From Paraflavitalea pollutisoli (GTDB lineage Bacteria > Bacteroidota > Bacteroidia > Chitinophagales > Chitinophagaceae), in the NCBI RefSeq assembly GCF_029360705.1, contig NZ_JARKMX010000008.1, positions 3,030,202 to 3,094,201 on the forward strand: a stretch of 64,000 bases of DNA, given 5' to 3'. Position numbers and translations under genes: made by a program. The notes under the pieces were generated by a model. It did not search any database. It was not told the origin of the DNA and was given only the letters and a program-made list of their open reading frames with translations. Shown here one piece after another: positions 1 to 64,000 of this stretch. Within the stretch, counting starts at the first letter, position 1, and every line of letters begins with the position of its first letter.

Positions 1-179
1 TTGACGAATACGCCTACTTTATTGATGTTATTGACTTTGCGGATTTGTGTCATGGTCATGTGCTTGAACACATACCTCGGGCTTTTCGGATAAAAAATAA
101 AGCCGGCAAATGTTGCCCCCGCAGTAGCCAGTTGATCTACCTGTTCGGGTTGCGTCATTCCGCAAACTTTTACTCTCAT
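1..179 (-). CDS. trpF: Phosphoribosylanthranilate isomerase, N-terminal part (cut by window edge)
   Basis: Isomerises phosphoribosylanthranilate to the carboxyphenylamino-deoxyribulose phosphate in cytosolic tryptophan synthesis. Reading the minus strand from an ATG at 179 gives a start MRVKVCGMT, the conserved first beta strand of TrpF with its catalytic Cys (KVCGMT), followed by GATFAGFIF and SPRYV, both typical of the family. Only about 59 residues lie inside the window. It follows trpC after 49 nt on the same strand, so it is the fifth gene of the trp operon. trpB and trpA, if present, lie beyond the edge. Confidence 0.9.
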
Positions 180-228
180 GTGTCGTTCGATTTTAAGTGT
201 TGGTGTCTACTGGCAAACAACCGTGTAC

Positions 229-1011
229 CTATCCGTTGAGCGCCTGGACAAACTGCTCGAAGGCGCGGGCCGGATCAGCTTCCTTCATGAAGTTCTCTCC
301 GATCAGGAATCCCCGGAAGCCGTTGTCGCGGAACAGGCGGATATTGGCTACCGATGAGATGCCGCTTTCGGCGATCTTCACTTTGCTGGCAGGTATGCGC
401 GCTGCCATGGCGAGGCTTCGCTGGATATCGACGGCGAAGGTCTTCAGGTTGCGGTTGTTGATGCCTACCAGTACCGTTTCGTCGCAAATATGCTCCAACT
501 CTTCTTCGTCGTGCAGTTCGAGCAGCACTTCGAGTTGCAGGCTTTGGGCAAAGGTGGCGAGGCGCTTCACGTCAGCTGGTGTCAGGCAGGCTGCGATCAG
601 CAGGATGGCATCGGCTCCCATGGCCCTTGCTTCTACGATCTGGTATTCGTCTACGATAAATTCTTTTCTCAGAATGGGTATCTGGTTGACCCTGGCCGCC
701 AGCACATCTTCCGTGCTGCCACCAAAGGACTCCGTATCGGTGAGTACCGACAGGCCCGAGGCGCCGAAGCGGGTGTAGGCACTGGTCACTGCTACGACAT
801 CCGCTTTGTCGTTGATGATGCCTTTGGAGGGCGACTTACGTTTGAACTCGGCAATGATGCCTGTCTTCGTATCATCGAGCAGGGATTGTTGCAGTGACAG
901 GACGGGGCGGGTAAAGGCAGCGCTTTTTTCCAGCTCCGCAACGCTTGTCTTCGCTTTGCGCTCTACTACTTCCGTTCTTTTGTACGCTATGATCTTGTCG
1001 AGAATGTTCAT
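229..1011 (-). CDS. trpC: Indole-3-glycerol phosphate synthase
   Basis: Closes the indole ring: carboxyphenylamino-deoxyribulose phosphate to indole-3-glycerol phosphate. The protein has 260 residues, the normal single-domain length, so it is not fused to TrpF. It starts MNILDKIIAYKR and carries the family signature IIAEFKRKSPSKG (catalytic Lys), then LLIAACL, LLELHDEEEL, VGINNRNLKTF and the phosphate-binding stretch IAESGISS...GFLIGENFM. It lies 80 nt after trpD. That gap contains a small perfect hairpin (GCTGCCC, TGCC loop, GGGCAGC at 1056-1073) without a T run, which might adjust mRNA stability or coupling between the two halves of the operon. Confidence 0.97.
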   Translation of the reverse strand: MNILDKIIAYKRTEVVERKAKTSVAELEKSAAFTRPVLSLQQSLLDDTKTGIIAEFKRKSPSKGIINDKADVVAVTSAYTRFGASGLSVLTDTESFGGSTEDVLAARVNQIPILRKEFIVDEYQIVEARAMGADAILLIAACLTPADVKRLATFAQSLQLEVLLELHDEEELEHICDETVLVGINNRNLKTFAVDIQRSLAMAARIPASKVKIAESGISSVANIRLFRDNGFRGFLIGENFMKEADPARAFEQFVQALNG

Positions 1012-1091
1012 GTACTTGTATCCTGATTTAGGTCAATCTTACGGTTTTACGACTGGCTGCCCTGCCGGGCAGCGCCGCAAAGGTCGGAACA

Positions 1092-2084
1092 TTACTGCAG
1101 GGAAACCAGTTTTTCCAGTCCTGCTTTTGCCCGGCCGCTTTCGAGGCTTTCGACAGCTGCGGCGTAGGCATCTTCATACTTTTTGTAGTTGCCCGTACAA
1201 TGCAGTGCCATGGCGGCATTGGCCAGTACTACGGCGTTCTGCGCCCAGGTGCCTTTGCCATCAAGGATCCTGACAAAGATCTTTGCCGACTCCTCTACGG
1301 TATTGCCGCCGAGGATATCGGTGGCGGAAACCATGCGTTTGCCCAGTTGTTCAGGTGTCATCACGCGCTCGCCGGCATTGGTGATGACCTTGGTATCGTT
1401 GGTCAGCGATATCTCATCGTAGCCATCGAGGCCATGAATGATGGTGAAAGCCCGGTCGGTTTGCTGCAACAGGTAGTTGTACACACGCGCCATCTCCAGG
1501 TTGTACACGCCTACCAGCTGAAAAGCAGGATTGGCGGGATTCACCATGGGCCCCAGCATATTGAAGAAGGTACGTACGCCCAGGTTCTTGCGGATGGAGC
1601 CTACCGACTTGAGGGCAGGGTGGAAGAGCGGGGCATGGAGAAAGCAGATATTGGCTTCTTCCACTTCGCGCTTCAGTTGTGCCGGGTCGTTCTTAAATTT
1701 ATAGCCCAATTGCTCCATCACATTGGAGGCGCCGCTGATAGATGTAGCGCCGTAATTACCGTGCTTGGACACCTTCTGGCCGGTACCGGCCACGATGAAG
1801 CAGGCCAGGGTGGAGATGTTGAAGGTGTTCTTGCCGTCGCCGCCGGTGCCTACGATATCGATGGTGGCATGACCGTTGAGGTCGACGGGCACACAGAGTT
1901 CGAGCAGGGCATCCTGGAACCCCTGCAGCTCTTCGATGGTGATGCTGCGCATCAGGTATACGGTCATGAAGGAGGTCACTTCATGCTCGTTGTAAACACC
2001 TTTGCCAATATTCACCAGCACTTCCTTGGCAGTGGCCCTGCTCAGGGTCTTGTGTTCGAACAATAGTTGTAATATCTTTTTCAT
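1092..2084 (-). CDS. trpD: Anthranilate phosphoribosyltransferase
   Basis: Transfers the phosphoribosyl group from PRPP to anthranilate. 330 residues, normal for the family. The PRPP-binding glycine loop is visible as DIVGTGGDGKNTFNIST, followed by KHGNYGATSISGASNVME and the anthranilate-site region VRTFFNMLGPMVNPA. The start at 2084 lies 2 nt after the trpG stop, which suggests translational coupling. Glutamine amidotransferase activity is encoded separately by trpG, so this is the stand-alone form and not a TrpGD fusion. Confidence 0.97.
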   Translation of the reverse strand: MKKILQLLFEHKTLSRATAKEVLVNIGKGVYNEHEVTSFMTVYLMRSITIEELQGFQDALLELCVPVDLNGHATIDIVGTGGDGKNTFNISTLACFIVAGTGQKVSKHGNYGATSISGASNVMEQLGYKFKNDPAQLKREVEEANICFLHAPLFHPALKSVGSIRKNLGVRTFFNMLGPMVNPANPAFQLVGVYNLEMARVYNYLLQQTDRAFTIIHGLDGYDEISLTNDTKVITNAGERVMTPEQLGKRMVSATDILGGNTVEESAKIFVRILDGKGTWAQNAVVLANAAMALHCTGNYKKYEDAYAAAVESLESGRAKAGLEKLVSLQ

Positions 2085-2086
2085 AC

Positions 2087-2659
2087 TTAGTTTTTCAACC
2101 AGTTACGTAATATCGTCTCGCCTACGGGGGTCAGTACACTTTCGGGGTGAAACTGCACACCCTGTACATCGTACTTTTTATGTTGCAGCGCCATGATGAA
2201 ATTGTTGGCATCGCGGGCCGTGATCTCCAGGTCTTTGGGGAACCCTTCTTCACTGACTACCCAGCTATGGTAGCGGCCTACTTCGATCTCGGCCGGCAGT
2301 CCCTGAAAGAGGGGCGCTTTGGCATCGATGATCTGGCAGGGCGTGGCTACCCCGTGGTACACGGTGCTGAGGTTGACCAGCTTGCCACCAAACGATTGCC
2401 CGATGGCCTGGTGACCAAGGCACACACCCAGGATGGATTTGGTGGGCGCATATTCTTTGAGCAGGGGCAGCAGCAAACCTGCTTCTTCGGGAATACCGGG
2501 ACCAGGTGACAGGATGATCTTGTCGTAATCTTTTACCTTCTCCAATGCGATCTGGTCATTGCGGAATACTTCCACTTTCTGGTGCAGGATCTTTTCAACC
2601 AGGTGCACCAGGTTGTAGGTAAATGAATCGTAGTTGTCAAATACTAATATCCGGGTCAA
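2087..2659 (-). CDS. trpG: Anthranilate synthase component II (glutamine amidotransferase)
   Basis: Supplies ammonia from glutamine to TrpE. A class I amidotransferase: ILVFDNYDSFTYNLV at the N-terminus, ILSPGPGIPEEAG, nucleophile Cys in GVCLGHQAIG, and the His/Glu pair in VQFHPESV. The reading frame is open back to an ATG at 2707, but that start overlaps trpE and adds 16 residues (MYLPRRLP...) unlike the family. I place the start at the TTG codon at 2659, which gives MTRILVFDNYD and 190 residues, the usual length, 19 nt after the trpE stop. The TTG start is inferred. Confidence 0.93.
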   Translation of the reverse strand: MTRILVFDNYDSFTYNLVHLVEKILHQKVEVFRNDQIALEKVKDYDKIILSPGPGIPEEAGLLLPLLKEYAPTKSILGVCLGHQAIGQSFGGKLVNLSTVYHGVATPCQIIDAKAPLFQGLPAEIEVGRYHSWVVSEEGFPKDLEITARDANNFIMALQHKKYDVQGVQFHPESVLTPVGETILRNWLKN

Positions 2660-2678
2660 TGTGTCTGTTTTTAAGGTG

Positions 2679-4097
2679 TTAGTTGGCAATCTCCTCGGCA
2701 AATACAATGGCTTTCTTCAAAGCGCCCAGTTTGTTGTTGACTTCCTGCAGTTCGCTTTCGGGCTTACTGGCCGCTACTACACCTGCTCCTGCCTGGTAGT
2801 AGAGGGTGTTTTGCCGGCTCAGGAAGGTGCGGATCATGATGGCGTGTACACAGGTACCGTCGAAGCCCATGAACCCGATGGCGCCGCCGTAATAACTGCG
2901 GGTGGTGGGCTCGTAAGCATCGATCAGTTCCATGGCCCTGAATTTAGGCGCACCACTGAGGGTACCGGCAGGGAAGGTTTTTGCCATCAACTCGAAGGGA
3001 TTGGCATTGGGACGTACTTTGCCGGTCACTTCACTCACCAGGTGGATCACGTGGCTGTAGTATTGTACTTCGCGGTAGTGCTCTACCACTACTTCATCAG
3101 TTACGCGGCTAAGATCATTGCGGGCCAGGTCTACCAGCATCACATGCTCGGCGTTTTCCTTGGCATCCTTCAGGAGGCGGTCGGCTTCCTGCTTGTCGGT
3201 CTCATCGTCGCCGGTGCGCTTGAAGGTGCCGGCAATGGGATGCACCACAGCTTTGCCTTGCTGTATCAGTATTTGAGATTCGGGCGAAGAGCCGAGTAAT
3301 TTATAATCGCCGTAATCGAAGAAGAAGAGATACGGGGAAGGGTTGATGCTGCGCAGGGCCCGGTATACGTTGAACTCATCGCCCCGGAAGGACTGCTGGA
3401 AGCGGCGGCTGAGTACGATCTGGAATACATCGCCCCGGTAACAGCTCTGGATACCTTTGGTCACCATGTCGCGGTAGGCTTCATCGGTCATATTGGAGAC
3501 CTCTTCACCTTGCGCTTTGAAAGGATATACCGGTACATCTTTGCTGCGGATCAGTGATTCTACCACCGAGATATCGCTTTCCAGGCCCTTGATCACGTTC
3601 TCACAGATATAGAGCTCGTCTTTGTAGTGGTTGATAACGATCACATACTGGTAGAGGCGGTACCTCATCAGGGGAATATCCGGTGTGGCTGTGCCCGACT
3701 TCAATTGGATGGTGTCGAAGAACTGTACGGCATCGAAAGTGGTATAGCCGTAGAGTCCCTGTGCAAAGCGGGTTTCTTTCAAGGCGGTGCCGGACACTTC
3801 AAAGCGCTGCATAAAGTCCCAGAGCAGCTGCGGTACCTGTTGTACGTCTTTCACCGGTATGCGCTCGGGACTTTCGCCCGGCCACTTGAATTCGATGCTG
3901 CGGGTAGAAGTGATCTCCATACCGGCGATGGCATTGATACAGATGAAGGAATAACTGTTGTCGGCCGCATGGTGGTCGGTACTCTCCAGGAGTACGGTAT
4001 CGCGGAAACGGTCCCTTACGCGCAGGTAGATGCCTACGGGAGTGAACACATCGGCCAGCATCTTCTTACAGTTCGTCTGAATAGCTATTTTTTTCAT
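2679..4097 (-). CDS. trpE: Anthranilate synthase component I
   Basis: Chorismate plus ammonia to anthranilate, the first committed step of tryptophan synthesis. 472 residues. The N-terminal part has LLES (in DTVLLESTD), the tryptophan feedback-binding motif. The C-terminal chorismate-binding half shows PIAGTFKRTG, LVDLARNDL, HLVSEVTG, TFPAGTLSGAPK and YGGAIGFMG. The start MKKIAIQTNC is the first ATG after the attenuator. It is the first enzyme gene of the operon E-G-D-C-F and sits about 38 nt downstream of the terminator of a Trp-codon leader, so it is probably controlled by transcription attenuation as well as allosteric feedback. Confidence 0.97.
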   Translation of the reverse strand: MKKIAIQTNCKKMLADVFTPVGIYLRVRDRFRDTVLLESTDHHAADNSYSFICINAIAGMEITSTRSIEFKWPGESPERIPVKDVQQVPQLLWDFMQRFEVSGTALKETRFAQGLYGYTTFDAVQFFDTIQLKSGTATPDIPLMRYRLYQYVIVINHYKDELYICENVIKGLESDISVVESLIRSKDVPVYPFKAQGEEVSNMTDEAYRDMVTKGIQSCYRGDVFQIVLSRRFQQSFRGDEFNVYRALRSINPSPYLFFFDYGDYKLLGSSPESQILIQQGKAVVHPIAGTFKRTGDDETDKQEADRLLKDAKENAEHVMLVDLARNDLSRVTDEVVVEHYREVQYYSHVIHLVSEVTGKVRPNANPFELMAKTFPAGTLSGAPKFRAMELIDAYEPTTRSYYGGAIGFMGFDGTCVHAIMIRTFLSRQNTLYYQAGAGVVAASKPESELQEVNNKLGALKKAIVFAEEIAN

Positions 4098-4135
4098 GCC
4101 TGGTCCCTCGAAAGAAATGTTTAAATGATCGTGAT

Positions 4136-4169
4136 TAAAAAGAAAAAGCCCCGATGAAACATCGGGGCT
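4136..4169 (-). terminator. trp attenuator: intrinsic terminator in the trpE leader
   Basis: On the minus strand AGCCCCGATG, loop TTT, CATCGGGGCT (perfect 10-bp stem, 4147-4169) is followed at once by TTTTTCTTTTT. It stands between the leader peptide and trpE, not after a gene. The 5' arm (AGCCCCG) can instead pair with CGGGGCT at 4208-4214 inside the leader-peptide reading frame, which repeats the sequence of the 3' arm. This gives mutually exclusive antiterminator and terminator structures. Confidence 0.9.
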
Positions 4170-4202
4170 CTGAATATAGTGTCATAAACAACAATAGCAG
4201 CG

Positions 4203-4265
4203 CTACAAGCCCCGGTTAGAGTTTGCATGCCACCACCACTGATTATTTTGTTTGTTTAATAACAT
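4203..4265 (-). CDS. trpL: trp leader peptide (20 residues, Trp-Trp-Trp)
   Basis: Minus-strand ATG at 4265 opens a 20-codon frame MLLNKQNNQWWWHANSNRGL ending in TAG at 4203. Three consecutive TGG codons lie at 4230-4238. The peptide itself probably has no function; its translation senses charged tRNA-Trp. The segment CGGGGCT at 4208-4214, between the Trp codons and the stop, can pair with the 5' arm of the downstream terminator. A ribosome stalled at the Trp codons would leave it free, so the operon is read through. A ribosome reaching the stop would cover it, so the terminator forms. The Trp run, position and competing pairings together make chance unlikely. Confidence 0.88.
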   Translation of the reverse strand: MLLNKQNNQWWWHANSNRGL

Positions 4266-4269
4266 ATTG

Positions 4270-4301
4270 CAAATATGGGGTAGCAATTCCATTATTCCAA
4301 A
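4270..4301 (-). promoter_or_regulatory. trp operon promoter, Bacteroidota type
   Basis: Minus strand: TTTG (4298-4301), exactly 20 bp, then CATATTTG (4270-4277), a 7/8 match to TAnnTTTG. The -7 box ends only 4 nt before the ATG of the leader peptide, so the transcript would begin at or almost at the start codon. Confidence 0.7.
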
Positions 4302-4401
4302 AAAAATACCATTTCCGTAGACTAAAAGGAATTGTTAAAGGGCGCCTGCCCATATGTAAACCAGTGGAATACCGCATCCGGGTAATTATAAACCCTCAAA
4401 T

Positions 4402-4911
4402 ATGAAAATTCCTGTCTTTCTCCTCGCCATTGTCTTTGGCGTACTATCGATCGGCTGCCATCCCGTAAAAAGGTCCGACACTTCCACAAAAAGGAACCGC
4501 AAAGCCAGCAGCGGCCAGTCGTCCCGTACAGCTACCTACCCTGGTCTTAAGGCCAGTTTCGACTACGAGATGCTGGACGATTACACCTTCAAACTCAGCT
4601 CCGCCTCCACCGATTCGACCTATGGGTACACGCAGCAAAACCCTATTCATGTGGGCGGTGGCTTTCTGCAAGGCGCCGCCAATGAACACCGGTATATGCG
4701 TGCTTTGAAAGGCCCCAATGGGGAGACGATCACTTATGTGCGGAAAGGCAGTTGCTGCGCCTTCAATACCCCCAACGGTATGATGGGTGGCGGGCTGCTG
4801 GATCGTTACGAGGTCACCTGGGAGAATAACAGCACGCCTTATTTCCTGTACATCAATATGTACGATGCGGCTGAACTAAAAGCCCCCATGGGCTTAACCT
4901 TTAAAGAATAA
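4402..4911 (+). CDS. Small predicted lipoprotein of unknown function
   Basis: 169 residues. The N-terminus MKIPVFLLAIVFGVLSIGC is a lipoprotein signal with a plausible lipobox (SIGC, Cys19), so the product should be anchored to a membrane. A Ser/Thr/Lys-rich linker follows, then a compact domain with the motifs GGGFLQGAANEHRYMRAL, KGSCCAF and GGLLDRYEVTWE. The adjacent Cys pair is conspicuous. I do not recognise a function. It starts 137 nt from the trp leader and is divergent from the trp operon, so the 4302-4401 interval must serve both directions. Confidence 0.8.
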   Translation: MKIPVFLLAIVFGVLSIGCHPVKRSDTSTKRNRKASSGQSSRTATYPGLKASFDYEMLDDYTFKLSSASTDSTYGYTQQNPIHVGGGFLQGAANEHRYMRALKGPNGETITYVRKGSCCAFNTPNGMMGGGLLDRYEVTWENNSTPYFLYINMYDAAELKAPMGLTFKE

Positions 4912-5012
4912 TACAGTCGTTTTATCTATTTGCGGCGGTATCCTGCCGGTAACCAGTGCCCGGGTTGGCAGTTGGAACAATTGTGGTAGATTGCATACTA
5001 CAATCTTTTCAT

Positions 5013-5294
5013 ATGCTGATACAACACAAGGAAGGAAAAACGAAGAGTATGTTCTACCTGGAACAAGATGGTAAGATCGTTGCCGAAATGGTCTATTCCA
5101 AACCTAACCCCGACCAGATGCTCATCGAGCACACGGAAGTGGATGAGTCGCTGGGTGGTCAGGGCGTGGGCAAGCAACTGGTGCATGCCGGTGTGGAGTA
5201 TGCCCGCGAGCACCACTGGAAGATCATCCCCCTGTGTCCTTTTGCCAAATCAGTGCTTGACCGCATGAAGGAGTGGCAGGATGTACTGGTTTAA
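5013..5294 (+). CDS. Small GNAT-type N-acetyltransferase (YjdJ/COG2388-like)
   Basis: 93 residues from the ATG at 5013 (MLIQHKEGK). The frame is open further upstream, but this start fits the family. The acetyl-CoA-binding segment is visible as VDESLGGQGVGKQLV (R/Q-x-x-G-x-G/A type loop), followed by AGVEYAREHHWKIIPLCPFAK, the standard ending of this minimal GNAT family. Substrate unknown. Transcribed alone and closed by a strong terminator at 5317. Confidence 0.88.
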   Translation: MLIQHKEGKTKSMFYLEQDGKIVAEMVYSKPNPDQMLIEHTEVDESLGGQGVGKQLVHAGVEYAREHHWKIIPLCPFAKSVLDRMKEWQDVLV

Positions 5295-5316
5295 AATACT
5301 GTAGCCTACTAAGCAA

Positions 5317-5349
5317 AACGGGATGTGGTAGCCACATCCCGTTTTTTTT
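5317..5349 (+). terminator. Intrinsic terminator between convergent genes
   Basis: AACGGGATGTGG, loop TAG, CCACATCCCGTT (12-bp perfect stem) followed by a run of Ts on the plus strand. On the minus strand it ends in CCCGTTTTGC, so it may also stop transcription of the large T9SS gene at 5354-10618, though less strongly. Confidence 0.9.
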
Positions 5350-5353
5350 ATGG

Positions 5354-8300
5354 TTATTGTTTGATCAACTTACTGCTGAAGACCTGGTCTCCTACCCGGC
5401 ATTGCAGGTAGTACTGGCCTGCCGGTAAGGTGCTTACGTTGATGGCCCTGCTATGCCATCCTGCCCGCAGGTTGCCCAGACTATTTGTCTGCACCACACT
5501 GCCTTTGCCATCGACGATCGATACCGTGGCAATACCTGCGGCAGTGGTCTGCATGGTGAGGGTAACGCTGTTGATGGCGGGGTTCGGGTATAGCTGCATT
5601 TGACCGTTAGTACCCGCTGCCCGGCGTAGCAAGGCTGCTTTGGAGAATTCCTGGGAAAGGTTGAGGTCTACGCGCACGATCCGGTAGTAGATCTTATCGC
5701 CGAATGGCGCCTTGTCGGTATACGTATAATCATGTCTCCACCAAATATTGGATGCCGCTACTTTACCGATCGTCTCGAATGGCTGACCATCAGCCGAACG
5801 CTGCACGAGGTAATAGGCCACATCGATCTCCTGCTCTACCGTCCAACTGATCTGCGCGGCGCCGGTGGCAGCCCATTGTGCATCGAGGCGCATCAGGTCT
5901 GCCGGCAAGGCTGTCAGGGCCATTACCACGGAATGTGCTTCATTGGTAAGAATGGGCGGATTGAAATCAAAATAGATCGACGCCGAGTTCTTCACCGTAT
6001 CCCCTGCAAGGAGGTTGTTTTTCGGTTTGATGCGGTAAGCGATGAAACCATGGCTACCGGGTTCGTTGGTGAAGCTGTCGACGAGCTTAATGTTGTTGAA
6101 GCGCCATTCCAGCTTGTTGCCATCCAATATGTGCAGGGAGTAGGTATGGCTGGTCCCGATCATCTCCAGGGTATTCCAATCGACCTTATCACTCAGGGTA
6201 TCGTGCACATATACCGTAAAGGCGGTGTCGTTGCCTGTATTCTGGAAACGAATGAGGTATTTCAGGTAGTCACCATCCGACACATTGCGGGTATTGAAGT
6301 TGCTGCCTTGCTGTACTTCTGTTTTATCGTTGGGATCGTAGGAAACGCCCACGAACTGATTAAAGGCAGTAATGTTGTCGAGCGGCTTAAGGTCACCGGA
6401 GATCGGATAGATCTCGGCCCGCACGCGCAGGCTATCCCCTGGCATGAGTGCCGGCGGTGGCTGCACCTTTATATTCACTTCGATGGTGCCCGACTGGAAG
6501 GGGGCTAGCTGGCTGAATGCCCACACCAGGGTATCGCCCCGGTTGGCAGACAATGCCAGCGAAGCGGATACAAAACTGCTGCGGTGGTCTGGCACCATTT
6601 TCAGCTCGACATTGTTGATCGGGTATGGGCTGTTGTTCTCATACCGCAGCTGGTATTGCGTCTCGAAGCCTGCCCTCGCCCTACCGATGGGCAGCAAGTC
6701 TACCCGCAGGTCCTTCGCCGTAGATTTTGGTACCAGGGCAAAATCGAGGGTATCTGTCATCAGCAACTCATTGAAAGTAAGTATTGCGTTGGCCGGAGAG
6801 ATGGTATACAAGGCCGAATCGGCCAGGCTCAGTTTGGCCCGGTAGCTGCCGGTACCCAGCAATACGGCGTAGGCGCCATTGGTAACTGTAGCGGAAGTAC
6901 GGAGGGAATCCCTGGTAAAGCTGACCACGCCTTTGTTGAACAGCACATCATTGGCATCGAACACCTGGTTGTTGTTGTAATCGATGTAGACTTTACCGAT
7001 GACGTAATTAGCCTGTCCTATTTTGGCGAGGAGCACATCGGAAGGGCCTTGAATATCTTCGCCAGGTACGTTCCAGCCTGCGGTCAAAGAACCCGCCACG
7101 ATCACATTTCCATTGGGCAACTCTGTAACGGTTTTCACATAATCGATATACTTACTGCCAATGACCTTTTGCCATATCAATTTACCATTGTTGTCGATCT
7201 TCAGCACCCAACCATCATCGGGTCCTACGTAGTCTGTTACGTTGCCGTCATCCGAACGAACACCTGCCGCGATGAGGTAACCACCGTCATGGGTGCTATT
7301 GATCCTTTCCGCAAAATCATTCTTACTGCCGCCAAAGTGGTTTTGCCAAAGCAGGTTACCGTCTTTATCCAGCTTACCGGTCCACACATCTGTGACGCCA
7401 TGGTCACCGAGGTAGGCCGTATCGGCACCGGTAGCATCGCCCGCAAGGCCAGCAAATACTACTTCGTTCTGCTGATTCACCACGATTGAATTGATCTCGT
7501 ACTTGTAATCTTTGACGTGAAATTCTCTTTCCCAAATCTTATTACCGGCACCGTCAATTTTGAATACCAAACCGCTAGAAGCATTTGGATCGAAGTAGGG
7601 TCCGTAGGTGGCGTACCCCCCCAAATAATATCCTCCATCGGCAGAAGTTCTTATGTCGGTGCCAATGTATTCCGCTTCGCGGGCAGGATGATTGAAACAC
7701 TTCGACCATTCAATGACACCCGACGCATCCATCTTAGCCACCCACATGTTCATATAATAAAAGTCGGGCTTGACATAGCCTGCTATATCGCCATCATTGG
7801 AGCGGGTGGTGGCATTGATGATAAAACCACCGTCAGCCGTTGGCGCTATGCCATGTGCATAATCCGTCAGGCTACCGCCATAGTATTTCTTCAACAGTAC
7901 GTCGCCGCGGGCATTGAACTTTACAACCAGTATTTCATCCTCCACCGGGTTTCCAGGTGCGTGGGGGCGCCGGGCAACACCACAGGCCCAGAAAATACTG
8001 TCATTCAGCTTTCTGACCGTGGAAAGGCTTTCCTCTGATTCTCCACCCAATCCTTTTGTCCAAATCACATGGCCGTCATCGTCATACCGTGTAATAACGG
8101 CTTGCAAGGGACCACCACCAGCCAGGCCTTCTGACCCCACTGTGATGAAATTGTTATCGGGTAAGGCCACCACATCACTCGCAAAATCACCTAACGGTCC
8201 ACCAACGGTACGTTTCCATACCACTCCCTGTGGCGGGTGCAGCGTCGTGGTGGTCATATCCGGCGCTACATAGTTACCCACGATGCGTTGGGCAAACCGG

Positions 8301-10618
8301 CCCGTCACCGTGATCGTGGAATCCTGTGTAAATACCTGCAACCTCGTCTGAAACTGCAGGCTATCGCCCATGGCGGCCACCGGTGCATCCGCTACCTGCA
8401 TATTCAATCGAATGGAGTCGCCCGTGTTCATTCGACGGCTGGTAATCTCCCAGATCAGTGAATCGCCGTTGATACGTGTCGGCGCGGGAGTAGCAGCTGC
8501 CAAGCTGGTCTTCTCGTCTTTTACAACCACCACCCTGCACCGGGTAGAGTCGAGCAGGCTGATGAATTTGTACGTCAGGGTATAGGGTACCGTCCGCGTC
8601 AACCGGGCTTCTACATTCGTTCTTATCTGCAGGTCGAGCCCCTTCACTGCATCTGACTGTTTTTTTGCCGCAACCTGCCAGTTGGCCACATTATCCAACG
8701 GATCAAAGTCTGCTTCGAGCGGTGCTATAACAGCTCCAAAACGCAGTGAATCACCGGCTACTACCGCGGGAGATTTGGGTACCAACACGACATCTACGGA
8801 ATCCTGTGCACGGGCAATGAAAGCCGACAAAGGCAATTGCAGGGTATCGTTCACCAGGGTCAGGGGGCGGGTGGACGATTGCAGGGTATAGCGGCTATCG
8901 ATGGCCAGCTTGAGCGTGTTGCCGGTAGCGGTTTTACCTCCAACATTGCGGTACCACAGGCGGAACTTTACCGAATTATTGGCAAAAACATCGGCCAGTG
9001 GTCGCAGTGACAGTTCCATATCTGATACCTGGTCAGCTGCTACGATCCTTATATCGAAAGCGTCGACCTGACCGGGCCCCGTGAAGGTGGTATATTTCTT
9101 TTTGGGGCTTCTGGCAAATGCTACCGTGTCCAACAGAAAGGGTATATAAGCATTTAACTGAGCCAGTTGAGTTACATAGGTACCGGTATCAGTAGAGGTG
9201 ATATACTGCTCTGCAAAGGTTAGATCTGCATCGAAGCCAATCGCTCCCTTGGTCGTTCGCACACTTCCCGACTTCAGCAGCTCTTCACCTGCATCCAGTA
9301 TCTTGTTGTTATTGGTATCGAACCAAACCTTACCAGTAATCGTACTAAGGTCCCTGACTTCCAAAACAACGGCTTTGGTTTCTCCTCCTACCGGCGTTTT
9401 GCTGATGTTCACATAGTCTCCGCCTTCGGAGCAATACATCCGCATTCCACAGGTCAGGAAATTTCCGTTGGGCATCAGTACGACATCTTTTACGGTTTCG
9501 TTGCATTCGGCCCCTATTGCGCGTTTGAGTAGTGTATTTCCATTGACGTCGTACTTAACGAGTATCCCTTCGACATACTGGTGGCCAAACCCCAGGGTAA
9601 TGTCACGCGCCTCTATGAGGTTACCGGAGGCTGAGGCCATCAAAACACCTCCCGGCAATTCAATCACATTATTTACCTGCGATGTATTGGAGCGGACAAC
9701 TATCCTCGTCCACTGTATGTTGCCACCAGCATCCAGGCGGGAAACAAAGCCTTCGCCATATTGACTACCGCCGGCCCCCGCAAATTGTCCATCGGTGGAC
9801 CAGGTAATACCTCCCACTGCATATCCCCCATCCGATAACGGCAAGATGCAGCTGGCTGCTTCATTGTTGCTGCCCGCAATATTCTTCTGCCACTGTATAT
9901 TGAATGTTGCATCCATTTTAACGACCCACACGTCGTTGCTGGCCATACTACCCGGTAAAGCGCTGGTTGAAATAGTAAATACCAGCCCTCCATCTGTCGT
10001 GTTCGCTGCTGTGATGGAAGAACTTTGGTAGGCATGTTCAAATACTTTCTGGCTGAGCAGGTTGCCACTGGCATCCAGCTGCAACATCCACAGATCTGTT
10101 TGTGTATTGGTTTTTCCGACCACGTCCCCATCGGTAGACGCCGTATTGCCGAAGATGATCAGCTGTCCATTGGGTCGAACGATTACTGTACCTGGCGTTT
10201 CGGCACCATTTCCCCCAAAGTCCTTTATCCAGACGACGTTCAGGTTCCGGTCAAATTTGATCACCTGTAATTCACTCCCCACCGGGTGCAGCGAGCGGTA
10301 GCCATCGGTAACTGCCACCAGCCCTCCATCGGGTGTCTCTTCCATTTTCCTGAGCGACTTTGTTCCGGACTTCTCCCAAACGACATTGAGCTGCGCATCA
10401 TACCGTACGGCAATCAGTTTGGTACCGCTACCGTCTCCAATGTCCCCGTAAGCCACATACCCTCCATCTCTGGCGGGTATCAAATCATCGAAAGCATTGC
10501 TAACCGCGACGGAATGGTCACGTCCACGTACAATACCATCCTGGGCAAAAGCTGTTGCAGTGAATAGGGTTACGAGAAGCATACAAGCCACCCGGTGCAA
10601 GAAGATCTTTACAGGCAT
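5354..10618 (-). CDS. Giant T9SS-secreted beta-propeller/adhesin-like protein
   Basis: 1754 residues from the ATG at 10618 (MPVKIFLHRV, then a signal peptide ending ATAFAQ). I chose this start because the longer frame adds 43 residues ahead of the signal peptide. The layout is partly duplicated. First comes a set of propeller-like repeats with DGGYVAYG/DGGLVAV motifs, about residues 30-425. A short module GKVWFDTNNNKILDAGEEL follows near 430, then Ig-like strands. A second set of DGGY repeats covers about 800-1205, with the second module GKVYIDYNNNQVFDAND near 1207. Next are a conserved domain with SYDPNDKTEVQQG near 1425, an FN3-like stretch, and a type A T9SS sorting tail from LYPNPAINS (about 1673) to SSKLIKQ. 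Probably cell-surface or released; ligand unknown. Confidence 0.9.
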   Translation of the reverse strand: MPVKIFLHRVACMLLVTLFTATAFAQDGIVRGRDHSVAVSNAFDDLIPARDGGYVAYGDIGDGSGTKLIAVRYDAQLNVVWEKSGTKSLRKMEETPDGGLVAVTDGYRSLHPVGSELQVIKFDRNLNVVWIKDFGGNGAETPGTVIVRPNGQLIIFGNTASTDGDVVGKTNTQTDLWMLQLDASGNLLSQKVFEHAYQSSSITAANTTDGGLVFTISTSALPGSMASNDVWVVKMDATFNIQWQKNIAGSNNEAASCILPLSDGGYAVGGITWSTDGQFAGAGGSQYGEGFVSRLDAGGNIQWTRIVVRSNTSQVNNVIELPGGVLMASASGNLIEARDITLGFGHQYVEGILVKYDVNGNTLLKRAIGAECNETVKDVVLMPNGNFLTCGMRMYCSEGGDYVNISKTPVGGETKAVVLEVRDLSTITGKVWFDTNNNKILDAGEELLKSGSVRTTKGAIGFDADLTFAEQYITSTDTGTYVTQLAQLNAYIPFLLDTVAFARSPKKKYTTFTGPGQVDAFDIRIVAADQVSDMELSLRPLADVFANNSVKFRLWYRNVGGKTATGNTLKLAIDSRYTLQSSTRPLTLVNDTLQLPLSAFIARAQDSVDVVLVPKSPAVVAGDSLRFGAVIAPLEADFDPLDNVANWQVAAKKQSDAVKGLDLQIRTNVEARLTRTVPYTLTYKFISLLDSTRCRVVVVKDEKTSLAAATPAPTRINGDSLIWEITSRRMNTGDSIRLNMQVADAPVAAMGDSLQFQTRLQVFTQDSTITVTGRFAQRIVGNYVAPDMTTTTLHPPQGVVWKRTVGGPLGDFASDVVALPDNNFITVGSEGLAGGGPLQAVITRYDDDGHVIWTKGLGGESEESLSTVRKLNDSIFWACGVARRPHAPGNPVEDEILVVKFNARGDVLLKKYYGGSLTDYAHGIAPTADGGFIINATTRSNDGDIAGYVKPDFYYMNMWVAKMDASGVIEWSKCFNHPAREAEYIGTDIRTSADGGYYLGGYATYGPYFDPNASSGLVFKIDGAGNKIWEREFHVKDYKYEINSIVVNQQNEVVFAGLAGDATGADTAYLGDHGVTDVWTGKLDKDGNLLWQNHFGGSKNDFAERINSTHDGGYLIAAGVRSDDGNVTDYVGPDDGWVLKIDNNGKLIWQKVIGSKYIDYVKTVTELPNGNVIVAGSLTAGWNVPGEDIQGPSDVLLAKIGQANYVIGKVYIDYNNNQVFDANDVLFNKGVVSFTRDSLRTSATVTNGAYAVLLGTGSYRAKLSLADSALYTISPANAILTFNELLMTDTLDFALVPKSTAKDLRVDLLPIGRARAGFETQYQLRYENNSPYPINNVELKMVPDHRSSFVSASLALSANRGDTLVWAFSQLAPFQSGTIEVNIKVQPPPALMPGDSLRVRAEIYPISGDLKPLDNITAFNQFVGVSYDPNDKTEVQQGSNFNTRNVSDGDYLKYLIRFQNTGNDTAFTVYVHDTLSDKVDWNTLEMIGTSHTYSLHILDGNKLEWRFNNIKLVDSFTNEPGSHGFIAYRIKPKNNLLAGDTVKNSASIYFDFNPPILTNEAHSVVMALTALPADLMRLDAQWAATGAAQISWTVEQEIDVAYYLVQRSADGQPFETIGKVAASNIWWRHDYTYTDKAPFGDKIYYRIVRVDLNLSQEFSKAALLRRAAGTNGQMQLYPNPAINSVTLTMQTTAAGIATVSIVDGKGSVVQTNSLGNLRAGWHSRAINVSTLPAGQYYLQCRVGDQVFSSKLIKQ

Positions 10619-10682
10619 ACAAAAATTAAAAGGAGGTGAAAGTTGCTGCGGATAGTGGAGAGGGTATGTCGCAGAATATGGG

Positions 10683-10720
10683 ATTAAACAAGAACGGTTC
10701 CGGCGGGTAACCGGAACCGT
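10683..10720 (-). terminator. Terminator after hisB
   Basis: ACGGTTCCGG, 7-nt loop, CCGGAACCGT (10694-10720), followed on the minus strand by TCTTGTTTAA. It lies between hisB and the T9SS gene, both on the minus strand, and suggests that the his transcript ends here. The T run is weak. Confidence 0.65.
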
Positions 10721-10795
10721 AAAACGAATATAGAGGAAAAGTACCACCCGCCAAAAATGATCCTACCGGGGTTGACTTTTATCAAAAGCGATCTA

Positions 10796-11935
10796 CTACA
10801 ATACCCCTTTGGTACTCGGCAGGTAGTTGCTGAGCGGGTCGCGTTTTACCGCCATACGGATGGCCTTGGCAAACGCCTTGAAAATGGCTTCGATCTTGTG
10901 GTGCTCGTTGTCGCCATGGCACTCGATATTGAGGTTGCATTTGGCGGCATCGGAGAATGACTTGAAGAAATGGAAGAACATTTCTGTAGGCATATCGCCC
11001 ACAAATTCGCGTTTGAACTCCGCATTCCAGACGATCCAGTTACGACCACCGAAATCGATCAGGACTTTGGCATCGGCTTCATCCATGGGCAGGGCAAACC
11101 CGTAGCGCTCCATGCCTCTTTTGTCGGCCAGGGCCTGGGCGAATGCTTCGCCGAGTGCGATGCCGGTATCTTCGATGGTATGGTGCTCGTCGATGTGCAG
11201 GTCGCCGTTACTACGGATGGTGAGGTCCATCTTACCATGCCGGGCGATCTGGTCGAGCATATGGTCGAAGAAACCCAGTCCGGTGAAGACTTGTGCCTTG
11301 CCGCTACCGTCTACGTTCAGTTCTATCTTGATCTGCGTTTCGCTGGTGTTGCGTTCATGGATCACCTGGCGCAGGCCCAGTTTCAGGAACTTATAGATAT
11401 CGCTCCACTGGGTAGTTTCGAGGGCGATGACGGGGCGCAGTTCGGCGACCTTATCGCTGATCTCTCCTGCCCCCAGGTTGGCGTCGTTGTTGAGCCAGAT
11501 GGCTTTACAACCCAGGTTCTTGGCCAGCTGTACGTCGGTGATACGGTCACCGATCACAAATGAATTGGCCAGATCATAAGCCGGGTTGTTGATGTACTGG
11601 GTCAGCATACCCGTACCTGGTTTGCGGGTTGGTGCATTATCGGCCGGGAAACTACGATCGATGTAGGTCGCCACGAAATGGATGCCCTCCCCTTCCAGGC
11701 TCTTCATCACCAGGTTGTGCAGTGGCCAGAAGGTATCTTCGGGAAAAGCAGGGGTACCCAATCCATCCTGGTTGGTCACGATCACCAGTTCGTAATCGAA
11801 CTCACGGGCAATCCTGCCCATGTATTCGAACATGCCCGGATAAAAGGTGAGCTTTTCGTAGGAGTCTAACTGATAAGTAGGTGGAGCTTCGTTGATCAAA
11901 GTACCATCCCGGTCAATAAACAGAACGCGCTTCAT
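10796..11935 (-). CDS. hisB: Bifunctional histidinol-phosphatase / imidazoleglycerol-phosphate dehydratase
   Basis: 379 residues, the fused HisB form. The N-terminal 165 residues are a HAD phosphatase: [13 protein letters not shown] carries the DxD nucleophile motif, then IVTNQDGLG and [13 protein letters not shown]. The C-terminal part is the dehydratase with metal-binding His clusters in [30 protein letters not shown] and [14 protein letters not shown]. These are steps 6 and 8 of histidine synthesis. It follows hisC after 48 nt and is the last his gene here: no hisH, hisA, hisF or hisI comes next. Confidence 0.96.
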
Positions 11936-11983
11936 GAATTAGTTTTTAGGTTCCTAAACCGTTACGAATATAAGTAGTTGGTG

Positions 11984-13039
11984 CTAGTTGGTACCGAAGC
12001 TTTTCAGGGCTTCATAGAGGGCCCGGTTTTCCTGCTCGGTGCCTACCGTAATCCGAAGGCAACCTTCACACAACAGCACTTTGCTGCGGTCGCGCACCAC
12101 GATCCCTTTCTCCAACAGGTAATTGTAGATGCCTTTGGGATCGGTTACCTGCACCAGCAGGAAATTGGCATCGGAAGGATAAACCTTTTGTACTACCGGA
12201 ATACCCGGCAATACCTTTTCCATCTCCCCTCTTTGGTGCACGATCTCTTTGATCATATCGTTGACCTGCCCTACTTCTTCCAACGCCTGCAGCACGAGGT
12301 CTTGTGAAGCCTGGTTGATGTTGTAGGGTGGCTTTACCTTGTTCATGACGTTGATGATCTCTGCCGAAGCGAAACCCAACCCAACCCGTAAGGCTGCCAG
12401 GCCCCAGGCTTTGGACAGCGTTTGCATCACAAACAGGTTGGGATAGTCCTGCAGTTCCTGGGTGAAGGAGCGGAAGCGTGAGAAATTTATATAGGCTTCA
12501 TCGATCACCACCAAACCGAAATAGTTGTTCAACAACACTTCTACATCATCCCGGTCGAGCGAGTTACCTGTCGGGTTGTTGGGCGAGCAGATGAAGATCA
12601 GTTTGGTGTTGTCATCTACAGCCTGCTCGATCGCCGGCAGGTCGAGTTGATATGCCTTGGTGAGTGGCACTTTCTTGATGGCCACATCATTGATGTTCGC
12701 GCTTACCTCGTACATGCCGTAGGTGGGCGGGCAAATGATGATATTGTCTTTTCCGGGATCGCAGAAAGCCCGCATCAATACATCGATACATTCGTCGCTT
12801 CCGTTGCCGATGAACATGTTTTCGGGCCGTACTCCTTTTATCTCACTCAGCTTTTCCTTCACCTTCCATTGCAGGGGATCCGGATAGCGGTTGTACCATT
12901 TGCGCAGGGGCGATCCCAGGCTGTTTTCGTTGGCATCGAGGTAGATACTGGCCTCTCCTTTAAACTCATCCCTGGCGGAGGAATAGGGCACCAGTTTCTT
13001 GATATTTTCTCTCAGTATATTATTGAGGTCGAAGCTCAT
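11984..13039 (-). CDS. hisC: Histidinol-phosphate aminotransferase
   Basis: 351 residues from the ATG at 13039 (MSFDLNNILREN). An upstream ATG at 13087 would add 16 unrelated residues. A class I/II PLP aminotransferase: LDANENSLGSP near the N-terminus, FIGNGSDECIDVLMRAF, CSPNNPTGN, VIDEAYINF and the PLP lysine in QTLSKAWGLAALRVG. Converts imidazole-acetol phosphate to histidinol phosphate with glutamate as amino donor. 53 nt after hisD. Confidence 0.96.
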   Translation of the reverse strand: MSFDLNNILRENIKKLVPYSSARDEFKGEASIYLDANENSLGSPLRKWYNRYPDPLQWKVKEKLSEIKGVRPENMFIGNGSDECIDVLMRAFCDPGKDNIIICPPTYGMYEVSANINDVAIKKVPLTKAYQLDLPAIEQAVDDNTKLIFICSPNNPTGNSLDRDDVEVLLNNYFGLVVIDEAYINFSRFRSFTQELQDYPNLFVMQTLSKAWGLAALRVGLGFASAEIINVMNKVKPPYNINQASQDLVLQALEEVGQVNDMIKEIVHQRGEMEKVLPGIPVVQKVYPSDANFLLVQVTDPKGIYNYLLEKGIVVRDRSKVLLCEGCLRITVGTEQENRALYEALKSFGTN

Positions 13040-13092
13040 GGTTCTAATTTTTTGTTTGCATTGTCTGTATCCTTGTCGGGCAGCCACCCTGC

Positions 13093-14370
13093 CTATTTGA
13101 TCGTACGAACCCGTACAGCGTTGGCATGGGCCTCCAGGCCTTCTGCTTCTGCCATCAGTTCTACAGTGCGACCGATCATCTGCAGCCCCTGACGGGTCAG
13201 TTGCTGGAAGGTAATCTTCTTCACGAAACTATCTACGCTCACACCGCTGTATGCTTTGGCGTAGCCGTTGGTCGGCAGGGTATGGTTGGTGCCGCTGGCG
13301 TAGTCGCCCACACTTTCGGGTGAATAGTGACCCAGGAATACAGAACCTGCATTGATCACCTGGCGGGCCAGTTCGCCGGCATTGTCGCAGGCGAGGATCA
13401 GGTGTTCAGCTGCATACTCGTTGAGGAGTTCCATGGCTGTCGATTCATCATCTATGACAAAGATCTTACTGTTGTCGAGGGCTTTTGCGGCCAGGTCTTT
13501 ACGGGGCAAGGCCGCCAACTGTGTTTCCAGCTCTTTCTGCACCTGCTCCACCAATGCCTTTTCCCGTACCACCAGGATCACCTGGCTATCGCTGCCATGC
13601 TCGGCCTGGCTCAGCAGGTCGGCGGCTACAAAGGCCGGGTGGGCGGTTGCATCGGCATACACCGCTACTTCGCTGGGACCAGCCGGCATATCGATGGCGA
13701 TACCCTGCTGCTGTACCAGTTGCTTGGCACAGGTCACATACTGATTGCCGGGGCCAAATATCTTGGATACCTGCGGTATCGACTCCGTACCATAGGCCAT
13801 GGCCCCGATGGCCTGTACACCGCCTGCTTTGAACACTTTTGTGACGCCTACCGCTTCGGCGGCAAACAGGATGGCGGGATGCAGCTTACCTGCTTTATCG
13901 GGCGGTGAGCACAACACGATCTCTTTACAGCCTGCCAGCCTGGCCGGTACGCCCAGCATGAGGATGGTAGAGAATAAAGGTGCCGTACCACCAGGGATAT
14001 ACAACCCTACTTTTTCGATGGCTACTGACCGCCGCCAGCAATGTACACCGGGCATGGTCTCTACCATTTCCGTTTGGGTGATCTGCTTACGGTGGAAGGT
14101 CTCGATATTGGCCTTCGCCGTCAGGATGGCTGTTTTGAGGGCTTCGTCGAGCGAAGCGCTTGCCTCCCTGATCTCTGCTTCGGATACCTGCAACTCCGTG
14201 ATGGCTGCTTTGTCAAAACGCAGGGTCAGTTCTTTCACTGCTTCATCACCGCGGGCTTTCACCTGTTGCAGGATATCACCCACGATGGCTTCCAACTTCG
14301 CTGCCTCCGCCACCGGCCTTTGCAGCAAACTGTTCCATTCGCTGCGGGCCGGGTTCTCAAATACTTTCAT
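13093..14370 (-). CDS. hisD: Histidinol dehydrogenase
   Basis: 425 residues. Oxidises histidinol to histidine in two NAD-dependent steps using a bound zinc. The family signatures are clear: GLYIPGGTAPLFSTILM, GVQAIGAMAYGTESIP, KIFGPGNQYVTCAKQLV, DMPAGPSEVAVYAD, LSQAEHGSDSQVILV and, near the C-terminus, SVGDYASGTNHTLPTNGYAK with catalytic and zinc-binding His/Asp residues. Lies 55 nt after hisG and 53 nt before hisC in the same operon. Confidence 0.97.
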   Translation of the reverse strand: MKVFENPARSEWNSLLQRPVAEAAKLEAIVGDILQQVKARGDEAVKELTLRFDKAAITELQVSEAEIREASASLDEALKTAILTAKANIETFHRKQITQTEMVETMPGVHCWRRSVAIEKVGLYIPGGTAPLFSTILMLGVPARLAGCKEIVLCSPPDKAGKLHPAILFAAEAVGVTKVFKAGGVQAIGAMAYGTESIPQVSKIFGPGNQYVTCAKQLVQQQGIAIDMPAGPSEVAVYADATAHPAFVAADLLSQAEHGSDSQVILVVREKALVEQVQKELETQLAALPRKDLAAKALDNSKIFVIDDESTAMELLNEYAAEHLILACDNAGELARQVINAGSVFLGHYSPESVGDYASGTNHTLPTNGYAKAYSGVSVDSFVKKITFQQLTRQGLQMIGRTVELMAEAEGLEAHANAVRVRTIK

Positions 14371-14425
14371 AAACGCGTGGTATTATTTTGCCTGGAATGT
14401 TGTTCAATGCCTTGTCCGGATTCCC

Positions 14426-15277
14426 TTAGATGATCATCTTTTCGATCGGCACTACCAGTATGCCCTGGGCGCCCGCCGCTTTCAGCTGTTCGATGATATC
14501 CCAGAAGGTATCTTCACTCAATACGCTGTGTACGCTGCTCCATCCCTGCTCGGCCAACGGCAGTACCGTAGGGCTCTTCATGCCGGGCAGTAATGCAATG
14601 ATCTCTTTCAACTTCTCGTTGGGGGCATTTAACAACACATATTTGGTGCGTTTGGCCTTCTTCACCGCGCGGATGCGGAACAGGAGTTTGTCGAGCAGTT
14701 GCTGTTGTGCAGCATCGAGCTGGTTGTTCTTGATGAGCACCGATTGCGATTGCAGGATGGTCTCTACTTCCTTGAGGCCATTCATGAAGAGTGTCGATCC
14801 GCTGCTCACGAGGTCGGCTACCACATCGGCCAGGCCAATACCCGGCGCAATTTCTACCGAGCCACTGATCTCGTGGATCTCCGCTTCGACGTTGTTCTTC
14901 TTTAGGAATTCATTGACCAGGAAGGGGTAGCTGGTGGCAATGCGTTTACCCTGCAGGGAAGTAACGCCACCATATTCCAGGCCACGGGGGATGGCTACTG
15001 CCAGGCGGCATTTACCAAAACCCAGCTTTTCCACTATTTCGGCCTGCTTGTTCTTTTCAAACAATACGTTCTCCCCTACGATACCGATATCAGCCACACC
15101 GTCTTCTACGTACTGGGGAATATCGTCATCGCGCAAGAAGAATACTTCAAGGGGGAAGTTATCGGCTTCCGTACGCAGCCGGTCTTTTACATTGCGCAGA
15201 TCGATACCGCATTCCTTCAGCAATTGAACAGAATCTTCGTACAGTCGTCCCGACTTCTGAATGGCTATTCGTAACAT
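14426..15277 (-). CDS. hisG: ATP phosphoribosyltransferase, long form
   Basis: First enzyme of histidine synthesis (ATP plus PRPP). 283 residues, the long HisG type. The catalytic part begins MLRIAIQKSGRLYEDS and includes VADIGIVGENVLFE and LADVVADLVSSGSTL (PRPP loop). A C-terminal regulatory domain of about 75 residues (from KYVLLNAPNEKLKEI) would bind histidine for feedback inhibition, so no HisZ partner is needed. It is the first his enzyme gene, 62 nt after a leader with six His codons and an attenuator. Confidence 0.97.
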   Translation of the reverse strand: MLRIAIQKSGRLYEDSVQLLKECGIDLRNVKDRLRTEADNFPLEVFFLRDDDIPQYVEDGVADIGIVGENVLFEKNKQAEIVEKLGFGKCRLAVAIPRGLEYGGVTSLQGKRIATSYPFLVNEFLKKNNVEAEIHEISGSVEIAPGIGLADVVADLVSSGSTLFMNGLKEVETILQSQSVLIKNNQLDAAQQQLLDKLLFRIRAVKKAKRTKYVLLNAPNEKLKEIIALLPGMKSPTVLPLAEQGWSSVHSVLSEDTFWDIIEQLKAAGAQGILVVPIEKMII

Positions 15278-15339
15278 AGTGTGTTGTTTGCCTGCCCTTG
15301 CCGGACAGTTTGGTATATTTTTAAAAGTTCAAACCAGCG

Positions 15340-15374
15340 AAAAACAAAAAGGGCTTACCAGTGGTAAGCCCTTT
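15340..15374 (-). terminator. his attenuator: intrinsic terminator in the hisG leader
   Basis: Minus strand: AAAGGGCTTACC, loop ACT, GGTAAGCCCTTT (12-bp perfect stem, 15348-15374), then TTTTTGTTTTT. It is located between the His leader peptide and hisG. GGCTTACC of its 5' arm can pair instead with GGTAGGCC at 15406-15413, which overlaps the leader stop codon (8 pairs, one G-U), giving the antiterminator. Confidence 0.9.
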
Positions 15375-15408
15375 ATAATTATATGGCACTACACAAAGCA
15401 CCACCGGC

Positions 15409-15462
15409 CTACCCTTGGAGGTAAGTATGATGATGGTGATGGATATGTGTAAATATGTTCAT
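15409..15462 (-). CDS. hisL: his leader peptide (17 residues, six His)
   Basis: Minus-strand ATG at 15462 gives MNIFTHIHHHHHTYLQG and TAG at 15409. Six of the 17 codons are His, five of them consecutive (CAT CAC CAT CAT CAT). By its position before hisG it acts as the sensing element for charged tRNA-His. The sequence overlapping its stop codon (GGTAGGCC, 15406-15413) is the alternative partner of the terminator 5' arm. A ribosome stalled on the His run would leave it free; one at the stop would mask it. Same architecture as the trp leader in this window. Confidence 0.9.
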   Translation of the reverse strand: MNIFTHIHHHHHTYLQG

Positions 15463-15472
15463 TTTCGAGTCG

Positions 15473-15501
15473 CAAAAATAGGACTTCCAGTTTGTTGGCA
15501 A
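15473..15501 (-). promoter_or_regulatory. his operon promoter, Bacteroidota type
   Basis: Minus strand: TTG (15499-15501, within a T run), 18 bp, then TATTTTTG (15473-15480), a full match to TAnnTTTG. Only 10 nt separate the -7 box from the leader-peptide ATG, so the 5' untranslated leader would be about 3-6 nt. Confidence 0.65.
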
Positions 15502-15738
15502 AAAATATTTTTGGGAAACCCTACTATTTCATAGGGTTTTAATAAGAACATGTTTATCAAGCAACTGCCAGCCACAACTCTTGTAGCCATACAGCCTTCC
15601 GTCACAATCAACCGGGCTGGCGCCTTTTTCCGGGCCTAACTTACCGGCCCGGCCACACAGGATTTACGGTCTGCGACCGTCTAAGTCTACAGGATCATAG
15701 TATACGTAAACGCTCACTATTCAATAAACTAAACATTC
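15502..15738. other. Divergent intergenic region his / S9 peptidase
   Basis: No gene seen. It holds two hairpins close to the peptidase gene: CCGGGCC / GGCCCGG (15630-15652) and ACGGT / ACCGT (about 15666-15681). Neither has a T run, so they are not terminators. They could lie in the 5' untranslated region of the peptidase mRNA. Confidence 0.4.
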
Positions 15739-18183
15739 ATGAGAAGACTTCTATTGCTCGTTTGCCTGTTTGCAGCCACCCACGCTGACGCGCAGGACGA
15801 GGGGTATAAAACCCCGCCCAAAGAAATCGCCGACCTACTGCTCGCAAAACCCACGCCCGGCGTCAGCATCGACGGTGATGCCAGCTGGATGCTGCTGATG
15901 GACCGCAACAGTTACCCCTCGGTAGAAGAACTGGCACAACCCGAACTCCGGATTGCGGGTCTGCGCATCAACCCCAACAACTTTGCTCCCAGCCGTCAGA
16001 ACTTCATCAATAACTTTACCCTCAAGGACATCAAAAGCGGTAAAGAATATCCCGTAGCCGGACTGCCTGCCGGTTTGCTGGCTGGCAACGTAAGCTGGAG
16101 CCCCAACGACAAGAAGATCGCTTTTACCAACACCACCAATAAAAGTGTTGACCTGTATGTGATCGACGTAACTACCCGTAAAGCCACCAAGGTCAACAAG
16201 CAACCACTCAACGTGATCCTGGGCCAGGACTTTATCTGGATGGACGACAATGCCCTCCTGTACAAAGCTACCCTCAAGCCCGCTACCGCTGCACCGGCCA
16301 AGTCGCTGATGCCTTCGGGACCTACCGTACAACAGAACCTTGGCAAGGTGGCCCCCAGCCGCACTTACCAGGATCTGATCAAGACCCCGTATGACGAACA
16401 ACTGTTTGACTTTTATGCTACCGCCCAACTCGTGAAGAACGTAAATGGCGTAGAAACGAAGATCGGCGCTCCCGGTATCTATACGACCCTTTCTATTTCG
16501 CCGGATAAAAAATACATGCTCACCCGCTCCATTAAAAAACCTTTCTCGTACCTGGTAGCTGCCAACGGTTTCAACTCGACCGTCAGCATTACCGATCCTA
16601 CTGGTAAGGTCGTGAAGGTGCTGGCCGAACTGCCTTCATCCGAGCTCTCGCCTTCTGGCTACGACAATGTGCTGAATGCTCCGCGTGGTTTCGACTGGCG
16701 CGATGATGAAGCAGCTACCATTGTATGGGCCGAGCCTCTCGACAGCGGTATCTACAAAAAGAAAACCGACTTCCATGATGTCGTTTATTCTTTAAGCGCT
16801 CCTTTCACCAGCAGCCCGAAAGAACTGATCAAAACAACCTGGCGTTATGGCGGCATCAGCTGGGGCGATGAGAAGCTGGCCCTCGTGAGCGAGCGCCTGC
16901 AAAGCAAGCAAAGTGTACGCCTGAGCCTGTACAATCCATCCACCGGCAGCCTGGAGACCCTGCAGGAGCGCAATATGACGGATGCTTACGGCAACCCCGG
17001 CAGCCCGGTATCGACCAAAAACAAGTACGGTCGTACTGTGATCAAAACAATCGATAACGGTACCAAACTATTGCTCAACAACCCGGTGGGCAGCTCTCCC
17101 AAGGGTGACCTGCCTTTCCTGGCTAAGTTTGACCTGAAGACGAAGCAAAACGAGATCATCTGGCGTTGTTCCGAAGGAACCTACGAAAGTGTTACCGAAG
17201 TACTGGACGCGGACAAACTGGTACTGCTGACCCGTCGTGAGTCGCAGAAGGACATGCCCAACTACTATATCAAAAACCTGGTGCTGCGGGTGGCCGATAA
17301 ACCGATCACCAGCTTCAGCAATCCTTATCCTTCGCTGGAAGGCATCAGCAAACAGAAGGTATCTTACAAACGTGAAGATGGCGTAGACCTCACAGGTGAT
17401 CTTTATTTGCCCAAGAACTACGACCCGAAGAAAGATGGCCCCCTGCCTGTACTGATGTGGGCTTATCCCCGTGAGTTCAACTCGGCAGCCGATGCCGCCC
17501 AGGTGCGTGGTTCGCAAAACCGCTTTACCATGGTAAGCTATGGTGGGCCGGTATTTTGGGTAACGCAAGGTTATGCGGTTCTCGACAATGCCGAGTTCCC
17601 GATCGTAGCTACAAATGCCGAGAAGAAGCCCAATGACAATTTTGTAGATCAGTTGCGGATGAACGCGGAAGCAGCGATCAATAAACTGGCCGACCTGGGT
17701 GTTGGCGATCGCAACCGCGTAGCGGTGGGTGGTCATAGTTATGGCGCGTTCATGACGGCCAACCTGCTGGCGCATACCAACCTGTTCAAGGCAGGCATTG
17801 CCCGCAGTGGCGCTTACAATCGTTCACTGACGCCTTTTGGTTTTCAGAATGAAGATCGTACCTACTGGCAGGCACCTGAACTGTACAGCGCGATGAGCCC
17901 CTTCAGCTATGCGGATAAGATCAAAACTCCTTTGCTGCTGGTACATGGTGAAATGGACGACAACCCCGGCACCTTCCCCATTCAGAGCGAACGTCTCTTC
18001 AATGCGGTGAAAGGACATGGTGGTACTGTACGTTTTGTGCAACTGCCTTATGAAGCGCATGGTTATCGCGGTAAGGAGAATTTATTGCACCTGCTGTATG
18101 AGCAAAATGCGTGGCTGGAAAAGTATGTGAAGAATGCCAACAAGAATACTACCAGCGGCGGAACCAACAAGAAAGGTTTTTAA
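15739..18183 (+). CDS. Secreted S9 family peptidase (glutamyl-endopeptidase/prolyl oligopeptidase-like)
   Basis: 814 residues with an N-terminal signal peptide (MRRLLLLVCLFAATHADAQ). An N-terminal beta-propeller-like region of about 540 residues is followed by an alpha/beta hydrolase domain beginning near REDGVDLTGDLYLPKNY. The triad is visible: Ser667 in GGHSYGAFM, Asp740 or 741 in HGEMDDNPGT and His774 in EAHGYRG. The sequence around MWAYPREFNSAADAAQVRGS resembles the S9D glutamyl endopeptidase-like group. Likely a periplasmic peptidase that trims peptides. It stands alone and has its own terminator. Confidence 0.92.
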   Translation: MRRLLLLVCLFAATHADAQDEGYKTPPKEIADLLLAKPTPGVSIDGDASWMLLMDRNSYPSVEELAQPELRIAGLRINPNNFAPSRQNFINNFTLKDIKSGKEYPVAGLPAGLLAGNVSWSPNDKKIAFTNTTNKSVDLYVIDVTTRKATKVNKQPLNVILGQDFIWMDDNALLYKATLKPATAAPAKSLMPSGPTVQQNLGKVAPSRTYQDLIKTPYDEQLFDFYATAQLVKNVNGVETKIGAPGIYTTLSISPDKKYMLTRSIKKPFSYLVAANGFNSTVSITDPTGKVVKVLAELPSSELSPSGYDNVLNAPRGFDWRDDEAATIVWAEPLDSGIYKKKTDFHDVVYSLSAPFTSSPKELIKTTWRYGGISWGDEKLALVSERLQSKQSVRLSLYNPSTGSLETLQERNMTDAYGNPGSPVSTKNKYGRTVIKTIDNGTKLLLNNPVGSSPKGDLPFLAKFDLKTKQNEIIWRCSEGTYESVTEVLDADKLVLLTRRESQKDMPNYYIKNLVLRVADKPITSFSNPYPSLEGISKQKVSYKREDGVDLTGDLYLPKNYDPKKDGPLPVLMWAYPREFNSAADAAQVRGSQNRFTMVSYGGPVFWVTQGYAVLDNAEFPIVATNAEKKPNDNFVDQLRMNAEAAINKLADLGVGDRNRVAVGGHSYGAFMTANLLAHTNLFKAGIARSGAYNRSLTPFGFQNEDRTYWQAPELYSAMSPFSYADKIKTPLLLVHGEMDDNPGTFPIQSERLFNAVKGHGGTVRFVQLPYEAHGYRGKENLLHLLYEQNAWLEKYVKNANKNTTSGGTNKKGF

Positions 18184-18204
18184 CGCTGTCAACTGACCTA
18201 TTTT

Positions 18205-18240
18205 GCAAAGGCGATACTCCGGTGTCGCCTTTTGCTTTTA
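18205..18240 (+). terminator. Terminator of the S9 peptidase gene
   Basis: AAAGGCGA ... TCGCCTTT stem (18207-18232), with further inner pairing, followed by TTGCTTTTA. Confidence 0.75.
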
Positions 18241-18249
18241 AGGGTACTA

Positions 18250-18295
18250 AAAAAGAAGGCCTTCTCAATTGTTGTGCGACTTGAGAGGGCCTTCT
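18250..18295 (-). terminator. Orphan minus-oriented terminator hairpin
   Basis: A 15-bp stem, 18254-18268 against 18281-18295, with one G-U pair and a 12-nt loop. On the minus strand a run of Ts follows at once (the plus strand has AAAAAA just before it). No minus-strand gene lies upstream: 18296-18473 is intergenic and the next gene is on the plus strand. It may end a small minus-strand RNA, or be a remnant. Confidence 0.5.
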
Positions 18296-18473
18296 ACTCT
18301 ACAACCAAAAACAACCAATCAACACAGTTGTAAATATGATTCAGGAAATCACTGTATGATTTATTGTTCTATACACGTATAATCATTTATCGTGCCTTTC
18401 TTGCCAATCCCTGTTAAAGAAATGCAAAAGCAAAAATCTTAGTATCTTCCTGTTACCTAAAATACCTGCATCC

Positions 18474-19619
18474 ATGAGATCAATTTGCCTGCTAACGACG
18501 CTTGTATTAATTGTCATCAACAGCGCTAACGCACAGAAAAATAACTCTTTCAATGGCCTCGATGTAAACCTGGGCAATATCTACCGGGTATCTGCTGCCA
18601 AGTCCCGTTCCATCAGTCCGGAGAATTTTACCGGTGAACCCGGCAAAGGTGGCATGGCTACTTTGGAGAATGGCTCGGCCAAAAACGAGGCGCGTGAACT
18701 GGGGCAAGGCTGGAAAGTGAGCCCTTATGTGGTCGTCAAGAAAGGGACTACGTTTACCTTGGGGGAGATTACCGGTTCGGGTGCTATCCAGCATATCTGG
18801 ATGACGCCGACGGGTAATTGGCGGTTCTCTATCCTGCGCTTTTACTGGGATGATGAAAAGGAGCCTTCGGTGGAAGTACCGGTGGGTGACTTCTTTGGTA
18901 TGGGATGGGGCAGTTATGCCCCGCTCAATTCACTGGCGGTAACGGTCAATCCGGGAAGTGCGTTCAACAGCTACTGGCCGATGCCTTTCCGCAAGAAATG
19001 CCGCATCACACTCGAGAACATTGCCGCAGAAGACATGCGCATCTATTACCAGATCGATTATACGCTTACAGAAGTACCGGAGGATGCAGCCTATTTTCAT
19101 GCCCAGTTTCGCCGCAACAATCCCACGCAGGGTGGTTTGTACACCATGATCGACAACATCAAGGGCAAGGGTCATTATGTAGGCACGTATATGGCTTATG
19201 GTGTACACAACAATGGCTGGTGGGGCGAAGGGGAGATCAAATTCTTTATGGATGGCGATACGCAGTTTCCTACGATCAATGGCACGGGTACGGAAGATTA
19301 TTTCTGCGGATCGTACAATTTCGATGTGAAGGGTAAGTACACGGAGTTCAGCACGGCTTACGCCGGCCTGCACCAGGTAATCAGGCCCGATGGGTTGTAT
19401 ACCTCGCAGCAACGCTTTGGTATGTACCGGTGGCACCTGACCGACCCCATACGTTTTGAAAAAGACTTAAAGATCACTATGCAGGACCTGGGCTGGAAAA
19501 GCGGTGGCCGCTACCTGCAGCAACAATCCGATATCAGCTCGGTGGTGTTCTGGTACCAACTGGAGCCACATGCGAGCTTTCCCAAGTTGCCCAACCGGGA
19601 TCAGTTGGAGCAGAATTGA
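18474..19619 (+). CDS. Secreted DUF2961 protein (glycan-associated)
   Basis: 381 residues with signal peptide MRSICLLTTLVLIVINSANAQ. The mature protein shows the DUF2961 pattern: GSGAIQHIWMTPTGNW, LRFYWDDEKEPSVEVPVGDFFG, SYWPMPFRKKCRITLEN, IYYQIDYTLTEVP, and GTGTEDYFCGSYNF near the middle. Members of this family are found with glycan-degrading systems and some have been shown to be glycoside hydrolases (for example difructose anhydride enzymes). The substrate here cannot be read from the sequence. It is monocistronic. Confidence 0.9.
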   Translation: MRSICLLTTLVLIVINSANAQKNNSFNGLDVNLGNIYRVSAAKSRSISPENFTGEPGKGGMATLENGSAKNEARELGQGWKVSPYVVVKKGTTFTLGEITGSGAIQHIWMTPTGNWRFSILRFYWDDEKEPSVEVPVGDFFGMGWGSYAPLNSLAVTVNPGSAFNSYWPMPFRKKCRITLENIAAEDMRIYYQIDYTLTEVPEDAAYFHAQFRRNNPTQGGLYTMIDNIKGKGHYVGTYMAYGVHNNGWWGEGEIKFFMDGDTQFPTINGTGTEDYFCGSYNFDVKGKYTEFSTAYAGLHQVIRPDGLYTSQQRFGMYRWHLTDPIRFEKDLKITMQDLGWKSGGRYLQQQSDISSVVFWYQLEPHASFPKLPNRDQLEQN

Positions 19620-19623
19620 GGGA

Positions 19624-19679
19624 AGGCACCCAGGCAACAAGGCACGAAGGCATAGAGGCACAAAGGCAACGAGGAAAGG
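19624..19679. repeat. 8-bp tandem repeat, about seven copies
   Basis: Consecutive octamers AGGCACCC, AGGCAACA, AGGCACGA, AGGCATAG, AGGCACAA, AGGCAACG, AGGAAAGG, beginning 5 nt after the DUF2961 stop codon. AGGCA is constant in the first six copies and the last three bases vary. Confidence 0.85.
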
Positions 19680-19755
19680 CTTTGGTCACTGCCAGGCACA
19701 TCGGCCCCTTCCATTTTTAGTGAAAATGGCCTCGTTTTGAACCTTGAGCTATTTA

Positions 19756-19799
19756 TACGGGATCGGTACGGGAACGGTACGGGATGGGTACGGGAACGC
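19756..19799. repeat. 11-bp tandem repeat, four copies
   Basis: TACGGGATCGG, TACGGGAACGG, TACGGGATGGG, TACGGGAACGC, followed by a partial CTCGGGTACGG. This interval (19620-20248) has no convincing gene. It holds this repeat, the 8-bp repeat and a minus-oriented terminator. Confidence 0.85.
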
Positions 19800-19910
19800 C
19801 TCGGGTACGGCACCTACTCAAAACGGTCAAAACGGAACAAATGTACGGTCACGGACAGGGCGATTCCAAGTTTTAGGCAAAATGTCATGACCTGGGCAAA
19901 GAGAGGAGAC

Positions 19911-19945
19911 ATAAAAAAAGGTCTTCGCGCGTGAGCGGAAGACCT
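19911..19945 (-). terminator. Orphan minus-oriented terminator hairpin
   Basis: AGGTCTTC ... GAAGACCT (19919-19945). On the minus strand it is followed by TTTTTTTAT. No recognised minus-strand gene precedes it. A 64-residue frame at 19962-20156 (minus strand) is open but has no recognisable features beyond several Cys residues. Confidence 0.55.
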
Positions 19946-20248
19946 GTTAGAATAGACTGATTTAACCCCCTAAACCCGTCTGACTAATCTTACTAAAAGT
20001 GCAGCCATCAACTGGCTGTATATATTTGACACAGCAAGGGTACCAACCGTTGCAGCTGGCAAATATTTTTATAGTGCCATTGTCGAATTGCCGGGATTGA
20101 CCGGCACAAGCGAACAGCGGCTGTAATAAAACCGAACACCAGCCGCCCACCATCAAGCAATAATCGTCTAGTTATCAACAACTTGCAGTTCTGGCACCCT
20201 TTTTACCTGTCTTGTTCGGGCTCAGATAGCTTTAAAACCATCCCGATC

Positions 20249-22618
20249 ATGTTCAGAAATCATCTAAAGACTGCCTGGCGCAACCTCAAAAAGAACAAGT
20301 TCTATTCTGCCATCAATATTGCCGGCCTCACGGCTGGTTTGGCTGTTGGCATCCTCATCCTCCTGTGGGTGCAGGACGAGCTCAGCTTCGACCGCTTTCA
20401 CCAGGATGCAGACAATATTTATAAGCTGGAAAATCAGGTAGGCACGGGTGCGAGCATCCAGATCTGGACCACCAACGTGGCGCCGATCGGTAAGATGGTT
20501 CAACAGCAACTGCCGGCGGTGAAAGATATGGTGCGTACCTGTGAAGGCGGATTCTTCCTGACCCTCACTTATGGTGACAAACGGCTCGATGTCGACCATT
20601 CCATCATGGCCGACCCCTCGCTGTTCACTATGCTCAATTTTCCCCTGATCAAAGGCGACAAGGTGAATCCCTTTCCCGACCCCTACAGCATTGTACTTAC
20701 CGAATCCGTAGCCAATAAATACTTTGGCAACGAAGACCCGATCGGCAAGACCATTGTTGGTGATAGCAAGGCCAGTTTAAAAGTAACGGGCGTGGTGAAA
20801 GATGTACCGAAGAACTCTTCGATCAAATTTGACCTGGTCATGCCAATGACCCTCTACGCAAAACTGCAGTACGAGAATCGCACCGACGGCCGGAATATCG
20901 ACAACGACTTTCACCAGTTCAGCATCAATACCTACCTGCGTCTGCAACCAGGCACCGATCTCAATAAATTAGCTACGGCGATCCGTGATATCCACCTGCG
21001 CAATAAAGCCGACGATACGGATATCAAATACCAGTTTCTCCAGGCGCCACGTATGCACCTCTACCAATCTGATGGCAAAGAGGCCGGCATGGAAACCGTG
21101 CGTATGTTTGCGTGGGTAGCGTTGATCATCCTGGTGATCGCCTGCATCAATTATGTGAACCTCAGTACGGCCCGTTCTATGCTGCGCGCCCGCGAAGTGA
21201 GCATGCGCAAGATCGTGGGTGCAGCGCGCTGGCAGTTGTTCCTCCAGTTCATGGTAGAAACATCTTTCCTGTTTATTATCGCCTCCGCACTGGCACTGGG
21301 CGTGATCAAGGTATTACTGCCTTTCTTCAACGAATTATCGGGCAAGCAGCTGGCGCTCGACCTGATGGACATGCACCTGTGGTCTTTGCTGCTGGCTACC
21401 ATCTTCGGATCGCTCATCGTGTCCAGCATCTACCCTGCCCTGTTGCTGTCTTCCTTCGAGCCATTGAAAGTATTGAAGGGTAAGATGAATGCCCTCATCA
21501 GTGATGCCTTCTTCAGGAAGAGCCTGGTCGTGGTACAGTTTACCTGCTCCGTGGCCCTGATCATCGGCACGCTGATCATCGGCAACCAATTGTCGTATAT
21601 CCGCTCGCGCAACCTGGGTTATGATAAAGAGAATGTATTGTCCATGTGGATCAAAAAAGGTGGTAAAGATTTTACCACGATCCGATCTACCTTGCTCAGT
21701 CAGCCCGGTGTTCTCGATGTAGCCTGTGCCGACGGCAACCTGGCCAACATCACCAACCAAACCGGCAGTAACTGGTGGCAAGGTAAAGGCGCCGATCAAA
21801 CGATGATGATGCGTCCCCTGGGTATCAGCGCCGAGCTTATCCCCTTCTTCAACATGCAGTTGACCCAGGGTAAGAACTTTACCAATACCCCTTCTGATTC
21901 TGCCTCTTTCATCCTTAACGAGACGGCTATTCAACAGGCAGGGATCAAAGACCCCATCGGGAAGACCTTCAAATTGTGGGAAACGACCGGCACCATTGTA
22001 GGCGTCGTGAAGGATTTCCATTTTGCCTCCATGCGCAATAAGATTGAGCCTGCGATCTTTTATGCCAAGAAATATGCGAATGCGCTGATCTATATCAAGA
22101 CCACTGGCCAGGATGCCCCCAAAGCCATCGCGGCCGCCGAAAAGATATGGAAGGAATACAACCCCGAATTGCCCTTCCGGTACACCTTCCTGGATGAGGT
22201 CTTCAACAACCTCTATCAATCGGAAACCCGTACCGGTACCATCTTCAACATCTTTGCCGGGATCGCAATCATCATCTGCTGCCTGGGGCTGCTTGGTCTT
22301 GCTACCTATACGGCCCAGGTGCGCACCCGGGAGATCGCCATCCGCAAGGTATTGGGCTCCAGTATTCCGGGCATCATCCGGTTGCTCGCACGCGATTTCA
22401 TCGTGCTGGTGGTGATCGGTATACTGATCGCCGTACCCATTGCCTGGTACACGATGAATAACTGGCTGCAGGATTTTGCCTATAAAAATGATATCGGCTG
22501 GACGGTGTTCCTCCTGGCCGGCACTATGGCCATCCTGATCGCGCTGATCACCATCAGCTTCCAATCGATCAAAGCGGCGCTCAGCAACCCTGTCAAAACG
22601 TTACGGAATCAATCATAA
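20249..22618 (+). CDS. ABC transporter permease, MacB/FtsX type
   Basis: 789 residues from the ATG at 20249 (MFRNHLKTAWRNLKKNKFYS), the usual N-terminus of this family in Bacteroidota. One membrane segment near residues 20-40 (AGLAVGILILLWV) precedes a large periplasmic domain. Three FtsX-type segments follow, then a second periplasmic domain, then a C-terminal FtsX block with TREIAIRKVLGSS before the last segments. This is a double-FtsX permease like those that work with a MacB-type ATPase in efflux or lipoprotein/peptide handling. No ATPase gene is adjacent, so the partner must be encoded elsewhere. Confidence 0.93.
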   Translation: MFRNHLKTAWRNLKKNKFYSAINIAGLTAGLAVGILILLWVQDELSFDRFHQDADNIYKLENQVGTGASIQIWTTNVAPIGKMVQQQLPAVKDMVRTCEGGFFLTLTYGDKRLDVDHSIMADPSLFTMLNFPLIKGDKVNPFPDPYSIVLTESVANKYFGNEDPIGKTIVGDSKASLKVTGVVKDVPKNSSIKFDLVMPMTLYAKLQYENRTDGRNIDNDFHQFSINTYLRLQPGTDLNKLATAIRDIHLRNKADDTDIKYQFLQAPRMHLYQSDGKEAGMETVRMFAWVALIILVIACINYVNLSTARSMLRAREVSMRKIVGAARWQLFLQFMVETSFLFIIASALALGVIKVLLPFFNELSGKQLALDLMDMHLWSLLLATIFGSLIVSSIYPALLLSSFEPLKVLKGKMNALISDAFFRKSLVVVQFTCSVALIIGTLIIGNQLSYIRSRNLGYDKENVLSMWIKKGGKDFTTIRSTLLSQPGVLDVACADGNLANITNQTGSNWWQGKGADQTMMMRPLGISAELIPFFNMQLTQGKNFTNTPSDSASFILNETAIQQAGIKDPIGKTFKLWETTGTIVGVVKDFHFASMRNKIEPAIFYAKKYANALIYIKTTGQDAPKAIAAAEKIWKEYNPELPFRYTFLDEVFNNLYQSETRTGTIFNIFAGIAIIICCLGLLGLATYTAQVRTREIAIRKVLGSSIPGIIRLLARDFIVLVVIGILIAVPIAWYTMNNWLQDFAYKNDIGWTVFLLAGTMAILIALITISFQSIKAALSNPVKTLRNQS

Positions 22619-22664
22619 AAGCGTTCGGGCTTAACCGCCCGAACCGCATCAGCCATGTAAAAAC

Positions 22665-22705
22665 AAAAAAGGGAAGCATCGCAAGATGTTTCCCTTTTTC
22701 TTTAT
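22665..22705. terminator. Bidirectional terminator between convergent genes
   Basis: AAAGGGAAGCATC, loop GCAA, GATGTTTCCCTTT with T runs on both strands (plus: TTTTTCTTT; minus: TTTTTTGTTTTT). It serves the permease gene and the hexosaminidase gene. Confidence 0.9.
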
Positions 22706-22720
22706 CTGGCAGGTCAGTGC

Positions 22721-24643
22721 CTATTTCTTGTTTTTGTTGGCGCGGTTCTTCAATTCCGTTGCAGTGATGGTGACCGTACGACCTACTGGCATTTTGCCTT
22801 TGTAGGTGACGACCCGCAGGGTAGCGGCATCTTTGGGCATGCTCAGTGCGCCCTTGTATTGGGGATAAAAGTTATCCGGAAAGGAATTATCGAAGCTATA
22901 GTGGAAATCGACTCCTTCGATCTGTGCGTTCAGGGTAACTTTTACCGTACTGTCGGCGGCCCAGGAGGCACTGATCAATGGCTCGTACATACTGGTGGCA
23001 TATTTCTTTTCTGCCACGTCATACCGCTCGAAATGCTGTTCTACTTTAGCAATGAATTTGTTCCAGTCCTTTTTGTCTTTGGGCGACCAAACGGATTCTG
23101 ACACGGCAAAAGCGCGGGGCCAGGTCATGTACTGTTGATGGCGGGTATTGTAGATCTGCTCGGTCCAGAGATTTGCCTGTCCGCCCTTGATCATTTTTGG
23201 ATTGACGCCCTCGGGAACCGGTTCGAAATTGTAAGAGCTCTTGAGCAATACAGTACTGTATACCGGCGGCTCGATGGCAGGATCTCCCTGCATGAGATCG
23301 ATGTATACGTTGCTGTTGGGGCTCATTACCACCTCGTGCCCGGCAGCAGCAGCTTCCTTGCCACCTTTGATACCGCGCCAGCTCATGACGGCAGCGCCGG
23401 GTGCCAGGCCACCTTCCAGTATCTCATCCCAGCCCATCATCTTTTTGCCTTTGGATTCGATGATCTTGCCGATGCGCTTCACGAAATAGCTCTGTACTTC
23501 GTGCATGTCTTTCAGGTTCTCTTTCTGCATCAGTTGTTTGATGGCATCGCTTTGCTCCCAGAAGTTCTTGGCGCATTCGTCGCCACCCATGTGGATATAA
23601 CCAAAGGGAAACAGTTGCGCTACTTCGGTAAATACTTTGTCCATGAAGCTGTATACCTGTTCGCTGGCGGGGTTCAGGGTATTGTCGACGAGGGCATAGA
23701 AAGTACCATTGCCATTCCACTGCATAAACTTGTCACCGGCACTCACCCGATAGGTACCAGGGGTGGGTGATAGTTCCGGATAAGCAGCAACGGCTGCCAT
23801 GCTATGGCCGGGAATATCGATCTCGGGCAGGATGTTGACAAACCTGTCGGCCGCATATTTCACGAGTTCACGGATGTCTTCATGGGTATAGAAGCCCCCG
23901 TATGTTTTAGGCTCGTCGGCAGTGGGTGCCGAGAAGGTACCGAAGGTGCCGGTCTTCTCCGGACGCCAGGCCCCTACCTCGGTCAGTTTGGGCAGGCTCT
24001 TGATCTCGATACGCCATCCCTGGTCATCGGTGAGATGCAGGTGCAGCAGGTTGTATTTGTACTTCACCATATCGTCGATGAATTGCTTCACCTGGTCTTT
24101 GGTAAAGAAGTGACGCGATACGTCGAACATCAATCCTCTCCAGCCAAATCGTGGCTGGTCGGTAATGCGTACAGCGGGCAGTGCCCAGCTTTTGCGGGCT
24201 ATGGCGGTGTTGCTTTCAATTTCCTTGGGAAACAGTTGCAGCAAGGATTGCATACCATAGAACAATCCGGCGGGGTGGTTGGCTTTTACCACCACCTGGG
24301 TGGGTGCCACTTCCAGGCGATAGCCTTCAGTACCCAGCTCGGCTTCTACCCCCTTATTCAATACGAAACTGACGACGTTGGTGCGGGTAGCAGCGGTAGC
24401 AGATTGTATGGCAGCCTGATAGCCGGTGGCTTTCCTGACCTGGCTGGCGAAGAAACTGGCTACACGTTGAACATCGGGGTTGCGGTCGGCCGCTTCGATA
24501 CGGGTTTGTGCCGTGAAGAGGAATTTGCCATCCCGCTTCTCCAGCGATACCGGCTCAGGAATGATCGCAATGGGCGCCACCTCCTGTGCATACATGGATA
24601 ATGCCATCATGGAACTAATGATTAACAGAGAACCCTTTTTCAT
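22721..24643 (-). CDS. Secreted beta-N-acetylhexosaminidase, GH20
   Basis: 640 residues from the ATG at 24643 (MKKGSLLIISSMMALSMYAQ, a signal peptide). An N-terminal GH20b-like domain comes first. The TIM-barrel catalytic domain has FGWRGLMFDVSRHFF, LHLHLTDDQGWRIEI, LPEIDIPGHSMAAVAAYPEL and HMGGDECAKNFW, whose Asp-Glu pair is the catalytic dyad of substrate-assisted hydrolysis; MGWDEILEGG and GGQANLWTEQ follow. The last 80 residues form a chitobiase-like C-terminal domain. It removes terminal GlcNAc or GalNAc from glycans in the periplasm or outside. Monocistronic here, with no polysaccharide utilisation locus around it. Confidence 0.95.
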   Translation of the reverse strand: MKKGSLLIISSMMALSMYAQEVAPIAIIPEPVSLEKRDGKFLFTAQTRIEAADRNPDVQRVASFFASQVRKATGYQAAIQSATAATRTNVVSFVLNKGVEAELGTEGYRLEVAPTQVVVKANHPAGLFYGMQSLLQLFPKEIESNTAIARKSWALPAVRITDQPRFGWRGLMFDVSRHFFTKDQVKQFIDDMVKYKYNLLHLHLTDDQGWRIEIKSLPKLTEVGAWRPEKTGTFGTFSAPTADEPKTYGGFYTHEDIRELVKYAADRFVNILPEIDIPGHSMAAVAAYPELSPTPGTYRVSAGDKFMQWNGNGTFYALVDNTLNPASEQVYSFMDKVFTEVAQLFPFGYIHMGGDECAKNFWEQSDAIKQLMQKENLKDMHEVQSYFVKRIGKIIESKGKKMMGWDEILEGGLAPGAAVMSWRGIKGGKEAAAAGHEVVMSPNSNVYIDLMQGDPAIEPPVYSTVLLKSSYNFEPVPEGVNPKMIKGGQANLWTEQIYNTRHQQYMTWPRAFAVSESVWSPKDKKDWNKFIAKVEQHFERYDVAEKKYATSMYEPLISASWAADSTVKVTLNAQIEGVDFHYSFDNSFPDNFYPQYKGALSMPKDAATLRVVTYKGKMPVGRTVTITATELKNRANKNKK

Positions 24644-24852
24644 ATTGCAGTGTTTATACGACTCGATTAGGTGGCTAAAATAGGGCAATTATTGCAGAAA
24701 CGATATAGTAGAGGCAGCTCCATGCAAGGGCAATCGATTGACGCAGATTAAAATAGCTCCGCTGGCAAGGGGCGGCACAATAAAACTTTTCCTTTTATTC
24801 CGGCTGTTCGATTGGTCGTATTGCCGTATCTTTCAAAAAAACTAGCGCACAC

Positions 24853-25683
24853 ATGAAAAAATTTCTCGTCCCCACTGACTTTTCCGATACTTCTAAAAAT
24901 GCAGCCAAATATGCCGCCCAGGCTGTAGCCGGTGTGCTGGATGCGAAGATCATTCTCTACAATGTGTCTGATAAGATTGCGGCTGGCAGCGATGGTACCC
25001 CCCTCGTGGAAACCGATGGTGACCGGGCCCTCATTCTTGGTGCTGCCCTGGCACAATTGAGAGACGAAATTGCTCCCTTTGCCGGCGCTACGAAGATCGA
25101 AACCGTACTGGAGTATGGCTCTTCGCTGGTAGAGACCATGGAACGCTATGTACGGCATTACGACATCGATATGGTGATCATGGGTATTACCGGTGCCACC
25201 CGCCTGGAACAGATCTTTATCGGCAGCAACACACTCGATATGGTGAATACGGCGATCGTTCCGGTACTGATCGTGCCGCCCGATGCCAGCTTTAAGCAAA
25301 TTAAGAACGTGGTACTGGCCAGTGACCTGAAGGATGTAGCGACAACTACTCCTGTGGCAGCGATCCGTTCCGTGCTCGATATCTTCAAGCCTACCCTGCA
25401 TGTGGTGAATGTCGATGCGGAGCATTATGTAGCCGTGACCGACGAATACAAAGCAGAGGTCGATATTCTCGGCAGCATGCTGGAAGAATACAAACCCGAA
25501 TTCTTCTTTATCCGCCAATATGATTTCTATGATGCGATCAGCCAGTATACGCAAGACAAGAACATCGACCTGGTGATCATCATCCCAAAAAAGGATAGCT
25601 TTATCAGTGGCCTGTTCAAGACCAGCCATACCAAGAAGCTGGCTTATCATAGCCATGTCCCCATCATCGCCATCCACGAATAA
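24853..25683 (+). CDS. Tandem universal stress protein
   Basis: 276 residues with two UspA-like domains. The first (about 1-145) begins MKKFLVPTDFSDTSKNA and keeps the ATP-binding signature G-2x-G-9x-GS in GITGATRLEQIFIGSNT, ending AIVPVLIVPP. The second (about 150-276) begins IKNVVLASDLKD and ends VPIIAIHE, but its nucleotide loop is degenerate (KKDSFISGLFKTSHTKK). So only one half probably binds ATP. Cytosolic; exact role unknown. Divergent from the hexosaminidase gene. Confidence 0.93.
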   Translation: MKKFLVPTDFSDTSKNAAKYAAQAVAGVLDAKIILYNVSDKIAAGSDGTPLVETDGDRALILGAALAQLRDEIAPFAGATKIETVLEYGSSLVETMERYVRHYDIDMVIMGITGATRLEQIFIGSNTLDMVNTAIVPVLIVPPDASFKQIKNVVLASDLKDVATTTPVAAIRSVLDIFKPTLHVVNVDAEHYVAVTDEYKAEVDILGSMLEEYKPEFFFIRQYDFYDAISQYTQDKNIDLVIIIPKKDSFISGLFKTSHTKKLAYHSHVPIIAIHE

Positions 25684-25701
25684 GGAGATTAAAATACACG
25701 T

Positions 25702-25737
25702 AAAGGCGTTCCGCATACCACGGAACGCTTTTTATTT
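25702..25737 (+). terminator. Terminator of the universal stress protein gene
   Basis: GCGTTCCG (25706-25713) pairs with CGGAACGC (25721-25728), extended by G-T and A-T pairs, followed by TTTTTATTT. Confidence 0.85.
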
Positions 25738-25780
25738 GCCCTGAACTGCTGTAACTTGGTTGCCATCAACCGATCGCACC

Positions 25781-26713
25781 ATGCTCAACTTCGGACACCT
25801 GGTTTTTTACGAAGTGGCCAACCAACTCAGCTTTTCGAAGGCCGCCGAGGTATTGTTCATTAGCCAGCCGGCCATCACCAAGCATATCCAGACACTGGAA
25901 AAGCAATACAAGGTGAGCCTTTTCGAGCGCAAGGGCAATTCCGTGTCGCTGACTGCCGAAGGGAAGATCCTGTTTACCTACGTCGTGCAAGGCCGGGAGT
26001 TACAACGCCAGCTGGAGTTCGACATCACGCGGCAAACGGACCTGCATATTGCCAAAGGGTCGCTGACGCTGGGCACCAGTACGACCATCTCACTGTACGT
26101 GATCCCTCCGGTATTTTCGGCTTTTCACCAGCAATACCCCAACATCGACCTTACGCTGGTGAACAGGAATTCGGAGAGTATACTCAAAGCATTGCTCGAT
26201 CATGAGATCGACCTGGCCATCACCCAGGGTAAGAATAATATCAATACGGTCAAATACCAATACTTTCTCACCGATGAGGTGATCCCGGTATGCAGTGCCC
26301 GCAGTACGCTGGCCAAAAGGAAACTGATACAACCCGAAGAATTGAAGAATATCCCGGTAGCCTTGCGGGAACGTGGTTCGGGCACGCTGTCGGCCGTCAC
26401 AGAAGCGCTGCAGAAATGCCGGCTCAGTATCGGCGATATCAAGCGACGCATCGTACTGGGAGGTACAGAAGCGTTGAAAAACTTTTTACTGGATGATACC
26501 TGTCTTGGTTTTCTGCCGCTGCGATCGGTAGCCAAACAATTGAAGAATGGCGAACTGGTTCGTCTTAACATTCCCGGCATCTCCATTCAACGTCCCTTCT
26601 ACTTTGTACAAAGGCGTGGCTCCGAAGCCGATCGCATCAACCAGCAGTTCATCAAACTGGCCACTGCCCACTACAACAAAACCGCGGGCCGCGGAGAGCA
26701 CAAACACAAATGA
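25781..26713 (+). CDS. LysR-type transcriptional regulator
   Basis: 310 residues from the ATG at 25781 (MLNFGHLVFYEVANQLSFSK). The N-terminal winged helix-turn-helix is clear (SFSKAAEVLFISQPAITKHIQTLEKQYKVSLFERKG in two parts), followed by a periplasmic-binding-like effector domain (LTLGTSTTISLYVIPPVFSAF, LLDHEIDLAITQGKNN). Overall it resembles the CysL/YeiE branch. The effector is unknown. The next gene, 145 nt downstream on the same strand, is a threonine-synthase-like enzyme with a dyad operator at its promoter, which is the obvious target. Confidence 0.94.
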   Translation: MLNFGHLVFYEVANQLSFSKAAEVLFISQPAITKHIQTLEKQYKVSLFERKGNSVSLTAEGKILFTYVVQGRELQRQLEFDITRQTDLHIAKGSLTLGTSTTISLYVIPPVFSAFHQQYPNIDLTLVNRNSESILKALLDHEIDLAITQGKNNINTVKYQYFLTDEVIPVCSARSTLAKRKLIQPEELKNIPVALRERGSGTLSAVTEALQKCRLSIGDIKRRIVLGGTEALKNFLLDDTCLGFLPLRSVAKQLKNGELVRLNIPGISIQRPFYFVQRRGSEADRINQQFIKLATAHYNKTAGRGEHKHK

Positions 26714-26756
26714 TCATACAAGAGGTCTGAACAAGCTTACAACCTACAACCCCGGC

Positions 26757-26806
26757 TACCGATTGAAAGGTCATAACTTTTGGTTATAGCGTATAAGCAA
26801 TCGGTA
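26757..26806 (+). promoter_or_regulatory. Candidate LysR operator: nested inverted repeats
   Basis: The outer perfect 9-bp arms TACCGATTG (26757-26765) and CAATCGGTA (26798-26806) enclose an inner inverted repeat ATAAC-TTTTG-GTTAT (26773-26787). The right outer arm ends about 23 bp before the -7 box, where an activator would touch RNA polymerase. Confidence 0.6.
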
Positions 26807-26829
26807 TCACCGCCATAGCTGGTGTGGAA

Positions 26830-26837
26830 TACATTTG
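26830..26837 (+). promoter_or_regulatory. -7 box of the threonine-synthase-like gene
   Basis: TACATTTG is a full match to TAnnTTTG, 21 nt before the ATG. No TTTG is found 19-20 bp upstream; the right arm of the operator ends there instead. This fits an activator-dependent promoter. Confidence 0.55.
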
Positions 26838-26858
26838 TACTGTCTAAACCCGGTACCA

Positions 26859-28034
26859 ATGCAAACAGCACAACAATTCACGTCACTATCACACCTCGCC
26901 TGCTCACAGTGCGGCCAACAGTATAGTAGCTTTGAAGTGCACACGTTTGCACCTTGTTGTAACCAACCACTCGTTGCACAATACGACCTTCCCAACAGTT
27001 TCAGCAAGCAAATGCTTCGTGGCCGCGAGGCCACGATGTGGCGTTACCGCGAAGTGTTGCCGGTGAGGGACCCTGTCAATATTGTAAGTCTTGGTGAGGG
27101 CATGACACCAATCCTGACACCTCATCACCTTCGGGCTAAATATGCATTGCCCGGCTTGCTGATCAAAGATGAATCCGGTAATCCTACGGGCTCCTTCAAA
27201 GCACGCGGGTTGAGTGCTGCCGTATCGAAAGCCAAAGAAGCTGGTGCGCATACCTGTATTGTACCTACGGCCGGTAATGCCGGCGGTGCCCTGGCAGCCT
27301 ACTGTGCTGCAGCAGGTATGAAAGCGATCGTCGTGATGCCACGTCATACGCCGCAAGTGTTTAAAGACGAATGCCGTTTGTATGGAGCCGACCTGGTGCT
27401 GGTAGACGGGTTGATCAGCGATTGTGCGAAGAAGGTAGCTGAGCTGAAGCAAACCATCGATTGCTTTGATATATCGACGCTGAAAGAACCGTGGCGCCTC
27501 GAGGGCAAGAAGACCATGGGGTATGAGATTGCCGAACAATTGAATTGGGAACTGCCCGATGTGATCCTCTACCCCACCGGCGGCGGTACGGGATTGATCG
27601 GTATGTGGAAAGCCTTTGACGAGATGGAGCGTATGGGGTGGGTCGGCAGCCATCGGCCCAGGATGATCGCGGTGCAGGCAGCCACCTGTCAGCCCATCGT
27701 TCATACCTGGCATGGCGCTCAACCCAATTGCCGTAATTATGTGGGCCGGCCCTCTATTGCCAATGGGCTGGCGGTGCCCAATCCTTTTGCAGAACGGATG
27801 ATCCTACAGGTGTTACGGGATTCACAGGGTCTTCCGATTGCAGTGCCCGATGCAGACATGATCGATGCGGTGAAAGTGATCGCCCGGCTGGAAGGCCTGC
27901 TGATCGCGCCGGAAGGCGGTGCTTTGCTGGTCGCCTTACGGGAGTTGCTGAGCCAGGGGCTTATTGGCCATGAGGAGAAAATTCTGCTGCTGAATACCGG
28001 ATCGGGATACAAATATCTTGAAAATATAGTTTAA
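26859..28034 (+). CDS. Threonine synthase-like PLP enzyme
   Basis: 391 residues from the ATG at 26859 (MQTAQQFTS). The N-terminus has a zinc-ribbon-like Cys set (ACSQCGQQY ... FAPCC). The PLP fold type II core follows: DESGNPTGSFKARGLSAAV contains the PLP lysine, then PTAGNAGGALAAYCAAAGM, and YPTGGGTGLIGMWKAFDEM for the phosphate loop. It probably converts O-phosphohomoserine to threonine, but related enzymes of this shape (for example cysteate synthase) share these motifs. No homoserine or threonine pathway genes are adjacent. The LysR gene upstream and the operator suggest dedicated control. Confidence 0.82.
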   Translation: MQTAQQFTSLSHLACSQCGQQYSSFEVHTFAPCCNQPLVAQYDLPNSFSKQMLRGREATMWRYREVLPVRDPVNIVSLGEGMTPILTPHHLRAKYALPGLLIKDESGNPTGSFKARGLSAAVSKAKEAGAHTCIVPTAGNAGGALAAYCAAAGMKAIVVMPRHTPQVFKDECRLYGADLVLVDGLISDCAKKVAELKQTIDCFDISTLKEPWRLEGKKTMGYEIAEQLNWELPDVILYPTGGGTGLIGMWKAFDEMERMGWVGSHRPRMIAVQAATCQPIVHTWHGAQPNCRNYVGRPSIANGLAVPNPFAERMILQVLRDSQGLPIAVPDADMIDAVKVIARLEGLLIAPEGGALLVALRELLSQGLIGHEEKILLLNTGSGYKYLENIV

Positions 28035-28125
28035 CTGGTGCTATACCGGCAGAACGGCTGTTTGCCATGGGCTACCCAGGTAGCCCGCCCGTTCACAACG
28101 TTTGATTATGGATGTTTTATGTTAA

Positions 28126-28158
28126 AGGTTGGCCTCCGTGGGAACGGGGGCCTTTTTA
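28126..28158 (+). terminator. Terminator of the threonine-synthase-like gene
   Basis: GGCCTCCGT, short loop, ACGGGGGCC (28131-28152) followed by TTTTTATT. Confidence 0.75.
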
Positions 28159-28228
28159 TTGAAATTCCCGGGGTTCGTTCTCCCGCTGATTGCCGCTTTC
28201 AACCAGCAACAATGCGTACATTTAGTAG

Positions 28229-28822
28229 ATGAACGACGAAACTGCGAGCCACGAATACTGGGACAACCTGTACAATAGCCGGCAGACGGCCTGGGACATT
28301 GGTTACCCTTCCACCCCGCTGAAAACCTACATCGATCAACTGACCGATAAAAATGCAGCCATTCTGGTGCCTGGCTGCGGCAATGGTTATGAAGTAGCCT
28401 ACCTGTTGCAACAAGGTTTTACCAACGTAACGGCCATCGATATTTCGCCTGTGCTGACTGCCAGGCTGGAAGAGAAATTGCGGGAATGGGTCGGCAAAAC
28501 ACTTTCTATCATCACGAGCGACTTTTTTACGACGGTTGGGCAATACGATATCATACTGGAACAAACTTTTTTCTGCGCCTTGCCCCCGGTGCGTCGCGAG
28601 GATTATGTGCACCAGGTGCACCGTTTACTAAAGCCAGGCGGGCGGCTGGCAGGTGTACTGTTTGACCGGGACTTTGAAGGTGGCCCACCCTTTGGTGGTC
28701 ACCGCGCTGAGTATGAACAGCTGTTTAAAGAAAACTTCCAATTGAAAGTATTGGCTCCCTGCAACAACTCTATTCCGCCGAGGGCGGGGAGCGAACTGTT
28801 TATTGTGGCGGAGAAAGTGTGA
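28229..28822 (+). CDS. TPMT-family SAM-dependent methyltransferase
   Basis: 197 residues. The start of the fold reads YWDNLYNSRQTAWDIGYPSTPLK, the hallmark of thiopurine methyltransferase-like proteins. The SAM-binding motif I is ILVPGCGNGYEVAYLLQQG, followed by VTAIDISP and QTFFCALPPVRREDYV. It probably methylates a thiol, halide or another small nucleophile; the substrate cannot be deduced. It is convergent with the next gene, with 16 nt between the stop codons. Confidence 0.9.
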   Translation: MNDETASHEYWDNLYNSRQTAWDIGYPSTPLKTYIDQLTDKNAAILVPGCGNGYEVAYLLQQGFTNVTAIDISPVLTARLEEKLREWVGKTLSIITSDFFTTVGQYDIILEQTFFCALPPVRREDYVHQVHRLLKPGGRLAGVLFDRDFEGGPPFGGHRAEYEQLFKENFQLKVLAPCNNSIPPRAGSELFIVAEKV

Positions 28823-28838
28823 TTCGCCAGGTATTCAA

Positions 28839-29093
28839 TTAGCGGGGCTTACCTGTTCGTTGTTTGGGATCACCGAATACACGGACCAGGAAGCGATAGA
28901 CGTAGGGAGAAAGGTCTGCGCTTGATCTGCTCTTGCCCAACTCCCAGGCAACCACAAAAATGATTGCGCCCAGGATCACTTGTAAATAGGCATTGGACGT
29001 CACGTATTCCAACAGCATTTTTTGATCGTATTTGGTGAATATCACCAGCATGAGGACTACGGCCAGCGCTTTGCGCAGCACTTTTAAGAGCAT
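28839..29093 (-). CDS. Small membrane protein of unknown function
   Basis: 84 residues from the ATG at 29093 (MLLKVLRKALAVVLMLVIF). Two hydrophobic stretches (about residues 8-22 and 38-54, AYLQVILGAIIFVVAWELG) suggest two membrane segments; the C-terminus is basic. It is 55 nt downstream of the symporter gene on the same strand and may be the last gene of that operon. I do not recognise a family. Confidence 0.65.
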   Translation of the reverse strand: MLLKVLRKALAVVLMLVIFTKYDQKMLLEYVTSNAYLQVILGAIIFVVAWELGKSRSSADLSPYVYRFLVRVFGDPKQRTGKPR

Positions 29094-29148
29094 AAGAGGG
29101 CTTTGTTCGGGTAAGATAGGAAACATATGCCTTTTGTTCTAACCAAAC

Positions 29149-30879
29149 TTATGATTTTGGTGATGCCGTTTCCCGTCGCGGGCAAAATGGCTGTACCAAT
29201 AAGGCAAAAAGTACGACGGCCGCTGCACCGATCACATTCAGCCAGAGGAAAGAAACGATCTTCGAGAAGTGAACCGTCAACACTACCACTTCCGCCAGCG
29301 CGGCCGCTATGAACACCGCATTTCCCCCTACCCGCTTCATCCAAAAAGCCACGAGGAAGATACCGAGAATGGGACCATAGAAAAGTGAGCCCAGGATATT
29401 CACCGCTTCTATCAGGCTATTACCCAGGTTATAGGCAAACTGCGCCATGATGATACACACGATACCCCATAGTACCGTATACCGTTTGGACCATTTGTAC
29501 TCCAGCAAAGGCGTCATCGGCTGGCGCGACAGCTTTCTATGAAAATCCATCATGGTACAGGAAGCCAGCGCATTGAGCGCCGGAGCTATACTCCCCCAGG
29601 CTGCCAGGAACAACACCGCAATGACCAACCCTACCAATCCATTGGGTAACGTATCACCTACAAACCGCATGAAGATATAATTGGTATCGTTGCCATCGCT
29701 ACCAGGATTGGCCAGTTTGATGATCGACTTCACAGAATCACGTTGGTGCTGCGCTGCTTTTTCATGCAGGTCCAACTGCTCGCGGTAACGATCGATGGCC
29801 GTTTCGTCGTTGGCCTTCAAAGCCGTTGCCAGTCCGCTGATCACCGCCGTTTTCTGCTCCTGCAATTGCTGGTATTGTTGCTCCGCCTCCGCATATAGAT
29901 TTTTGTAGGCGCTGTGACGTGTATTCTCTACTTCCGCCAGGTTGAAATAAGCCGGCGCCTTATTGAACTGATAATAAGAGAAAATGAATATGCCGATCAG
30001 GAGTATGCCGAATTGCAAAGGCACCTTCACCACCCCATTCAGCAACAGACCTAGTTTGCTCTCCTTGTCAGAACGCGCAGTAAGGTAACGCCCTACCTGG
30101 CTTTGATCGGTACCGAAATAGCTCAGGGTCAAAAAGAAGCCACCGATCACTCCACTCAGGATATTGAAGCGATCCTTCCAGTCAAAGCCTTTTTCGCTAA
30201 ACCCAGTAGTGATCACATTCATTTTGCCCGATTTACCACTGATGTGCAGTGCTTCACTAATACCTACCCCATCAGGCAATGCACTGATCGCCCACCAACC
30301 GGCTGCAAACATCGCCGCATAGATGACAATGAACTGTAGCTGCTGTGTATACGCCACTGCCCTTGACCCACCACTCGTGGTGTAGATCAACAGCAGGCCA
30401 CCCATGAAAAGGTTGGTAACTGTTATATTCCAGCCCAGCATACTGTGCAACACGAGGGCTGGTGCAATGATGGAGATACCGGTACTTAGGCTACGCGACA
30501 ACATGAACAACAACGAAGTGATCATGCGTGTCTTCACATCAAACCGCTGTTCGAGGTATTCGTACGCGGTGTATACTTTAAGCCGGCGGAAAATGGGCAC
30601 GAAGGCAATACACACGACCACCATCGCCAGCGGCAACCCAAAATAATATTGCACGAACCGCATCCCGTCGGTATAGGCCTGGCCCGGCGCCGTGAGGAAA
30701 GTCACCGCACTGGCTTGCGTTCCCATGATGCTCAGCATCACCATCCACCAGGGCATTTGCCGGTTGCTTAAGAAGTACCCTTCTACTGTTTTCGAAGAGC
30801 GGCTTCTGTACACGCCGTACAAGATGATGCACAGCAGGGTCGCTACCAATACGATCCAGTCTAACCGGGAAAAATTCAT
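29149..30879 (-). CDS. Sodium:solute symporter (SSS family)
   Basis: 576 residues from the ATG at 30879 (MNFSRLDWIVLVATLLC). A multi-spanning transporter with SSS hallmarks: SNRQMPWWMVMLSIMGTQASAVTFLTAPGQAY near the N-terminus (in two parts), LFMGGLLLIYTTSGGSRAVAYT, and AAWGSIAPALNALASCTMMDF. About residues 310-400 form a hydrophilic, Gln/Glu-rich insert (EQQYQQLQEQKTAVI and following) likely to be a coiled coil between membrane segments. The solute is unknown. Its ATG overlaps the stop of the upstream 41-residue gene (ATGA), so the two are probably translated together. Context with a PIG-L deacetylase suggests an amino-sugar or related compound. Confidence 0.93.
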   Translation of the reverse strand: MNFSRLDWIVLVATLLCIILYGVYRSRSSKTVEGYFLSNRQMPWWMVMLSIMGTQASAVTFLTAPGQAYTDGMRFVQYYFGLPLAMVVVCIAFVPIFRRLKVYTAYEYLEQRFDVKTRMITSLLFMLSRSLSTGISIIAPALVLHSMLGWNITVTNLFMGGLLLIYTTSGGSRAVAYTQQLQFIVIYAAMFAAGWWAISALPDGVGISEALHISGKSGKMNVITTGFSEKGFDWKDRFNILSGVIGGFFLTLSYFGTDQSQVGRYLTARSDKESKLGLLLNGVVKVPLQFGILLIGIFIFSYYQFNKAPAYFNLAEVENTRHSAYKNLYAEAEQQYQQLQEQKTAVISGLATALKANDETAIDRYREQLDLHEKAAQHQRDSVKSIIKLANPGSDGNDTNYIFMRFVGDTLPNGLVGLVIAVLFLAAWGSIAPALNALASCTMMDFHRKLSRQPMTPLLEYKWSKRYTVLWGIVCIIMAQFAYNLGNSLIEAVNILGSLFYGPILGIFLVAFWMKRVGGNAVFIAAALAEVVVLTVHFSKIVSFLWLNVIGAAAVVLFALLVQPFCPRRETASPKS

Positions 30880-31001
30880 GCGAAATGTTTGGTAAACAAA
30901 TAGAACAATACGATCTGCAAGACCAATAATACGACCACGAACCAGTACCACCGGTTCCACTTCCCGAATACGGGCACCTTTTCTTCTTCTTGTACAGACA
31001 T
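30876..31001 (-). CDS. 41-residue single-span membrane protein, coupled to the symporter
   Basis: Minus-strand ATG at 31001 to TGA at 30876. The peptide starts MSVQEEEKVPVFGKWNRWYW, then has one strongly hydrophobic segment (FVVVLLVLQIVLFYLF) and ends TKHFA. Acidic start, Trp/Tyr-rich interface and a single helix fit an N-in, one-span accessory subunit. Its stop overlaps the symporter start by ATGA. Small subunits of this kind encoded just before SSS-family symporters are known in other bacteria. I infer a symporter partner. Confidence 0.8.
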   Translation of the reverse strand: MSVQEEEKVPVFGKWNRWYWFVVVLLVLQIVLFYLFTKHFA

Positions 31002-31016
31002 ATTATCCGGCAATCG

Positions 31017-31178
31017 TTAACGTTTTTTCTTAGAAAGTATCATGAGTACCATCAATCCGATGATGGCTCCTATGGCAATACCTACCGTGGCTTTCTTAAT
31101 CAGCTTTCCGATGATCAATCCCACCAGGATGGCGACCACCAACGCAATCTGTCCCTTCGCTCTCGACGGTGCACTCAT
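31017..31178 (-). CDS. 53-residue two-span glycine-rich membrane protein
   Basis: Minus-strand ATG at 31178 directly follows the stop of the PIG-L gene (TAA-ATG, no gap) and the frame ends with TAA at 31017, 15 nt before the 41-residue gene. Sequence features: MSAPSRAKGQ, hydrophobic IALVVAILVGLIIG, a short KLIKKA turn, a second span TVGIAIGAIIGLMVLMI, and a basic end SKKKR. The spans have small-residue GxxxG-like spacing. The tight packing in an operon supports a real gene. Function unknown. Confidence 0.72.
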   Translation of the reverse strand: MSAPSRAKGQIALVVAILVGLIIGKLIKKATVGIAIGAIIGLMVLMILSKKKR

Positions 31179-33701
31179 TTAAAATCCTTTCTTTTTATTC
31201 AATGCTATGATATTGGCCAACAGGCGGTACGCTCCGGGTATACCAGCCGGCAACTCCCGGAAGAAAACCAGGCCGGTATAGACAAACTTTCCCTTGCCAA
31301 AATCCGCCACAATGAGGCTGTTGTTCAAGGGTTGCTCGCCCGGATCGGCCATCGCCAGGATCGGCTTGTAGGCCGAGTCGAGGTTCTCCGGAAAATAAAT
31401 ACCACGCTCCTGTATCCAACCATCAAAATCTTTTTCGGTGATCTTGTTGGGATAGTTCAACACCGGATGCGCTGGCGCCAGGAAACTAACCTTGGCTTTT
31501 TCGTCCGTGATCCGGTTGCGTGATACGGTGAACGGATAGGGCCCGATCTTGCTCTTCACCGTACTGATCAGGTTATTGGTGTTGTACTGCACGATCAGGT
31601 TACCGCCCTGTTGCACGTACTCCATCAGTATATCGTATTTGGCAAACAGGAAATCGTGCACGTTGTATGCCCGTACGCCGGTGATCACCGCATCCAGTTG
31701 CTTCAACACCCCTGGTACGATATCTTTCTCTTTCAGGATCACCACCTCGTACCCCATTTCTTCCAGCGCAGCGGGAACCTTGTCGCCCGCCCCTTCAATA
31801 TAACCGATACGCTTGCCGACGGTTTTAAGATCGATGTTGAGCACCTTCACAGCATCCTGGTAGAAATAGTGAATGGGGGGAATATGATCATAACTGATAC
31901 TCGTCATATTGAGCCAGGCAGGCTGCTCTTCTTTTCCATTCTTCAGCTCCACAAAGGCTTGCACATTGTCCTGGTCAAGGCCCTTCAGCATTCCATTGTT
32001 GATGGTAAAGTAGTAAGGTTTATTGAGTCCACGCACCAGGCTGAAGTTCGTATCGGCGATGGTGGAGTTGTCGTATTTCAGGCGTTTGGAAACTTTGGCA
32101 GTATAGTGATCGAAGGTCTTGTTGGCCATTACCCGCAACGTGACGGCTTGTGACGCTTTTTCATTTTTGCGGAAGATCACAATACCCGGGTCTGTCGTCA
32201 CGGTAGCAGGGGGTACTACTACCAGCGGCCTGTACAACTCTCCTTTTACGGGATCTGTAAACTTATACTGTACAGGTTTTACAAATGTGAAGGGAACGCC
32301 TTCGATCGTCACCTCGAAGCTCACCTGGTAAGAAGGGATGCTTTCCGGCCGGCCGATCAGTAACTGGTCGTTGACGGTAAAAGATCCTTCGGTCATTTTT
32401 TGCTGAAGCCAATAGGGCTGTGTCACCAGTTTATTGGCGAGGATATAATAGTTCTTGGAGAACGACAGGTTGGTATTGACAGCAAGCGCTTTGTTGAAGG
32501 TAGAATCGAAAGTCTCCAGGGTCAGTTTGTTCAACTGTGTGCTGACGCCTGTGCGGTTGTTGACCGCTACATTCACCCGCATGGAATCACCCTGTACCAC
32601 AAACTCGGTAGCGGCTGTGGCTTCGAGAAACAATCCGCTGCAGCGCTCTACCAGTTGCTGTACCTCTTGTAATTTCTGTGAGCGCCAGTAGCTGTCGGGT
32701 AGTGCGCTGATGGTTTTATAAAGGTCTACCAACGCGGGTACGGAACGGGCAGGTTGTGCGAGTGAAAAATTGTTGAGCACAACGTCAATCTTTGCATCGA
32801 TGGCAGCCGCATTGTCCACGCGCGACCATCCGGCATTGATGTCATCCATGATATCGGCTTTTGCGGCCTCTCCATCTACCGGTGTAAAGAACTCGAAAGC
32901 AACGCCGCGGCTGGCTGGTACGCCAAAGCCCTGGCTCTTGTGCTGGCTTCTGCTTTCGGCAGCAATCTCGCCATACCCTTTACCCAACACCGGGTTGTAG
33001 GCGCCTACATCTATTTTAAGCTGATCATTGGAAGTCGTGTTGTTGCCTCCGAAGTTGAAGGTATTCCACATAATGCGTTTCGCCTTCCAGGGCTTTACGC
33101 CCAGCTTCAACTGTTCGGGAAACATATTGGGATCGGCAGCGGCCTTGAAGGCTTCGTGTGCCAGCACGGCCGATCCGGAGTGGTGGCCATGCCCTGCCCT
33201 TGCATCGGGCGGAAAGCGGGTAATGATGATATCGGGTTGAAACTTGCGGATCACCCATACGACGTCCGACAATATCTTGTCTTTACCCCAGGTGGCCAGG
33301 GCTTCGTCGGTGCTTTTGCTGAAACCGAAGTCGAAGGCGCGGCTGAAGAACTGTTCGGCACCATCGATGCGGCGGGCTGCCAGCAGCTCTTGTGTACGGA
33401 TGAGACCAAGGTCGATGCCTTGCTCGTCACCTATCAGGTTTTGCCCGCCATCGCCTCTTGTCAATGACAGGTAACCAGTCCGGTACAAACGGTCTTTGGC
33501 CAGCCAGGCGAGCAGCCTGGTATTTTCGTCATCGGGATGCGCGGCAATATATAATACTGACCCCAGCACTTTCAGTTTCCTGATCTGCAGGTAAATATCC
33601 GCGGAGGAATAAGTAGCCGGTGTTTGCGCGGTGAGCGTCGACACCTGGAGCAAGAGCAATAAGGAATACAATGTACGTTTCGCGTAAAAAATACTCATCA
33701 T
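31179..33701 (-). CDS. Secreted PIG-L family deacetylase with ThuA/GATase-like C-terminal domain
   Basis: About 840 residues with a signal peptide (LYSLLLLLQVSTLTAQ). ATGs at 33701 and 33698 are both possible. The N-terminal PIG-L/LmbE domain has the zinc motif AAHPDDE (His55, Asp57, Asp58) and the second ligand region RAGHGHHSGSAV. A middle beta-rich part follows. The last 200 residues (RIGYIEGAGDKVPAAL, YVQQGGNLIVQYNTNN) resemble a class I amidotransferase/ThuA-like fold. PIG-L enzymes remove acetyl groups from GlcNAc-like substrates. First gene of an operon with two tiny membrane proteins and a symporter, so a deacetylation-and-uptake unit is likely. Confidence 0.9.
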   Translation of the reverse strand: MMSIFYAKRTLYSLLLLLQVSTLTAQTPATYSSADIYLQIRKLKVLGSVLYIAAHPDDENTRLLAWLAKDRLYRTGYLSLTRGDGGQNLIGDEQGIDLGLIRTQELLAARRIDGAEQFFSRAFDFGFSKSTDEALATWGKDKILSDVVWVIRKFQPDIIITRFPPDARAGHGHHSGSAVLAHEAFKAAADPNMFPEQLKLGVKPWKAKRIMWNTFNFGGNNTTSNDQLKIDVGAYNPVLGKGYGEIAAESRSQHKSQGFGVPASRGVAFEFFTPVDGEAAKADIMDDINAGWSRVDNAAAIDAKIDVVLNNFSLAQPARSVPALVDLYKTISALPDSYWRSQKLQEVQQLVERCSGLFLEATAATEFVVQGDSMRVNVAVNNRTGVSTQLNKLTLETFDSTFNKALAVNTNLSFSKNYYILANKLVTQPYWLQQKMTEGSFTVNDQLLIGRPESIPSYQVSFEVTIEGVPFTFVKPVQYKFTDPVKGELYRPLVVVPPATVTTDPGIVIFRKNEKASQAVTLRVMANKTFDHYTAKVSKRLKYDNSTIADTNFSLVRGLNKPYYFTINNGMLKGLDQDNVQAFVELKNGKEEQPAWLNMTSISYDHIPPIHYFYQDAVKVLNIDLKTVGKRIGYIEGAGDKVPAALEEMGYEVVILKEKDIVPGVLKQLDAVITGVRAYNVHDFLFAKYDILMEYVQQGGNLIVQYNTNNLISTVKSKIGPYPFTVSRNRITDEKAKVSFLAPAHPVLNYPNKITEKDFDGWIQERGIYFPENLDSAYKPILAMADPGEQPLNNSLIVADFGKGKFVYTGLVFFRELPAGIPGAYRLLANIIALNKKKGF

Positions 33702-33706
33702 GGGCA

Positions 33707-33741
33707 AAATAAGTAAAAGCGGGGCAGGTTACTGCCCCGCT
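33707..33741 (-). terminator. Terminator of the M14 carboxypeptidase gene
   Basis: AGCGGGGCAG, loop, CTGCCCCGCT (perfect 10-bp stem, 33718-33741) followed on the minus strand by TTTACTTATTTTG. It lies directly before the PIG-L operon. Confidence 0.85.
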
Positions 33742-33775
33742 GGTCCAATTTTAACGATTTGAAATGGCTATCTCT

Positions 33776-36298
33776 TTATTGACCTACCAGGAACAGCGCA
33801 TTACAGAACAGTAATTTGCCATTTTCCCAGAAGTTCCTGAACAGCGGATTGTCGGCGAGGTAGACTACAGTCCCCCTGCCTTGTTCCTGTACGCCAAATA
33901 GGACGCCATCTTTCAGCTTTTCCTTCAGTTTTGAACCAACAAATCCGGCTACCTGGTTGTCTTTGCGCACAACGCCCACATTCCAGCTGCCGTCTTTGAA
34001 GAACTCATAGAGGTTGTCATCCTGTTTGAGCGTATAGTAGAAGTTGTCATAACCAAATGCCAATGGATGCGAGTTGTCGAGCTCTACCTTGAAGATGGAA
34101 CCCGGATTGAAACCAGGCAGGTAATCACGCTCCCTGTTCTCGTAGCGCTTCAGCATGGTATAATCATCCTTCTTATCGTCTTTTTTATCATCCTTCTTGT
34201 CTTCCTTTACTTTAATGCCCCACTCGGCCCGTGCCAGCTGGGCCACCGCGTTTTCAACCGCAATGATCTTACCGCCGTTATTGACCCAGTCTTTCAGGTT
34301 CTCATTCATATTCTTGTCGCTCAGGAAACGGTAGTTACCATCAGGCAGGATCAGTACATCGGAATTCTTGAGCACATTTCCATTCACTTCATTCGACCAT
34401 ACGACATTGACGGGGTACCCCAGTTCTTTGTCGAGGAAATGCCAGATCTCTCCCATACCGAGTGAAGAAACACCCTCTCCTGCCACCAGTGTCACTTTGG
34501 GTGCATGCAGCATGTGCACTTTGTCTGAACCGAAATCGAAGCCTTTGTCTACAAACCCCGATCCCAGGCCGAATGCCTGCACATGGGCGCTATCTGCCGC
34601 TTCCCGCACGAGTTGGTGTAGTTTATCTGCCGATTGCTGGTTACTGGTACGCAGTACGAGCAAGGTTCCTTTGTCAAACTCCTGTCCGTTGGCCATAAAA
34701 GGCTGTTCAGCAAAACGCACTTTCACTTTTTGCTTCAGCAGTTCGGTCAGAAAGTGGGCGCTGCTGACGCCATTCCAACGGATGGCATAGGCATGACTGA
34801 TGCCGCCCAGTACCGCAGGCGCTGCCGGTTGATCTTTGGTGGTATTGGTCACGAAAGTATTGAGGCCATAGGTTTGTAAGCCATATACAAATGGCATGGA
34901 CCAGGCGGTAATATCGTAGGTGTTGGAATCGGTCAGCTTGGAAGCTTTTTCAAACAACACGTCGACCAGGTTGCCATTGGGCTGATTGGCGTTGATGACG
35001 ATATCAGCCTGCGCGGTTTTGAAATTTTCCTGCTTGCCGGTGAAATAGTTGTAGCCCGACAGGGAACCTGCTTTCACAAAGCTCCATTCGATGGCGTTGC
35101 GGTCGAGCAGTTGACGCAGACGCACCAAACGATCGCCTTCATCTGCTTTGATCACATAGGCTTTGAATTCGCCCGGCGGTGTAGTCTTCGCTTTATCGTA
35201 ATACTTTTTAAACTCCTGCACCAGTTTGCCGGCATTTTGTGAACTGACCTCGATGGTCGCCATGCCGGTGGTGAAATGATGGTATAAACGATCCCAGAGG
35301 GTAAGTGTATCGCCATCATTGTTGATCACGGCAGCGCCGCCACGGCTATGGCCGCCCTGCTCGTAGGTCATACCAATAGCCCCTTTATAGATGGGATAGG
35401 TATCGCCATAGCTGGGATAAAAAAGATCGAAACGCTCTTTGGTGAAGAAGAGCCAACCGTTCTGGTCAAAGTATTTGGCATTGTTGCGACCGATGGCTAC
35501 CTGAAACTCACGTTGCCAGGGAGTGATCACTTCGTGAAAAGGTTCAGCGGCCGGGGCAAAATAATACGGGTTATTGTATCCCTGCTCGTGGTAGTCGACA
35601 TGGATCTGTGGTAGCCACTGATTGTATTTCGCCAGGCGCTGGCGTGTTTCTACCTGCGTTTGCCAGGCCCAGTCGCGGTTGAGGTCAAAATAGTAGTGGT
35701 TGGAGCGTCCGCCCGGCCAGGGCTCGCTGTGCTCGCGGGAAAAAGGCTGCGGGTTGGGCTGCGATCCAACTACGCTGTTGAACCAGTTTACATAGCGATC
35801 ACGACCGTCCGGGTTGATACAAGGGTCGATGAGCACCACCGTATTTTTCAACCACTCTTTGGTCTTTGCATTATTGGGATTCACCAGCTCATAGATCGTG
35901 AGCATGGCTGCTTCTGAGGAAGAAGTTTCATTGCCGTGCACATTGTAGCTGAGCCATACGATGGCGGGCGTTTGTTCGGAACCGGCTGTATTGTCTTTAA
36001 GGAAACCTGCCAGCCGCAGGTTGTTTTGCCGTATCTGCTCCAGCCTGGACAGGTTTTCAGGCAGGGCGATGGCCGCCAGTAGCAGGGGCCTGCCTTCATT
36101 GGTGCGGCCATATTCTTCCAGCTTCACCATATTGGGTGCCGCCGCCGCGATGTCTTTGAAATAATTGACCACATTGAAGTGTGGGGTGTAACGGGCGCCG
36201 AGTTTGTAACCAAGGAATTGTTCGGGCGATTTGATCTGTGCATGGGCCAGGGAGGCAACCAGCACGAGGAGCCATAAGGCCAGGGTTTTCTTCATCAT
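33776..36298 (-). CDS. Secreted M14 zinc carboxypeptidase
   Basis: 840 residues from the ATG at 36298 (MMKKTLALWLLVLVASLAHAQ, signal peptide). The M14 zinc motif is HGNE (His121, Glu124) in YNVHGNETSSSEA. INPDGRDRY, FDLNRDWAWQTQ, IHVDYHEQGYNNPYYF (third zinc ligand region) and MTYEQGG (probable catalytic Glu) follow. The C-terminal 400 residues form further domains with a GATase-like part. Near residues 700-720 a linker of repeated KDDK units (KEDKKDDKKDDKKDD) is striking. Probably a periplasmic or surface peptidase. Divergent from a gamma-glutamyltransferase gene. Confidence 0.92.
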   Translation of the reverse strand: MMKKTLALWLLVLVASLAHAQIKSPEQFLGYKLGARYTPHFNVVNYFKDIAAAAPNMVKLEEYGRTNEGRPLLLAAIALPENLSRLEQIRQNNLRLAGFLKDNTAGSEQTPAIVWLSYNVHGNETSSSEAAMLTIYELVNPNNAKTKEWLKNTVVLIDPCINPDGRDRYVNWFNSVVGSQPNPQPFSREHSEPWPGGRSNHYYFDLNRDWAWQTQVETRQRLAKYNQWLPQIHVDYHEQGYNNPYYFAPAAEPFHEVITPWQREFQVAIGRNNAKYFDQNGWLFFTKERFDLFYPSYGDTYPIYKGAIGMTYEQGGHSRGGAAVINNDGDTLTLWDRLYHHFTTGMATIEVSSQNAGKLVQEFKKYYDKAKTTPPGEFKAYVIKADEGDRLVRLRQLLDRNAIEWSFVKAGSLSGYNYFTGKQENFKTAQADIVINANQPNGNLVDVLFEKASKLTDSNTYDITAWSMPFVYGLQTYGLNTFVTNTTKDQPAAPAVLGGISHAYAIRWNGVSSAHFLTELLKQKVKVRFAEQPFMANGQEFDKGTLLVLRTSNQQSADKLHQLVREAADSAHVQAFGLGSGFVDKGFDFGSDKVHMLHAPKVTLVAGEGVSSLGMGEIWHFLDKELGYPVNVVWSNEVNGNVLKNSDVLILPDGNYRFLSDKNMNENLKDWVNNGGKIIAVENAVAQLARAEWGIKVKEDKKDDKKDDKKDDYTMLKRYENRERDYLPGFNPGSIFKVELDNSHPLAFGYDNFYYTLKQDDNLYEFFKDGSWNVGVVRKDNQVAGFVGSKLKEKLKDGVLFGVQEQGRGTVVYLADNPLFRNFWENGKLLFCNALFLVGQ

Positions 36299-36328
36299 AC
36301 GTCGGTATAAACCATGAAAATAAGGAAG

Positions 36329-36366
36329 AAAAAACAAAAAGGCATCCCCAAATTGTGCGGGATGCC
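36329..36366 (-). terminator. Terminator-like hairpin in the leader region of the M14 gene
   Basis: Minus strand: GGCATCCC, 10-nt loop, GGGATGCC (36341-36366), then TTTTTGTTTTTTCTTC. It is upstream of the M14 start and no minus-strand gene precedes it; the 36299-36657 interval otherwise holds only divergent promoter sequence. It could be an attenuator of the peptidase gene or end a small RNA. I found no leader peptide with a run of one amino acid. Confidence 0.6.
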
Positions 36367-36657
36367 CCTGAGGCAAACCTCATGTGACTGATCGATGTTA
36401 TGGCTGAAACAAGTTTATACTGTATTGGATCTGTAATAATAGATGGTGACAGGAGCCCCTGCAAGGGTGATGTGGAAGGATACTGGTGTAGGGGTTCTTC
36501 GCTGCCAGGTCGACGTGGTGAATATACTCAACTTTTTCAAGTCTTAAAATATTTTAATCCACGCGGCCCCCATGGTCTTATTCGGTTGAACGGTCCTCCT
36601 TCCTTCAAATATTCACTTAGCTTTGTTGCTTTTAGTAGTCCCAACCCAAACAGACTT

Positions 36658-38376
36658 ATGATGAAAAGAAACGCTTACGTATTGCTGATCGCCTCCCTGT
36701 CACTCTATGCCTGTTCAGGGCATCGTGCGGTGACCGGTAGTCCCCAACTCAATCCCTATCAGTATTCGGTTCAGAAGAAAGTAACCGGCACGAAAGCGGC
36801 CGTCGTATCGGCCCATCCCCTCGCCAGTGAAGCTGGTCTCGGCATCATCCGCCAGGGCGGCAATGCCATCGATGCAGCCATTACCACACAACTTGCGCTG
36901 GCCGTAGTGTATCCGGAAGCCGGCAACCTCGGTGGCGGTGGATTCCTGGTAGCCCACCTGGCCAGTGGACAGCAGGTAACCCTCGACTACCGGGAGAAGG
37001 CACCGGCGAAAGCCCACCGCGACATGTACCTCGACAAAGACGGTAATGCCATCACGTCGCTCAGCCTCAATGGCCATCTCGCTGCCGGTATTCCCGGTAC
37101 GGTGGCCGGCTTGTTTGCGTCGGCGAAATACGGCAAACTGCCCTTTAAGAAACTGATACAGCCTGCTATCGACCTGGCAGAAAAAGGTTATGTGATCACG
37201 CAGGACGAAGCGTCGGCACTCAACCGCAGCCGCGAATCGTTTATCAAGTATAATACAGTAACGCCTGCTTTTGTGAAAGCAACTCCCTGGAAAGCCGGCG
37301 ACACGCTGGTGCAGACCGACCTGGCCAATACCCTGAAACGCATCCGCGACAAGGGGCAGGCTGGTTTTTACGAAGGCGAGACGGCCAGGCTCATCGTAGC
37401 AGAAATGGAGCGCGGCAAAGGCATCATCAGTTATGAAGACCTGAAAGCCTATACCGCCAAAGAACGGCAACCTTCCGTATTTAACTATAAGGGCTATACC
37501 GTGGTGACCATGCCCCTGCCCAGCAGTGGCGGCATTCTGTTGCCACAGATGATGAAAATGATCGAAGACAAGCCCATCAAAAGTTATGGTTTTCAGACCG
37601 CCCAGTCGGTTCAGTTGATGACGGAGGTAGAACGCCGGGCCTATGCCGACCGGGCTAAATGGTTGGGGGATGTCGACTTTTTCAAAGTGCCGGTAGCCAG
37701 GCTCACCAGCGATGCCTATGTGAAAGAACGCATGAAAGATTACGACCCCAATAAAGCCGGTACCAGCCGCGATGTACAGGCTGGTGTGCTGCCCGAAAGT
37801 GAGGAGACCACCCACCTGAGTGTATATGACAATGCCGGCAACGCTGTGTCGGTAACCACCACGCTCAATGGCGGTTATGGCAGCAAGACCGTGGTAGGCG
37901 GCGCTGGCTTTTTGCTCAACAATGAGATGGATGACTTCAGCGTAAAACCCGGCGTACCCAATATGTATGGCGCTGTGGGCGGCGACGCCAACGCCATTGT
38001 ACCCGGCAAACGCATGTTGAGTTCCATGACGCCGACCATCGTGCTGAAAGATGGCAAACCCTATATCGTCGCCGGTACGCCCGGGGGCACCACGATCACC
38101 ACGTCTGTATTCCAGACCCTGGTCAATATCCTGGAATTTGGCATGAATGCCGACGATGCCGTCAACAAGCCCAAATTCCACCACCAGTGGCTGCCCGATG
38201 AAGTGGCGGTAGAGAAGGATTTCCCCCAGGATGTACGGGAATCCCTGCAGAAGATGGGGTATAAGATTACCGTTCGCAATGCCATTGGCCGTACGGAAGT
38301 GATCCTGATCAAAGCAGATGGCAGCTTCGAAGCCGTGGGCGATAAGCGTGGTGACGACCATGCGGCGGGCTACTAA
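36658..38376 (+). CDS. ggt: Gamma-glutamyltransferase, lipoprotein form
   Basis: 572 residues from the ATG at 36658. The N-terminus MMKRNAYVLLIASLSLYAC is a lipoprotein signal (lipobox LYAC, Cys19), unlike the soluble periplasmic enzyme of enterobacteria. The family signatures are present: AVVSAHPLASEAGLGIIRQG, NLGGGGFLVAHLASG, DYREKAPAKAHRDMYLD, and the autocleavage site EETTHLSVYDNAGNAVS, whose second Thr would become the nucleophile. MLSSMTPTIVLKDGKPY and GTPGGTTI follow. It hydrolyses or transfers gamma-glutamyl groups of glutathione-like compounds. A -7 box TAGCTTTG lies at 36618-36625. Confidence 0.95.
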   Translation: MMKRNAYVLLIASLSLYACSGHRAVTGSPQLNPYQYSVQKKVTGTKAAVVSAHPLASEAGLGIIRQGGNAIDAAITTQLALAVVYPEAGNLGGGGFLVAHLASGQQVTLDYREKAPAKAHRDMYLDKDGNAITSLSLNGHLAAGIPGTVAGLFASAKYGKLPFKKLIQPAIDLAEKGYVITQDEASALNRSRESFIKYNTVTPAFVKATPWKAGDTLVQTDLANTLKRIRDKGQAGFYEGETARLIVAEMERGKGIISYEDLKAYTAKERQPSVFNYKGYTVVTMPLPSSGGILLPQMMKMIEDKPIKSYGFQTAQSVQLMTEVERRAYADRAKWLGDVDFFKVPVARLTSDAYVKERMKDYDPNKAGTSRDVQAGVLPESEETTHLSVYDNAGNAVSVTTTLNGGYGSKTVVGGAGFLLNNEMDDFSVKPGVPNMYGAVGGDANAIVPGKRMLSSMTPTIVLKDGKPYIVAGTPGGTTITTSVFQTLVNILEFGMNADDAVNKPKFHHQWLPDEVAVEKDFPQDVRESLQKMGYKITVRNAIGRTEVILIKADGSFEAVGDKRGDDHAAGY

Positions 38377-38473
38377 AAGGTAGCTTTCAACAGGTAGTGA
38401 AGCAACCTTAATAGACCTTTAATCCTGGCTCCTGGCCTGGCTTTCCCGGGCCCCGGAGCGGATCTCCCTAGTG

Positions 38474-38520
38474 CAACGGCGGGTGTTGGTAACAGCACTC
38501 GCCGTTGTTGTTTATTTTTG
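38474..38520 (+). terminator. Hairpin terminator overlapping a downstream promoter box
   Basis: CAACGGCGGGTGTTG / CAGCACTCGCCGTTG (38474-38488 with 38493-38507, loop GTAA) followed by TTGTTTATTTTTG. The last eight bases, TATTTTTG (38513-38520), also match the -7 box TAnnTTTG 17 nt before the DinB-like gene. Confidence 0.7.
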
Positions 38521-38537
38521 TACCAAATCTTGCCACC

Positions 38538-39101
38538 ATGAGCGATACCGTAGGATCCGTTTTCTTATCCAGCACCATCAAGCGCCTGCGTTATTACAAA
38601 ACGCTGGGCGACCGCACCTTTTCCCAACTCGATGATGCAGCCTTTCTCGTACAGCCCAATGCGGCCTCCAACAGTATTGCCATCATCATTCAACACCTGC
38701 ACGGCAACATGCTGAGCCGCTGGACCAACTTCCTCACCGAAGACGGAGAAAAAGAATGGCGGCAACGGGACGCGGAATTTGGTGTTCACCCTTTTACCAA
38801 AGCGGAACTGATGGACCAATGGGAAGCAGGCTGGGCCTGTTTGCTGGGCGCTCTGGAAGCGCTGACCGAAGCCGATCTGCTCAAGACCATCACCATTCGC
38901 CACGAACCGCTGATCGTCATCGACGCCATTCAGCGCCAGCTGTCACACTATCCTTACCATCTAGGGCAGATCGTGTACATCGGCCGGATGATCAAAGACA
39001 ACGGCTGGCAAAGCCTCTCCATAGAACCGGGCCAATCGGCCGCCTACAATGCAGGCGAAGGCATCAAGGATCCGGCGAATGCCCTACCCAGTAAGCCATA
39101 A
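38538..39101 (+). CDS. DinB-superfamily protein (DUF1572)
   Basis: 187 residues from the ATG at 38538 (MSDTVGSVFLSSTIKRLRYYK). The four-helix DinB pattern is visible: a first metal-region His in IIIQHLHGNMLSRW, a conserved central helix, and the distal HYPYHLGQIVYIGRMI with the second and third His ligands. The ending SLSIEPGQSAAYN is typical of DUF1572. Such proteins bind a divalent metal and some act as thiol transferases; the reaction here is not known. Monocistronic. Confidence 0.9.
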   Translation: MSDTVGSVFLSSTIKRLRYYKTLGDRTFSQLDDAAFLVQPNAASNSIAIIIQHLHGNMLSRWTNFLTEDGEKEWRQRDAEFGVHPFTKAELMDQWEAGWACLLGALEALTEADLLKTITIRHEPLIVIDAIQRQLSHYPYHLGQIVYIGRMIKDNGWQSLSIEPGQSAAYNAGEGIKDPANALPSKP

Positions 39102-39278
39102 TTTTCCCATGACGGGAAGCTACTCGTTTCAATCGCCGCTGACGCTACCCAGCGACCTTGATCAGTACGGCATCAACCACCCTTGTACGCCCGCCTGGCC
39201 TGCTTCGGTTGGGCGCGTGCCGTTAATGACGTCTTAATCCCATTATTTATCAAAACATTTCAATTCGTTGGTACTGAA

Positions 39279-39309
39279 TTTGCTCAGCAACAGGGAATAC
39301 CTACTTTTA
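39279..39309 (+). promoter_or_regulatory. Promoter of the TamB-like gene
   Basis: TTTG (39279-39282), 19 bp, TACTTTTA (39302-39309), a 7/8 match to TAnnTTTG. The predicted transcription start near 39314 leaves room for a translation start at about 39329. Confidence 0.6.
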
Positions 39310-39358
39310 CACCCGAATACATAGCTTCCTGAGAAAGTTTTGGAAAATATCCCGGACC

Positions 39359-42300
39359 GTGCTGCTGGTGCTGATCGCCCTGATCCTCCTGGCATGGATG
39401 GCTATCCAAACTACTCCCGTACAAAACTGGCTCGTACACCAGGTAACGAAACGCCTCTCCAAAGACCTCAATACCACTGTACAGATCAAGCATGTCGATT
39501 TCGCCCTGTTCAATAAAATGACGCTGGAAGGGATGCTGGTAGAAGACCGGCAAAAGGATACGCTGCTGTATGCCGGTGCGGTAAAAGTGAATATCACCGA
39601 CTGGTTCTTCTTCAAAGACCAGATCGAACTCAAATACATCGGGCTGCAGGATGCCGTCATTCACCTGCAACGGAAAGATGCCGTCTGGAACTACCGCTTT
39701 ATTGCCGACTATTTCGGCGGTGGCACCCGCGATACGCTGACTAAAAAAAGCAGCCTCAATCTTGATCTGAAAAAAGTGGAGTTTGACAATGTCGCCCTGC
39801 TACAACGGGATGCCTGGCGCGGTGAGGACATGCACCTGCAACTGGGTAGCCTGCGGCTCGACGCCGACAAACTGGACCTGCAGGAACGCACCATCCGCAT
39901 CAACCAGATCAACATCGACCAGCCGGTGTACACAATCTCCAATTACAAGGGCAACCGCCCCGACTCCCTGCGGCCCAGGGATATCGATACCGTATACATC
40001 AACGATCCTAATAACCTGCGCTGGAATCCCGGCAAATGGGACATTGCTGTGAAGGAAATGAAAATGGTAAAAGGCATTTTCCGCAGCGACCGGGAAAGCG
40101 ATGAACCGCTGGCCACCTGGTTCGACGAAAACCATATCAAGTTCGCCGACATCAACGCCACCTTCAGCAATATTGTATTCCGGCAGGATTCGATCAAGAC
40201 CTCCATGCGCCTTTCGACGAAGGAACGTGGTGGCTTACTGGTCAAGAAGCTAAACGCCAATCTCAAATTCCACCCGGAGGGCATGGAATTTCACCAGCTT
40301 GACCTGGAAACCAACCGCAGTCACCTGCACAACTTCTTCGCCATGCGCTACAATTCCATCGAGGATATGAGCGATTTTGTGACGAAGGTGCGGATGGAAG
40401 CCGACTTCAACGATGCCGATCTCGACAGCGACGATATTGCCTTCTTTGCACCCGCCATGCGCGATTGGAAAAAGAAGATTCGCCTGAGTGGTAAGATCAA
40501 AGGCCCCGTCGAAAACCTGACCGCCCGCAAACTGATCATCGAAGCCGGGAAGAATACCTACCTCAACGGGGATATCAGCATTCGCGGACTGCCGTCGATC
40601 AACAATACCTTCATCGACTTTGTCGCCAATGATTTCCGCACGACCTATTCCGATGCGGTGGTCATCGTACCACAGTTGAAAGATGTGCAACAACCGCGTA
40701 TTGACAAACTGGCTTTTCTGCAATTCCGCGGCAACTTTACCGGCTTCATCAACGACTTCGTGACCTATGGTTCCATCCGTACCAACCTGGGCACCATCGT
40801 CAGTGACCTCAATATGAAATTTCCCGAACGGGGTGCTCCTTCCTACTCGGGCAAACTGCGTACCGATAGCTTTCACCTGGGTACTTTTGTAGACGTAGAC
40901 CAGATCGGCAAGATCAGTTTTGCCGGTGGTGTATACGGCATCGGTATGCAGGCGAATGTACTCAACGCCCAGATCGACGGGGATATCAAAGCGCTGGAAG
41001 TACGTGGCTATACCTACCGCGATATCAAAGTAAAAGGAACCGTCGCCAAACGCCTGTTTAACGGGGAGCTCACAGCCGACGATCCCAACCTGCAATTCCA
41101 GCTTAATGGGTTGGTCGACCTGGGTAAGGCCGTACCAGAGTTCAACTTCGACGCCAACATCACCCGCGCCGACCTCCGGAACATCAAACTACTGAAGGAC
41201 AGTGTAGAGGTAACTGGTAAGTTCCGCTTTAACTTCAGCGGCAACAACATCGACAACTTCCTCGGTACCGCCCGCGTGTACGAAGCCTCGATCCTTAAAA
41301 AAGGCAAGCGCATTTCCTTCGACTCGCTCAATGTAGAATCGAAGACCATGGGTACCAACAAGGTCATCACCGTGCTCAGCAATGAGTTTGATGCTGCCCT
41401 GGTTGGTCAGTTCTCGATCCGCGATCTGCCTTCTTCCTTCAGCACCTTCCTGCACAAATACTACCCCAGCTATATCGGCGAAGCCAAGACCATCCAATCG
41501 GATGAAAACTTCAGCTTCGTCTTCACGACGAAGAAAGTGGATGAGTACATCGACTTCTTCGATAAGAACCTCAGCGGGTTTAACTACAGTACGGTAACCG
41601 GACGCATCAATACGAAAGAGAACATGCTCGACCTCAACGTGGAGGTTCCCCAGTTTGGCTACCGCAACATCGCCTTTTACAATGTAGCACTGAAAGGGGT
41701 GGGCGACCTCGACAGCCTGTCGCTCGAGAATTCCATTGCCGATGTATACATCAACGATAGCCTGCACTTCCCCGGCTCGACGATCAGTATCCGCTCGGCC
41801 AATGACATTTCTGATATCCGGCTCAACACCAGCGCGAGCCAGACGTTGAATTCTGCCAACCTGGCGGCCCGTGTACAAACCATGCCGCAAGGCGTACGCA
41901 TCGTATTCAACGAATCGAACTTCGATATCAATGGCAAGAACTGGGTGATCGACAAGAATGGGGAACTCGTGTTGAGTAAGCAGCTCGTAACCGCCGATGG
42001 CGTCATCATTCACAATGCCGACCAGGAGATCATTGTTACGACCCACCCCTCAGACATCGGCAACACCAATGACATCAAGGTGGAGATGAAGAAGGTGAAT
42101 ATCCATGACTTCTCGCCTTACATCACGCAAACAACCCGCTTTGAAGGGTTGCTGAATGCGAACATCGACATCATGGACCCCTTTGGCAAGATGCACGTAG
42201 AACTGAATGGCGATGCCGATCAATTCAGGCTTGACAACGACTCACTGGGTCGCGTACAGCTCAATGCCAATTATAGTCAGCGCAGCGGCACCATCAATTT

Positions 42301-44212
42301 TGCCGCTCTCTCCGACAACAAGGATTATATCTTCGACGTCAAGGGATACTACCAGTTGTTTGACAGCACCAACTCAATCGTACCGCTAGACCTGACCGGT
42401 AATTTCAAAGACACCAAGGTGCATGTGCTGGAAAAATACCTGTCGGGCGTATTCAAAGACATGGATGGCCTGGCAACTGGTCAGCTGCGGGTAACGGGTC
42501 CTACCAACGACCTCAAATACCTGGGTAAGGTGCAGGTACGCAATGCCCAGATGCGGGTCAACTATACGAATGTGTTGTATAAGATTCCCAATGCCACGTT
42601 CGAGTTCAAAGACGACCATATCAATTTCGGCTCCTTTGCGATCAAAGATGAGTTTGGCAATACCGGCACTATCAGCCGCGGCATCCTGAAACATCGTGGA
42701 TTTGATGATCTCGACTTCGATTTTGCGCTCACCAGCAATAAACTGCTGGTACTGGCCACCGATGGCACCAGCAAAGACCCTTTCTTCGGAACGGTGTTTG
42801 CCAAAGTCAACATGACTTTGAAAGACCGGCTGGAGGATATGAAGATGGACATCAAGGGAGAACCTGCCGACAGCTCCAAACTGTACATCCGCTCGGGCGG
42901 ATCGAGCCAGGCGGGCGAAACCAGCAATATTGTGTGGAAGGTTTACGGTCGCGAGATGAAGCAGGACAAATCGTTCCAGGAAACAAACCTGCGGATAAAC
43001 TTCGACGTGGCTGCCAACAACTACCTCAAGATGTTTGTGATCCTCGATGAGCTCACCGGGGACATCATTGAAGCTACAGGTCATGGCAACCTGAAACTGA
43101 CGGCCCGCACCGATGGCGAATTTACCATCAACGGCCGTTACGATATCGACCGTGGTTATTACAATTTCAACTTCCAGTCGTTCCTGCGCAAACCATTTAC
43201 CCTGCGCCAGAATACCGGCAACTATATACAATGGCAAGGTGATCCTTATGGCGCTACGATCAAGATCGATGCAGAATACCTCGCGGAGAATGTTCGTTTC
43301 AGTGACCTGGGACTCGATGCCTTTTCGCTGGCCTCCGGCAGCGATGCCAACTCCGGCATCAACAACAACGTACGCAAATACCGGGGTGAGGTGATCGTGG
43401 TGGCTACCCTAAAGAACAGACTGATGCAGCCCGATATCAGTTTCCAGATCGAGATGCCGCAAAACAGCACCCTGAAGAACGATGCTGATGCGCTCGCCAT
43501 CATCCAGCGTATCCAGAATGATCCCAATGAGCTCAACAAGCAGGTGGCCTTCCTCATCGTGTTCAACGGGTTTGGTCCGCTCTCTACTTCCAACAACCAG
43601 GGCGCGTTGGCCAACCTCGCTTTCGAAGGGGTGGTGATCAACAGCATTTCGGGGGTGCTGTCCAATACACTCAGCAAACAGTTCTCCAATATCTTCCAGA
43701 AGATATTCAATGATAAGAGCATCAAGGTCAACGTCAACGCGCAGATGTACAGTGGTACAAATGTACTGGACAATGTACGACGCAGCGGGTTGAATATCGA
43801 CCGAACCAATGTGAACCTCAACATCGGTAAAAGCTTCCTCGACGAGCGGCTGACCTTTACCTTCGGTAGCGCTCTTGACTTTGGTTTGAGTTCGCAACAG
43901 GTGGCTGCCACGCAAAACCTGCAATTCCTGCCAGATATCACCGCAGAATGGAAAGTGCGGGCAGATGGTAAAGTAGTACTCACGTTCTTCTACCGGGATT
44001 CTTACAACTACACAACGGGTGTGGGAGCCAGACAAAACCGGTCTGGCGCCAGTATCAGTTACCGCCACGACTTCGACCGGCTGGGCGATATTTTCCGCAG
44101 TGAAAGAAAACGGCGGGAAAAAGCCGAAGAGCGTGCCCGCGAAGAAAGGGCGGCACGCGACTCCAGTGCAAAGGCCGATAGTACACAACAAGACTCAGTG
44201 GGCAAAAAATAA
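39359..44212 (+). CDS. TamB/DUF490-like translocation and assembly protein
   Basis: 1617 residues when started at the GTG at 39359. The N-terminus VLLVLIALILLAWMAIQTTPVQ is a membrane anchor followed by WLVHQVTKRLSKDLNTTV, the typical start of Bacteroidota TamB-like proteins. A long run of beta strands makes a periplasm-spanning taco-like groove. The C-terminal DUF490 region includes QVAFLIVFNGFGPL, LNLNIGKSFLDERLTFTFGS and SYRHDFDRLGD, then a charged tail rich in Arg/Glu. Role: lipid transport or outer-membrane protein assembly between the two membranes. The frame continues upstream as LRKFWKISRT from a CTG at 39329, so the true start may be a non-standard codon. No TamA-like gene is adjacent. 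Confidence 0.92.
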   Translation: MLLVLIALILLAWMAIQTTPVQNWLVHQVTKRLSKDLNTTVQIKHVDFALFNKMTLEGMLVEDRQKDTLLYAGAVKVNITDWFFFKDQIELKYIGLQDAVIHLQRKDAVWNYRFIADYFGGGTRDTLTKKSSLNLDLKKVEFDNVALLQRDAWRGEDMHLQLGSLRLDADKLDLQERTIRINQINIDQPVYTISNYKGNRPDSLRPRDIDTVYINDPNNLRWNPGKWDIAVKEMKMVKGIFRSDRESDEPLATWFDENHIKFADINATFSNIVFRQDSIKTSMRLSTKERGGLLVKKLNANLKFHPEGMEFHQLDLETNRSHLHNFFAMRYNSIEDMSDFVTKVRMEADFNDADLDSDDIAFFAPAMRDWKKKIRLSGKIKGPVENLTARKLIIEAGKNTYLNGDISIRGLPSINNTFIDFVANDFRTTYSDAVVIVPQLKDVQQPRIDKLAFLQFRGNFTGFINDFVTYGSIRTNLGTIVSDLNMKFPERGAPSYSGKLRTDSFHLGTFVDVDQIGKISFAGGVYGIGMQANVLNAQIDGDIKALEVRGYTYRDIKVKGTVAKRLFNGELTADDPNLQFQLNGLVDLGKAVPEFNFDANITRADLRNIKLLKDSVEVTGKFRFNFSGNNIDNFLGTARVYEASILKKGKRISFDSLNVESKTMGTNKVITVLSNEFDAALVGQFSIRDLPSSFSTFLHKYYPSYIGEAKTIQSDENFSFVFTTKKVDEYIDFFDKNLSGFNYSTVTGRINTKENMLDLNVEVPQFGYRNIAFYNVALKGVGDLDSLSLENSIADVYINDSLHFPGSTISIRSANDISDIRLNTSASQTLNSANLAARVQTMPQGVRIVFNESNFDINGKNWVIDKNGELVLSKQLVTADGVIIHNADQEIIVTTHPSDIGNTNDIKVEMKKVNIHDFSPYITQTTRFEGLLNANIDIMDPFGKMHVELNGDADQFRLDNDSLGRVQLNANYSQRSGTINFAALSDNKDYIFDVKGYYQLFDSTNSIVPLDLTGNFKDTKVHVLEKYLSGVFKDMDGLATGQLRVTGPTNDLKYLGKVQVRNAQMRVNYTNVLYKIPNATFEFKDDHINFGSFAIKDEFGNTGTISRGILKHRGFDDLDFDFALTSNKLLVLATDGTSKDPFFGTVFAKVNMTLKDRLEDMKMDIKGEPADSSKLYIRSGGSSQAGETSNIVWKVYGREMKQDKSFQETNLRINFDVAANNYLKMFVILDELTGDIIEATGHGNLKLTARTDGEFTINGRYDIDRGYYNFNFQSFLRKPFTLRQNTGNYIQWQGDPYGATIKIDAEYLAENVRFSDLGLDAFSLASGSDANSGINNNVRKYRGEVIVVATLKNRLMQPDISFQIEMPQNSTLKNDADALAIIQRIQNDPNELNKQVAFLIVFNGFGPLSTSNNQGALANLAFEGVVINSISGVLSNTLSKQFSNIFQKIFNDKSIKVNVNAQMYSGTNVLDNVRRSGLNIDRTNVNLNIGKSFLDERLTFTFGSALDFGLSSQQVAATQNLQFLPDITAEWKVRADGKVVLTFFYRDSYNYTTGVGARQNRSGASISYRHDFDRLGDIFRSERKRREKAEERAREERAARDSSAKADSTQQDSVGKK

Positions 44213-44245
44213 ACAAAAAGAGGCTACATCTTTCGATGTAACCTC
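44205..44245 (-). terminator. Terminator of ribBA overlapping the TamB stop
   Basis: Minus strand: GAGGTTACATC, loop GAAA, GATGTAGCCTC (44220-44245) followed by TTTTTGTTTATTTTTTG. The T run overlaps the last codons of the convergent TamB-like gene. Confidence 0.85.
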
Positions 44246-44271
44246 CGGGTATGTTGACGCAAGCTGCTCCT

Positions 44272-45474
44272 CTATCTTTTCAGGATCTCATGACCGAGCT
44301 TATCACGTTTGGTAGTCAGGTATTTTTCGTTGTGCGGGTTGGGACAGATCTCGATGGGCACGGCTTCTACGATCTCCAAACCATAACCCAGTAAGCCAGC
44401 CCGTTTGCGTGGGTTGTTACTCATCAGGCGCAGCTTGGTAATGTCCAGGGCACGCATGATCTGGGCGCCGATACCATAATCTCTTTTATCCATCGGGAAA
44501 CCGAGGTGCAGGTTAGCCTCTACGGTATCGTAGCCATTTTCCTGTAGTTTGTAGGCTTTGAGCTTATTTACCAATCCAATGCCTCTTCCCTCCTGATTCA
44601 TATAGATAATAGCGCCTTTGCCCTCTTTTTCTACCATTTCCATGGCCGTGTGTAGCTGATCGCCACAGTCGCAGCGCATGGAACCCAGTATATCACCGGT
44701 AAAGCAGGAAGAGTGCACCCGCACCAGGATGGGTTCATCGGATTTCCATTCGCCCTTGATGAGGGCCAGGTGTTCCACGCCGGTCAGCTTTTCGCGAAAA
44801 GCGACCAGTTTAAAATGGCCCCACTGGGTAGGCATGTCAACCCGTACCACTTCCTCGATAAGACTGTCTTGCTTGAGGCGATATTCGATCAGGTCCTTTA
44901 TAGAAATAAGCTTAAGGTCAAATTTCTTGGCGATCTCCTGCAGTTCGGGCAGGCGTGCCATGGAGCCGTCTTCATTCATGATCTCGACGAGCACACCAGC
45001 AGGCTCAAATCCGGCCAATTGGGCCAGGTCGATGGTCGCTTCGGTGTGTCCGGCACGGCGCAATACGCCACCAGACTTGGCGCGCAGCGGGAAAATATGG
45101 CCGGGACGGCCAAGATCTTCGGGTTTTGTATTGGGATCGATGAGTGCCTGAATGGTTTTGGCCCGGTCATGGGCCGAGATACCGGTGGTGCACCCGTGGC
45201 CTAGCAAATCGATGGAGACGGTGAAGGCAGTTTCGTGCAGGGCGGTATTGTTGTTGACCATGAGGCCCAGTTTCAGTTCTTCGCAGCGCTCTTCGGGAAG
45301 CGGTGCACAGATCAGGCCGCGACCATGTTTGCTCATGAAATTGATGACCTCGGGGGTTACATTTCTCGCAGCAGCCACAAAATCACCCTCATTCTCACGG
45401 TCTTCATCGTCTACCACAATGACCATTTTCCCGTTTTTGATATCCTCTATCGCACTTTCAATAGAATCGAGCAT
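44272..45474 (-). CDS. ribBA: Bifunctional 3,4-dihydroxy-2-butanone-4-phosphate synthase / GTP cyclohydrolase II
   Basis: 400 residues. Two branches of riboflavin synthesis begin here. The N-terminal half (RibB) has [28 protein letters not shown]-type sequence ([16 protein letters not shown]), [12 protein letters not shown] and [13 protein letters not shown]. The C-terminal half (RibA) has [20 protein letters not shown], the zinc cysteines in [15 protein letters not shown], and [19 protein letters not shown]. The start [15 protein letters not shown] is 17 nt after a clear -7 box. No FMN riboswitch is visible in the leader. Confidence 0.97.
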
Positions 45475-45491
45475 GAAGCAAATATTTGACG

Positions 45492-45521
45492 CAAAGTTAC
45501 TAATTAAGGTACAAGATACAA
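45492..45521 (-). promoter_or_regulatory. ribBA promoter
   Basis: Minus strand: TTG (45519-45521), 19 bp, TAACTTTG (45492-45499), a full match to TAnnTTTG, 17 nt before the ribBA start codon. Confidence 0.75.
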
Positions 45522-46110
45522 GGACTGTGTTGAGGAGCAGCGAAAGCTAAACAATTGATTCATAGCAAGTACAAATCACATCATCACCCTGGCCTGCCAG
45601 CAAATGGCTGTAAACGGCACGTATCTCCCTGCAACAGTTGACGTCCGGTGCACCTGTTGCCGTCCGTCTGGGTAATATAACGTCGGTCAACTACAAAAGG
45701 TTGCTGACCAATAACGGGGAGATAATATTATCGGATTGTGACGAAGCAGCACTTTTGAAAATGATGTTGCCCTTATAGGTGCAACCGAATGAATCAAAGG
45801 TCGATCGCCATGGAGTTTGGGTAGTCTTGTACAGATCATCGCTGTGAATAACCTGTGTATCCAATTTTAACGTTTCCTTCGATTTTCTGCTACATTTGCC
45901 GCAACTTAATGAGCGACTAACCTGGATCCCTGATAACTCTCCACCGATTCCTTATGGCCATATGAGGGACATAATAAAAGGTTTTTTACCCAGAAACCCC
46001 TGACTGTTGCAGTGTTTCAAGGGGGAATTAATTATTTGATAATATTACCCTTACCAGTCAGCGAACGAGTTCATTGTTTCTTTGCGCCCGATAAACATAA
46101 ACACGCATAT
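45522..46110. other. Long intergenic region between ribBA and the receptor gene
   Basis: About 590 bp without a convincing gene. It holds a dyad GCAACAG ... CTGTTGC (45631-45660) centred on GGTGCACC, a perfect 12-bp palindrome GATAATATTATC (45721-45732), and a -7-like box TACATTTG (45891-45898) about 210 nt before the receptor ATG. A long 5' leader or a small RNA is possible. Confidence 0.4.
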
Positions 46111-49100
46111 ATGAGAAGATCAACTAAGATCATTTTCTTTCTTTTGCTGGCAATTGTCAGCTGTATGAACGTGGTGGCCCAGGTCACCACCAGTAGTATA
46201 ACCGGCGTTATCAAAACCGACAAGGGTGAACCGCTGGTAGGTGCTACTGTAACCCTCAAACACGAACCGACAGGATCTGTATTCACGGTTGTTACCAGAG
46301 CCGGTGGCCGCTTCGATGTTGCTAATATTCCTCCCGGTGGTCCTTATTCCGTAAAAGTTTCTTATGTCGGCTATTCCGACTTTACAAAAAGTGACATAAA
46401 CATCCCCCTGGGTGAGCGTTATGACCTGGAAGCTACCATCAGTGCAACAGGTACTGAGCTGCAATCTGTTACGATCAGCGCAGGCCGCAGAAGTACAACG
46501 GTGAAGACTGGTGCTTCTACCAATATCAGCAACCGGCTGGTACAGAATCTGCCCAACGTAAGCCGTAGCCTAACCAACCTGACGCGTATCACGCCCCAGG
46601 CGAACGGTAACAGCTTTGCCGGTATGAACAACCGTTACAACAATATCACCATCGACGGTTCTTTGTTCAACAACAACTTTGGCCGTAGTGGCGACGGTAT
46701 GATCCCCGGTGGCGCTTCTTCCGCCATCTCCATCGATGCGGTTGACCAGGTACAGGTAAACATCGCTCCGTATGATGTACGGCAGTCTGGTTTCGTCGGT
46801 GGCGGTATCAACGCCGTGACCCGCCGTGGTACCAACAACTGGTATGGTACAGTGTACGGTTACTACCGCGACCAGTCGTTTAATGGTAAAAAAGTAAAAG
46901 GAGTTGAGTTTGCCAACCCCGATAGGTCTACCAAGATCTATGGTGCCAGCATCGGCGGCCCCATCATCAAGGATAAACTGTTCTTCTTCGTGAACTACGA
47001 GCAGGAGAAAAGAACACAGCCTGGCCAGACTTTCGTTGCAAAGGATGATGCCGGCAGCACTGGCCCAAATGTAACTGGTGTACTGAAAAGCGACCTCGAC
47101 AACCTGCGCACTTACCTGATCAATACCTATAAATATGATCCAGGTGGCTATCAGGGGTATGATTTCGAAACAGAGAACAAGAAGTTCCTGGGTCGTATCG
47201 ATTGGAATATTAGCTCCAAACACCGCTTGAGCTTGCGCTATACTCAGTCAACTACAGATGACGATGATCAGATCAATGCCTCCAGCGGTCCTATCAACCG
47301 TATCAATAGCAATAGCCGCCGTGGCGGCCGCGCTACCGGTGGCATGGCCTACACGGGTTCCAACTTCAAGAACAACACCCAAGTTAAGTCTGGTGTATTG
47401 GAACTGAACTCTACTTTTAGCACTAAGGTATCTAATCAATTGATCGCTTCTTACACTGATAACCAAATCAAGCGCGATCCCAATAGTACTGCCGCTTTTG
47501 TAGACATCATGCGTGATGCCGACAACGTGTATATTTCGTTAGGTACCGATCTGTTCTCATATCTGAACAACATTAGTGATAAGGCCTTCAACATTGCCGA
47601 CAACGTAACACTGAATCTCGGCAAACACACTGTAACAGCTGGTGCCAGCTTCGAAGCCCTTTCTTTCGCTAACTCCTTTACGAGCGGTGCAGGTCCCAGC
47701 TACTACCGTTACGCTTCATTGAACGACTTTATGACCAATAAAGCACCTGTTCAATTTACTGTGGCTTATGACCCTACCAATCGTCTGGGCATAAAAGTTC
47801 CTGAAGCTAAATTTAACCAGTTGGGCATTTATGCACAAGATGTCTTTTCTCCTATCGAGAAACTCAAGCTGACCTATGGTCTGCGTGTGGACCTTCCTTT
47901 CTATCCCTACGATCCTCCGCGCAACCCCGCACTGGAAGCCGTTACCTTTAAAGATGAAAACGGTAACAACGAAAACTTCGACGTGAGCAAATGGCCCAAA
48001 CAACGTCCGTTGTTCTCTCCCCGTGTTGGTTTCACCTTCGATGTGAAAGGCGACAAATCCCTGATCGTTCGTGGTGGTACCGGCCTCTTCACTGGTCGCA
48101 TTCCTTTCATCTGGTTGGTTAACCAGGTGGGTGACAATGGCGTGATCCGTGCAGCTTACACCGCTACGACTGCTGAACTGGCTAATATCCGTTACAATAC
48201 CGACAGAACAACTTATATCCCCAACCCTGTTCCGCCAGTAGGACAAACCATACCTTCCGGTCGTCCTTCTTACTCTGCTGTTGACAAAGATTTCAAAATG
48301 CCACAGGTATGGAGAAGCAACCTGGCTGTAGATAAACGCTTCGCCGGCAACTTCGTAGCTACGGTAGAAGCCATCTATACCAAGCAGATCAACAATGCTT
48401 ACTTCCGCAACGCCAACCTGGGAGCCACTACAGGCAACCTGTCTGGTGCAGATACCCGCCCTGTATATGCTCAATACCTGAACAACAACATCAACCAGAT
48501 GATCGTGTTGGACAATACCAGCAAGGGGTACAGCTTATCGCTGACTGCCCAGATCCAGAAGTCTTTCTCCAACAACTGGGAAGCTGGTCTGGCTTATACC
48601 TACACAGCAGCTAAGGAAGTAGCCATTGGAAGCAGCGACCAAAGCGCGAGTGGTTTCAACACGAACAACATCATTTTCAATCCCAATAGGCCTGACCTTG
48701 GTCAGTCTAACTATGCGATCCCACATCGCATCGTGGCAAACCTGTCTAAGCGCTTCAACTATTGGGGTGGCAGAACGGCAACCACTGTTGGCCTGTTCTA
48801 CAGTGCACAACCACAAGAACGTTACACTTACCGTTATGGATTTGACCTGAACGGTGATGGTCAATCAAACGATGCCTGGTTTATTCCCAAGGATGGCACT
48901 CAGATCAAGTTCCAGGAAGGTTACTCTGTTACTTCAGGTGGTGTAACCAAGGTTTACACTGCACAACAGCAAAGTGACGCCTTCTTCAGGTTGGTGAACA
49001 ACGACAAATACCTGAGCAAACACAAAGGCGAATACATCGAGAAATATGGCCCCGTATTACCATGGGTACATGGTCTGGATGTGCGCGTATTGCAAGATTT

Positions 49101-49377
49101 CATCCTGAACGCCGGTGGCAAAAAGCACACCCTTCAGTTCAGCGTTGATATCATCAACGCGCTGAACCTAATCAACAACGATTGGGGTTATCGCTACCAA
49201 TATACCACTGGTACATTCCAGGATATGGGTATTCTCGGAAAGGGGTCAACCTGGACAAAAGAAAATCCAGTGTACACACTTAATCCCGACACTGCACCTT
49301 CACAAGGTTACCAGCCCGCTTACACTACCGCCAGCACATGGGGTATCCAACTGGGTCTGCGTTATATCTTCAACTAA
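46111..49377 (+). CDS. Oar-like TonB-dependent outer-membrane receptor
   Basis: 1088 residues from the ATG at 46111 (MRRSTKIIFFLLLAIVSCMNVVAQ, signal peptide). A carboxypeptidase-like regulatory domain follows (TGVIKTDKGEPLVGATVTLK ... PYSVKVSYVGYSDF), then a plug domain (NLTRITPQANGNSFAGMNNR, IDAVDQVQVNIAPYDVRQSG) and a beta barrel ending TWGIQLGLRYIFN, whose terminal Phe-Asn fits outer-membrane insertion. The stretch GGGINAVTRRGTNNWYGTVY is typical of the Oar subgroup. No SusD-like gene is next to it, so it is not a classical polysaccharide uptake pair. Substrate unknown. Confidence 0.94.
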   Translation: MRRSTKIIFFLLLAIVSCMNVVAQVTTSSITGVIKTDKGEPLVGATVTLKHEPTGSVFTVVTRAGGRFDVANIPPGGPYSVKVSYVGYSDFTKSDINIPLGERYDLEATISATGTELQSVTISAGRRSTTVKTGASTNISNRLVQNLPNVSRSLTNLTRITPQANGNSFAGMNNRYNNITIDGSLFNNNFGRSGDGMIPGGASSAISIDAVDQVQVNIAPYDVRQSGFVGGGINAVTRRGTNNWYGTVYGYYRDQSFNGKKVKGVEFANPDRSTKIYGASIGGPIIKDKLFFFVNYEQEKRTQPGQTFVAKDDAGSTGPNVTGVLKSDLDNLRTYLINTYKYDPGGYQGYDFETENKKFLGRIDWNISSKHRLSLRYTQSTTDDDDQINASSGPINRINSNSRRGGRATGGMAYTGSNFKNNTQVKSGVLELNSTFSTKVSNQLIASYTDNQIKRDPNSTAAFVDIMRDADNVYISLGTDLFSYLNNISDKAFNIADNVTLNLGKHTVTAGASFEALSFANSFTSGAGPSYYRYASLNDFMTNKAPVQFTVAYDPTNRLGIKVPEAKFNQLGIYAQDVFSPIEKLKLTYGLRVDLPFYPYDPPRNPALEAVTFKDENGNNENFDVSKWPKQRPLFSPRVGFTFDVKGDKSLIVRGGTGLFTGRIPFIWLVNQVGDNGVIRAAYTATTAELANIRYNTDRTTYIPNPVPPVGQTIPSGRPSYSAVDKDFKMPQVWRSNLAVDKRFAGNFVATVEAIYTKQINNAYFRNANLGATTGNLSGADTRPVYAQYLNNNINQMIVLDNTSKGYSLSLTAQIQKSFSNNWEAGLAYTYTAAKEVAIGSSDQSASGFNTNNIIFNPNRPDLGQSNYAIPHRIVANLSKRFNYWGGRTATTVGLFYSAQPQERYTYRYGFDLNGDGQSNDAWFIPKDGTQIKFQEGYSVTSGGVTKVYTAQQQSDAFFRLVNNDKYLSKHKGEYIEKYGPVLPWVHGLDVRVLQDFILNAGGKKHTLQFSVDIINALNLINNDWGYRYQYTTGTFQDMGILGKGSTWTKENPVYTLNPDTAPSQGYQPAYTTASTWGIQLGLRYIFN

Positions 49378-49397
49378 TAGCAATCGCTATATAACTC

Positions 49398-49435
49398 AAA
49401 AGGCCGTCTTCGATCGAAGGCGGCCTTTTGTTTTG
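49398..49435 (+). terminator. Terminator of the receptor gene
   Basis: AAAAGGCCGTCTTCG / CGAAGGCGGCCTTTT (49398-49412 with 49415-49429, one internal mismatch-like T-G pair), then TGTTTTGAT. A further GC-rich hairpin at 49456-49480 (AAGGGC..GCCCTT) has no T run and may mark the end of the convergent esterase transcript. Confidence 0.85.
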
Positions 49436-49502
49436 ATAGCAGGGTGCTAAACACTAAGGGCCGGCCAACGGCCAGCCCTTCTATCAGAAAATATTGTTGT
49501 TC

Positions 49503-50327
49503 TTACTCCTCCCCCGGTCCTCTCCATCCCCATTTCAGGAAAGTCGGCAAAGCCTTGGCCCAGGTAGGTACATCATGCTTGCCCTTGGGCAATTGCAGGT
49601 AATACATGTCCCGCAGGTCTTTGTATCCCTTCAGCAGCAATTCGCGCATCAGGTCGATGGTATCGTCGATAGAATCAATGACGCCATTGCGGTTGCGGTC
49701 TTCCGTCTCATCGAGTAATCCACACTGAAAGAAGAATTTCTGTCCAGGGTGATAATCCCCTTCCCGCACCTGCACGTGCATCATGCGGTGTTTATTGCCA
49801 TTGTAATCCCGGGCATCCTTGTCTTTGGAGCGCCACCACAGCGACCCGGAGAACACGCCTACCTTAGTAAACACCTCCGGATGGTTCCACACCATATCCA
49901 TGGCACTCAGTCCACCCAGCGAAAAGCCTGCGTAGGCCCTGTCGCGGAAAGCGGTAGCGTTGACATGTCCATAAATAAAAGGCAACAGTTCTTCCAATAC
50001 AAAGCGCTGATAGGCAGCTCCTTTGGCGCCACGGCCCATATAATCGGGACCAATGGCCATGCCGTATTCATGCAGGCGGTCTTCACCGCAATGAATGCCG
50101 GCGACGAGCAAAGGGGTTATTTGGCTGGTTTCGGACAGGTAACCAAGCATCTTATCAAATCCCATGGCCTCCAGGTCCTGTCCGTCGTTGACGAGCAACA
50201 AACTGGTTTCCTCAGGTCGGGTGGCGGGGTGGGTTCGATACAAATTCACGGTTACGGTACGTCCCAGCAAATCAGATGGCAAGGCAACGGTCTCAACCAA
50301 GATGCCGGTACTAGTCTCAATGTGCAT
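49503..50327 (-). CDS. Esterase D-like alpha/beta hydrolase with a Ca-loop-like insert
   Basis: 274 residues from the ATG at 50327 (MHIETSTGILVETVALPSDL); no signal peptide. The nucleophile is Ser136 in YAGFSLGGLSAM, the acid is probably in GLLDETEDRN and His251 in KGKHDVPTW completes the triad. The overall layout matches the putative-esterase/enterochelin-esterase family. Between the last strands is DRNRNGVIDSIDD (about 210-222), an EF-hand-like Asp/Asn loop. It is divergent from the ATP-grasp gene, with a shared promoter region, and may release or process the product of that cluster. Confidence 0.88.
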   Translation of the reverse strand: MHIETSTGILVETVALPSDLLGRTVTVNLYRTHPATRPEETSLLLVNDGQDLEAMGFDKMLGYLSETSQITPLLVAGIHCGEDRLHEYGMAIGPDYMGRGAKGAAYQRFVLEELLPFIYGHVNATAFRDRAYAGFSLGGLSAMDMVWNHPEVFTKVGVFSGSLWWRSKDKDARDYNGNKHRMMHVQVREGDYHPGQKFFFQCGLLDETEDRNRNGVIDSIDDTIDLMRELLLKGYKDLRDMYYLQLPKGKHDVPTWAKALPTFLKWGWRGPGEE

Positions 50328-50356
50328 ATGGCCGCAAAAGTAGGGATTTTCACAAA

Positions 50357-50388
50357 TTTGGTATTTCCCCGGCATTCAGATAAATTTG
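50357..50388 (+). promoter_or_regulatory. Promoter of the ATP-grasp/GCS2 operon
   Basis: TTTG (50357-50360), exactly 20 bp, TAAATTTG (50381-50388): a full match to the Bacteroidota consensus. It predicts a leader of about 130 nt before the ATP-grasp gene. A minus-strand -7 box TACTTTTG (50335-50342) for the esterase lies within 15 bp, so the two promoters are packed back to back. Confidence 0.75.
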
Positions 50389-50523
50389 GTTGCAACTCTC
50401 ACAATCCTCCTAGATCATTAAAAACGAGCGCATATGATAGCCCGGGCACAACGTTCTGAAGGTCAATTTGGCGTCCGCCAGCAGTCATTATCGCTCATTT
50501 AATCATAAAAAACTCAGGACAGC

Positions 50524-51477
50524 ATGAAAAAGATCGGCATTCTTTTCGGTAAGGAAAGGTCCTTCCCCATGGCTTTTGTGGAAAGGATCAACAGCAAGGG
50601 GATCAACGATATCGTCGCCGAACCGGTACACATCGACAAAGTGATCCAGGGAGCCGCCGATGAATATGCCGTCATCGTAGACCGCATTTCGCAGGATGTG
50701 CCTTTTTACCGGGCTTTTCTGAAAAATGCCGCCATCTGTGGTACCGCCGTCATCAACAACCCCTTCTGGTGGAGTGCCGATGAGAAATTTTTCAACAACT
50801 GCCTCGCCGTGAAGATCGGGGTGCCTGTTCCTAAAACCGTCATCCTCCCCTCTTTTGAACTACCACCCGATACCACCGACCAGTCGTTCAGCAACCTGAA
50901 TTACCCGCTCGATTGGGAATCGATCTTCAACTACGTCGGATTTCCCGCATACATGAAACCCTTCGCAGGAGGTGGCTGGAAGAACGTGTACAAGCTGCAC
51001 AACATGGATGAGTTTTACCAACGGCATACAGAAACCGGTCAGCTGGTCATGTTGCTGCAGGAAGAGATCATCTTCACCGAATATTACCGTTGCTATTGCA
51101 TTGGGGGCAAGCATGTACGCATCATGCCCTATGAGCCACGCAACCCACATCACCTGCGCTACACCAGCGATTTCCACCCCACGCCCGAAAGGCTGCAACA
51201 GATGGAAGACATCGTCTTGCGCATCAACCAGTACCTGGGCTACGATTTCAATACCGTAGAGCTGGCCATACGGGACGGCATCCCCTACGCGATCGACTTC
51301 TGCAATCCGGCGCCGGATGCCGACCTGCCGAGTGTAGGAGAAGACAATTTCAACTGGGTGGTGGAAACGGCCGCCAACTATGCCATCGAAAGGGCACTGA
51401 CACAGCAGCCCGGCCGTGATAACCTGACCTGGGGCGAATACATTAAACACAGCGCGGCCAAAACACCCCTTGTGTGA
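50524..51477 (+). CDS. RimK-like ATP-grasp ligase
   Basis: 317 residues, cytosolic. It starts MKKIGILFGKERSFPMAFVE. The ATP-grasp core is readable: Lys145 in PAYMKPFAGGGWKNVYKL with the glycine-rich loop (149-151), the adenine-hinge region VMLLQEEI (about 175-182), and the metal-binding IDFCNPAPDAD (about 257-267) with the Asp and Asn typical of the family. Such enzymes join a carboxylate to an amine through an acyl phosphate. It is 33 nt before a GCS2 ligase gene in the same operon, so both probably act on one molecule. Substrates unknown. Confidence 0.88.
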   Translation: MKKIGILFGKERSFPMAFVERINSKGINDIVAEPVHIDKVIQGAADEYAVIVDRISQDVPFYRAFLKNAAICGTAVINNPFWWSADEKFFNNCLAVKIGVPVPKTVILPSFELPPDTTDQSFSNLNYPLDWESIFNYVGFPAYMKPFAGGGWKNVYKLHNMDEFYQRHTETGQLVMLLQEEIIFTEYYRCYCIGGKHVRIMPYEPRNPHHLRYTSDFHPTPERLQQMEDIVLRINQYLGYDFNTVELAIRDGIPYAIDFCNPAPDADLPSVGEDNFNWVVETAANYAIERALTQQPGRDNLTWGEYIKHSAAKTPLV

Positions 51478-51510
51478 TAATACGCTCCCACCAAACATTC
51501 AATCTAATCA

Positions 51511-52623
51511 ATGGGAAATACGAATTACAAACAATTCACACTGGGCATCGAAGAAGAATACATGGTGCTGGATCCCAACACCCGTGAACTGAAAAGTCAC
51601 GAACAACGTATTGTTTCCGAAGGGCAGAAAGTGATCAAAGACAAGGTCAAGGCAGAAATGCACCAGGCCGTTGTGGAGGTAGGAACAGATATCTGTCAGA
51701 ATGTAGACGAGGCGTACCACGATGTAGCCACCCTGCGCAAAACCATTGGCGGCATTGCCGGTGAACTGGGCTTTGCCATGGGCGCCGCCGGCACCCACCC
51801 CTTCAGCCACTGGGAGAGCCAGCTCATCACCGATCATGTCCGGTACAATGAGATCGTGAACGAACTACAGGAAGCTGCCCGCAGCAACCTCATATTCGGC
51901 TTGCACGTGCACGTGGGTATGGAAAGCCGGGAGATGGCCAATCACATTGCCAACAGCACCCGTTATTTTCTACCGCATATCTATGCACTGAGTACCAACT
52001 CGCCCTTCTGGGAAGGCCGGCAAACCGGGTACAAGTCGTTCCGCACAAAGGTGTTCGACAAGTTTCCCCGCACCGGTATTCCGGAAACCTTCGAATCGAT
52101 CGAGGCGTACGACAACTACATCAAACTGCTCGTCAAAACCAACTGTATCGACAATGCGAAGAAGATCTGGTGGGACCTGCGCGTACATCCTTTCTTCAAC
52201 ACTGTCGAGTTCAGGATCTGCGATGTACCGATGACCGTATCGGAAACCATCGCCATTGCAGCGCTCTTCCAGGGCGTGTGCGCCAAGATATACAAGCTGC
52301 GCAACCAGAACCTCAACTTCATTCAGTATTCGCGTGCCCTGATCAATGAGAACAAGTGGCGCGCCAGCCGGTACGGCATTGATGGCCGCCTCATCGATTT
52401 TGGTAAAGAAGAAGAGGTCAATGCCCGCGTACTGATCTATGAGTTGCTCGACTTCATCGATGATGTGGTAGACCCACTGGGCAGCCGCCATGCGGTGAAC
52501 TATGTGGCCCGCATGATGGAGGAAGGCACCGGCGCCGACCGCCAGCTGAAAGTGTTTGAGCAAACACAAAGTCTGACCAGCGTCGTGGACTACATCAAAG
52601 ACCAGTTTCTGGCAGGCATTTAA
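51511..52623 (+). CDS. Carboxylate-amine ligase, GCS2/YbdK family (COG2170)
   Basis: 370 residues. The family start is unmistakable: FTLGIEEEYMVLDPNTREL, followed by GTHPFSHWES, NLIFGLHVHVGMESREMA, LSTNSPFWEGRQTGYKSFR and VEFRICDVPMTVSE. The fold is glutamine-synthetase-like and family members such as YbdK show weak glutamate-cysteine ligase activity. True substrates of most are unknown. It is the second gene of the operon with the ATP-grasp ligase and is followed by a terminator. Confidence 0.94.
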   Translation: MGNTNYKQFTLGIEEEYMVLDPNTRELKSHEQRIVSEGQKVIKDKVKAEMHQAVVEVGTDICQNVDEAYHDVATLRKTIGGIAGELGFAMGAAGTHPFSHWESQLITDHVRYNEIVNELQEAARSNLIFGLHVHVGMESREMANHIANSTRYFLPHIYALSTNSPFWEGRQTGYKSFRTKVFDKFPRTGIPETFESIEAYDNYIKLLVKTNCIDNAKKIWWDLRVHPFFNTVEFRICDVPMTVSETIAIAALFQGVCAKIYKLRNQNLNFIQYSRALINENKWRASRYGIDGRLIDFGKEEEVNARVLIYELLDFIDDVVDPLGSRHAVNYVARMMEEGTGADRQLKVFEQTQSLTSVVDYIKDQFLAGI

Positions 52624-52641
52624 GGACAATATTATTTTTAT

Positions 52642-52673
52642 ACAGTGCCGATCCACACCCGGATCGGCACTGT
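52642..52673 (+). terminator. Terminator after the GCS2 ligase gene
   Basis: ACAGTGCCGATCC / GGATCGGCACTGT, a 13-bp perfect stem with a 6-nt loop, followed by CGTTTCTATACATTTTT. The T run is not immediate. Confidence 0.7.
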
Positions 52674-52739
52674 CGTTTCTATACATTTTTCCGATACCTT
52701 TAATAACCCTGCCCGCGCACACCAAAACACGTCGACACC

Positions 52740-54386
52740 ATGAAGTTATGTTTACCCGTCTTACTTTGTTTGTTAGGGGGTTCGCTGCAGGCGCAGCAAA
52801 AGATCGATACCGCGGCCATCTCCCGGGCAGCTTACCTGATAGACCTGTCGCTGACAGCCCCCGAAAAAGATTCCATGACCGATGGACTGTACGACAACCT
52901 CACGCATTATCGCAAAATGCACCAGCTGGCCATTCCCAATGACCTGGCTTATCCTTTTGCGTTTCATCCCGGCCCGCCAGGGACTGCCATACCGGTAAAG
53001 CAAAACGCTGTACATTGGTATATCCCCTCCAATGTATCGATGCCACGTAACAAAGAAGACCTGGCTTTCTATTCATTGATCCAATTGGCTTCCCTCATAC
53101 GGTACAGAAAGATCAGCTCCGTAGCACTCACAACCTTCTTCCTCGACCGGTTGCGTAAATGGGGCGACACGCTCGAGTGTGTGATCACCCTTACACCCGA
53201 GCTGGCGTTACAAGAAGCCGCAGCCGCCGATGAAGCCCTGCGCAAAGGGCAATACAAAGGACTGCTGCATGGTATACCATACGGGTTGAAAGACCTGTTT
53301 GCCGTAAAAGGTTATAAAACGACCTGGGGATCGGTGCCGTACAAAGACCAGGTGATCGACCAGGATGCTTTTGTCTATACCCAGTTAAAAGCTGCCGGCG
53401 CTGTCTTATGTGCCAAGCTGACCCTGGGCGAACTGGCCTACGCCGATCGATGGTTTGGTGGCCGCACCCGCAATCCCTGGAACCTCGCCACAGGATCCAG
53501 CGGCTCCTCCGCCGGTTCGGCCGCTGCCACGGTAGCAGGCTTGCTGCCTTTCGCCATTGGCACAGAAACCTGGGGCTCTATCGTATCTCCTTCGCATACC
53601 TGTGGCGCCACCGGCTTGCGCCCCACCTTTGGCTCGGTGAGTCGCAGTGGTGCGATGGTGCTGAGCTGGAGCCTCGACAAGGCAGGCCCCATTTGCCGCA
53701 GTGCAGAAGATGCAGCCATTGTATTTCACTACCTGAAAGGATCCGATGGCAAGGATGCCAGTGCCGTAGAGCGCGCCTTCAATTATACCGGCAAAGTAAA
53801 CCTCACCCAACTGCGCATCGCTTATGCCGGCAATTACTTCAGGAACCTGCCTGCCAATGCACCGCAATGGGCTGTACTGGAAACCCTGCGCAACGGAGGC
53901 GCCATCATCAAAGAAGTGGAATTCCCCGACTCGACGATCTATCCCTTCAACATCATGGATGTGGTGATCAGTTCCGAATCAGCAGCGGCCTTTGATGAGC
54001 TCACCCGCAGCAACCAGGACGACCTCATTAGCCGGCAGGACAAAAACTTTTGGCCCAACAGTTTCCGGGTATCCCGTTTTGTGCCGGCGGTGGAATACAT
54101 CAATGCCAACCGCCACCGCGCCCGCCTCATCGAACAGCTCCATGCCTTCACGCGTCAATACGACGTGATCATCGTGCCTACCTATGGCGGCAACCAGCTG
54201 GCCATGACCAACCTCACCGGTCATCCCGTGGTGGTATTGCCGGTTGGCTTCAGCGCGAACGGTATGCCGACGAGTATCACCTTATTGGGTAACCTGTACG
54301 ACGAAGCAACGATACTGGCCGTGGCCAAGGCCTACCAGGAGGCTACTTCCTTCCATACCAAACATCCGGCAAAATTCACCCGGTAA
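52740..54386 (+). CDS. Secreted amidase (amidase-signature family)
   Basis: 548 residues with signal peptide MKLCLPVLLCLLGGSLQAQ. The Ser-cisSer-Lys catalytic machinery is visible: Lys in HGIPYGLKDLFAVKGYKTTW, the Gly/Ser-rich signature NLATGSSGSSAGSAAATVAG and TETWGSIVSPS. The last 100 residues carry ARLIEQLHAFTRQYDVIIVP and PVVVLPVGF, standard for the family. An N-terminal extension of about 110 residues precedes the domain. It hydrolyses amides in the periplasm or outside. The next gene (amidohydrolase) follows after 42 nt, suggesting an operon. Confidence 0.93.
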   Translation: MKLCLPVLLCLLGGSLQAQQKIDTAAISRAAYLIDLSLTAPEKDSMTDGLYDNLTHYRKMHQLAIPNDLAYPFAFHPGPPGTAIPVKQNAVHWYIPSNVSMPRNKEDLAFYSLIQLASLIRYRKISSVALTTFFLDRLRKWGDTLECVITLTPELALQEAAAADEALRKGQYKGLLHGIPYGLKDLFAVKGYKTTWGSVPYKDQVIDQDAFVYTQLKAAGAVLCAKLTLGELAYADRWFGGRTRNPWNLATGSSGSSAGSAAATVAGLLPFAIGTETWGSIVSPSHTCGATGLRPTFGSVSRSGAMVLSWSLDKAGPICRSAEDAAIVFHYLKGSDGKDASAVERAFNYTGKVNLTQLRIAYAGNYFRNLPANAPQWAVLETLRNGGAIIKEVEFPDSTIYPFNIMDVVISSESAAAFDELTRSNQDDLISRQDKNFWPNSFRVSRFVPAVEYINANRHRARLIEQLHAFTRQYDVIIVPTYGGNQLAMTNLTGHPVVVLPVGFSANGMPTSITLLGNLYDEATILAVAKAYQEATSFHTKHPAKFTR

Positions 54387-54428
54387 TGGTAGATTTGACG
54401 TCCAACCAATAAATCACCGATCTACAAA

Positions 54429-56057
54429 ATGAGAAAACTCTACGGATTATTCCTGCTGTCTGCGCTCTGCTCCTGCGCAGGTAAAAAGCAAGCAGACCTC
54501 CTGGTATACAATGCCACCGTTTATACGATCGACTCGTCGTTCAGTACTGCTGAGGCTGTTGCTGTAAAAGATGGTAAGATCATTGCCACCGGTACCACCG
54601 CCGATCTGCTGGCGCAATACGATGCCACCACCAAAAACGATGCCCAGGGCAAATTCATCTACCCCGGCCTGATCGATGCGCATGCCCATTTTCTGCAATA
54701 TGGTATGAGCTTGCAAACCGCCAACCTGGTAGGCACCGATAGCTGGGAGCAAATCCTGCAACAATTACAAACCTTTGCTGCTGCCAATCCCGAAGGATGG
54801 ATCATTGGCCGCGGTTGGGACCAGAACGATTGGATCAATAAAGAATTCCCCAGCAACGACAAGCTGAACGAGTTGTTTCCCGGCCGACCGGTATTGCTGA
54901 CCCGGGTGGATGGGCATGCCGCCGTGGCCAACCAAACCGCGCTGGACCTGGCCGGTGTAAAACCCGGTTTTACGCTGACCGGAGGTACCGTAGAGGTAAA
55001 GGATGGTCGGCTGACCGGTCTGCTCGTCGACAATGCCGTAGACCTGGTAGCGGCGAAAATACCAACACCCACACCCGACCAGGTGAGCAAGGGCTTGCTG
55101 GCTGCCCAGCAGAACTGCTTTGCCATGGGCCTTACCACCGTCGACGATTGTGGCCTCGACCATGAAGCCGTGACCTTCATCGATAGCCTGCAAAAAACGG
55201 GACAGCTCAAAATGCGGTTGTATGCCATGCTGAGCGATGCCCGCAAGAACTACGAATTTGCCTTTGCCAAAGGCAAGATCAAAACCGACCGGCTGAACGT
55301 TCGCGCCTTCAAAGTATATGCGGATGGCGCGCTGGGTTCACGCGGTGCCTGCCTGCTGGAGCCTTATAGCGACCGCAAAGACTGGAAAGGCTTTTTGCTG
55401 AGCGATCCCGCCCATTTTGATTCGGTGGCCAACCTACTCTACAGCAAAGATTACCAGATGTGCACCCATGCCATTGGCGACTCAGGCAATCGCACCATCC
55501 TCAACATCTATGGCAAATACCTCGCTGGCCAAAACGATCGCCGCTGGCGCATCGAGCATGCCCAGGTAGTGAATGAAAATGATTTCAAACTGTTTGGCCA
55601 ATACAGCGTGATTCCTTCTGTACAACCGACGCATGCCACTAGTGATATGTACTGGGCGGGTGACCGGCTGGGTGAGCACCGCGTGAAAGGAGCCTATGCT
55701 TTCAACGACCTGTTGAAGCAGAATGGCTGGATTCCCCTGGGCACCGATTTTCCGGTGGAAGATATTTCTCCCTTTAAGACCTTCTATGCCGCCGTCGTAC
55801 GGAAAGATGCAAAGGGATGGCCAGCGCAAGGTTACCAAATGGAGAATGCGCTATCCCGTGAAGAGGCGCTGCGTGGCATGACGATCTGGGCCGCCAAATC
55901 CAATTTTGAAGAGCTGGAGAAAGGAAGTCTGGAAGCCGGCAAGTTCGCCGACTTCATCATCACTGATAAAGACCTGCTGAAGGCGGCCCCTGCCGAATTG
56001 TTGCAGATCAAGGTGCTCGCTACTTACCTGCAGGGAGAGAAAGTATTTGGGAAATAA
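54429..56057 (+). CDS. YtcJ-like metal-dependent amidohydrolase, lipoprotein
   Basis: 542 residues. The N-terminus MRKLYGLFLLSALCSCAGKK has a lipobox (LCSC, Cys16). The TIM-barrel amidohydrolase motifs are YPGLIDAHAHFLQYG (first metal His pair), GWIIGRGWDQNDW, THAIGDSGNRTIL, RIEHAQVVNENDF and GTDFPVEDISPFKTF (metal Asp). This is the COG1574 group, often annotated as N-acyl amide or exo-enzopeptidase-like hydrolases. Substrate unknown. It ends exactly where the convergent phosphodiesterase gene ends. Confidence 0.93.
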   Translation: MRKLYGLFLLSALCSCAGKKQADLLVYNATVYTIDSSFSTAEAVAVKDGKIIATGTTADLLAQYDATTKNDAQGKFIYPGLIDAHAHFLQYGMSLQTANLVGTDSWEQILQQLQTFAAANPEGWIIGRGWDQNDWINKEFPSNDKLNELFPGRPVLLTRVDGHAAVANQTALDLAGVKPGFTLTGGTVEVKDGRLTGLLVDNAVDLVAAKIPTPTPDQVSKGLLAAQQNCFAMGLTTVDDCGLDHEAVTFIDSLQKTGQLKMRLYAMLSDARKNYEFAFAKGKIKTDRLNVRAFKVYADGALGSRGACLLEPYSDRKDWKGFLLSDPAHFDSVANLLYSKDYQMCTHAIGDSGNRTILNIYGKYLAGQNDRRWRIEHAQVVNENDFKLFGQYSVIPSVQPTHATSDMYWAGDRLGEHRVKGAYAFNDLLKQNGWIPLGTDFPVEDISPFKTFYAAVVRKDAKGWPAQGYQMENALSREEALRGMTIWAAKSNFEELEKGSLEAGKFADFIITDKDLLKAAPAELLQIKVLATYLQGEKVFGK

Positions 56058-57332
56058 TTAGCGTAAGATCTTTCGTAATACGCCCGGCTCGCTGTCGACG
56101 GGATGATCAACGGTCAAGCCCAGCAGCTGGGTGATCAAGGTATACACGTGAATGTTTTCAAAAGAAGCCAATGGCTTCTTTTGTTTTTTAATAGCAGGTC
56201 CCCAGGCCATAAAGCTGGCCTGCATGTCTTTCACCAGTCGTGGATCGTACCCGTGGCGGCCGGGGTACACGCGGCGGTTGGTCCAGGAAAAGATCTGCGG
56301 ATAGCGGGCTATCAGTAAAATGTCGCCGATGCGATTATACCGGTCATCCCGCTCACCGTAGTGCCAATGCGCTGGTGTTTCGTTGCGCAGGTATACATCA
56401 TATCCATTGGCGTCCCGCTTTAGCTGCTGGTAAAAAGCAGGAATGGCGTTGCTGTCTTTGGCATAATACTGCACCATCACATCGCTGGCCACCATCATCC
56501 ACCTCGTCATATCCGAAGTAGGTGGCGTCAACACCTGGGTCGTATCCACACCAGTCATGCCATGATCGGAAACCATTACATAGTTGATGGGCAGGTGCAA
56601 CGAATCGAGCATGCTCGTCAGTTGACCAATGGCCCGGTCCACCTTATGGATGGCTTGTATGGTGAGTGGATGATCTGGCCCGAAATGATGGCCGGCACTG
56701 TCGACCTCGGAGATGTAAAAATGGATCAGGTGCGGACGTGTTGCTGCAGGTAGTTGCAACCATTGCTTCACCACACCCAGCCGCGCTTCGAGTGGTACTT
56801 TTTCACTATAGTCGTAGTAATAGGTGGGGTGCACGCCATCGATCGCCACTTCACTACCCACCCAATAATAAACAGCCGAGATCAGTTGCTGCTGCTCGGC
56901 CAATACCCACAAGGGCTTGCCGCCATAGTAATAGGGATCGCCGGCAATGGAGGTATCGGAGCGCAGGTAGCTTACTTTACGGGCACGATCATAAAAAGTA
57001 TTGCCCACCAGTCCGTGGTGCGCCGGATATAGGCCGGTGACGATGGTATAGTGATTGGGAAAGGTAAAGGAGGGAAAAGAGGGCGTCATCGAGGAGGCCC
57101 GCACGCCCTGGCGGCTTAGACGCAGCAGGTTGTCAGCGTGGTACTTCGTCGCATAGTCGTGCCGGAACCCATCGATGGAGATCAGGATCACATAGGGCTT
57201 TGCCTGCTGCGCGGAGCTGTTGTACCCGCCTGCCACGATGTGCTGCGCGGTATCATTTGGCTGTGCCTGCACGGCCACCACTGTCAGCAAAAGACAGCAT
57301 AGGGTATACCCTGTGATGTGTCGGAAAAACAT
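56058..57332 (-). CDS. Secreted ectonucleotide pyrophosphatase/phosphodiesterase
   Basis: 424 residues with signal peptide MFFRHITGYTLCCLLLTVVAVQA. An alkaline-phosphatase-superfamily phosphodiesterase: metal Asp in VILISIDGFRHDY, nucleophile Thr in PSFPSFTFPNHYTIVTGLYP, further metal ligands in SEVDSAGHHFGPDHP and VSDHGMTGV, and a last His in YPGRHGYDPR. It cleaves nucleotide or other phosphodiester bonds outside the cytoplasm. It is convergent with the amidohydrolase gene without any gap. Confidence 0.93.
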   Translation of the reverse strand: MFFRHITGYTLCCLLLTVVAVQAQPNDTAQHIVAGGYNSSAQQAKPYVILISIDGFRHDYATKYHADNLLRLSRQGVRASSMTPSFPSFTFPNHYTIVTGLYPAHHGLVGNTFYDRARKVSYLRSDTSIAGDPYYYGGKPLWVLAEQQQLISAVYYWVGSEVAIDGVHPTYYYDYSEKVPLEARLGVVKQWLQLPAATRPHLIHFYISEVDSAGHHFGPDHPLTIQAIHKVDRAIGQLTSMLDSLHLPINYVMVSDHGMTGVDTTQVLTPPTSDMTRWMMVASDVMVQYYAKDSNAIPAFYQQLKRDANGYDVYLRNETPAHWHYGERDDRYNRIGDILLIARYPQIFSWTNRRVYPGRHGYDPRLVKDMQASFMAWGPAIKKQKKPLASFENIHVYTLITQLLGLTVDHPVDSEPGVLRKILR

Positions 57333-57393
57333 AGGCCTGGTATTGGTTCTTCAATAACCGACAAAGTAAGTCTATGGGCGGCAAATGGGCAGC

Positions 57394-57424
57394 TTTCTTT
57401 TTCCGGTCAAATCCATTAGTTTTG
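57394..57424 (+). promoter_or_regulatory. Promoter of the SGNH hydrolase gene
   Basis: TTTC (57394-57397), 19 bp, TAGTTTTG (57417-57424), a full match to TAnnTTTG, 23 nt before the ATG. Confidence 0.55.
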
Positions 57425-57447
57425 ACCACCCAACTCCAAATAAGCAT

Positions 57448-58110
57448 ATGAAAAAAGTACTTGTCCTTACTGCACTCATCGCCAGCCTGATGGCGTTTAC
57501 CCTCGCTCCGCAAAAACAGCGTATCGTTTTCTTTGGCGACTCCATTACCCAGGCGGGTGTAAAGCCAGGTGGTTATATCACCGTATTGGGCGACCTGCTG
57601 AAAAAGAAAAACATCCAGGATGAATTGATTGGCGCTGGCATCGGCGGCAACAAAGTATACGATCTGTACCTGCGTATGGAAGACGATGTGCTGGCTAAAA
57701 ATCCAACGACGGTGGTAGTTTGGGTCGGCGTCAATGACGTTTGGCACAAAAAGACCTCCGGCACCGGTACAGACGCCGACAAGTTTGAAAAATTCTACAA
57801 TGCCCTCATCAAGAAATTGCAGGCAAAGAATATCAAAGTATTGATCTGTACACCAGCGGCGATTGGTGAAAAGACCGACTTCACCAATGAACTGGATGGC
57901 GACCTCAACCGATATGCCGTCATCATTCGCCAGATCGCCAAAAACAACAATGTGGAGCTGATCGATCTGCGCAAGGCATTCCTCGAGTACAACCTGGCCA
58001 ACAATCCTGAGAACAAAGCCAAGGAAATCCTCACCACCGATGGCGTTCACCTCAACGACAAAGGCAACCAACTGGTGGCGGAGCAAATGCTGAAAGCCCT
58101 GTATAAATAA
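57448..58110 (+). CDS. SGNH/GDSL-family hydrolase
   Basis: 220 residues from the ATG at 57448 (MKKVLVLTALIASLMAFTLA, signal peptide). The SGNH blocks are all present: GDSITQAG with the nucleophile Ser, GIGGNKVYDL (Gly), WVGVNDVW (Asn) and TDGVHLNDKG (Asp-x-x-His). It probably acts as an esterase or deacetylase on an acylated glycan or lipid in the periplasm. Monocistronic with a strong terminator. Confidence 0.93.
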   Translation: MKKVLVLTALIASLMAFTLAPQKQRIVFFGDSITQAGVKPGGYITVLGDLLKKKNIQDELIGAGIGGNKVYDLYLRMEDDVLAKNPTTVVVWVGVNDVWHKKTSGTGTDADKFEKFYNALIKKLQAKNIKVLICTPAAIGEKTDFTNELDGDLNRYAVIIRQIAKNNNVELIDLRKAFLEYNLANNPENKAKEILTTDGVHLNDKGNQLVAEQMLKALYK

Positions 58111-58159
58111 ACGGAGCGGCCACGATCGCACCTCTTGCGATCATTCCGACAACTGATAC

Positions 58160-58189
58160 AGCTGCGCCATGATGGCGCAGCTTTTTTTT
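58160..58189 (+). terminator. Terminator of the SGNH hydrolase gene
   Basis: AGCTGCGCC, loop ATGAT, GGCGCAGCT followed by a run of eight Ts. A second hairpin, GATCGCA / TGCGATC, lies just upstream (about 58124-58142). Confidence 0.93.
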
Positions 58190-58374
58190 GCGTTTTACTG
58201 AAGTAATTGGTTATATGGTCGCTACAATAGTGGCAGGTAGTTTGTCGTTGACAATTTGACCTTTTCGCTGGCGCAGATGATATTTTCAGGCAACCAATTG
58301 ACGCCATAACCTGTTATCATGTTGTGATGCGAACAGGCAAAAAGCTAAAAATCCTTAAGTTTGCACGCAGGTAT

Positions 58375-59214
58375 ATGAGTGAACAAAAACACATACGTAT
58401 CGCAATCCTCGACCTCTATGAAGGGCAGGCCAACCAGGGCATGCGCTGTATCCGGGAATTGCTGACCCAGTTTGGCGTGGAGCAGGAGCTCCGGATCAGC
58501 TGGGATGAGTTTGATGTACGCCTCAAACAAGAACTACCCGATCTTTCCTACGACCTGTATATTTCCAGTGGTGGGCCCGGCTCGCCCCTCGACAGCGAGG
58601 GCAGCGATTGGGAAAACCGCTACTTCGACTGGCTCCGGTCTGTAGCCGCCTACAATGCCAATGAGCAAAATACCATCAAAAAACAGGTGTTGTTTATCTG
58701 CCACTCTTTTCAGCTGGCCTGTCGCTACTTCCAGGTAGCAAAGGTGGCGAGGCGCCGCTCCACGGCATTTGGCGTGTTTCCGGTGCACATGCTGGAATGT
58801 GGACTGGAAGAGCCAGTATTTACCGGGCTGCAAGATCCCTTTTATGCCGTAGACAGCCGCGATTACCAGGTCATCAAGCCTGATAGCAAACAAATGCGTA
58901 AGCTGGGCGCCTCCATCCTGGCCATTGAAAAAGAACGCCCGCATGTACCGCTGGAAAGGGCGATCATGGCCATGCGCTTCAATCCCTATATGATCGGCAC
59001 CCAATTTCATCCGGAGGCCGATGCCACTGGTATGAGCCTGTACCTGCAACGGGAAGACCGCAAGCAAACCGTGATCGAGAACCATGGCTTTGAAAAATGG
59101 CAGTCGATGATCGAACAGCTCAACGATCCCGACAAGATCCTGTATACGTATTCGCACATCATTCCCAATTTTTTGAAGCAGGCCATCAACGACCTCATCG
59201 CCGTAGAAGCATAA
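58375..59214 (+). CDS. Class I glutamine amidotransferase-like protein
   Basis: 279 residues from the ATG at 58375 (MSEQKHIRIAILDLYEGQAN). The frame is open 51 nt further upstream, but a -7 box TAAGTTTG (58356-58363) lies there. The triad is Cys109 in LFICHSFQLACRYF, His212 and Glu214 in GTQFHPEADATG; the oxyanion strand is ISSGGPGSPLD. It differs from GMP synthase domains by a long N-terminal spacer and an 60-residue C-terminal extension. It probably transfers or removes an amide nitrogen. It precedes the divergent ATP-grasp gene by 153 nt. Confidence 0.88.
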   Translation: MSEQKHIRIAILDLYEGQANQGMRCIRELLTQFGVEQELRISWDEFDVRLKQELPDLSYDLYISSGGPGSPLDSEGSDWENRYFDWLRSVAAYNANEQNTIKKQVLFICHSFQLACRYFQVAKVARRRSTAFGVFPVHMLECGLEEPVFTGLQDPFYAVDSRDYQVIKPDSKQMRKLGASILAIEKERPHVPLERAIMAMRFNPYMIGTQFHPEADATGMSLYLQREDRKQTVIENHGFEKWQSMIEQLNDPDKILYTYSHIIPNFLKQAINDLIAVEA

Positions 59215-59367
59215 TAACCGTGTAGTTGCCTTTACCACAAGTCTTCCATATGTAGCCAGGCGCACTGATTCCATCGGCATACCTGTTGCGCAATGCCGTC
59301 AATACTTCGCGCCCCGCACGTATATACGTTGGTGTAAATTCGTATCTTCCCACCAAATCAAGCCGTC

Positions 59368-60561
59368 ATGGTACCAAGCCTGCGCAAAGTGTACAACGAA
59401 GTCTTTACCGTTGAGCGATTCCAACAATTCCTGACCGACCTGGACAGCCATTATCCCGGCGCCATCGAGTTTCGCCTGGCGGAGACGCCAGTATTTGTGA
59501 GCAAGGAATTTGCCCAAAAACTTTTCGAGGCCTGTGAAAGCATCATCGACGTGATCACCGACCCCTCGTTCAAAGACCTCACCGACCGCTCGATGCCGCC
59601 CGGAGAAAGGGTACCCAATGAAAATGACCATGCTCATATGATCGCCTTCGACTTTGGCGTGTGTGAAGATGGACAGGGTGGCCTGGTACCTCAGCTCATC
59701 GAGATGCAGGGCTTCCCTACCCTGTTCGGGTTCCAGGTTCACTTCCCCGACCTGCTCCGTAAATACTTCCCGGTGCCCGACAACTATTCCCAATACCTCA
59801 ACGGGCTGAACCACGACAGCTACCTCAGGCAGTTGAAGGAAGTGATCGTCGGCAATACACCCGTAGAAAATGTGATCCTGCTGGAGATCAAACCGCATGA
59901 CCAAAAAACAAGGATCGACTTCTATACCACCCACGACTACCTGGGCATTGCCATCGTTTGCATTACCGAACTGATCCAGGAAGGTAAAAAACTATACTAC
60001 CTGCGCGATGGCGTTAAAACGCAAGTAAAGCGCATCTACAACCGGGTGATCTTCGATGAGCTCAAAGCCAAAAAGGATACCTTGGGCAGCCATGTCGATA
60101 TCACCCAGGATCTCGATGTGCAATGGATCCCCCACCCCAACTGGTTTTACCGCATCAGCAAGTTCACCATCCCCTTTATCCGCCATGTGTATGTGCCGGA
60201 AACCTGGTTTGTGAATGAGTTGAAGCAGGTACCCGGCGACCTGGAGAATTATGTGTTGAAGCCGCTGTTCTCCTTTGCGGGGCAAGGCGTCAAGATCGAT
60301 GTAACACAGGAAGACATTGTGAACCTGACAGACCCGGAAAACTGGATCCTGCAACGCAAGGTAAAATACGCCGACGTGATCCCTACCCCCGATGTACCCG
60401 CCAAGGTAGAGATCCGCATCATGTACCTGTGGCAGGATGGATGGCAAAGGCCCAGGCCGGCCATCAACCTGGCGCGCCTCAGCAAAGGGAAGATGATCGG
60501 CGTGGATTACAACAAGAACAAAGAATGGGTTGGCGGCAGCGTCGCCTTTTTTGAGCAATAG
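59368..60561 (+). CDS. Divergent ATP-grasp-like protein of unknown function
   Basis: 397 residues, cytosolic. An N-terminal half of about 280 residues has no motif I know (EMQGFPTLFGFQVHFPDL and LLEIKPHDQKTRIDFY stand out). The C-terminal 120 residues look like an ATP-grasp module: Lys298 and the glycine loop in ENYVLKPLFSFAGQGVKI, WILQRKVKY (hinge), VEIRIMYLW and PAINLARLSKG. The order resembles glutathionylspermidine-synthase-like or permuted ATP-grasp enzymes. Predicted to form an amide bond. It sits between the amidotransferase gene and a cupin gene (15-nt gap), so the three may form one unit. Confidence 0.7.
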   Translation: MVPSLRKVYNEVFTVERFQQFLTDLDSHYPGAIEFRLAETPVFVSKEFAQKLFEACESIIDVITDPSFKDLTDRSMPPGERVPNENDHAHMIAFDFGVCEDGQGGLVPQLIEMQGFPTLFGFQVHFPDLLRKYFPVPDNYSQYLNGLNHDSYLRQLKEVIVGNTPVENVILLEIKPHDQKTRIDFYTTHDYLGIAIVCITELIQEGKKLYYLRDGVKTQVKRIYNRVIFDELKAKKDTLGSHVDITQDLDVQWIPHPNWFYRISKFTIPFIRHVYVPETWFVNELKQVPGDLENYVLKPLFSFAGQGVKIDVTQEDIVNLTDPENWILQRKVKYADVIPTPDVPAKVEIRIMYLWQDGWQRPRPAINLARLSKGKMIGVDYNKNKEWVGGSVAFFEQ

Positions 60562-60576
60562 CGTTAACTTTACTGC

Positions 60577-60894
60577 ATGCAACACCTCGACGACATCAAA
60601 GGAAAAGAGATCGTGCCGGGCTATTTCGGGCGCTTTGTACATGGCGACAAGATCACCCTGTCGTTTGTAGACATCAAGCAAGGGCATCCCTTGCCCGAGC
60701 ACCAGCATCCGCACGAGCAGGTCACCTTCATCCTGGAGGGCGAACTGGAAATGATCATCGGCGGAGAGAAAATGGTATTGACGCCCGGCATGGTGCATGT
60801 AATACCGGGCAACACGCCCCACAGCGCCATCGCGCTGACCGACGTGCGGGTGCTCGATGCTTTTTCGCCCGTGCGGGAAGATTATCGCCTTTAA
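60577..60894 (+). CDS. Single-domain cupin
   Basis: 105 residues. The first cupin motif is GHPLPEHQHPHEQVTFILEG (His42, His44, Glu47 as metal ligands) and the second is TPGMVHVIPGNTPHSA (His82). Minimal cupins of this type are metal-dependent oxygenases, isomerases or small-molecule sensors. It starts 15 nt after the ATP-grasp-like gene, so it belongs to that transcript and may act on the same product. A strong terminator follows. Confidence 0.92.
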   Translation: MQHLDDIKGKEIVPGYFGRFVHGDKITLSFVDIKQGHPLPEHQHPHEQVTFILEGELEMIIGGEKMVLTPGMVHVIPGNTPHSAIALTDVRVLDAFSPVREDYRL

Positions 60895-60916
60895 CTGACT
60901 ATCCACATAAAACAGT

Positions 60917-60945
60917 AATGCCGCTCCCGGAGGAGCGGCATTTTT
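60917..60945 (+). terminator. Terminator after the cupin gene
   Basis: AATGCCGCTCC, loop CGGA, GGAGCGGCATT, then TTTCATT. It closes the amidotransferase/ATP-grasp/cupin unit. Confidence 0.92.
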
Positions 60946-60968
60946 CATTGTAAAGAACCACACAGCGT

Positions 60969-61559
60969 TTATTTACCGGTCATCCAATCAGGACGCACCT
61001 CATTGTCTTTTTTCTTGCTGACCATGTTGACATTGATCACCCATTCATCGAGGGTGTACAGCAGTTCGAGTTCTACATGAAACTCCCGGAACCTTTCATC
61101 GGCTGTCTGGATCTTGAAAGCACTGGTGACAAAATCCAGTTCTTCCGTGGCCTCTTCATAATCGCCATCGAGGTAATACAGCGAGCCATCAACCATCCGC
61201 AGCCGGCATTGATTCAGCTGCCGGTACAGCTCTTTGTAAGCCGCCTTGGCTTTTTTAAAGTCTTCGTGATGGAACATACGCGCCTGCCAGCTGGCCGTGG
61301 TATCCAGCTCGGAATGATACAGGCCTACCACGCAAAAATCGGCCCCGGGTAATGTTACCGTCGAAGCATACTGATGCCAGTCGCCATGGGCTTCTACCAG
61401 TTGGCCGGTAATGTGTTTGTAATTGTAAGGAAAGTCGCTGAGAATGGTTTCCACCGCCTTGATGAAACCAGGGTTTTGATCTTTCAAATGGCCAAATTGT
61501 GCCTTTGCAGTTGCGGACATGACCATACAGGTCAACAGCAGATTGGTTAACTTCTTCAT
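60969..61559 (-). CDS. Secreted hypothetical protein
   Basis: 196 residues from the ATG at 61559 (MKKLTNLLLTCMVMSATAKAQ, signal peptide). The mature part is mixed alpha/beta with VKAVETILSDFPYNYKHI-like and TASWQARMFHHEDFKKAKAA segments and a C-terminal strand LLYTLDEWVINVNMVSKKK. No catalytic motif is evident and I do not recognise a family. It is convergent with the cupin gene. Confidence 0.8.
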   Translation of the reverse strand: MKKLTNLLLTCMVMSATAKAQFGHLKDQNPGFIKAVETILSDFPYNYKHITGQLVEAHGDWHQYASTVTLPGADFCVVGLYHSELDTTASWQARMFHHEDFKKAKAAYKELYRQLNQCRLRMVDGSLYYLDGDYEEATEELDFVTSAFKIQTADERFREFHVELELLYTLDEWVINVNMVSKKKDNEVRPDWMTGK

Positions 61560-61691
61560 TGGGTTAGATGTAGGATTTATTGTGTTGAGTTTTCCACAGG
61601 ATATCAACGCATCCAATTAACGGTATTATTGTAAAAAATTGTGGGCGCTGTATCATTTATTTTTCAACCACCTAACGGAATGGGATAGGTA

Positions 61692-61741
61692 CTAATAAAA
61701 AATCGCCCTGCTGTAACGTACAAGTACTACAGCAGGGCGAT
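61692..61741 (-). terminator. Terminator of the GAPDH-like gene
   Basis: Minus strand: ATCGCCCTGCTGTA / TACAGCAGGGCGAT, a 14-bp perfect stem with a 12-nt loop (61702-61741), then TTTTTTATTA. Confidence 0.92.
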
Positions 61742-61764
61742 ATTATTACGAACAGACAGGCGTA

Positions 61765-62760
61765 TTAACCCAATACTTTTTTCCAGTAATGCAGCCAATC
61801 GAGCATGCGGCTGGTATAGCCGTACTCGTTATCAAACCAGGTGATCAGCTTCACGTGGTTGCCCACGACCGAAGTAAGAGTACCATCTACGATACAGGAA
61901 TGGGTATTGCCTTTGATATCGAGCGACACCAGTTCTTCTTCGGTATAATCGACGATGCCTTTGTACTCGTTGGCGGCTGCCGTACGGAAGAGGTTGTTGA
62001 TCGTTTCGGCCGATACTTCTTCTTTCAGTTGAAGGGTGAAATCGCCGAGCGCTCCATTGGCCACCGGCACCCGGGTAGATACCGTGGCGATCCTTCCCTG
62101 TAATACAGGAAACAGGTTTTCCAGCGAATGCGCCAGATCGATCTCAACAGGGATGATCGATTCGGCGGCAGCACGGCCGCGGCGGAATTGTTTGTGCGGC
62201 CCATCAACGATCCCCTGCCGGGACGTATAGGAATGCAGCACATTGATATGGACCGACTGTATGCCAATCGAGTTGAGCAAATACAGGATATGGGTAGAGC
62301 AGTTGGTCATGCAACCACCGGGAGAGATGATATCCGTTTCAGGCGTCAGGAGATGTTGGTTGAACCCGTAGATCATCAGGGGGATCTCCGGAGCGCCCGT
62401 GGTAGAGAGCAATACTTTCTTGGCACCCACCGCCAGGTGCGTAGAGGCCCCGGCCCGGCTGGTGAATTTGCCAGAGCATTCCAGTACCACATCGACACCC
62501 AGGGAAGCCCAGGGCAGCTTGTTCGGATCTGCCTGTTGCAGAATGGCGATGGACTGCCCGTTGACCACGAGTGTCTCTGCGCCCTGCATGGCCATCTCAC
62601 CGGGAAAAGTACCGTACACCGAATCATACTTGAGTAGATAGGCCAGGTTGGCCGGCTCCATGATATCATTGATCGCTACCAGTTCCAGGTCTGTCCTGCC
62701 GACAAGCCGCCTGAAGAGCAACCGGCCGATCCGTCCCATTCCATTGATCGCTATACGCAT
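61765..62760 (-). CDS. GAPDH-family dehydrogenase, erythrose-4-phosphate dehydrogenase-like
   Basis: 331 residues. The Rossmann start MRIAINGMGRIGRLLFRRL and the catalytic Cys and His (GGCMTNC, VLHSYTS) place it in the GAPDH family. The standard SCTTNC is changed to GCMTNC and the phosphate-site TGAAKAV is replaced by a different sequence (VEIDLAHSLENLF). The C-terminal part (KGIVDYTEEELVSLDI, HSCIVDGTLTSVVG, TWFDNEYGYTSRMLD) is closest in appearance to Epd. It may oxidise erythrose-4-phosphate for vitamin B6 synthesis, or another aldehyde, and is probably not the main glycolytic enzyme. Single gene. Confidence 0.85.
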   Translation of the reverse strand: MRIAINGMGRIGRLLFRRLVGRTDLELVAINDIMEPANLAYLLKYDSVYGTFPGEMAMQGAETLVVNGQSIAILQQADPNKLPWASLGVDVVLECSGKFTSRAGASTHLAVGAKKVLLSTTGAPEIPLMIYGFNQHLLTPETDIISPGGCMTNCSTHILYLLNSIGIQSVHINVLHSYTSRQGIVDGPHKQFRRGRAAAESIIPVEIDLAHSLENLFPVLQGRIATVSTRVPVANGALGDFTLQLKEEVSAETINNLFRTAAANEYKGIVDYTEEELVSLDIKGNTHSCIVDGTLTSVVGNHVKLITWFDNEYGYTSRMLDWLHYWKKVLG

Positions 62761-63374
62761 GTGTGCTTGATTTTAAAAAGAGGGCAAATATCGCAACAAT
62801 CCAGGGATTTTAGGCTCCCCGTTGCTGGTGACAAAGTCCAGGTGCTGGCCGGGCATTCCGGCACCGGCACACCGCCTGTTTTTGGCGAACGTACCATAGC
62901 GCCGCCGACTGCCGGTCGATGCCTTGCCGACCACCAGACGGTGGATAAACCCGCCTTTTTTGGGGATTACCGCCCTGTTTTGGCAGGCAACGGCGGCGGG
63001 CAGATTGGCCAAAAACGACCGGAAGGGGCAGTTTTGCACCCGAAACGGGTTAGCCGGATCGCTGAATCCGGCATTCATAAAATTCCAGGTAATTTGTAAG
63101 CCGGTAATAATCAAGCCCTCTTTGGACCGATTATTAAGCCTCTGTAAAAATTTGCCGGGAGGTCCTTTTAGCCGTCCCCGGAATAACAGGATTGTCCTAC
63201 ATTTGACCCTACCAACCTATTAGAATTCTACCAAACCAACCCCCGCTACATCCATTAAATTCTACCACGAGCACTGCCGTTTGAAAAAGACGGACCTGTG
63301 TGAACGGATGATTGTTTACTAACCCGATTAGGTTCTGAATTAAAACAATTAACTAAAACGGTGGAGGAGATTGT
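62761..63374. other. Long intergenic region upstream of the GAPDH-like gene
   Basis: About 610 bp with no convincing gene. Open frames exist on both strands but read as low-quality sequence. It has two neighbouring hairpins, ACCCG-AAA-CGGGT (63038-63050) and GCCGGAT / ATCCGGC (63053-63072), and a -7-like box TACATTTG (63198-63205) facing the small gene at 63375. Confidence 0.4.
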
Positions 63375-63641
63375 ATGTATCAGTATGCATTGTTAGAGGC
63401 TGGTAATTATTACCTGATCCAGGAAAAAGAAGATAGCCAGGTATCATTGATCAAAGTAACGGTAGAAACAGATTATTGTCTTTATGTCACTAATTATGCA
63501 GAAGGACCGGAACTGAACTGGAAGAAGAAGTCCGATCCCATTTTCGATATTCTCGAGCTGCTGAGTGAGGACAAAGTGAAAGAATGGGAGTCCGTTTACA
63601 ACGACAATCAGGATGCCTATTACGAAGAAGATGATGACTAA
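63375..63641 (+). CDS. Small acidic protein of unknown function
   Basis: 88 residues, MYQYALLEAGNYYLIQEKED at the start, a beta-rich middle (SLIKVTVETDYCLYVTNY) and a very acidic tail (DNQDAYYEEDDD). The ATG is preceded at 5-11 nt by GGAGGAG, a strong ribosome binding site that is unusual in Bacteroidota. No signal peptide. A perfect-stem terminator follows, so it is a single-gene unit. I do not recognise a function. Confidence 0.8.
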   Translation: MYQYALLEAGNYYLIQEKEDSQVSLIKVTVETDYCLYVTNYAEGPELNWKKKSDPIFDILELLSEDKVKEWESVYNDNQDAYYEEDDD

Positions 63642-63653
63642 TGCAATAAACCA

Positions 63654-63690
63654 GCTCCCGGCCCCTTGTAGCAGCCGGGAGCGGTTTTTT
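63654..63690 (+). terminator. Terminator of the small acidic protein gene
   Basis: GCTCCCGGC / GCCGGGAGC with an 11-nt loop, followed by GGTTTTTT. The next 280 bp (to 63968) are AT-rich upstream sequence without an evident gene. Confidence 0.93.
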
Positions 63691-63968
63691 CTGTTTATCC
63701 CCGCCGATAGTATGTCCGTCACCGCTCCGTAAAATTCTCCTGCCGGGCACTGCGTGCAATAGCATCTCCTACTACATTCTACTTATTTCCCCTGGAGCTC
63801 CGCACTTGTTTTTGACGGATGTCGTCTATTATTATATTCTGGTTAACATAAAATTGTATAAATTAGGCTGTGCTGTAACCCTGACACCTTTTAGCCCAAA
63901 CGATCTGCCGAGCCATATCACCCTGCACAGCACAAACGTACAAACGGGTACAATTTTTCCAGGATCTA

Positions 63969-64000
63969 ATGGATGCTACAGGTATGAATTTCAACGACGA
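63969..64000 (+). CDS. Possible start of a further gene (cut by window edge)
   Basis: An ATG at 63969 opens a frame MDATGMNFNDD that runs off the window; an alternative ATG lies at 63984. Only about ten residues are visible, so no function can be given. The preceding AT-rich interval could hold its promoter. Confidence 0.35.
   Translation, partial: MDATGMNFND

Follow-up and report, generated by a model that had tools for sequence, protein, structure and literature searches.

A Bacteroidota gene set predicted to carry out ATP-dependent amide ligation, present as an interrupted copy in Paraflavitalea pollutisoli

Gene neighbourhoods of predicted amidoligases were reportedly described by Iyer et al. 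in 2009. As in the gene set reported here, ATP-grasp ligases are linked in them to COOH-NH2 ligases, and amide-ligase gene clusters of this kind have already been predicted. According to a passage in PMC4431377, linked ligases of these types often perform successive ligations. For the NAGGN osmoprotectant operon (PA3459-PA3461 type), PMC8070244 describes how one ligase and an amidating enzyme produce a dipeptide amide without the ribosome; the operon also includes a gene for an aminopeptidase. The likeness to our locus lies in ligases that make, or here would make, a small amide; NAGGN has one ligase, whereas there are three here. Pfam found no asparagine synthase-like or GNAT domain in the ten window proteins scanned, so the NAGGN system, with its asparagine synthase-like and GNAT-plus-ligase genes, was rejected as an identity for the locus. 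A third comparison is with RimK-RimB, for which PMC11957791 establishes the pairing of a RimK-like ligase with a hydrolase. That pairing is common to both, but RimB is a retropepsin, while our gene set has a GATase-like protein of class I, or an M29-like one, and two further ligases. Full-text literature searches of open-licence papers found no account of the G1-GCS2-GAT-G2 gene set, and we know of no product for it.

The window is a stretch of 64,000 nucleotides from P. pollutisoli. We checked the coordinates of the ORFs between positions 49503 and 60894 and scanned the ten encoded proteins against Pfam and NCBIfam. The gene positions and ORFs proposed in a first-pass annotation agreed with this check and are as follows.

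49503..50375, minus strand: E, esterase (PF00756, 68.7 bits), divergent from G1
50524..51477, plus strand: G1, RimK/LysX-like ATP-grasp ligase (RimK family TIGR00768, 24.7 bits)
51511..52623, plus strand: GCS2/YbdK-type carboxylate-amine ligase (PF04107, NF010039, TIGR02050)
52740..54386, plus strand: amidase with a signal-like N-terminus (Pfam); insertion, probably not core
54429..56057, plus strand: AH3, amidohydrolase with a lipoprotein-type signal (Pfam); insertion
56058..57332, minus strand: type I phosphodiesterase with a signal-like N-terminus (Pfam); insertion
57385..58110, plus strand: GDSL hydrolase with a signal-like N-terminus (Pfam); insertion
58375..59214, plus strand: GAT, class I GATase-like protein (PF00117, 34.6 bits)
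59368..60561, plus strand: G2, predicted ATP-grasp ligase (predicted fold; no Pfam or NCBIfam family)
60577..60894, plus strand: CUP, small cupin (Cupin_2)

The RimK-like ATP-grasp and GCS2/YbdK genes had been placed in one operon. GCS2 scored above its family cut-offs and G1 below that of RimK, and the 33-bp gap between the two genes is compatible with co-transcription, as is the 15-bp gap between G2 and the cupin gene. The second, divergent ATP-grasp-like protein with a cupin was borne out by the predicted fold of G2 and the Cupin_2 match, and the amide and ester hydrolases by matches for the amidase, the amidohydrolase and the PF00756 esterase. GCS2 and GAT are 5.75 kb apart, the module being split by a 5.7-kb insertion of exported hydrolases (52.7-58.1 kb). 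Co-inheritance, conserved gene order, family and fold assignments and conserved catalytic-looking residues were computed for this gene set. We consider it probable, from sequence comparison and a fold model, that its genes were inherited together as a single module that ligates amides at the expense of ATP and builds a small cytoplasmic product in up to three steps.

G1 matched no Pfam family at E<=0.01, and its 24.7 bits fall below the TIGR00768 cut-off of 143.4 bits; we therefore term it RimK-like and not RimK. All 21 G1 members compared match TIGR00768 at E<=0.001 (best 2e-12), and 14 of the 21 weakly match R2K_2 (best 2.4e-5). In the R2K clade of ATP-grasp enzymes, as a passage in PMC4431377 has it, the linker lysine is lost and a second lysine/arginine lies in the RAGNYA loop. 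K104 is kept in at least 90% of aligned G1 members and K145 is invariant; retention of both would argue against R2K if K104, as judged by eye, is the linker lysine. The fold model of G1 was too poor for a structure search (pLDDT 66.6). Long Lys/Ala/Pro tails occur on a few G1 proteins (L114, L118, L119). GCS2 scored above curated cut-offs for PF04107 (202.4 bits; cut-off 21), NF010039 (527; 371) and TIGR02050 (290.8; 176.4), and is the sole PF04107 match found in the window's genome.

The RimK-like character of G1, the established RimK-RimB pairing and the tails would all suit a system that tags proteins or ribosomes, in which G1 would extend a protein at one terminus and hydrolases would take the added residues off again. 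We find this improbable, as G1 misses the RimK cut-off, the clustered neighbourhoods showed no recurring dedicated protein-substrate gene, and the glutathione synthetase class, to which G2 is assigned below, is known for small-molecule ligations.

We determined how the genes are distributed across 149 genomes from the order to which P. pollutisoli belongs, after dropping one G1 match of 34% identity (G020), and in 296 genomes from across the Bacteroidota, after dropping weak or distant G1 matches (G020, G153, G197, G230, G352, G421) and a weak G2 match (G191). G1, GAT and G2 were all present in 48 of the 51 order genomes holding any of them, co-occurrence counts that are not independent since the sampled genomes share ancestry. 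The three exceptions resemble fragmented drafts, and 98 of the 149 genomes had none of the three genes. G1 and G2 occurred together in 48 order genomes (n=149), G1 alone in one and G2 alone in two. Five families (f1, f3, f12, f14, f18) include both holders and non-holders, suggesting that the three genes were gained or lost in concert more than once. GCS2 had no match in 17 of the 49 order genomes with G1. Across the phylum sample, G1 and G2 co-occurred in 88 of 296 genomes, about three in ten. GAT was found in 15 of 16 phylum genomes having G1 without G2 and had no match in 36 of 91 G2 genomes. G1 is the most widespread member of the set.

Gene order was also conserved. G1 and G2 lay less than 20 kb apart in 25 of 48 order genomes, on the same strand each time (25/25). 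The order G1>GCS2>GAT>G2 was kept, strand included, in all 14 order genomes retaining the four genes within 15 kb, and GCS2-less runs within 15 kb kept order and strand in 11 of 11. Of the 16 named contigs that carry G1 as well as G2, 12 kept order and strand; GAT is inverted on one of the other four (L126), and the two blocks are convergent on three (L130, L137, L189). Three relatives carry a single tight run with the cupin gene last and the esterase gene divergent upstream (L150, L152, L167), with gaps of 9-21 bp within the run in the latter two. The blocks 50524-52623 and 58375-60894, which the first-pass annotation had proposed to be linked, are thus one syntenic unit in many Bacteroidota genomes, and the neighbourhood search that it called for contradicted the outcome that they are never linked. 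Whereas many Bacteroidota keep the set together, the copy in the window is an interrupted one. G2 was unmatched in plasmid records and G1 in phage records (E<=1e-5), and a mobile-element or phage origin was rejected.

GAT had been annotated as a class I glutamine amidotransferase. It belongs to PF00117 (34.6 bits; cut-off 22.8), and Cys109, His212 and Glu214, which we take to be the Cys-His-Glu triad of these enzymes, are invariant in 22 of 22 members. Among solved structures GAT matched 3l7n (E 1.9e-4) as well as homoserine O-succinyltransferase (E 0.0013), so that it may have an acyl-transfer role; the family of the latter, PF04204, was matched below threshold (18.2 bits; cut-off 27). An hhalign comparison with E. 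coli PuuD, a gamma-glutamyl hydrolase, gave E 0.0025 and a probability of 11.7 over 45 columns. In five genomes, all without a GAT match, an M29 aminopeptidase-like protein occupies the GAT slot. A screen of 37 genomes for its orthologues (at least 59% identity to the probe) found them in five, and two (G149, G154) of seven GAT-less G2 genomes tested lacked it too. The family assignment of GAT stands, and the M29-like protein in its slot makes a hydrolase role at least as likely as the annotated amidotransferase role.

The ligases are exchanged as well: eight loci examined read G1>CP-ATP-grasp>GAT, with one ATP-grasp in the slot of GCS2 and G2. In family f36 (L285, L309, L310) the neighbourhood reads G1>GCS2>G2, and GAT lies elsewhere in the same genomes, so this was not counted as GAT loss; no GAT match was found for L303 and L304 (f32). 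For F10, a third ATP-grasp, the genome of the window gave no more than a 19.4-bit match.

These exchanges bear on whether G1-GCS2 and GAT-G2 are two independent metabolic units, neighbours through old synteny only. G1 and G2 were not within 20 kb in 23 of 48 order genomes: in 19 they are on separate contigs, and in four they share a contig but lie over 20 kb apart. Local synteny in Chitinophagaceae also keeps TonB-dependent receptor-like and ribBA-like genes adjacent to the module. The all-or-none pattern nevertheless holds in 48 of 51 genomes even with the blocks split, the order is common to several families, and another ATP-grasp replaces GCS2 and G2 between G1 and GAT. Two separate units are, in our assessment, very improbable.

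The loci compared (L082-L121, L122-L201, L253-L312) were chosen for holding these genes and some genomes recur, so locus counts such as the following are descriptive and not frequency estimates: E is divergent beside G1, or beside F5 preceding G1, in 31 of 91 G1 neighbourhoods having an upstream gene, and CUP is the next same-strand gene after G2 in 13 of 79 loci on named contigs and in one of another 31 loci. The esterase, in which no signal peptide was evident by eye, and the cupin are part of the module at least in Chitinophagaceae. F5, an alpha/beta hydrolase, precedes G1 in some relatives; it is not beside G1 in the window, but the contig carries an F5-like match (183.8 bits) at a distance of about 3 Mb. 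The inserted hydrolases had been thought either to belong or to be unrelated. AH3 immediately precedes GAT in some Chitinophagaceae (8 of 96 GAT neighbourhoods), the GDSL hydrolase does so in 4 of 63 named-contig loci, and relative L102 has the matching order G1-GCS2-amidase-amidohydrolase. All four have signal-like starts (by eye) and are not constant among relatives, and they were rejected as core members.

G2 has no family in Pfam or NCBIfam. Its predicted structure (pLDDT 92.9, pTM 0.91) had 19 Foldseek matches among solved structures at E<=0.001, all of one class: glutathionylspermidine synthase, glutathione and homoglutathione synthetase, glutathione synthetase-like proteins and YgiC/YjfC. 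YgiC/YjfC and the glutathionylspermidine, glutathione and homoglutathione synthetases are circularly permuted ATP-grasp ligases. We predict from the model that G2 is an ATP-grasp ligase of the glutathionylspermidine/glutathione synthetase fold class. G2 resembles all of them in its predicted fold, but shares 11-16% identity with its structural matches (TM-score 0.42-0.63, rmsd 6-11 Å). The window G2 has no match to GSP_synth (PF03738, cut-off 29.3 bits), and 4 of 24 G2 members match it at E<=0.1 (best 2.8e-4; 15.6 bits for the L095 protein). The G2 profile matched YgiC (E 4.8e-5; 80 columns, probability 68), a protein itself without glutathionylspermidine synthase activity according to a passage in PMC12506659. 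By profile there was no significant match to the glutathionylspermidine synthetase of E. coli (E 0.22) or to the CP-ATP-grasp alignment (E 0.014), and the G1 and G2 profiles did not match each other. The 12-kb stretches around gss and ygiC in E. coli K-12 have no annotated GCS2, RimK-like ligase or GATase-like gene, whereas G2 clusters with all three.

Glutathione is made by a GCS2-type enzyme and then glutathione synthetase. Least probable of all is a low-molecular-weight thiol pathway replacing glutathione or bacillithiol, in which GCS2 forms gamma-glutamylcysteine and G2 completes the product: both enzyme types are present, but GCS2 is unmatched in 17 of 49 G1 genomes, and BshC (bacillithiol synthesis) is found in the window's genome and in 46 of the 48 genomes that hold G1, GAT and G2. 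This argues against replacement of bacillithiol and would leave room for an additional thiol at most.

For the single amide-ligation module that we favour, we infer ligase activity, an order of steps and a hydrolytic role for GAT. G1, GCS2 and G2, from three families, would each form an amide bond between an amine and a carboxylate that the enzyme has activated, and up to three cytoplasmic steps would yield a small peptide-like or peptide-polyamine-like molecule. If G2 acts like YgiC/YjfC and the glutathionylspermidine and (homo)glutathione synthetases, its most likely role would be to attach an amino acid or a polyamine as a cap to the C-terminal carboxylate of a short peptide, which may be a gamma-glutamyl one. 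GAT would hydrolyse or trim an amide bond or, less probably, deliver ammonia or transfer an acyl group, while the esterase(s) and cupin may modify or remove a substituent. A more specific version, which we regard as unlikely, is that the pathway makes a glutathionylspermidine-like peptide-polyamine conjugate, or another capped gamma-glutamyl peptide conjugate, beside bacillithiol, that G2 founds a new ligase family, and that the ligase and peptidase parts are interchangeable.

G1 and G2 occur together in those 88 of 296 phylum genomes, yet the window G2 falls in no Pfam or NCBIfam family. If the module does what we propose, an overlooked small molecule would be present in much of the Bacteroidota phylum, and the exchanges found in nature (an M29-like protein instead of GAT; one CP-ATP-grasp instead of GCS2 and G2) would offer a route to its chemistry.

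The genes called in the first-pass annotation lie at the positions it gave, as judged by ORF, Pfam and NCBIfam checks of the window (G000:C15:3030202-3094201; genome size 8.76 Mb). The GCS2/YbdK-type carboxylate-amine ligase (GCS2) and the class I GATase-like protein (GAT) passed the Pfam cut-offs, and searching the genome for PF04107 gave no match besides GCS2. The two other ligases had no Pfam match at E≤0.01:

50524-51477, RimK-like ATP-grasp ligase (G1)
59368-60561, predicted ATP-grasp ligase without a family (G2)

The proposal that the G1-GCS2 and GAT-G2 blocks form one system is supported by their linkage elsewhere. Among 149 genomes of the order, 31 encode all four genes, which lie within 15 kb in 14 of them, always as G1>GCS2>GAT>G2 on a single strand. 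Another 17 genomes have G1, GAT and G2 but no GCS2 match, and 11 of these keep G1>GAT>G2 within 15 kb. Conversely, G1 and G2 do not lie within 20 kb of each other in 23 of the 48 genomes that have both. G1 also occurs on 16 of the 80 named contigs listed from a G2 profile search (80 of at least 567 confirmed), with order and strand kept on 12; GAT is inverted in L126, and the two blocks are adjacent yet convergent in L130, L137 and L189. In L150, L152 and L167 a divergent esterase (E) is followed by G1-GCS2-GAT-G2 and a small cupin gene, and the four gaps inside the run are only 9-21 bp each in L152 and L167.

The window belongs to a type with a spacer between GCS2 and GAT, which measures 2.5-5.6 kb in Niastella (L123, L125), Longitalea (L127) and others. 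Its insert encodes an amidase, an amidohydrolase, a phosphodiesterase and a GDSL hydrolase with signal-like N-termini; on inspection, none was visible in the window's E, G1, GCS2, GAT, G2 or cupin proteins. Of 96 GAT neighbourhoods, 8 have the amidohydrolase as the gene immediately before GAT, and some of these loci do not contain GCS2; a looser link to the module in Chitinophagaceae is therefore possible. TonB-dependent receptor-like and riboflavin (ribBA-like) genes, named by eye at 46012-49377 and 44272-45474 of the window, adjoin the module in several Chitinophagaceae, which is probably plain synteny.

Across the 149 order genomes, queries with G2, G1, GCS2 and GAT matched 50, 50, 33 and 49 genomes, respectively. 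After removal of one G1 match of 34% identity, G1 and G2 occurred together in 48 genomes (G1 only, 1; G2 only, 2), and GAT and G2 in 49 (GAT only, 0; G2 only, 1). The complete G1/GAT/G2 set was present in 48 of the 51 genomes with any member. The three partial holders look like fragmented drafts: in G046, G2 is a 90-residue piece at a contig start; in G131, a cut GCS2 adjoins GAT and G2; and G066, in about 550 contigs (ends uninspected), has G1 and GCS2 only. Five families mix holders and non-holders, so that G1, GAT and G2 vary together in their presence, which suggests concerted gain or loss:

f1: 16 holders, 2 non-holders
f3: 8 holders, 7 non-holders, one partial
f12: 9 holders, 9 non-holders
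f14: 3 holders, 2 non-holders, one partial
f18: 11 holders, 7 non-holders

In 296 genomes of the phylum (completeness ≥90%), G2 matched 92 and G1 110 (E≤0.001), and GAT 70 (E≤1e-20). With weak rows removed, 88 genomes had both G1 and G2, 3 only G2 and 16 only G1. GAT was found in 15 of the 16 genomes with G1 but without G2, and G1 in 69 of the 70 GAT genomes. Eight fetched loci show the order G1>CP-ATP-grasp>GAT; of two CP-ATP-grasp proteins scanned, one passed the PF14403 and PF04174 cut-offs and the other missed them. In four loci an M29-like aminopeptidase-like protein (PF02073, 63.5 bits in L275) follows GCS2 in the GAT slot, with G2 next in three. Its orthologues (identity ≥59%) occur in 5 of 37 genomes tested, counting the probe's own, and GAT gave no match in any of these five. 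Copies in 14 others reach only 27-31% identity, and none was found in the GAT-less G149 and G154.

Of 91 G1 neighbourhoods, 34 have a small alpha/beta hydrolase (F5) upstream of G1 and co-directional with it, and 31 have a divergent E beside G1 or F5. In a small number of genomes (eight loci) a further ATP-grasp (F10) adjoins the module, five times with an M17 leucyl aminopeptidase (L097, L119, L120, L273, L278); the window's genome has one F10 match, of only 19.4 bits. Three loci have a type 2 asparaginase/isoaspartyl peptidase-like gene at a distance of roughly 4 kb or less from the module:

L262 13386-14375, PF01112, 264 bits
L268 2046-3023, assigned by clustering
L308 15191-16186, assigned by clustering

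A G2 model predicted from 40 sequences (mean pLDDT 92.9, pTM 0.91) gave 19 Foldseek matches in the PDB at E≤0.001 (TM-scores 0.42-0.63; next best E 0.36). All 19 were glutathionylspermidine synthases, (homo)glutathione synthetases, glutathione synthetase-like proteins or YgiC/YjfC. The alignment-invariant D95, E112 and Q114 resemble the metal-binding site of the glutathionylspermidine/glutathione synthetase class. YgiC also gave the best sequence-level support (profile E 4.8e-5, probability 68, 80 columns) and the top PDB sequence match (E 0.036). RefSeq names it peptide-spermidine ligase; a passage of PMC12568646 terms YgiC and YjfC peptidylpolyamine synthetases, citing Pederick et al. 2023, and one in PMC12506659 describes glutathionylspermidine synthase activity as absent from YgiC. 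GAT Cys109, His212 and Glu214 are conserved in 22 of 22 sequences. K104, K145 and R189, conserved in G1 (positions assigned by eye), would fit a peptide-forming ATP-grasp; the general rule for the arginine is stated in PMC4431377. Unlike the window's G1, three others carry long Lys/Ala/Pro-rich C-terminal tails; a histone H1-like HC2 model matched 1 of 21 G1 members:

L114 7900-9273, minus strand, tailed G1
L118 5457-6638, plus strand, tailed G1
L119 7930-9078, minus strand, tailed G1

A role as bacillithiol substitute is rejected, since BshC (PF10079) is present in 135 of the 149 order genomes, in the window's own genome, and in 46 of the 48 G1/GAT/G2 holders. We instead propose that G1, GCS2 and G2 would ligate small molecules in succession, with an amide hydrolase and one or more esterases attached to the pathway; the enzyme class of G2 suggests that it may add the final cap to a short peptide. 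The product is probably intracellular, because the clustered neighbourhoods showed no conspicuous transporter family. As a counterpoint, L256 (9105-10804), L259 and L269, all of one genus, have an ABC transporter ATPase/ABC-2 permease-like pair, possibly an exporter, upstream of F5 and in the same orientation.

The survey reportedly cited for linked ATP-grasp/COOH-NH2 ligase operons is that of Iyer et al. 2009. Part of PMC4431377 describes multiple operons joining distinct ligases of these two kinds, often for successive ligations, and the G1-GCS2-GAT-G2 set belongs to this already predicted type. Literature searches of open-licence full text found no published account of the set. It is therefore a variant of this type that would include a new ligase family and that is both widespread and conserved.
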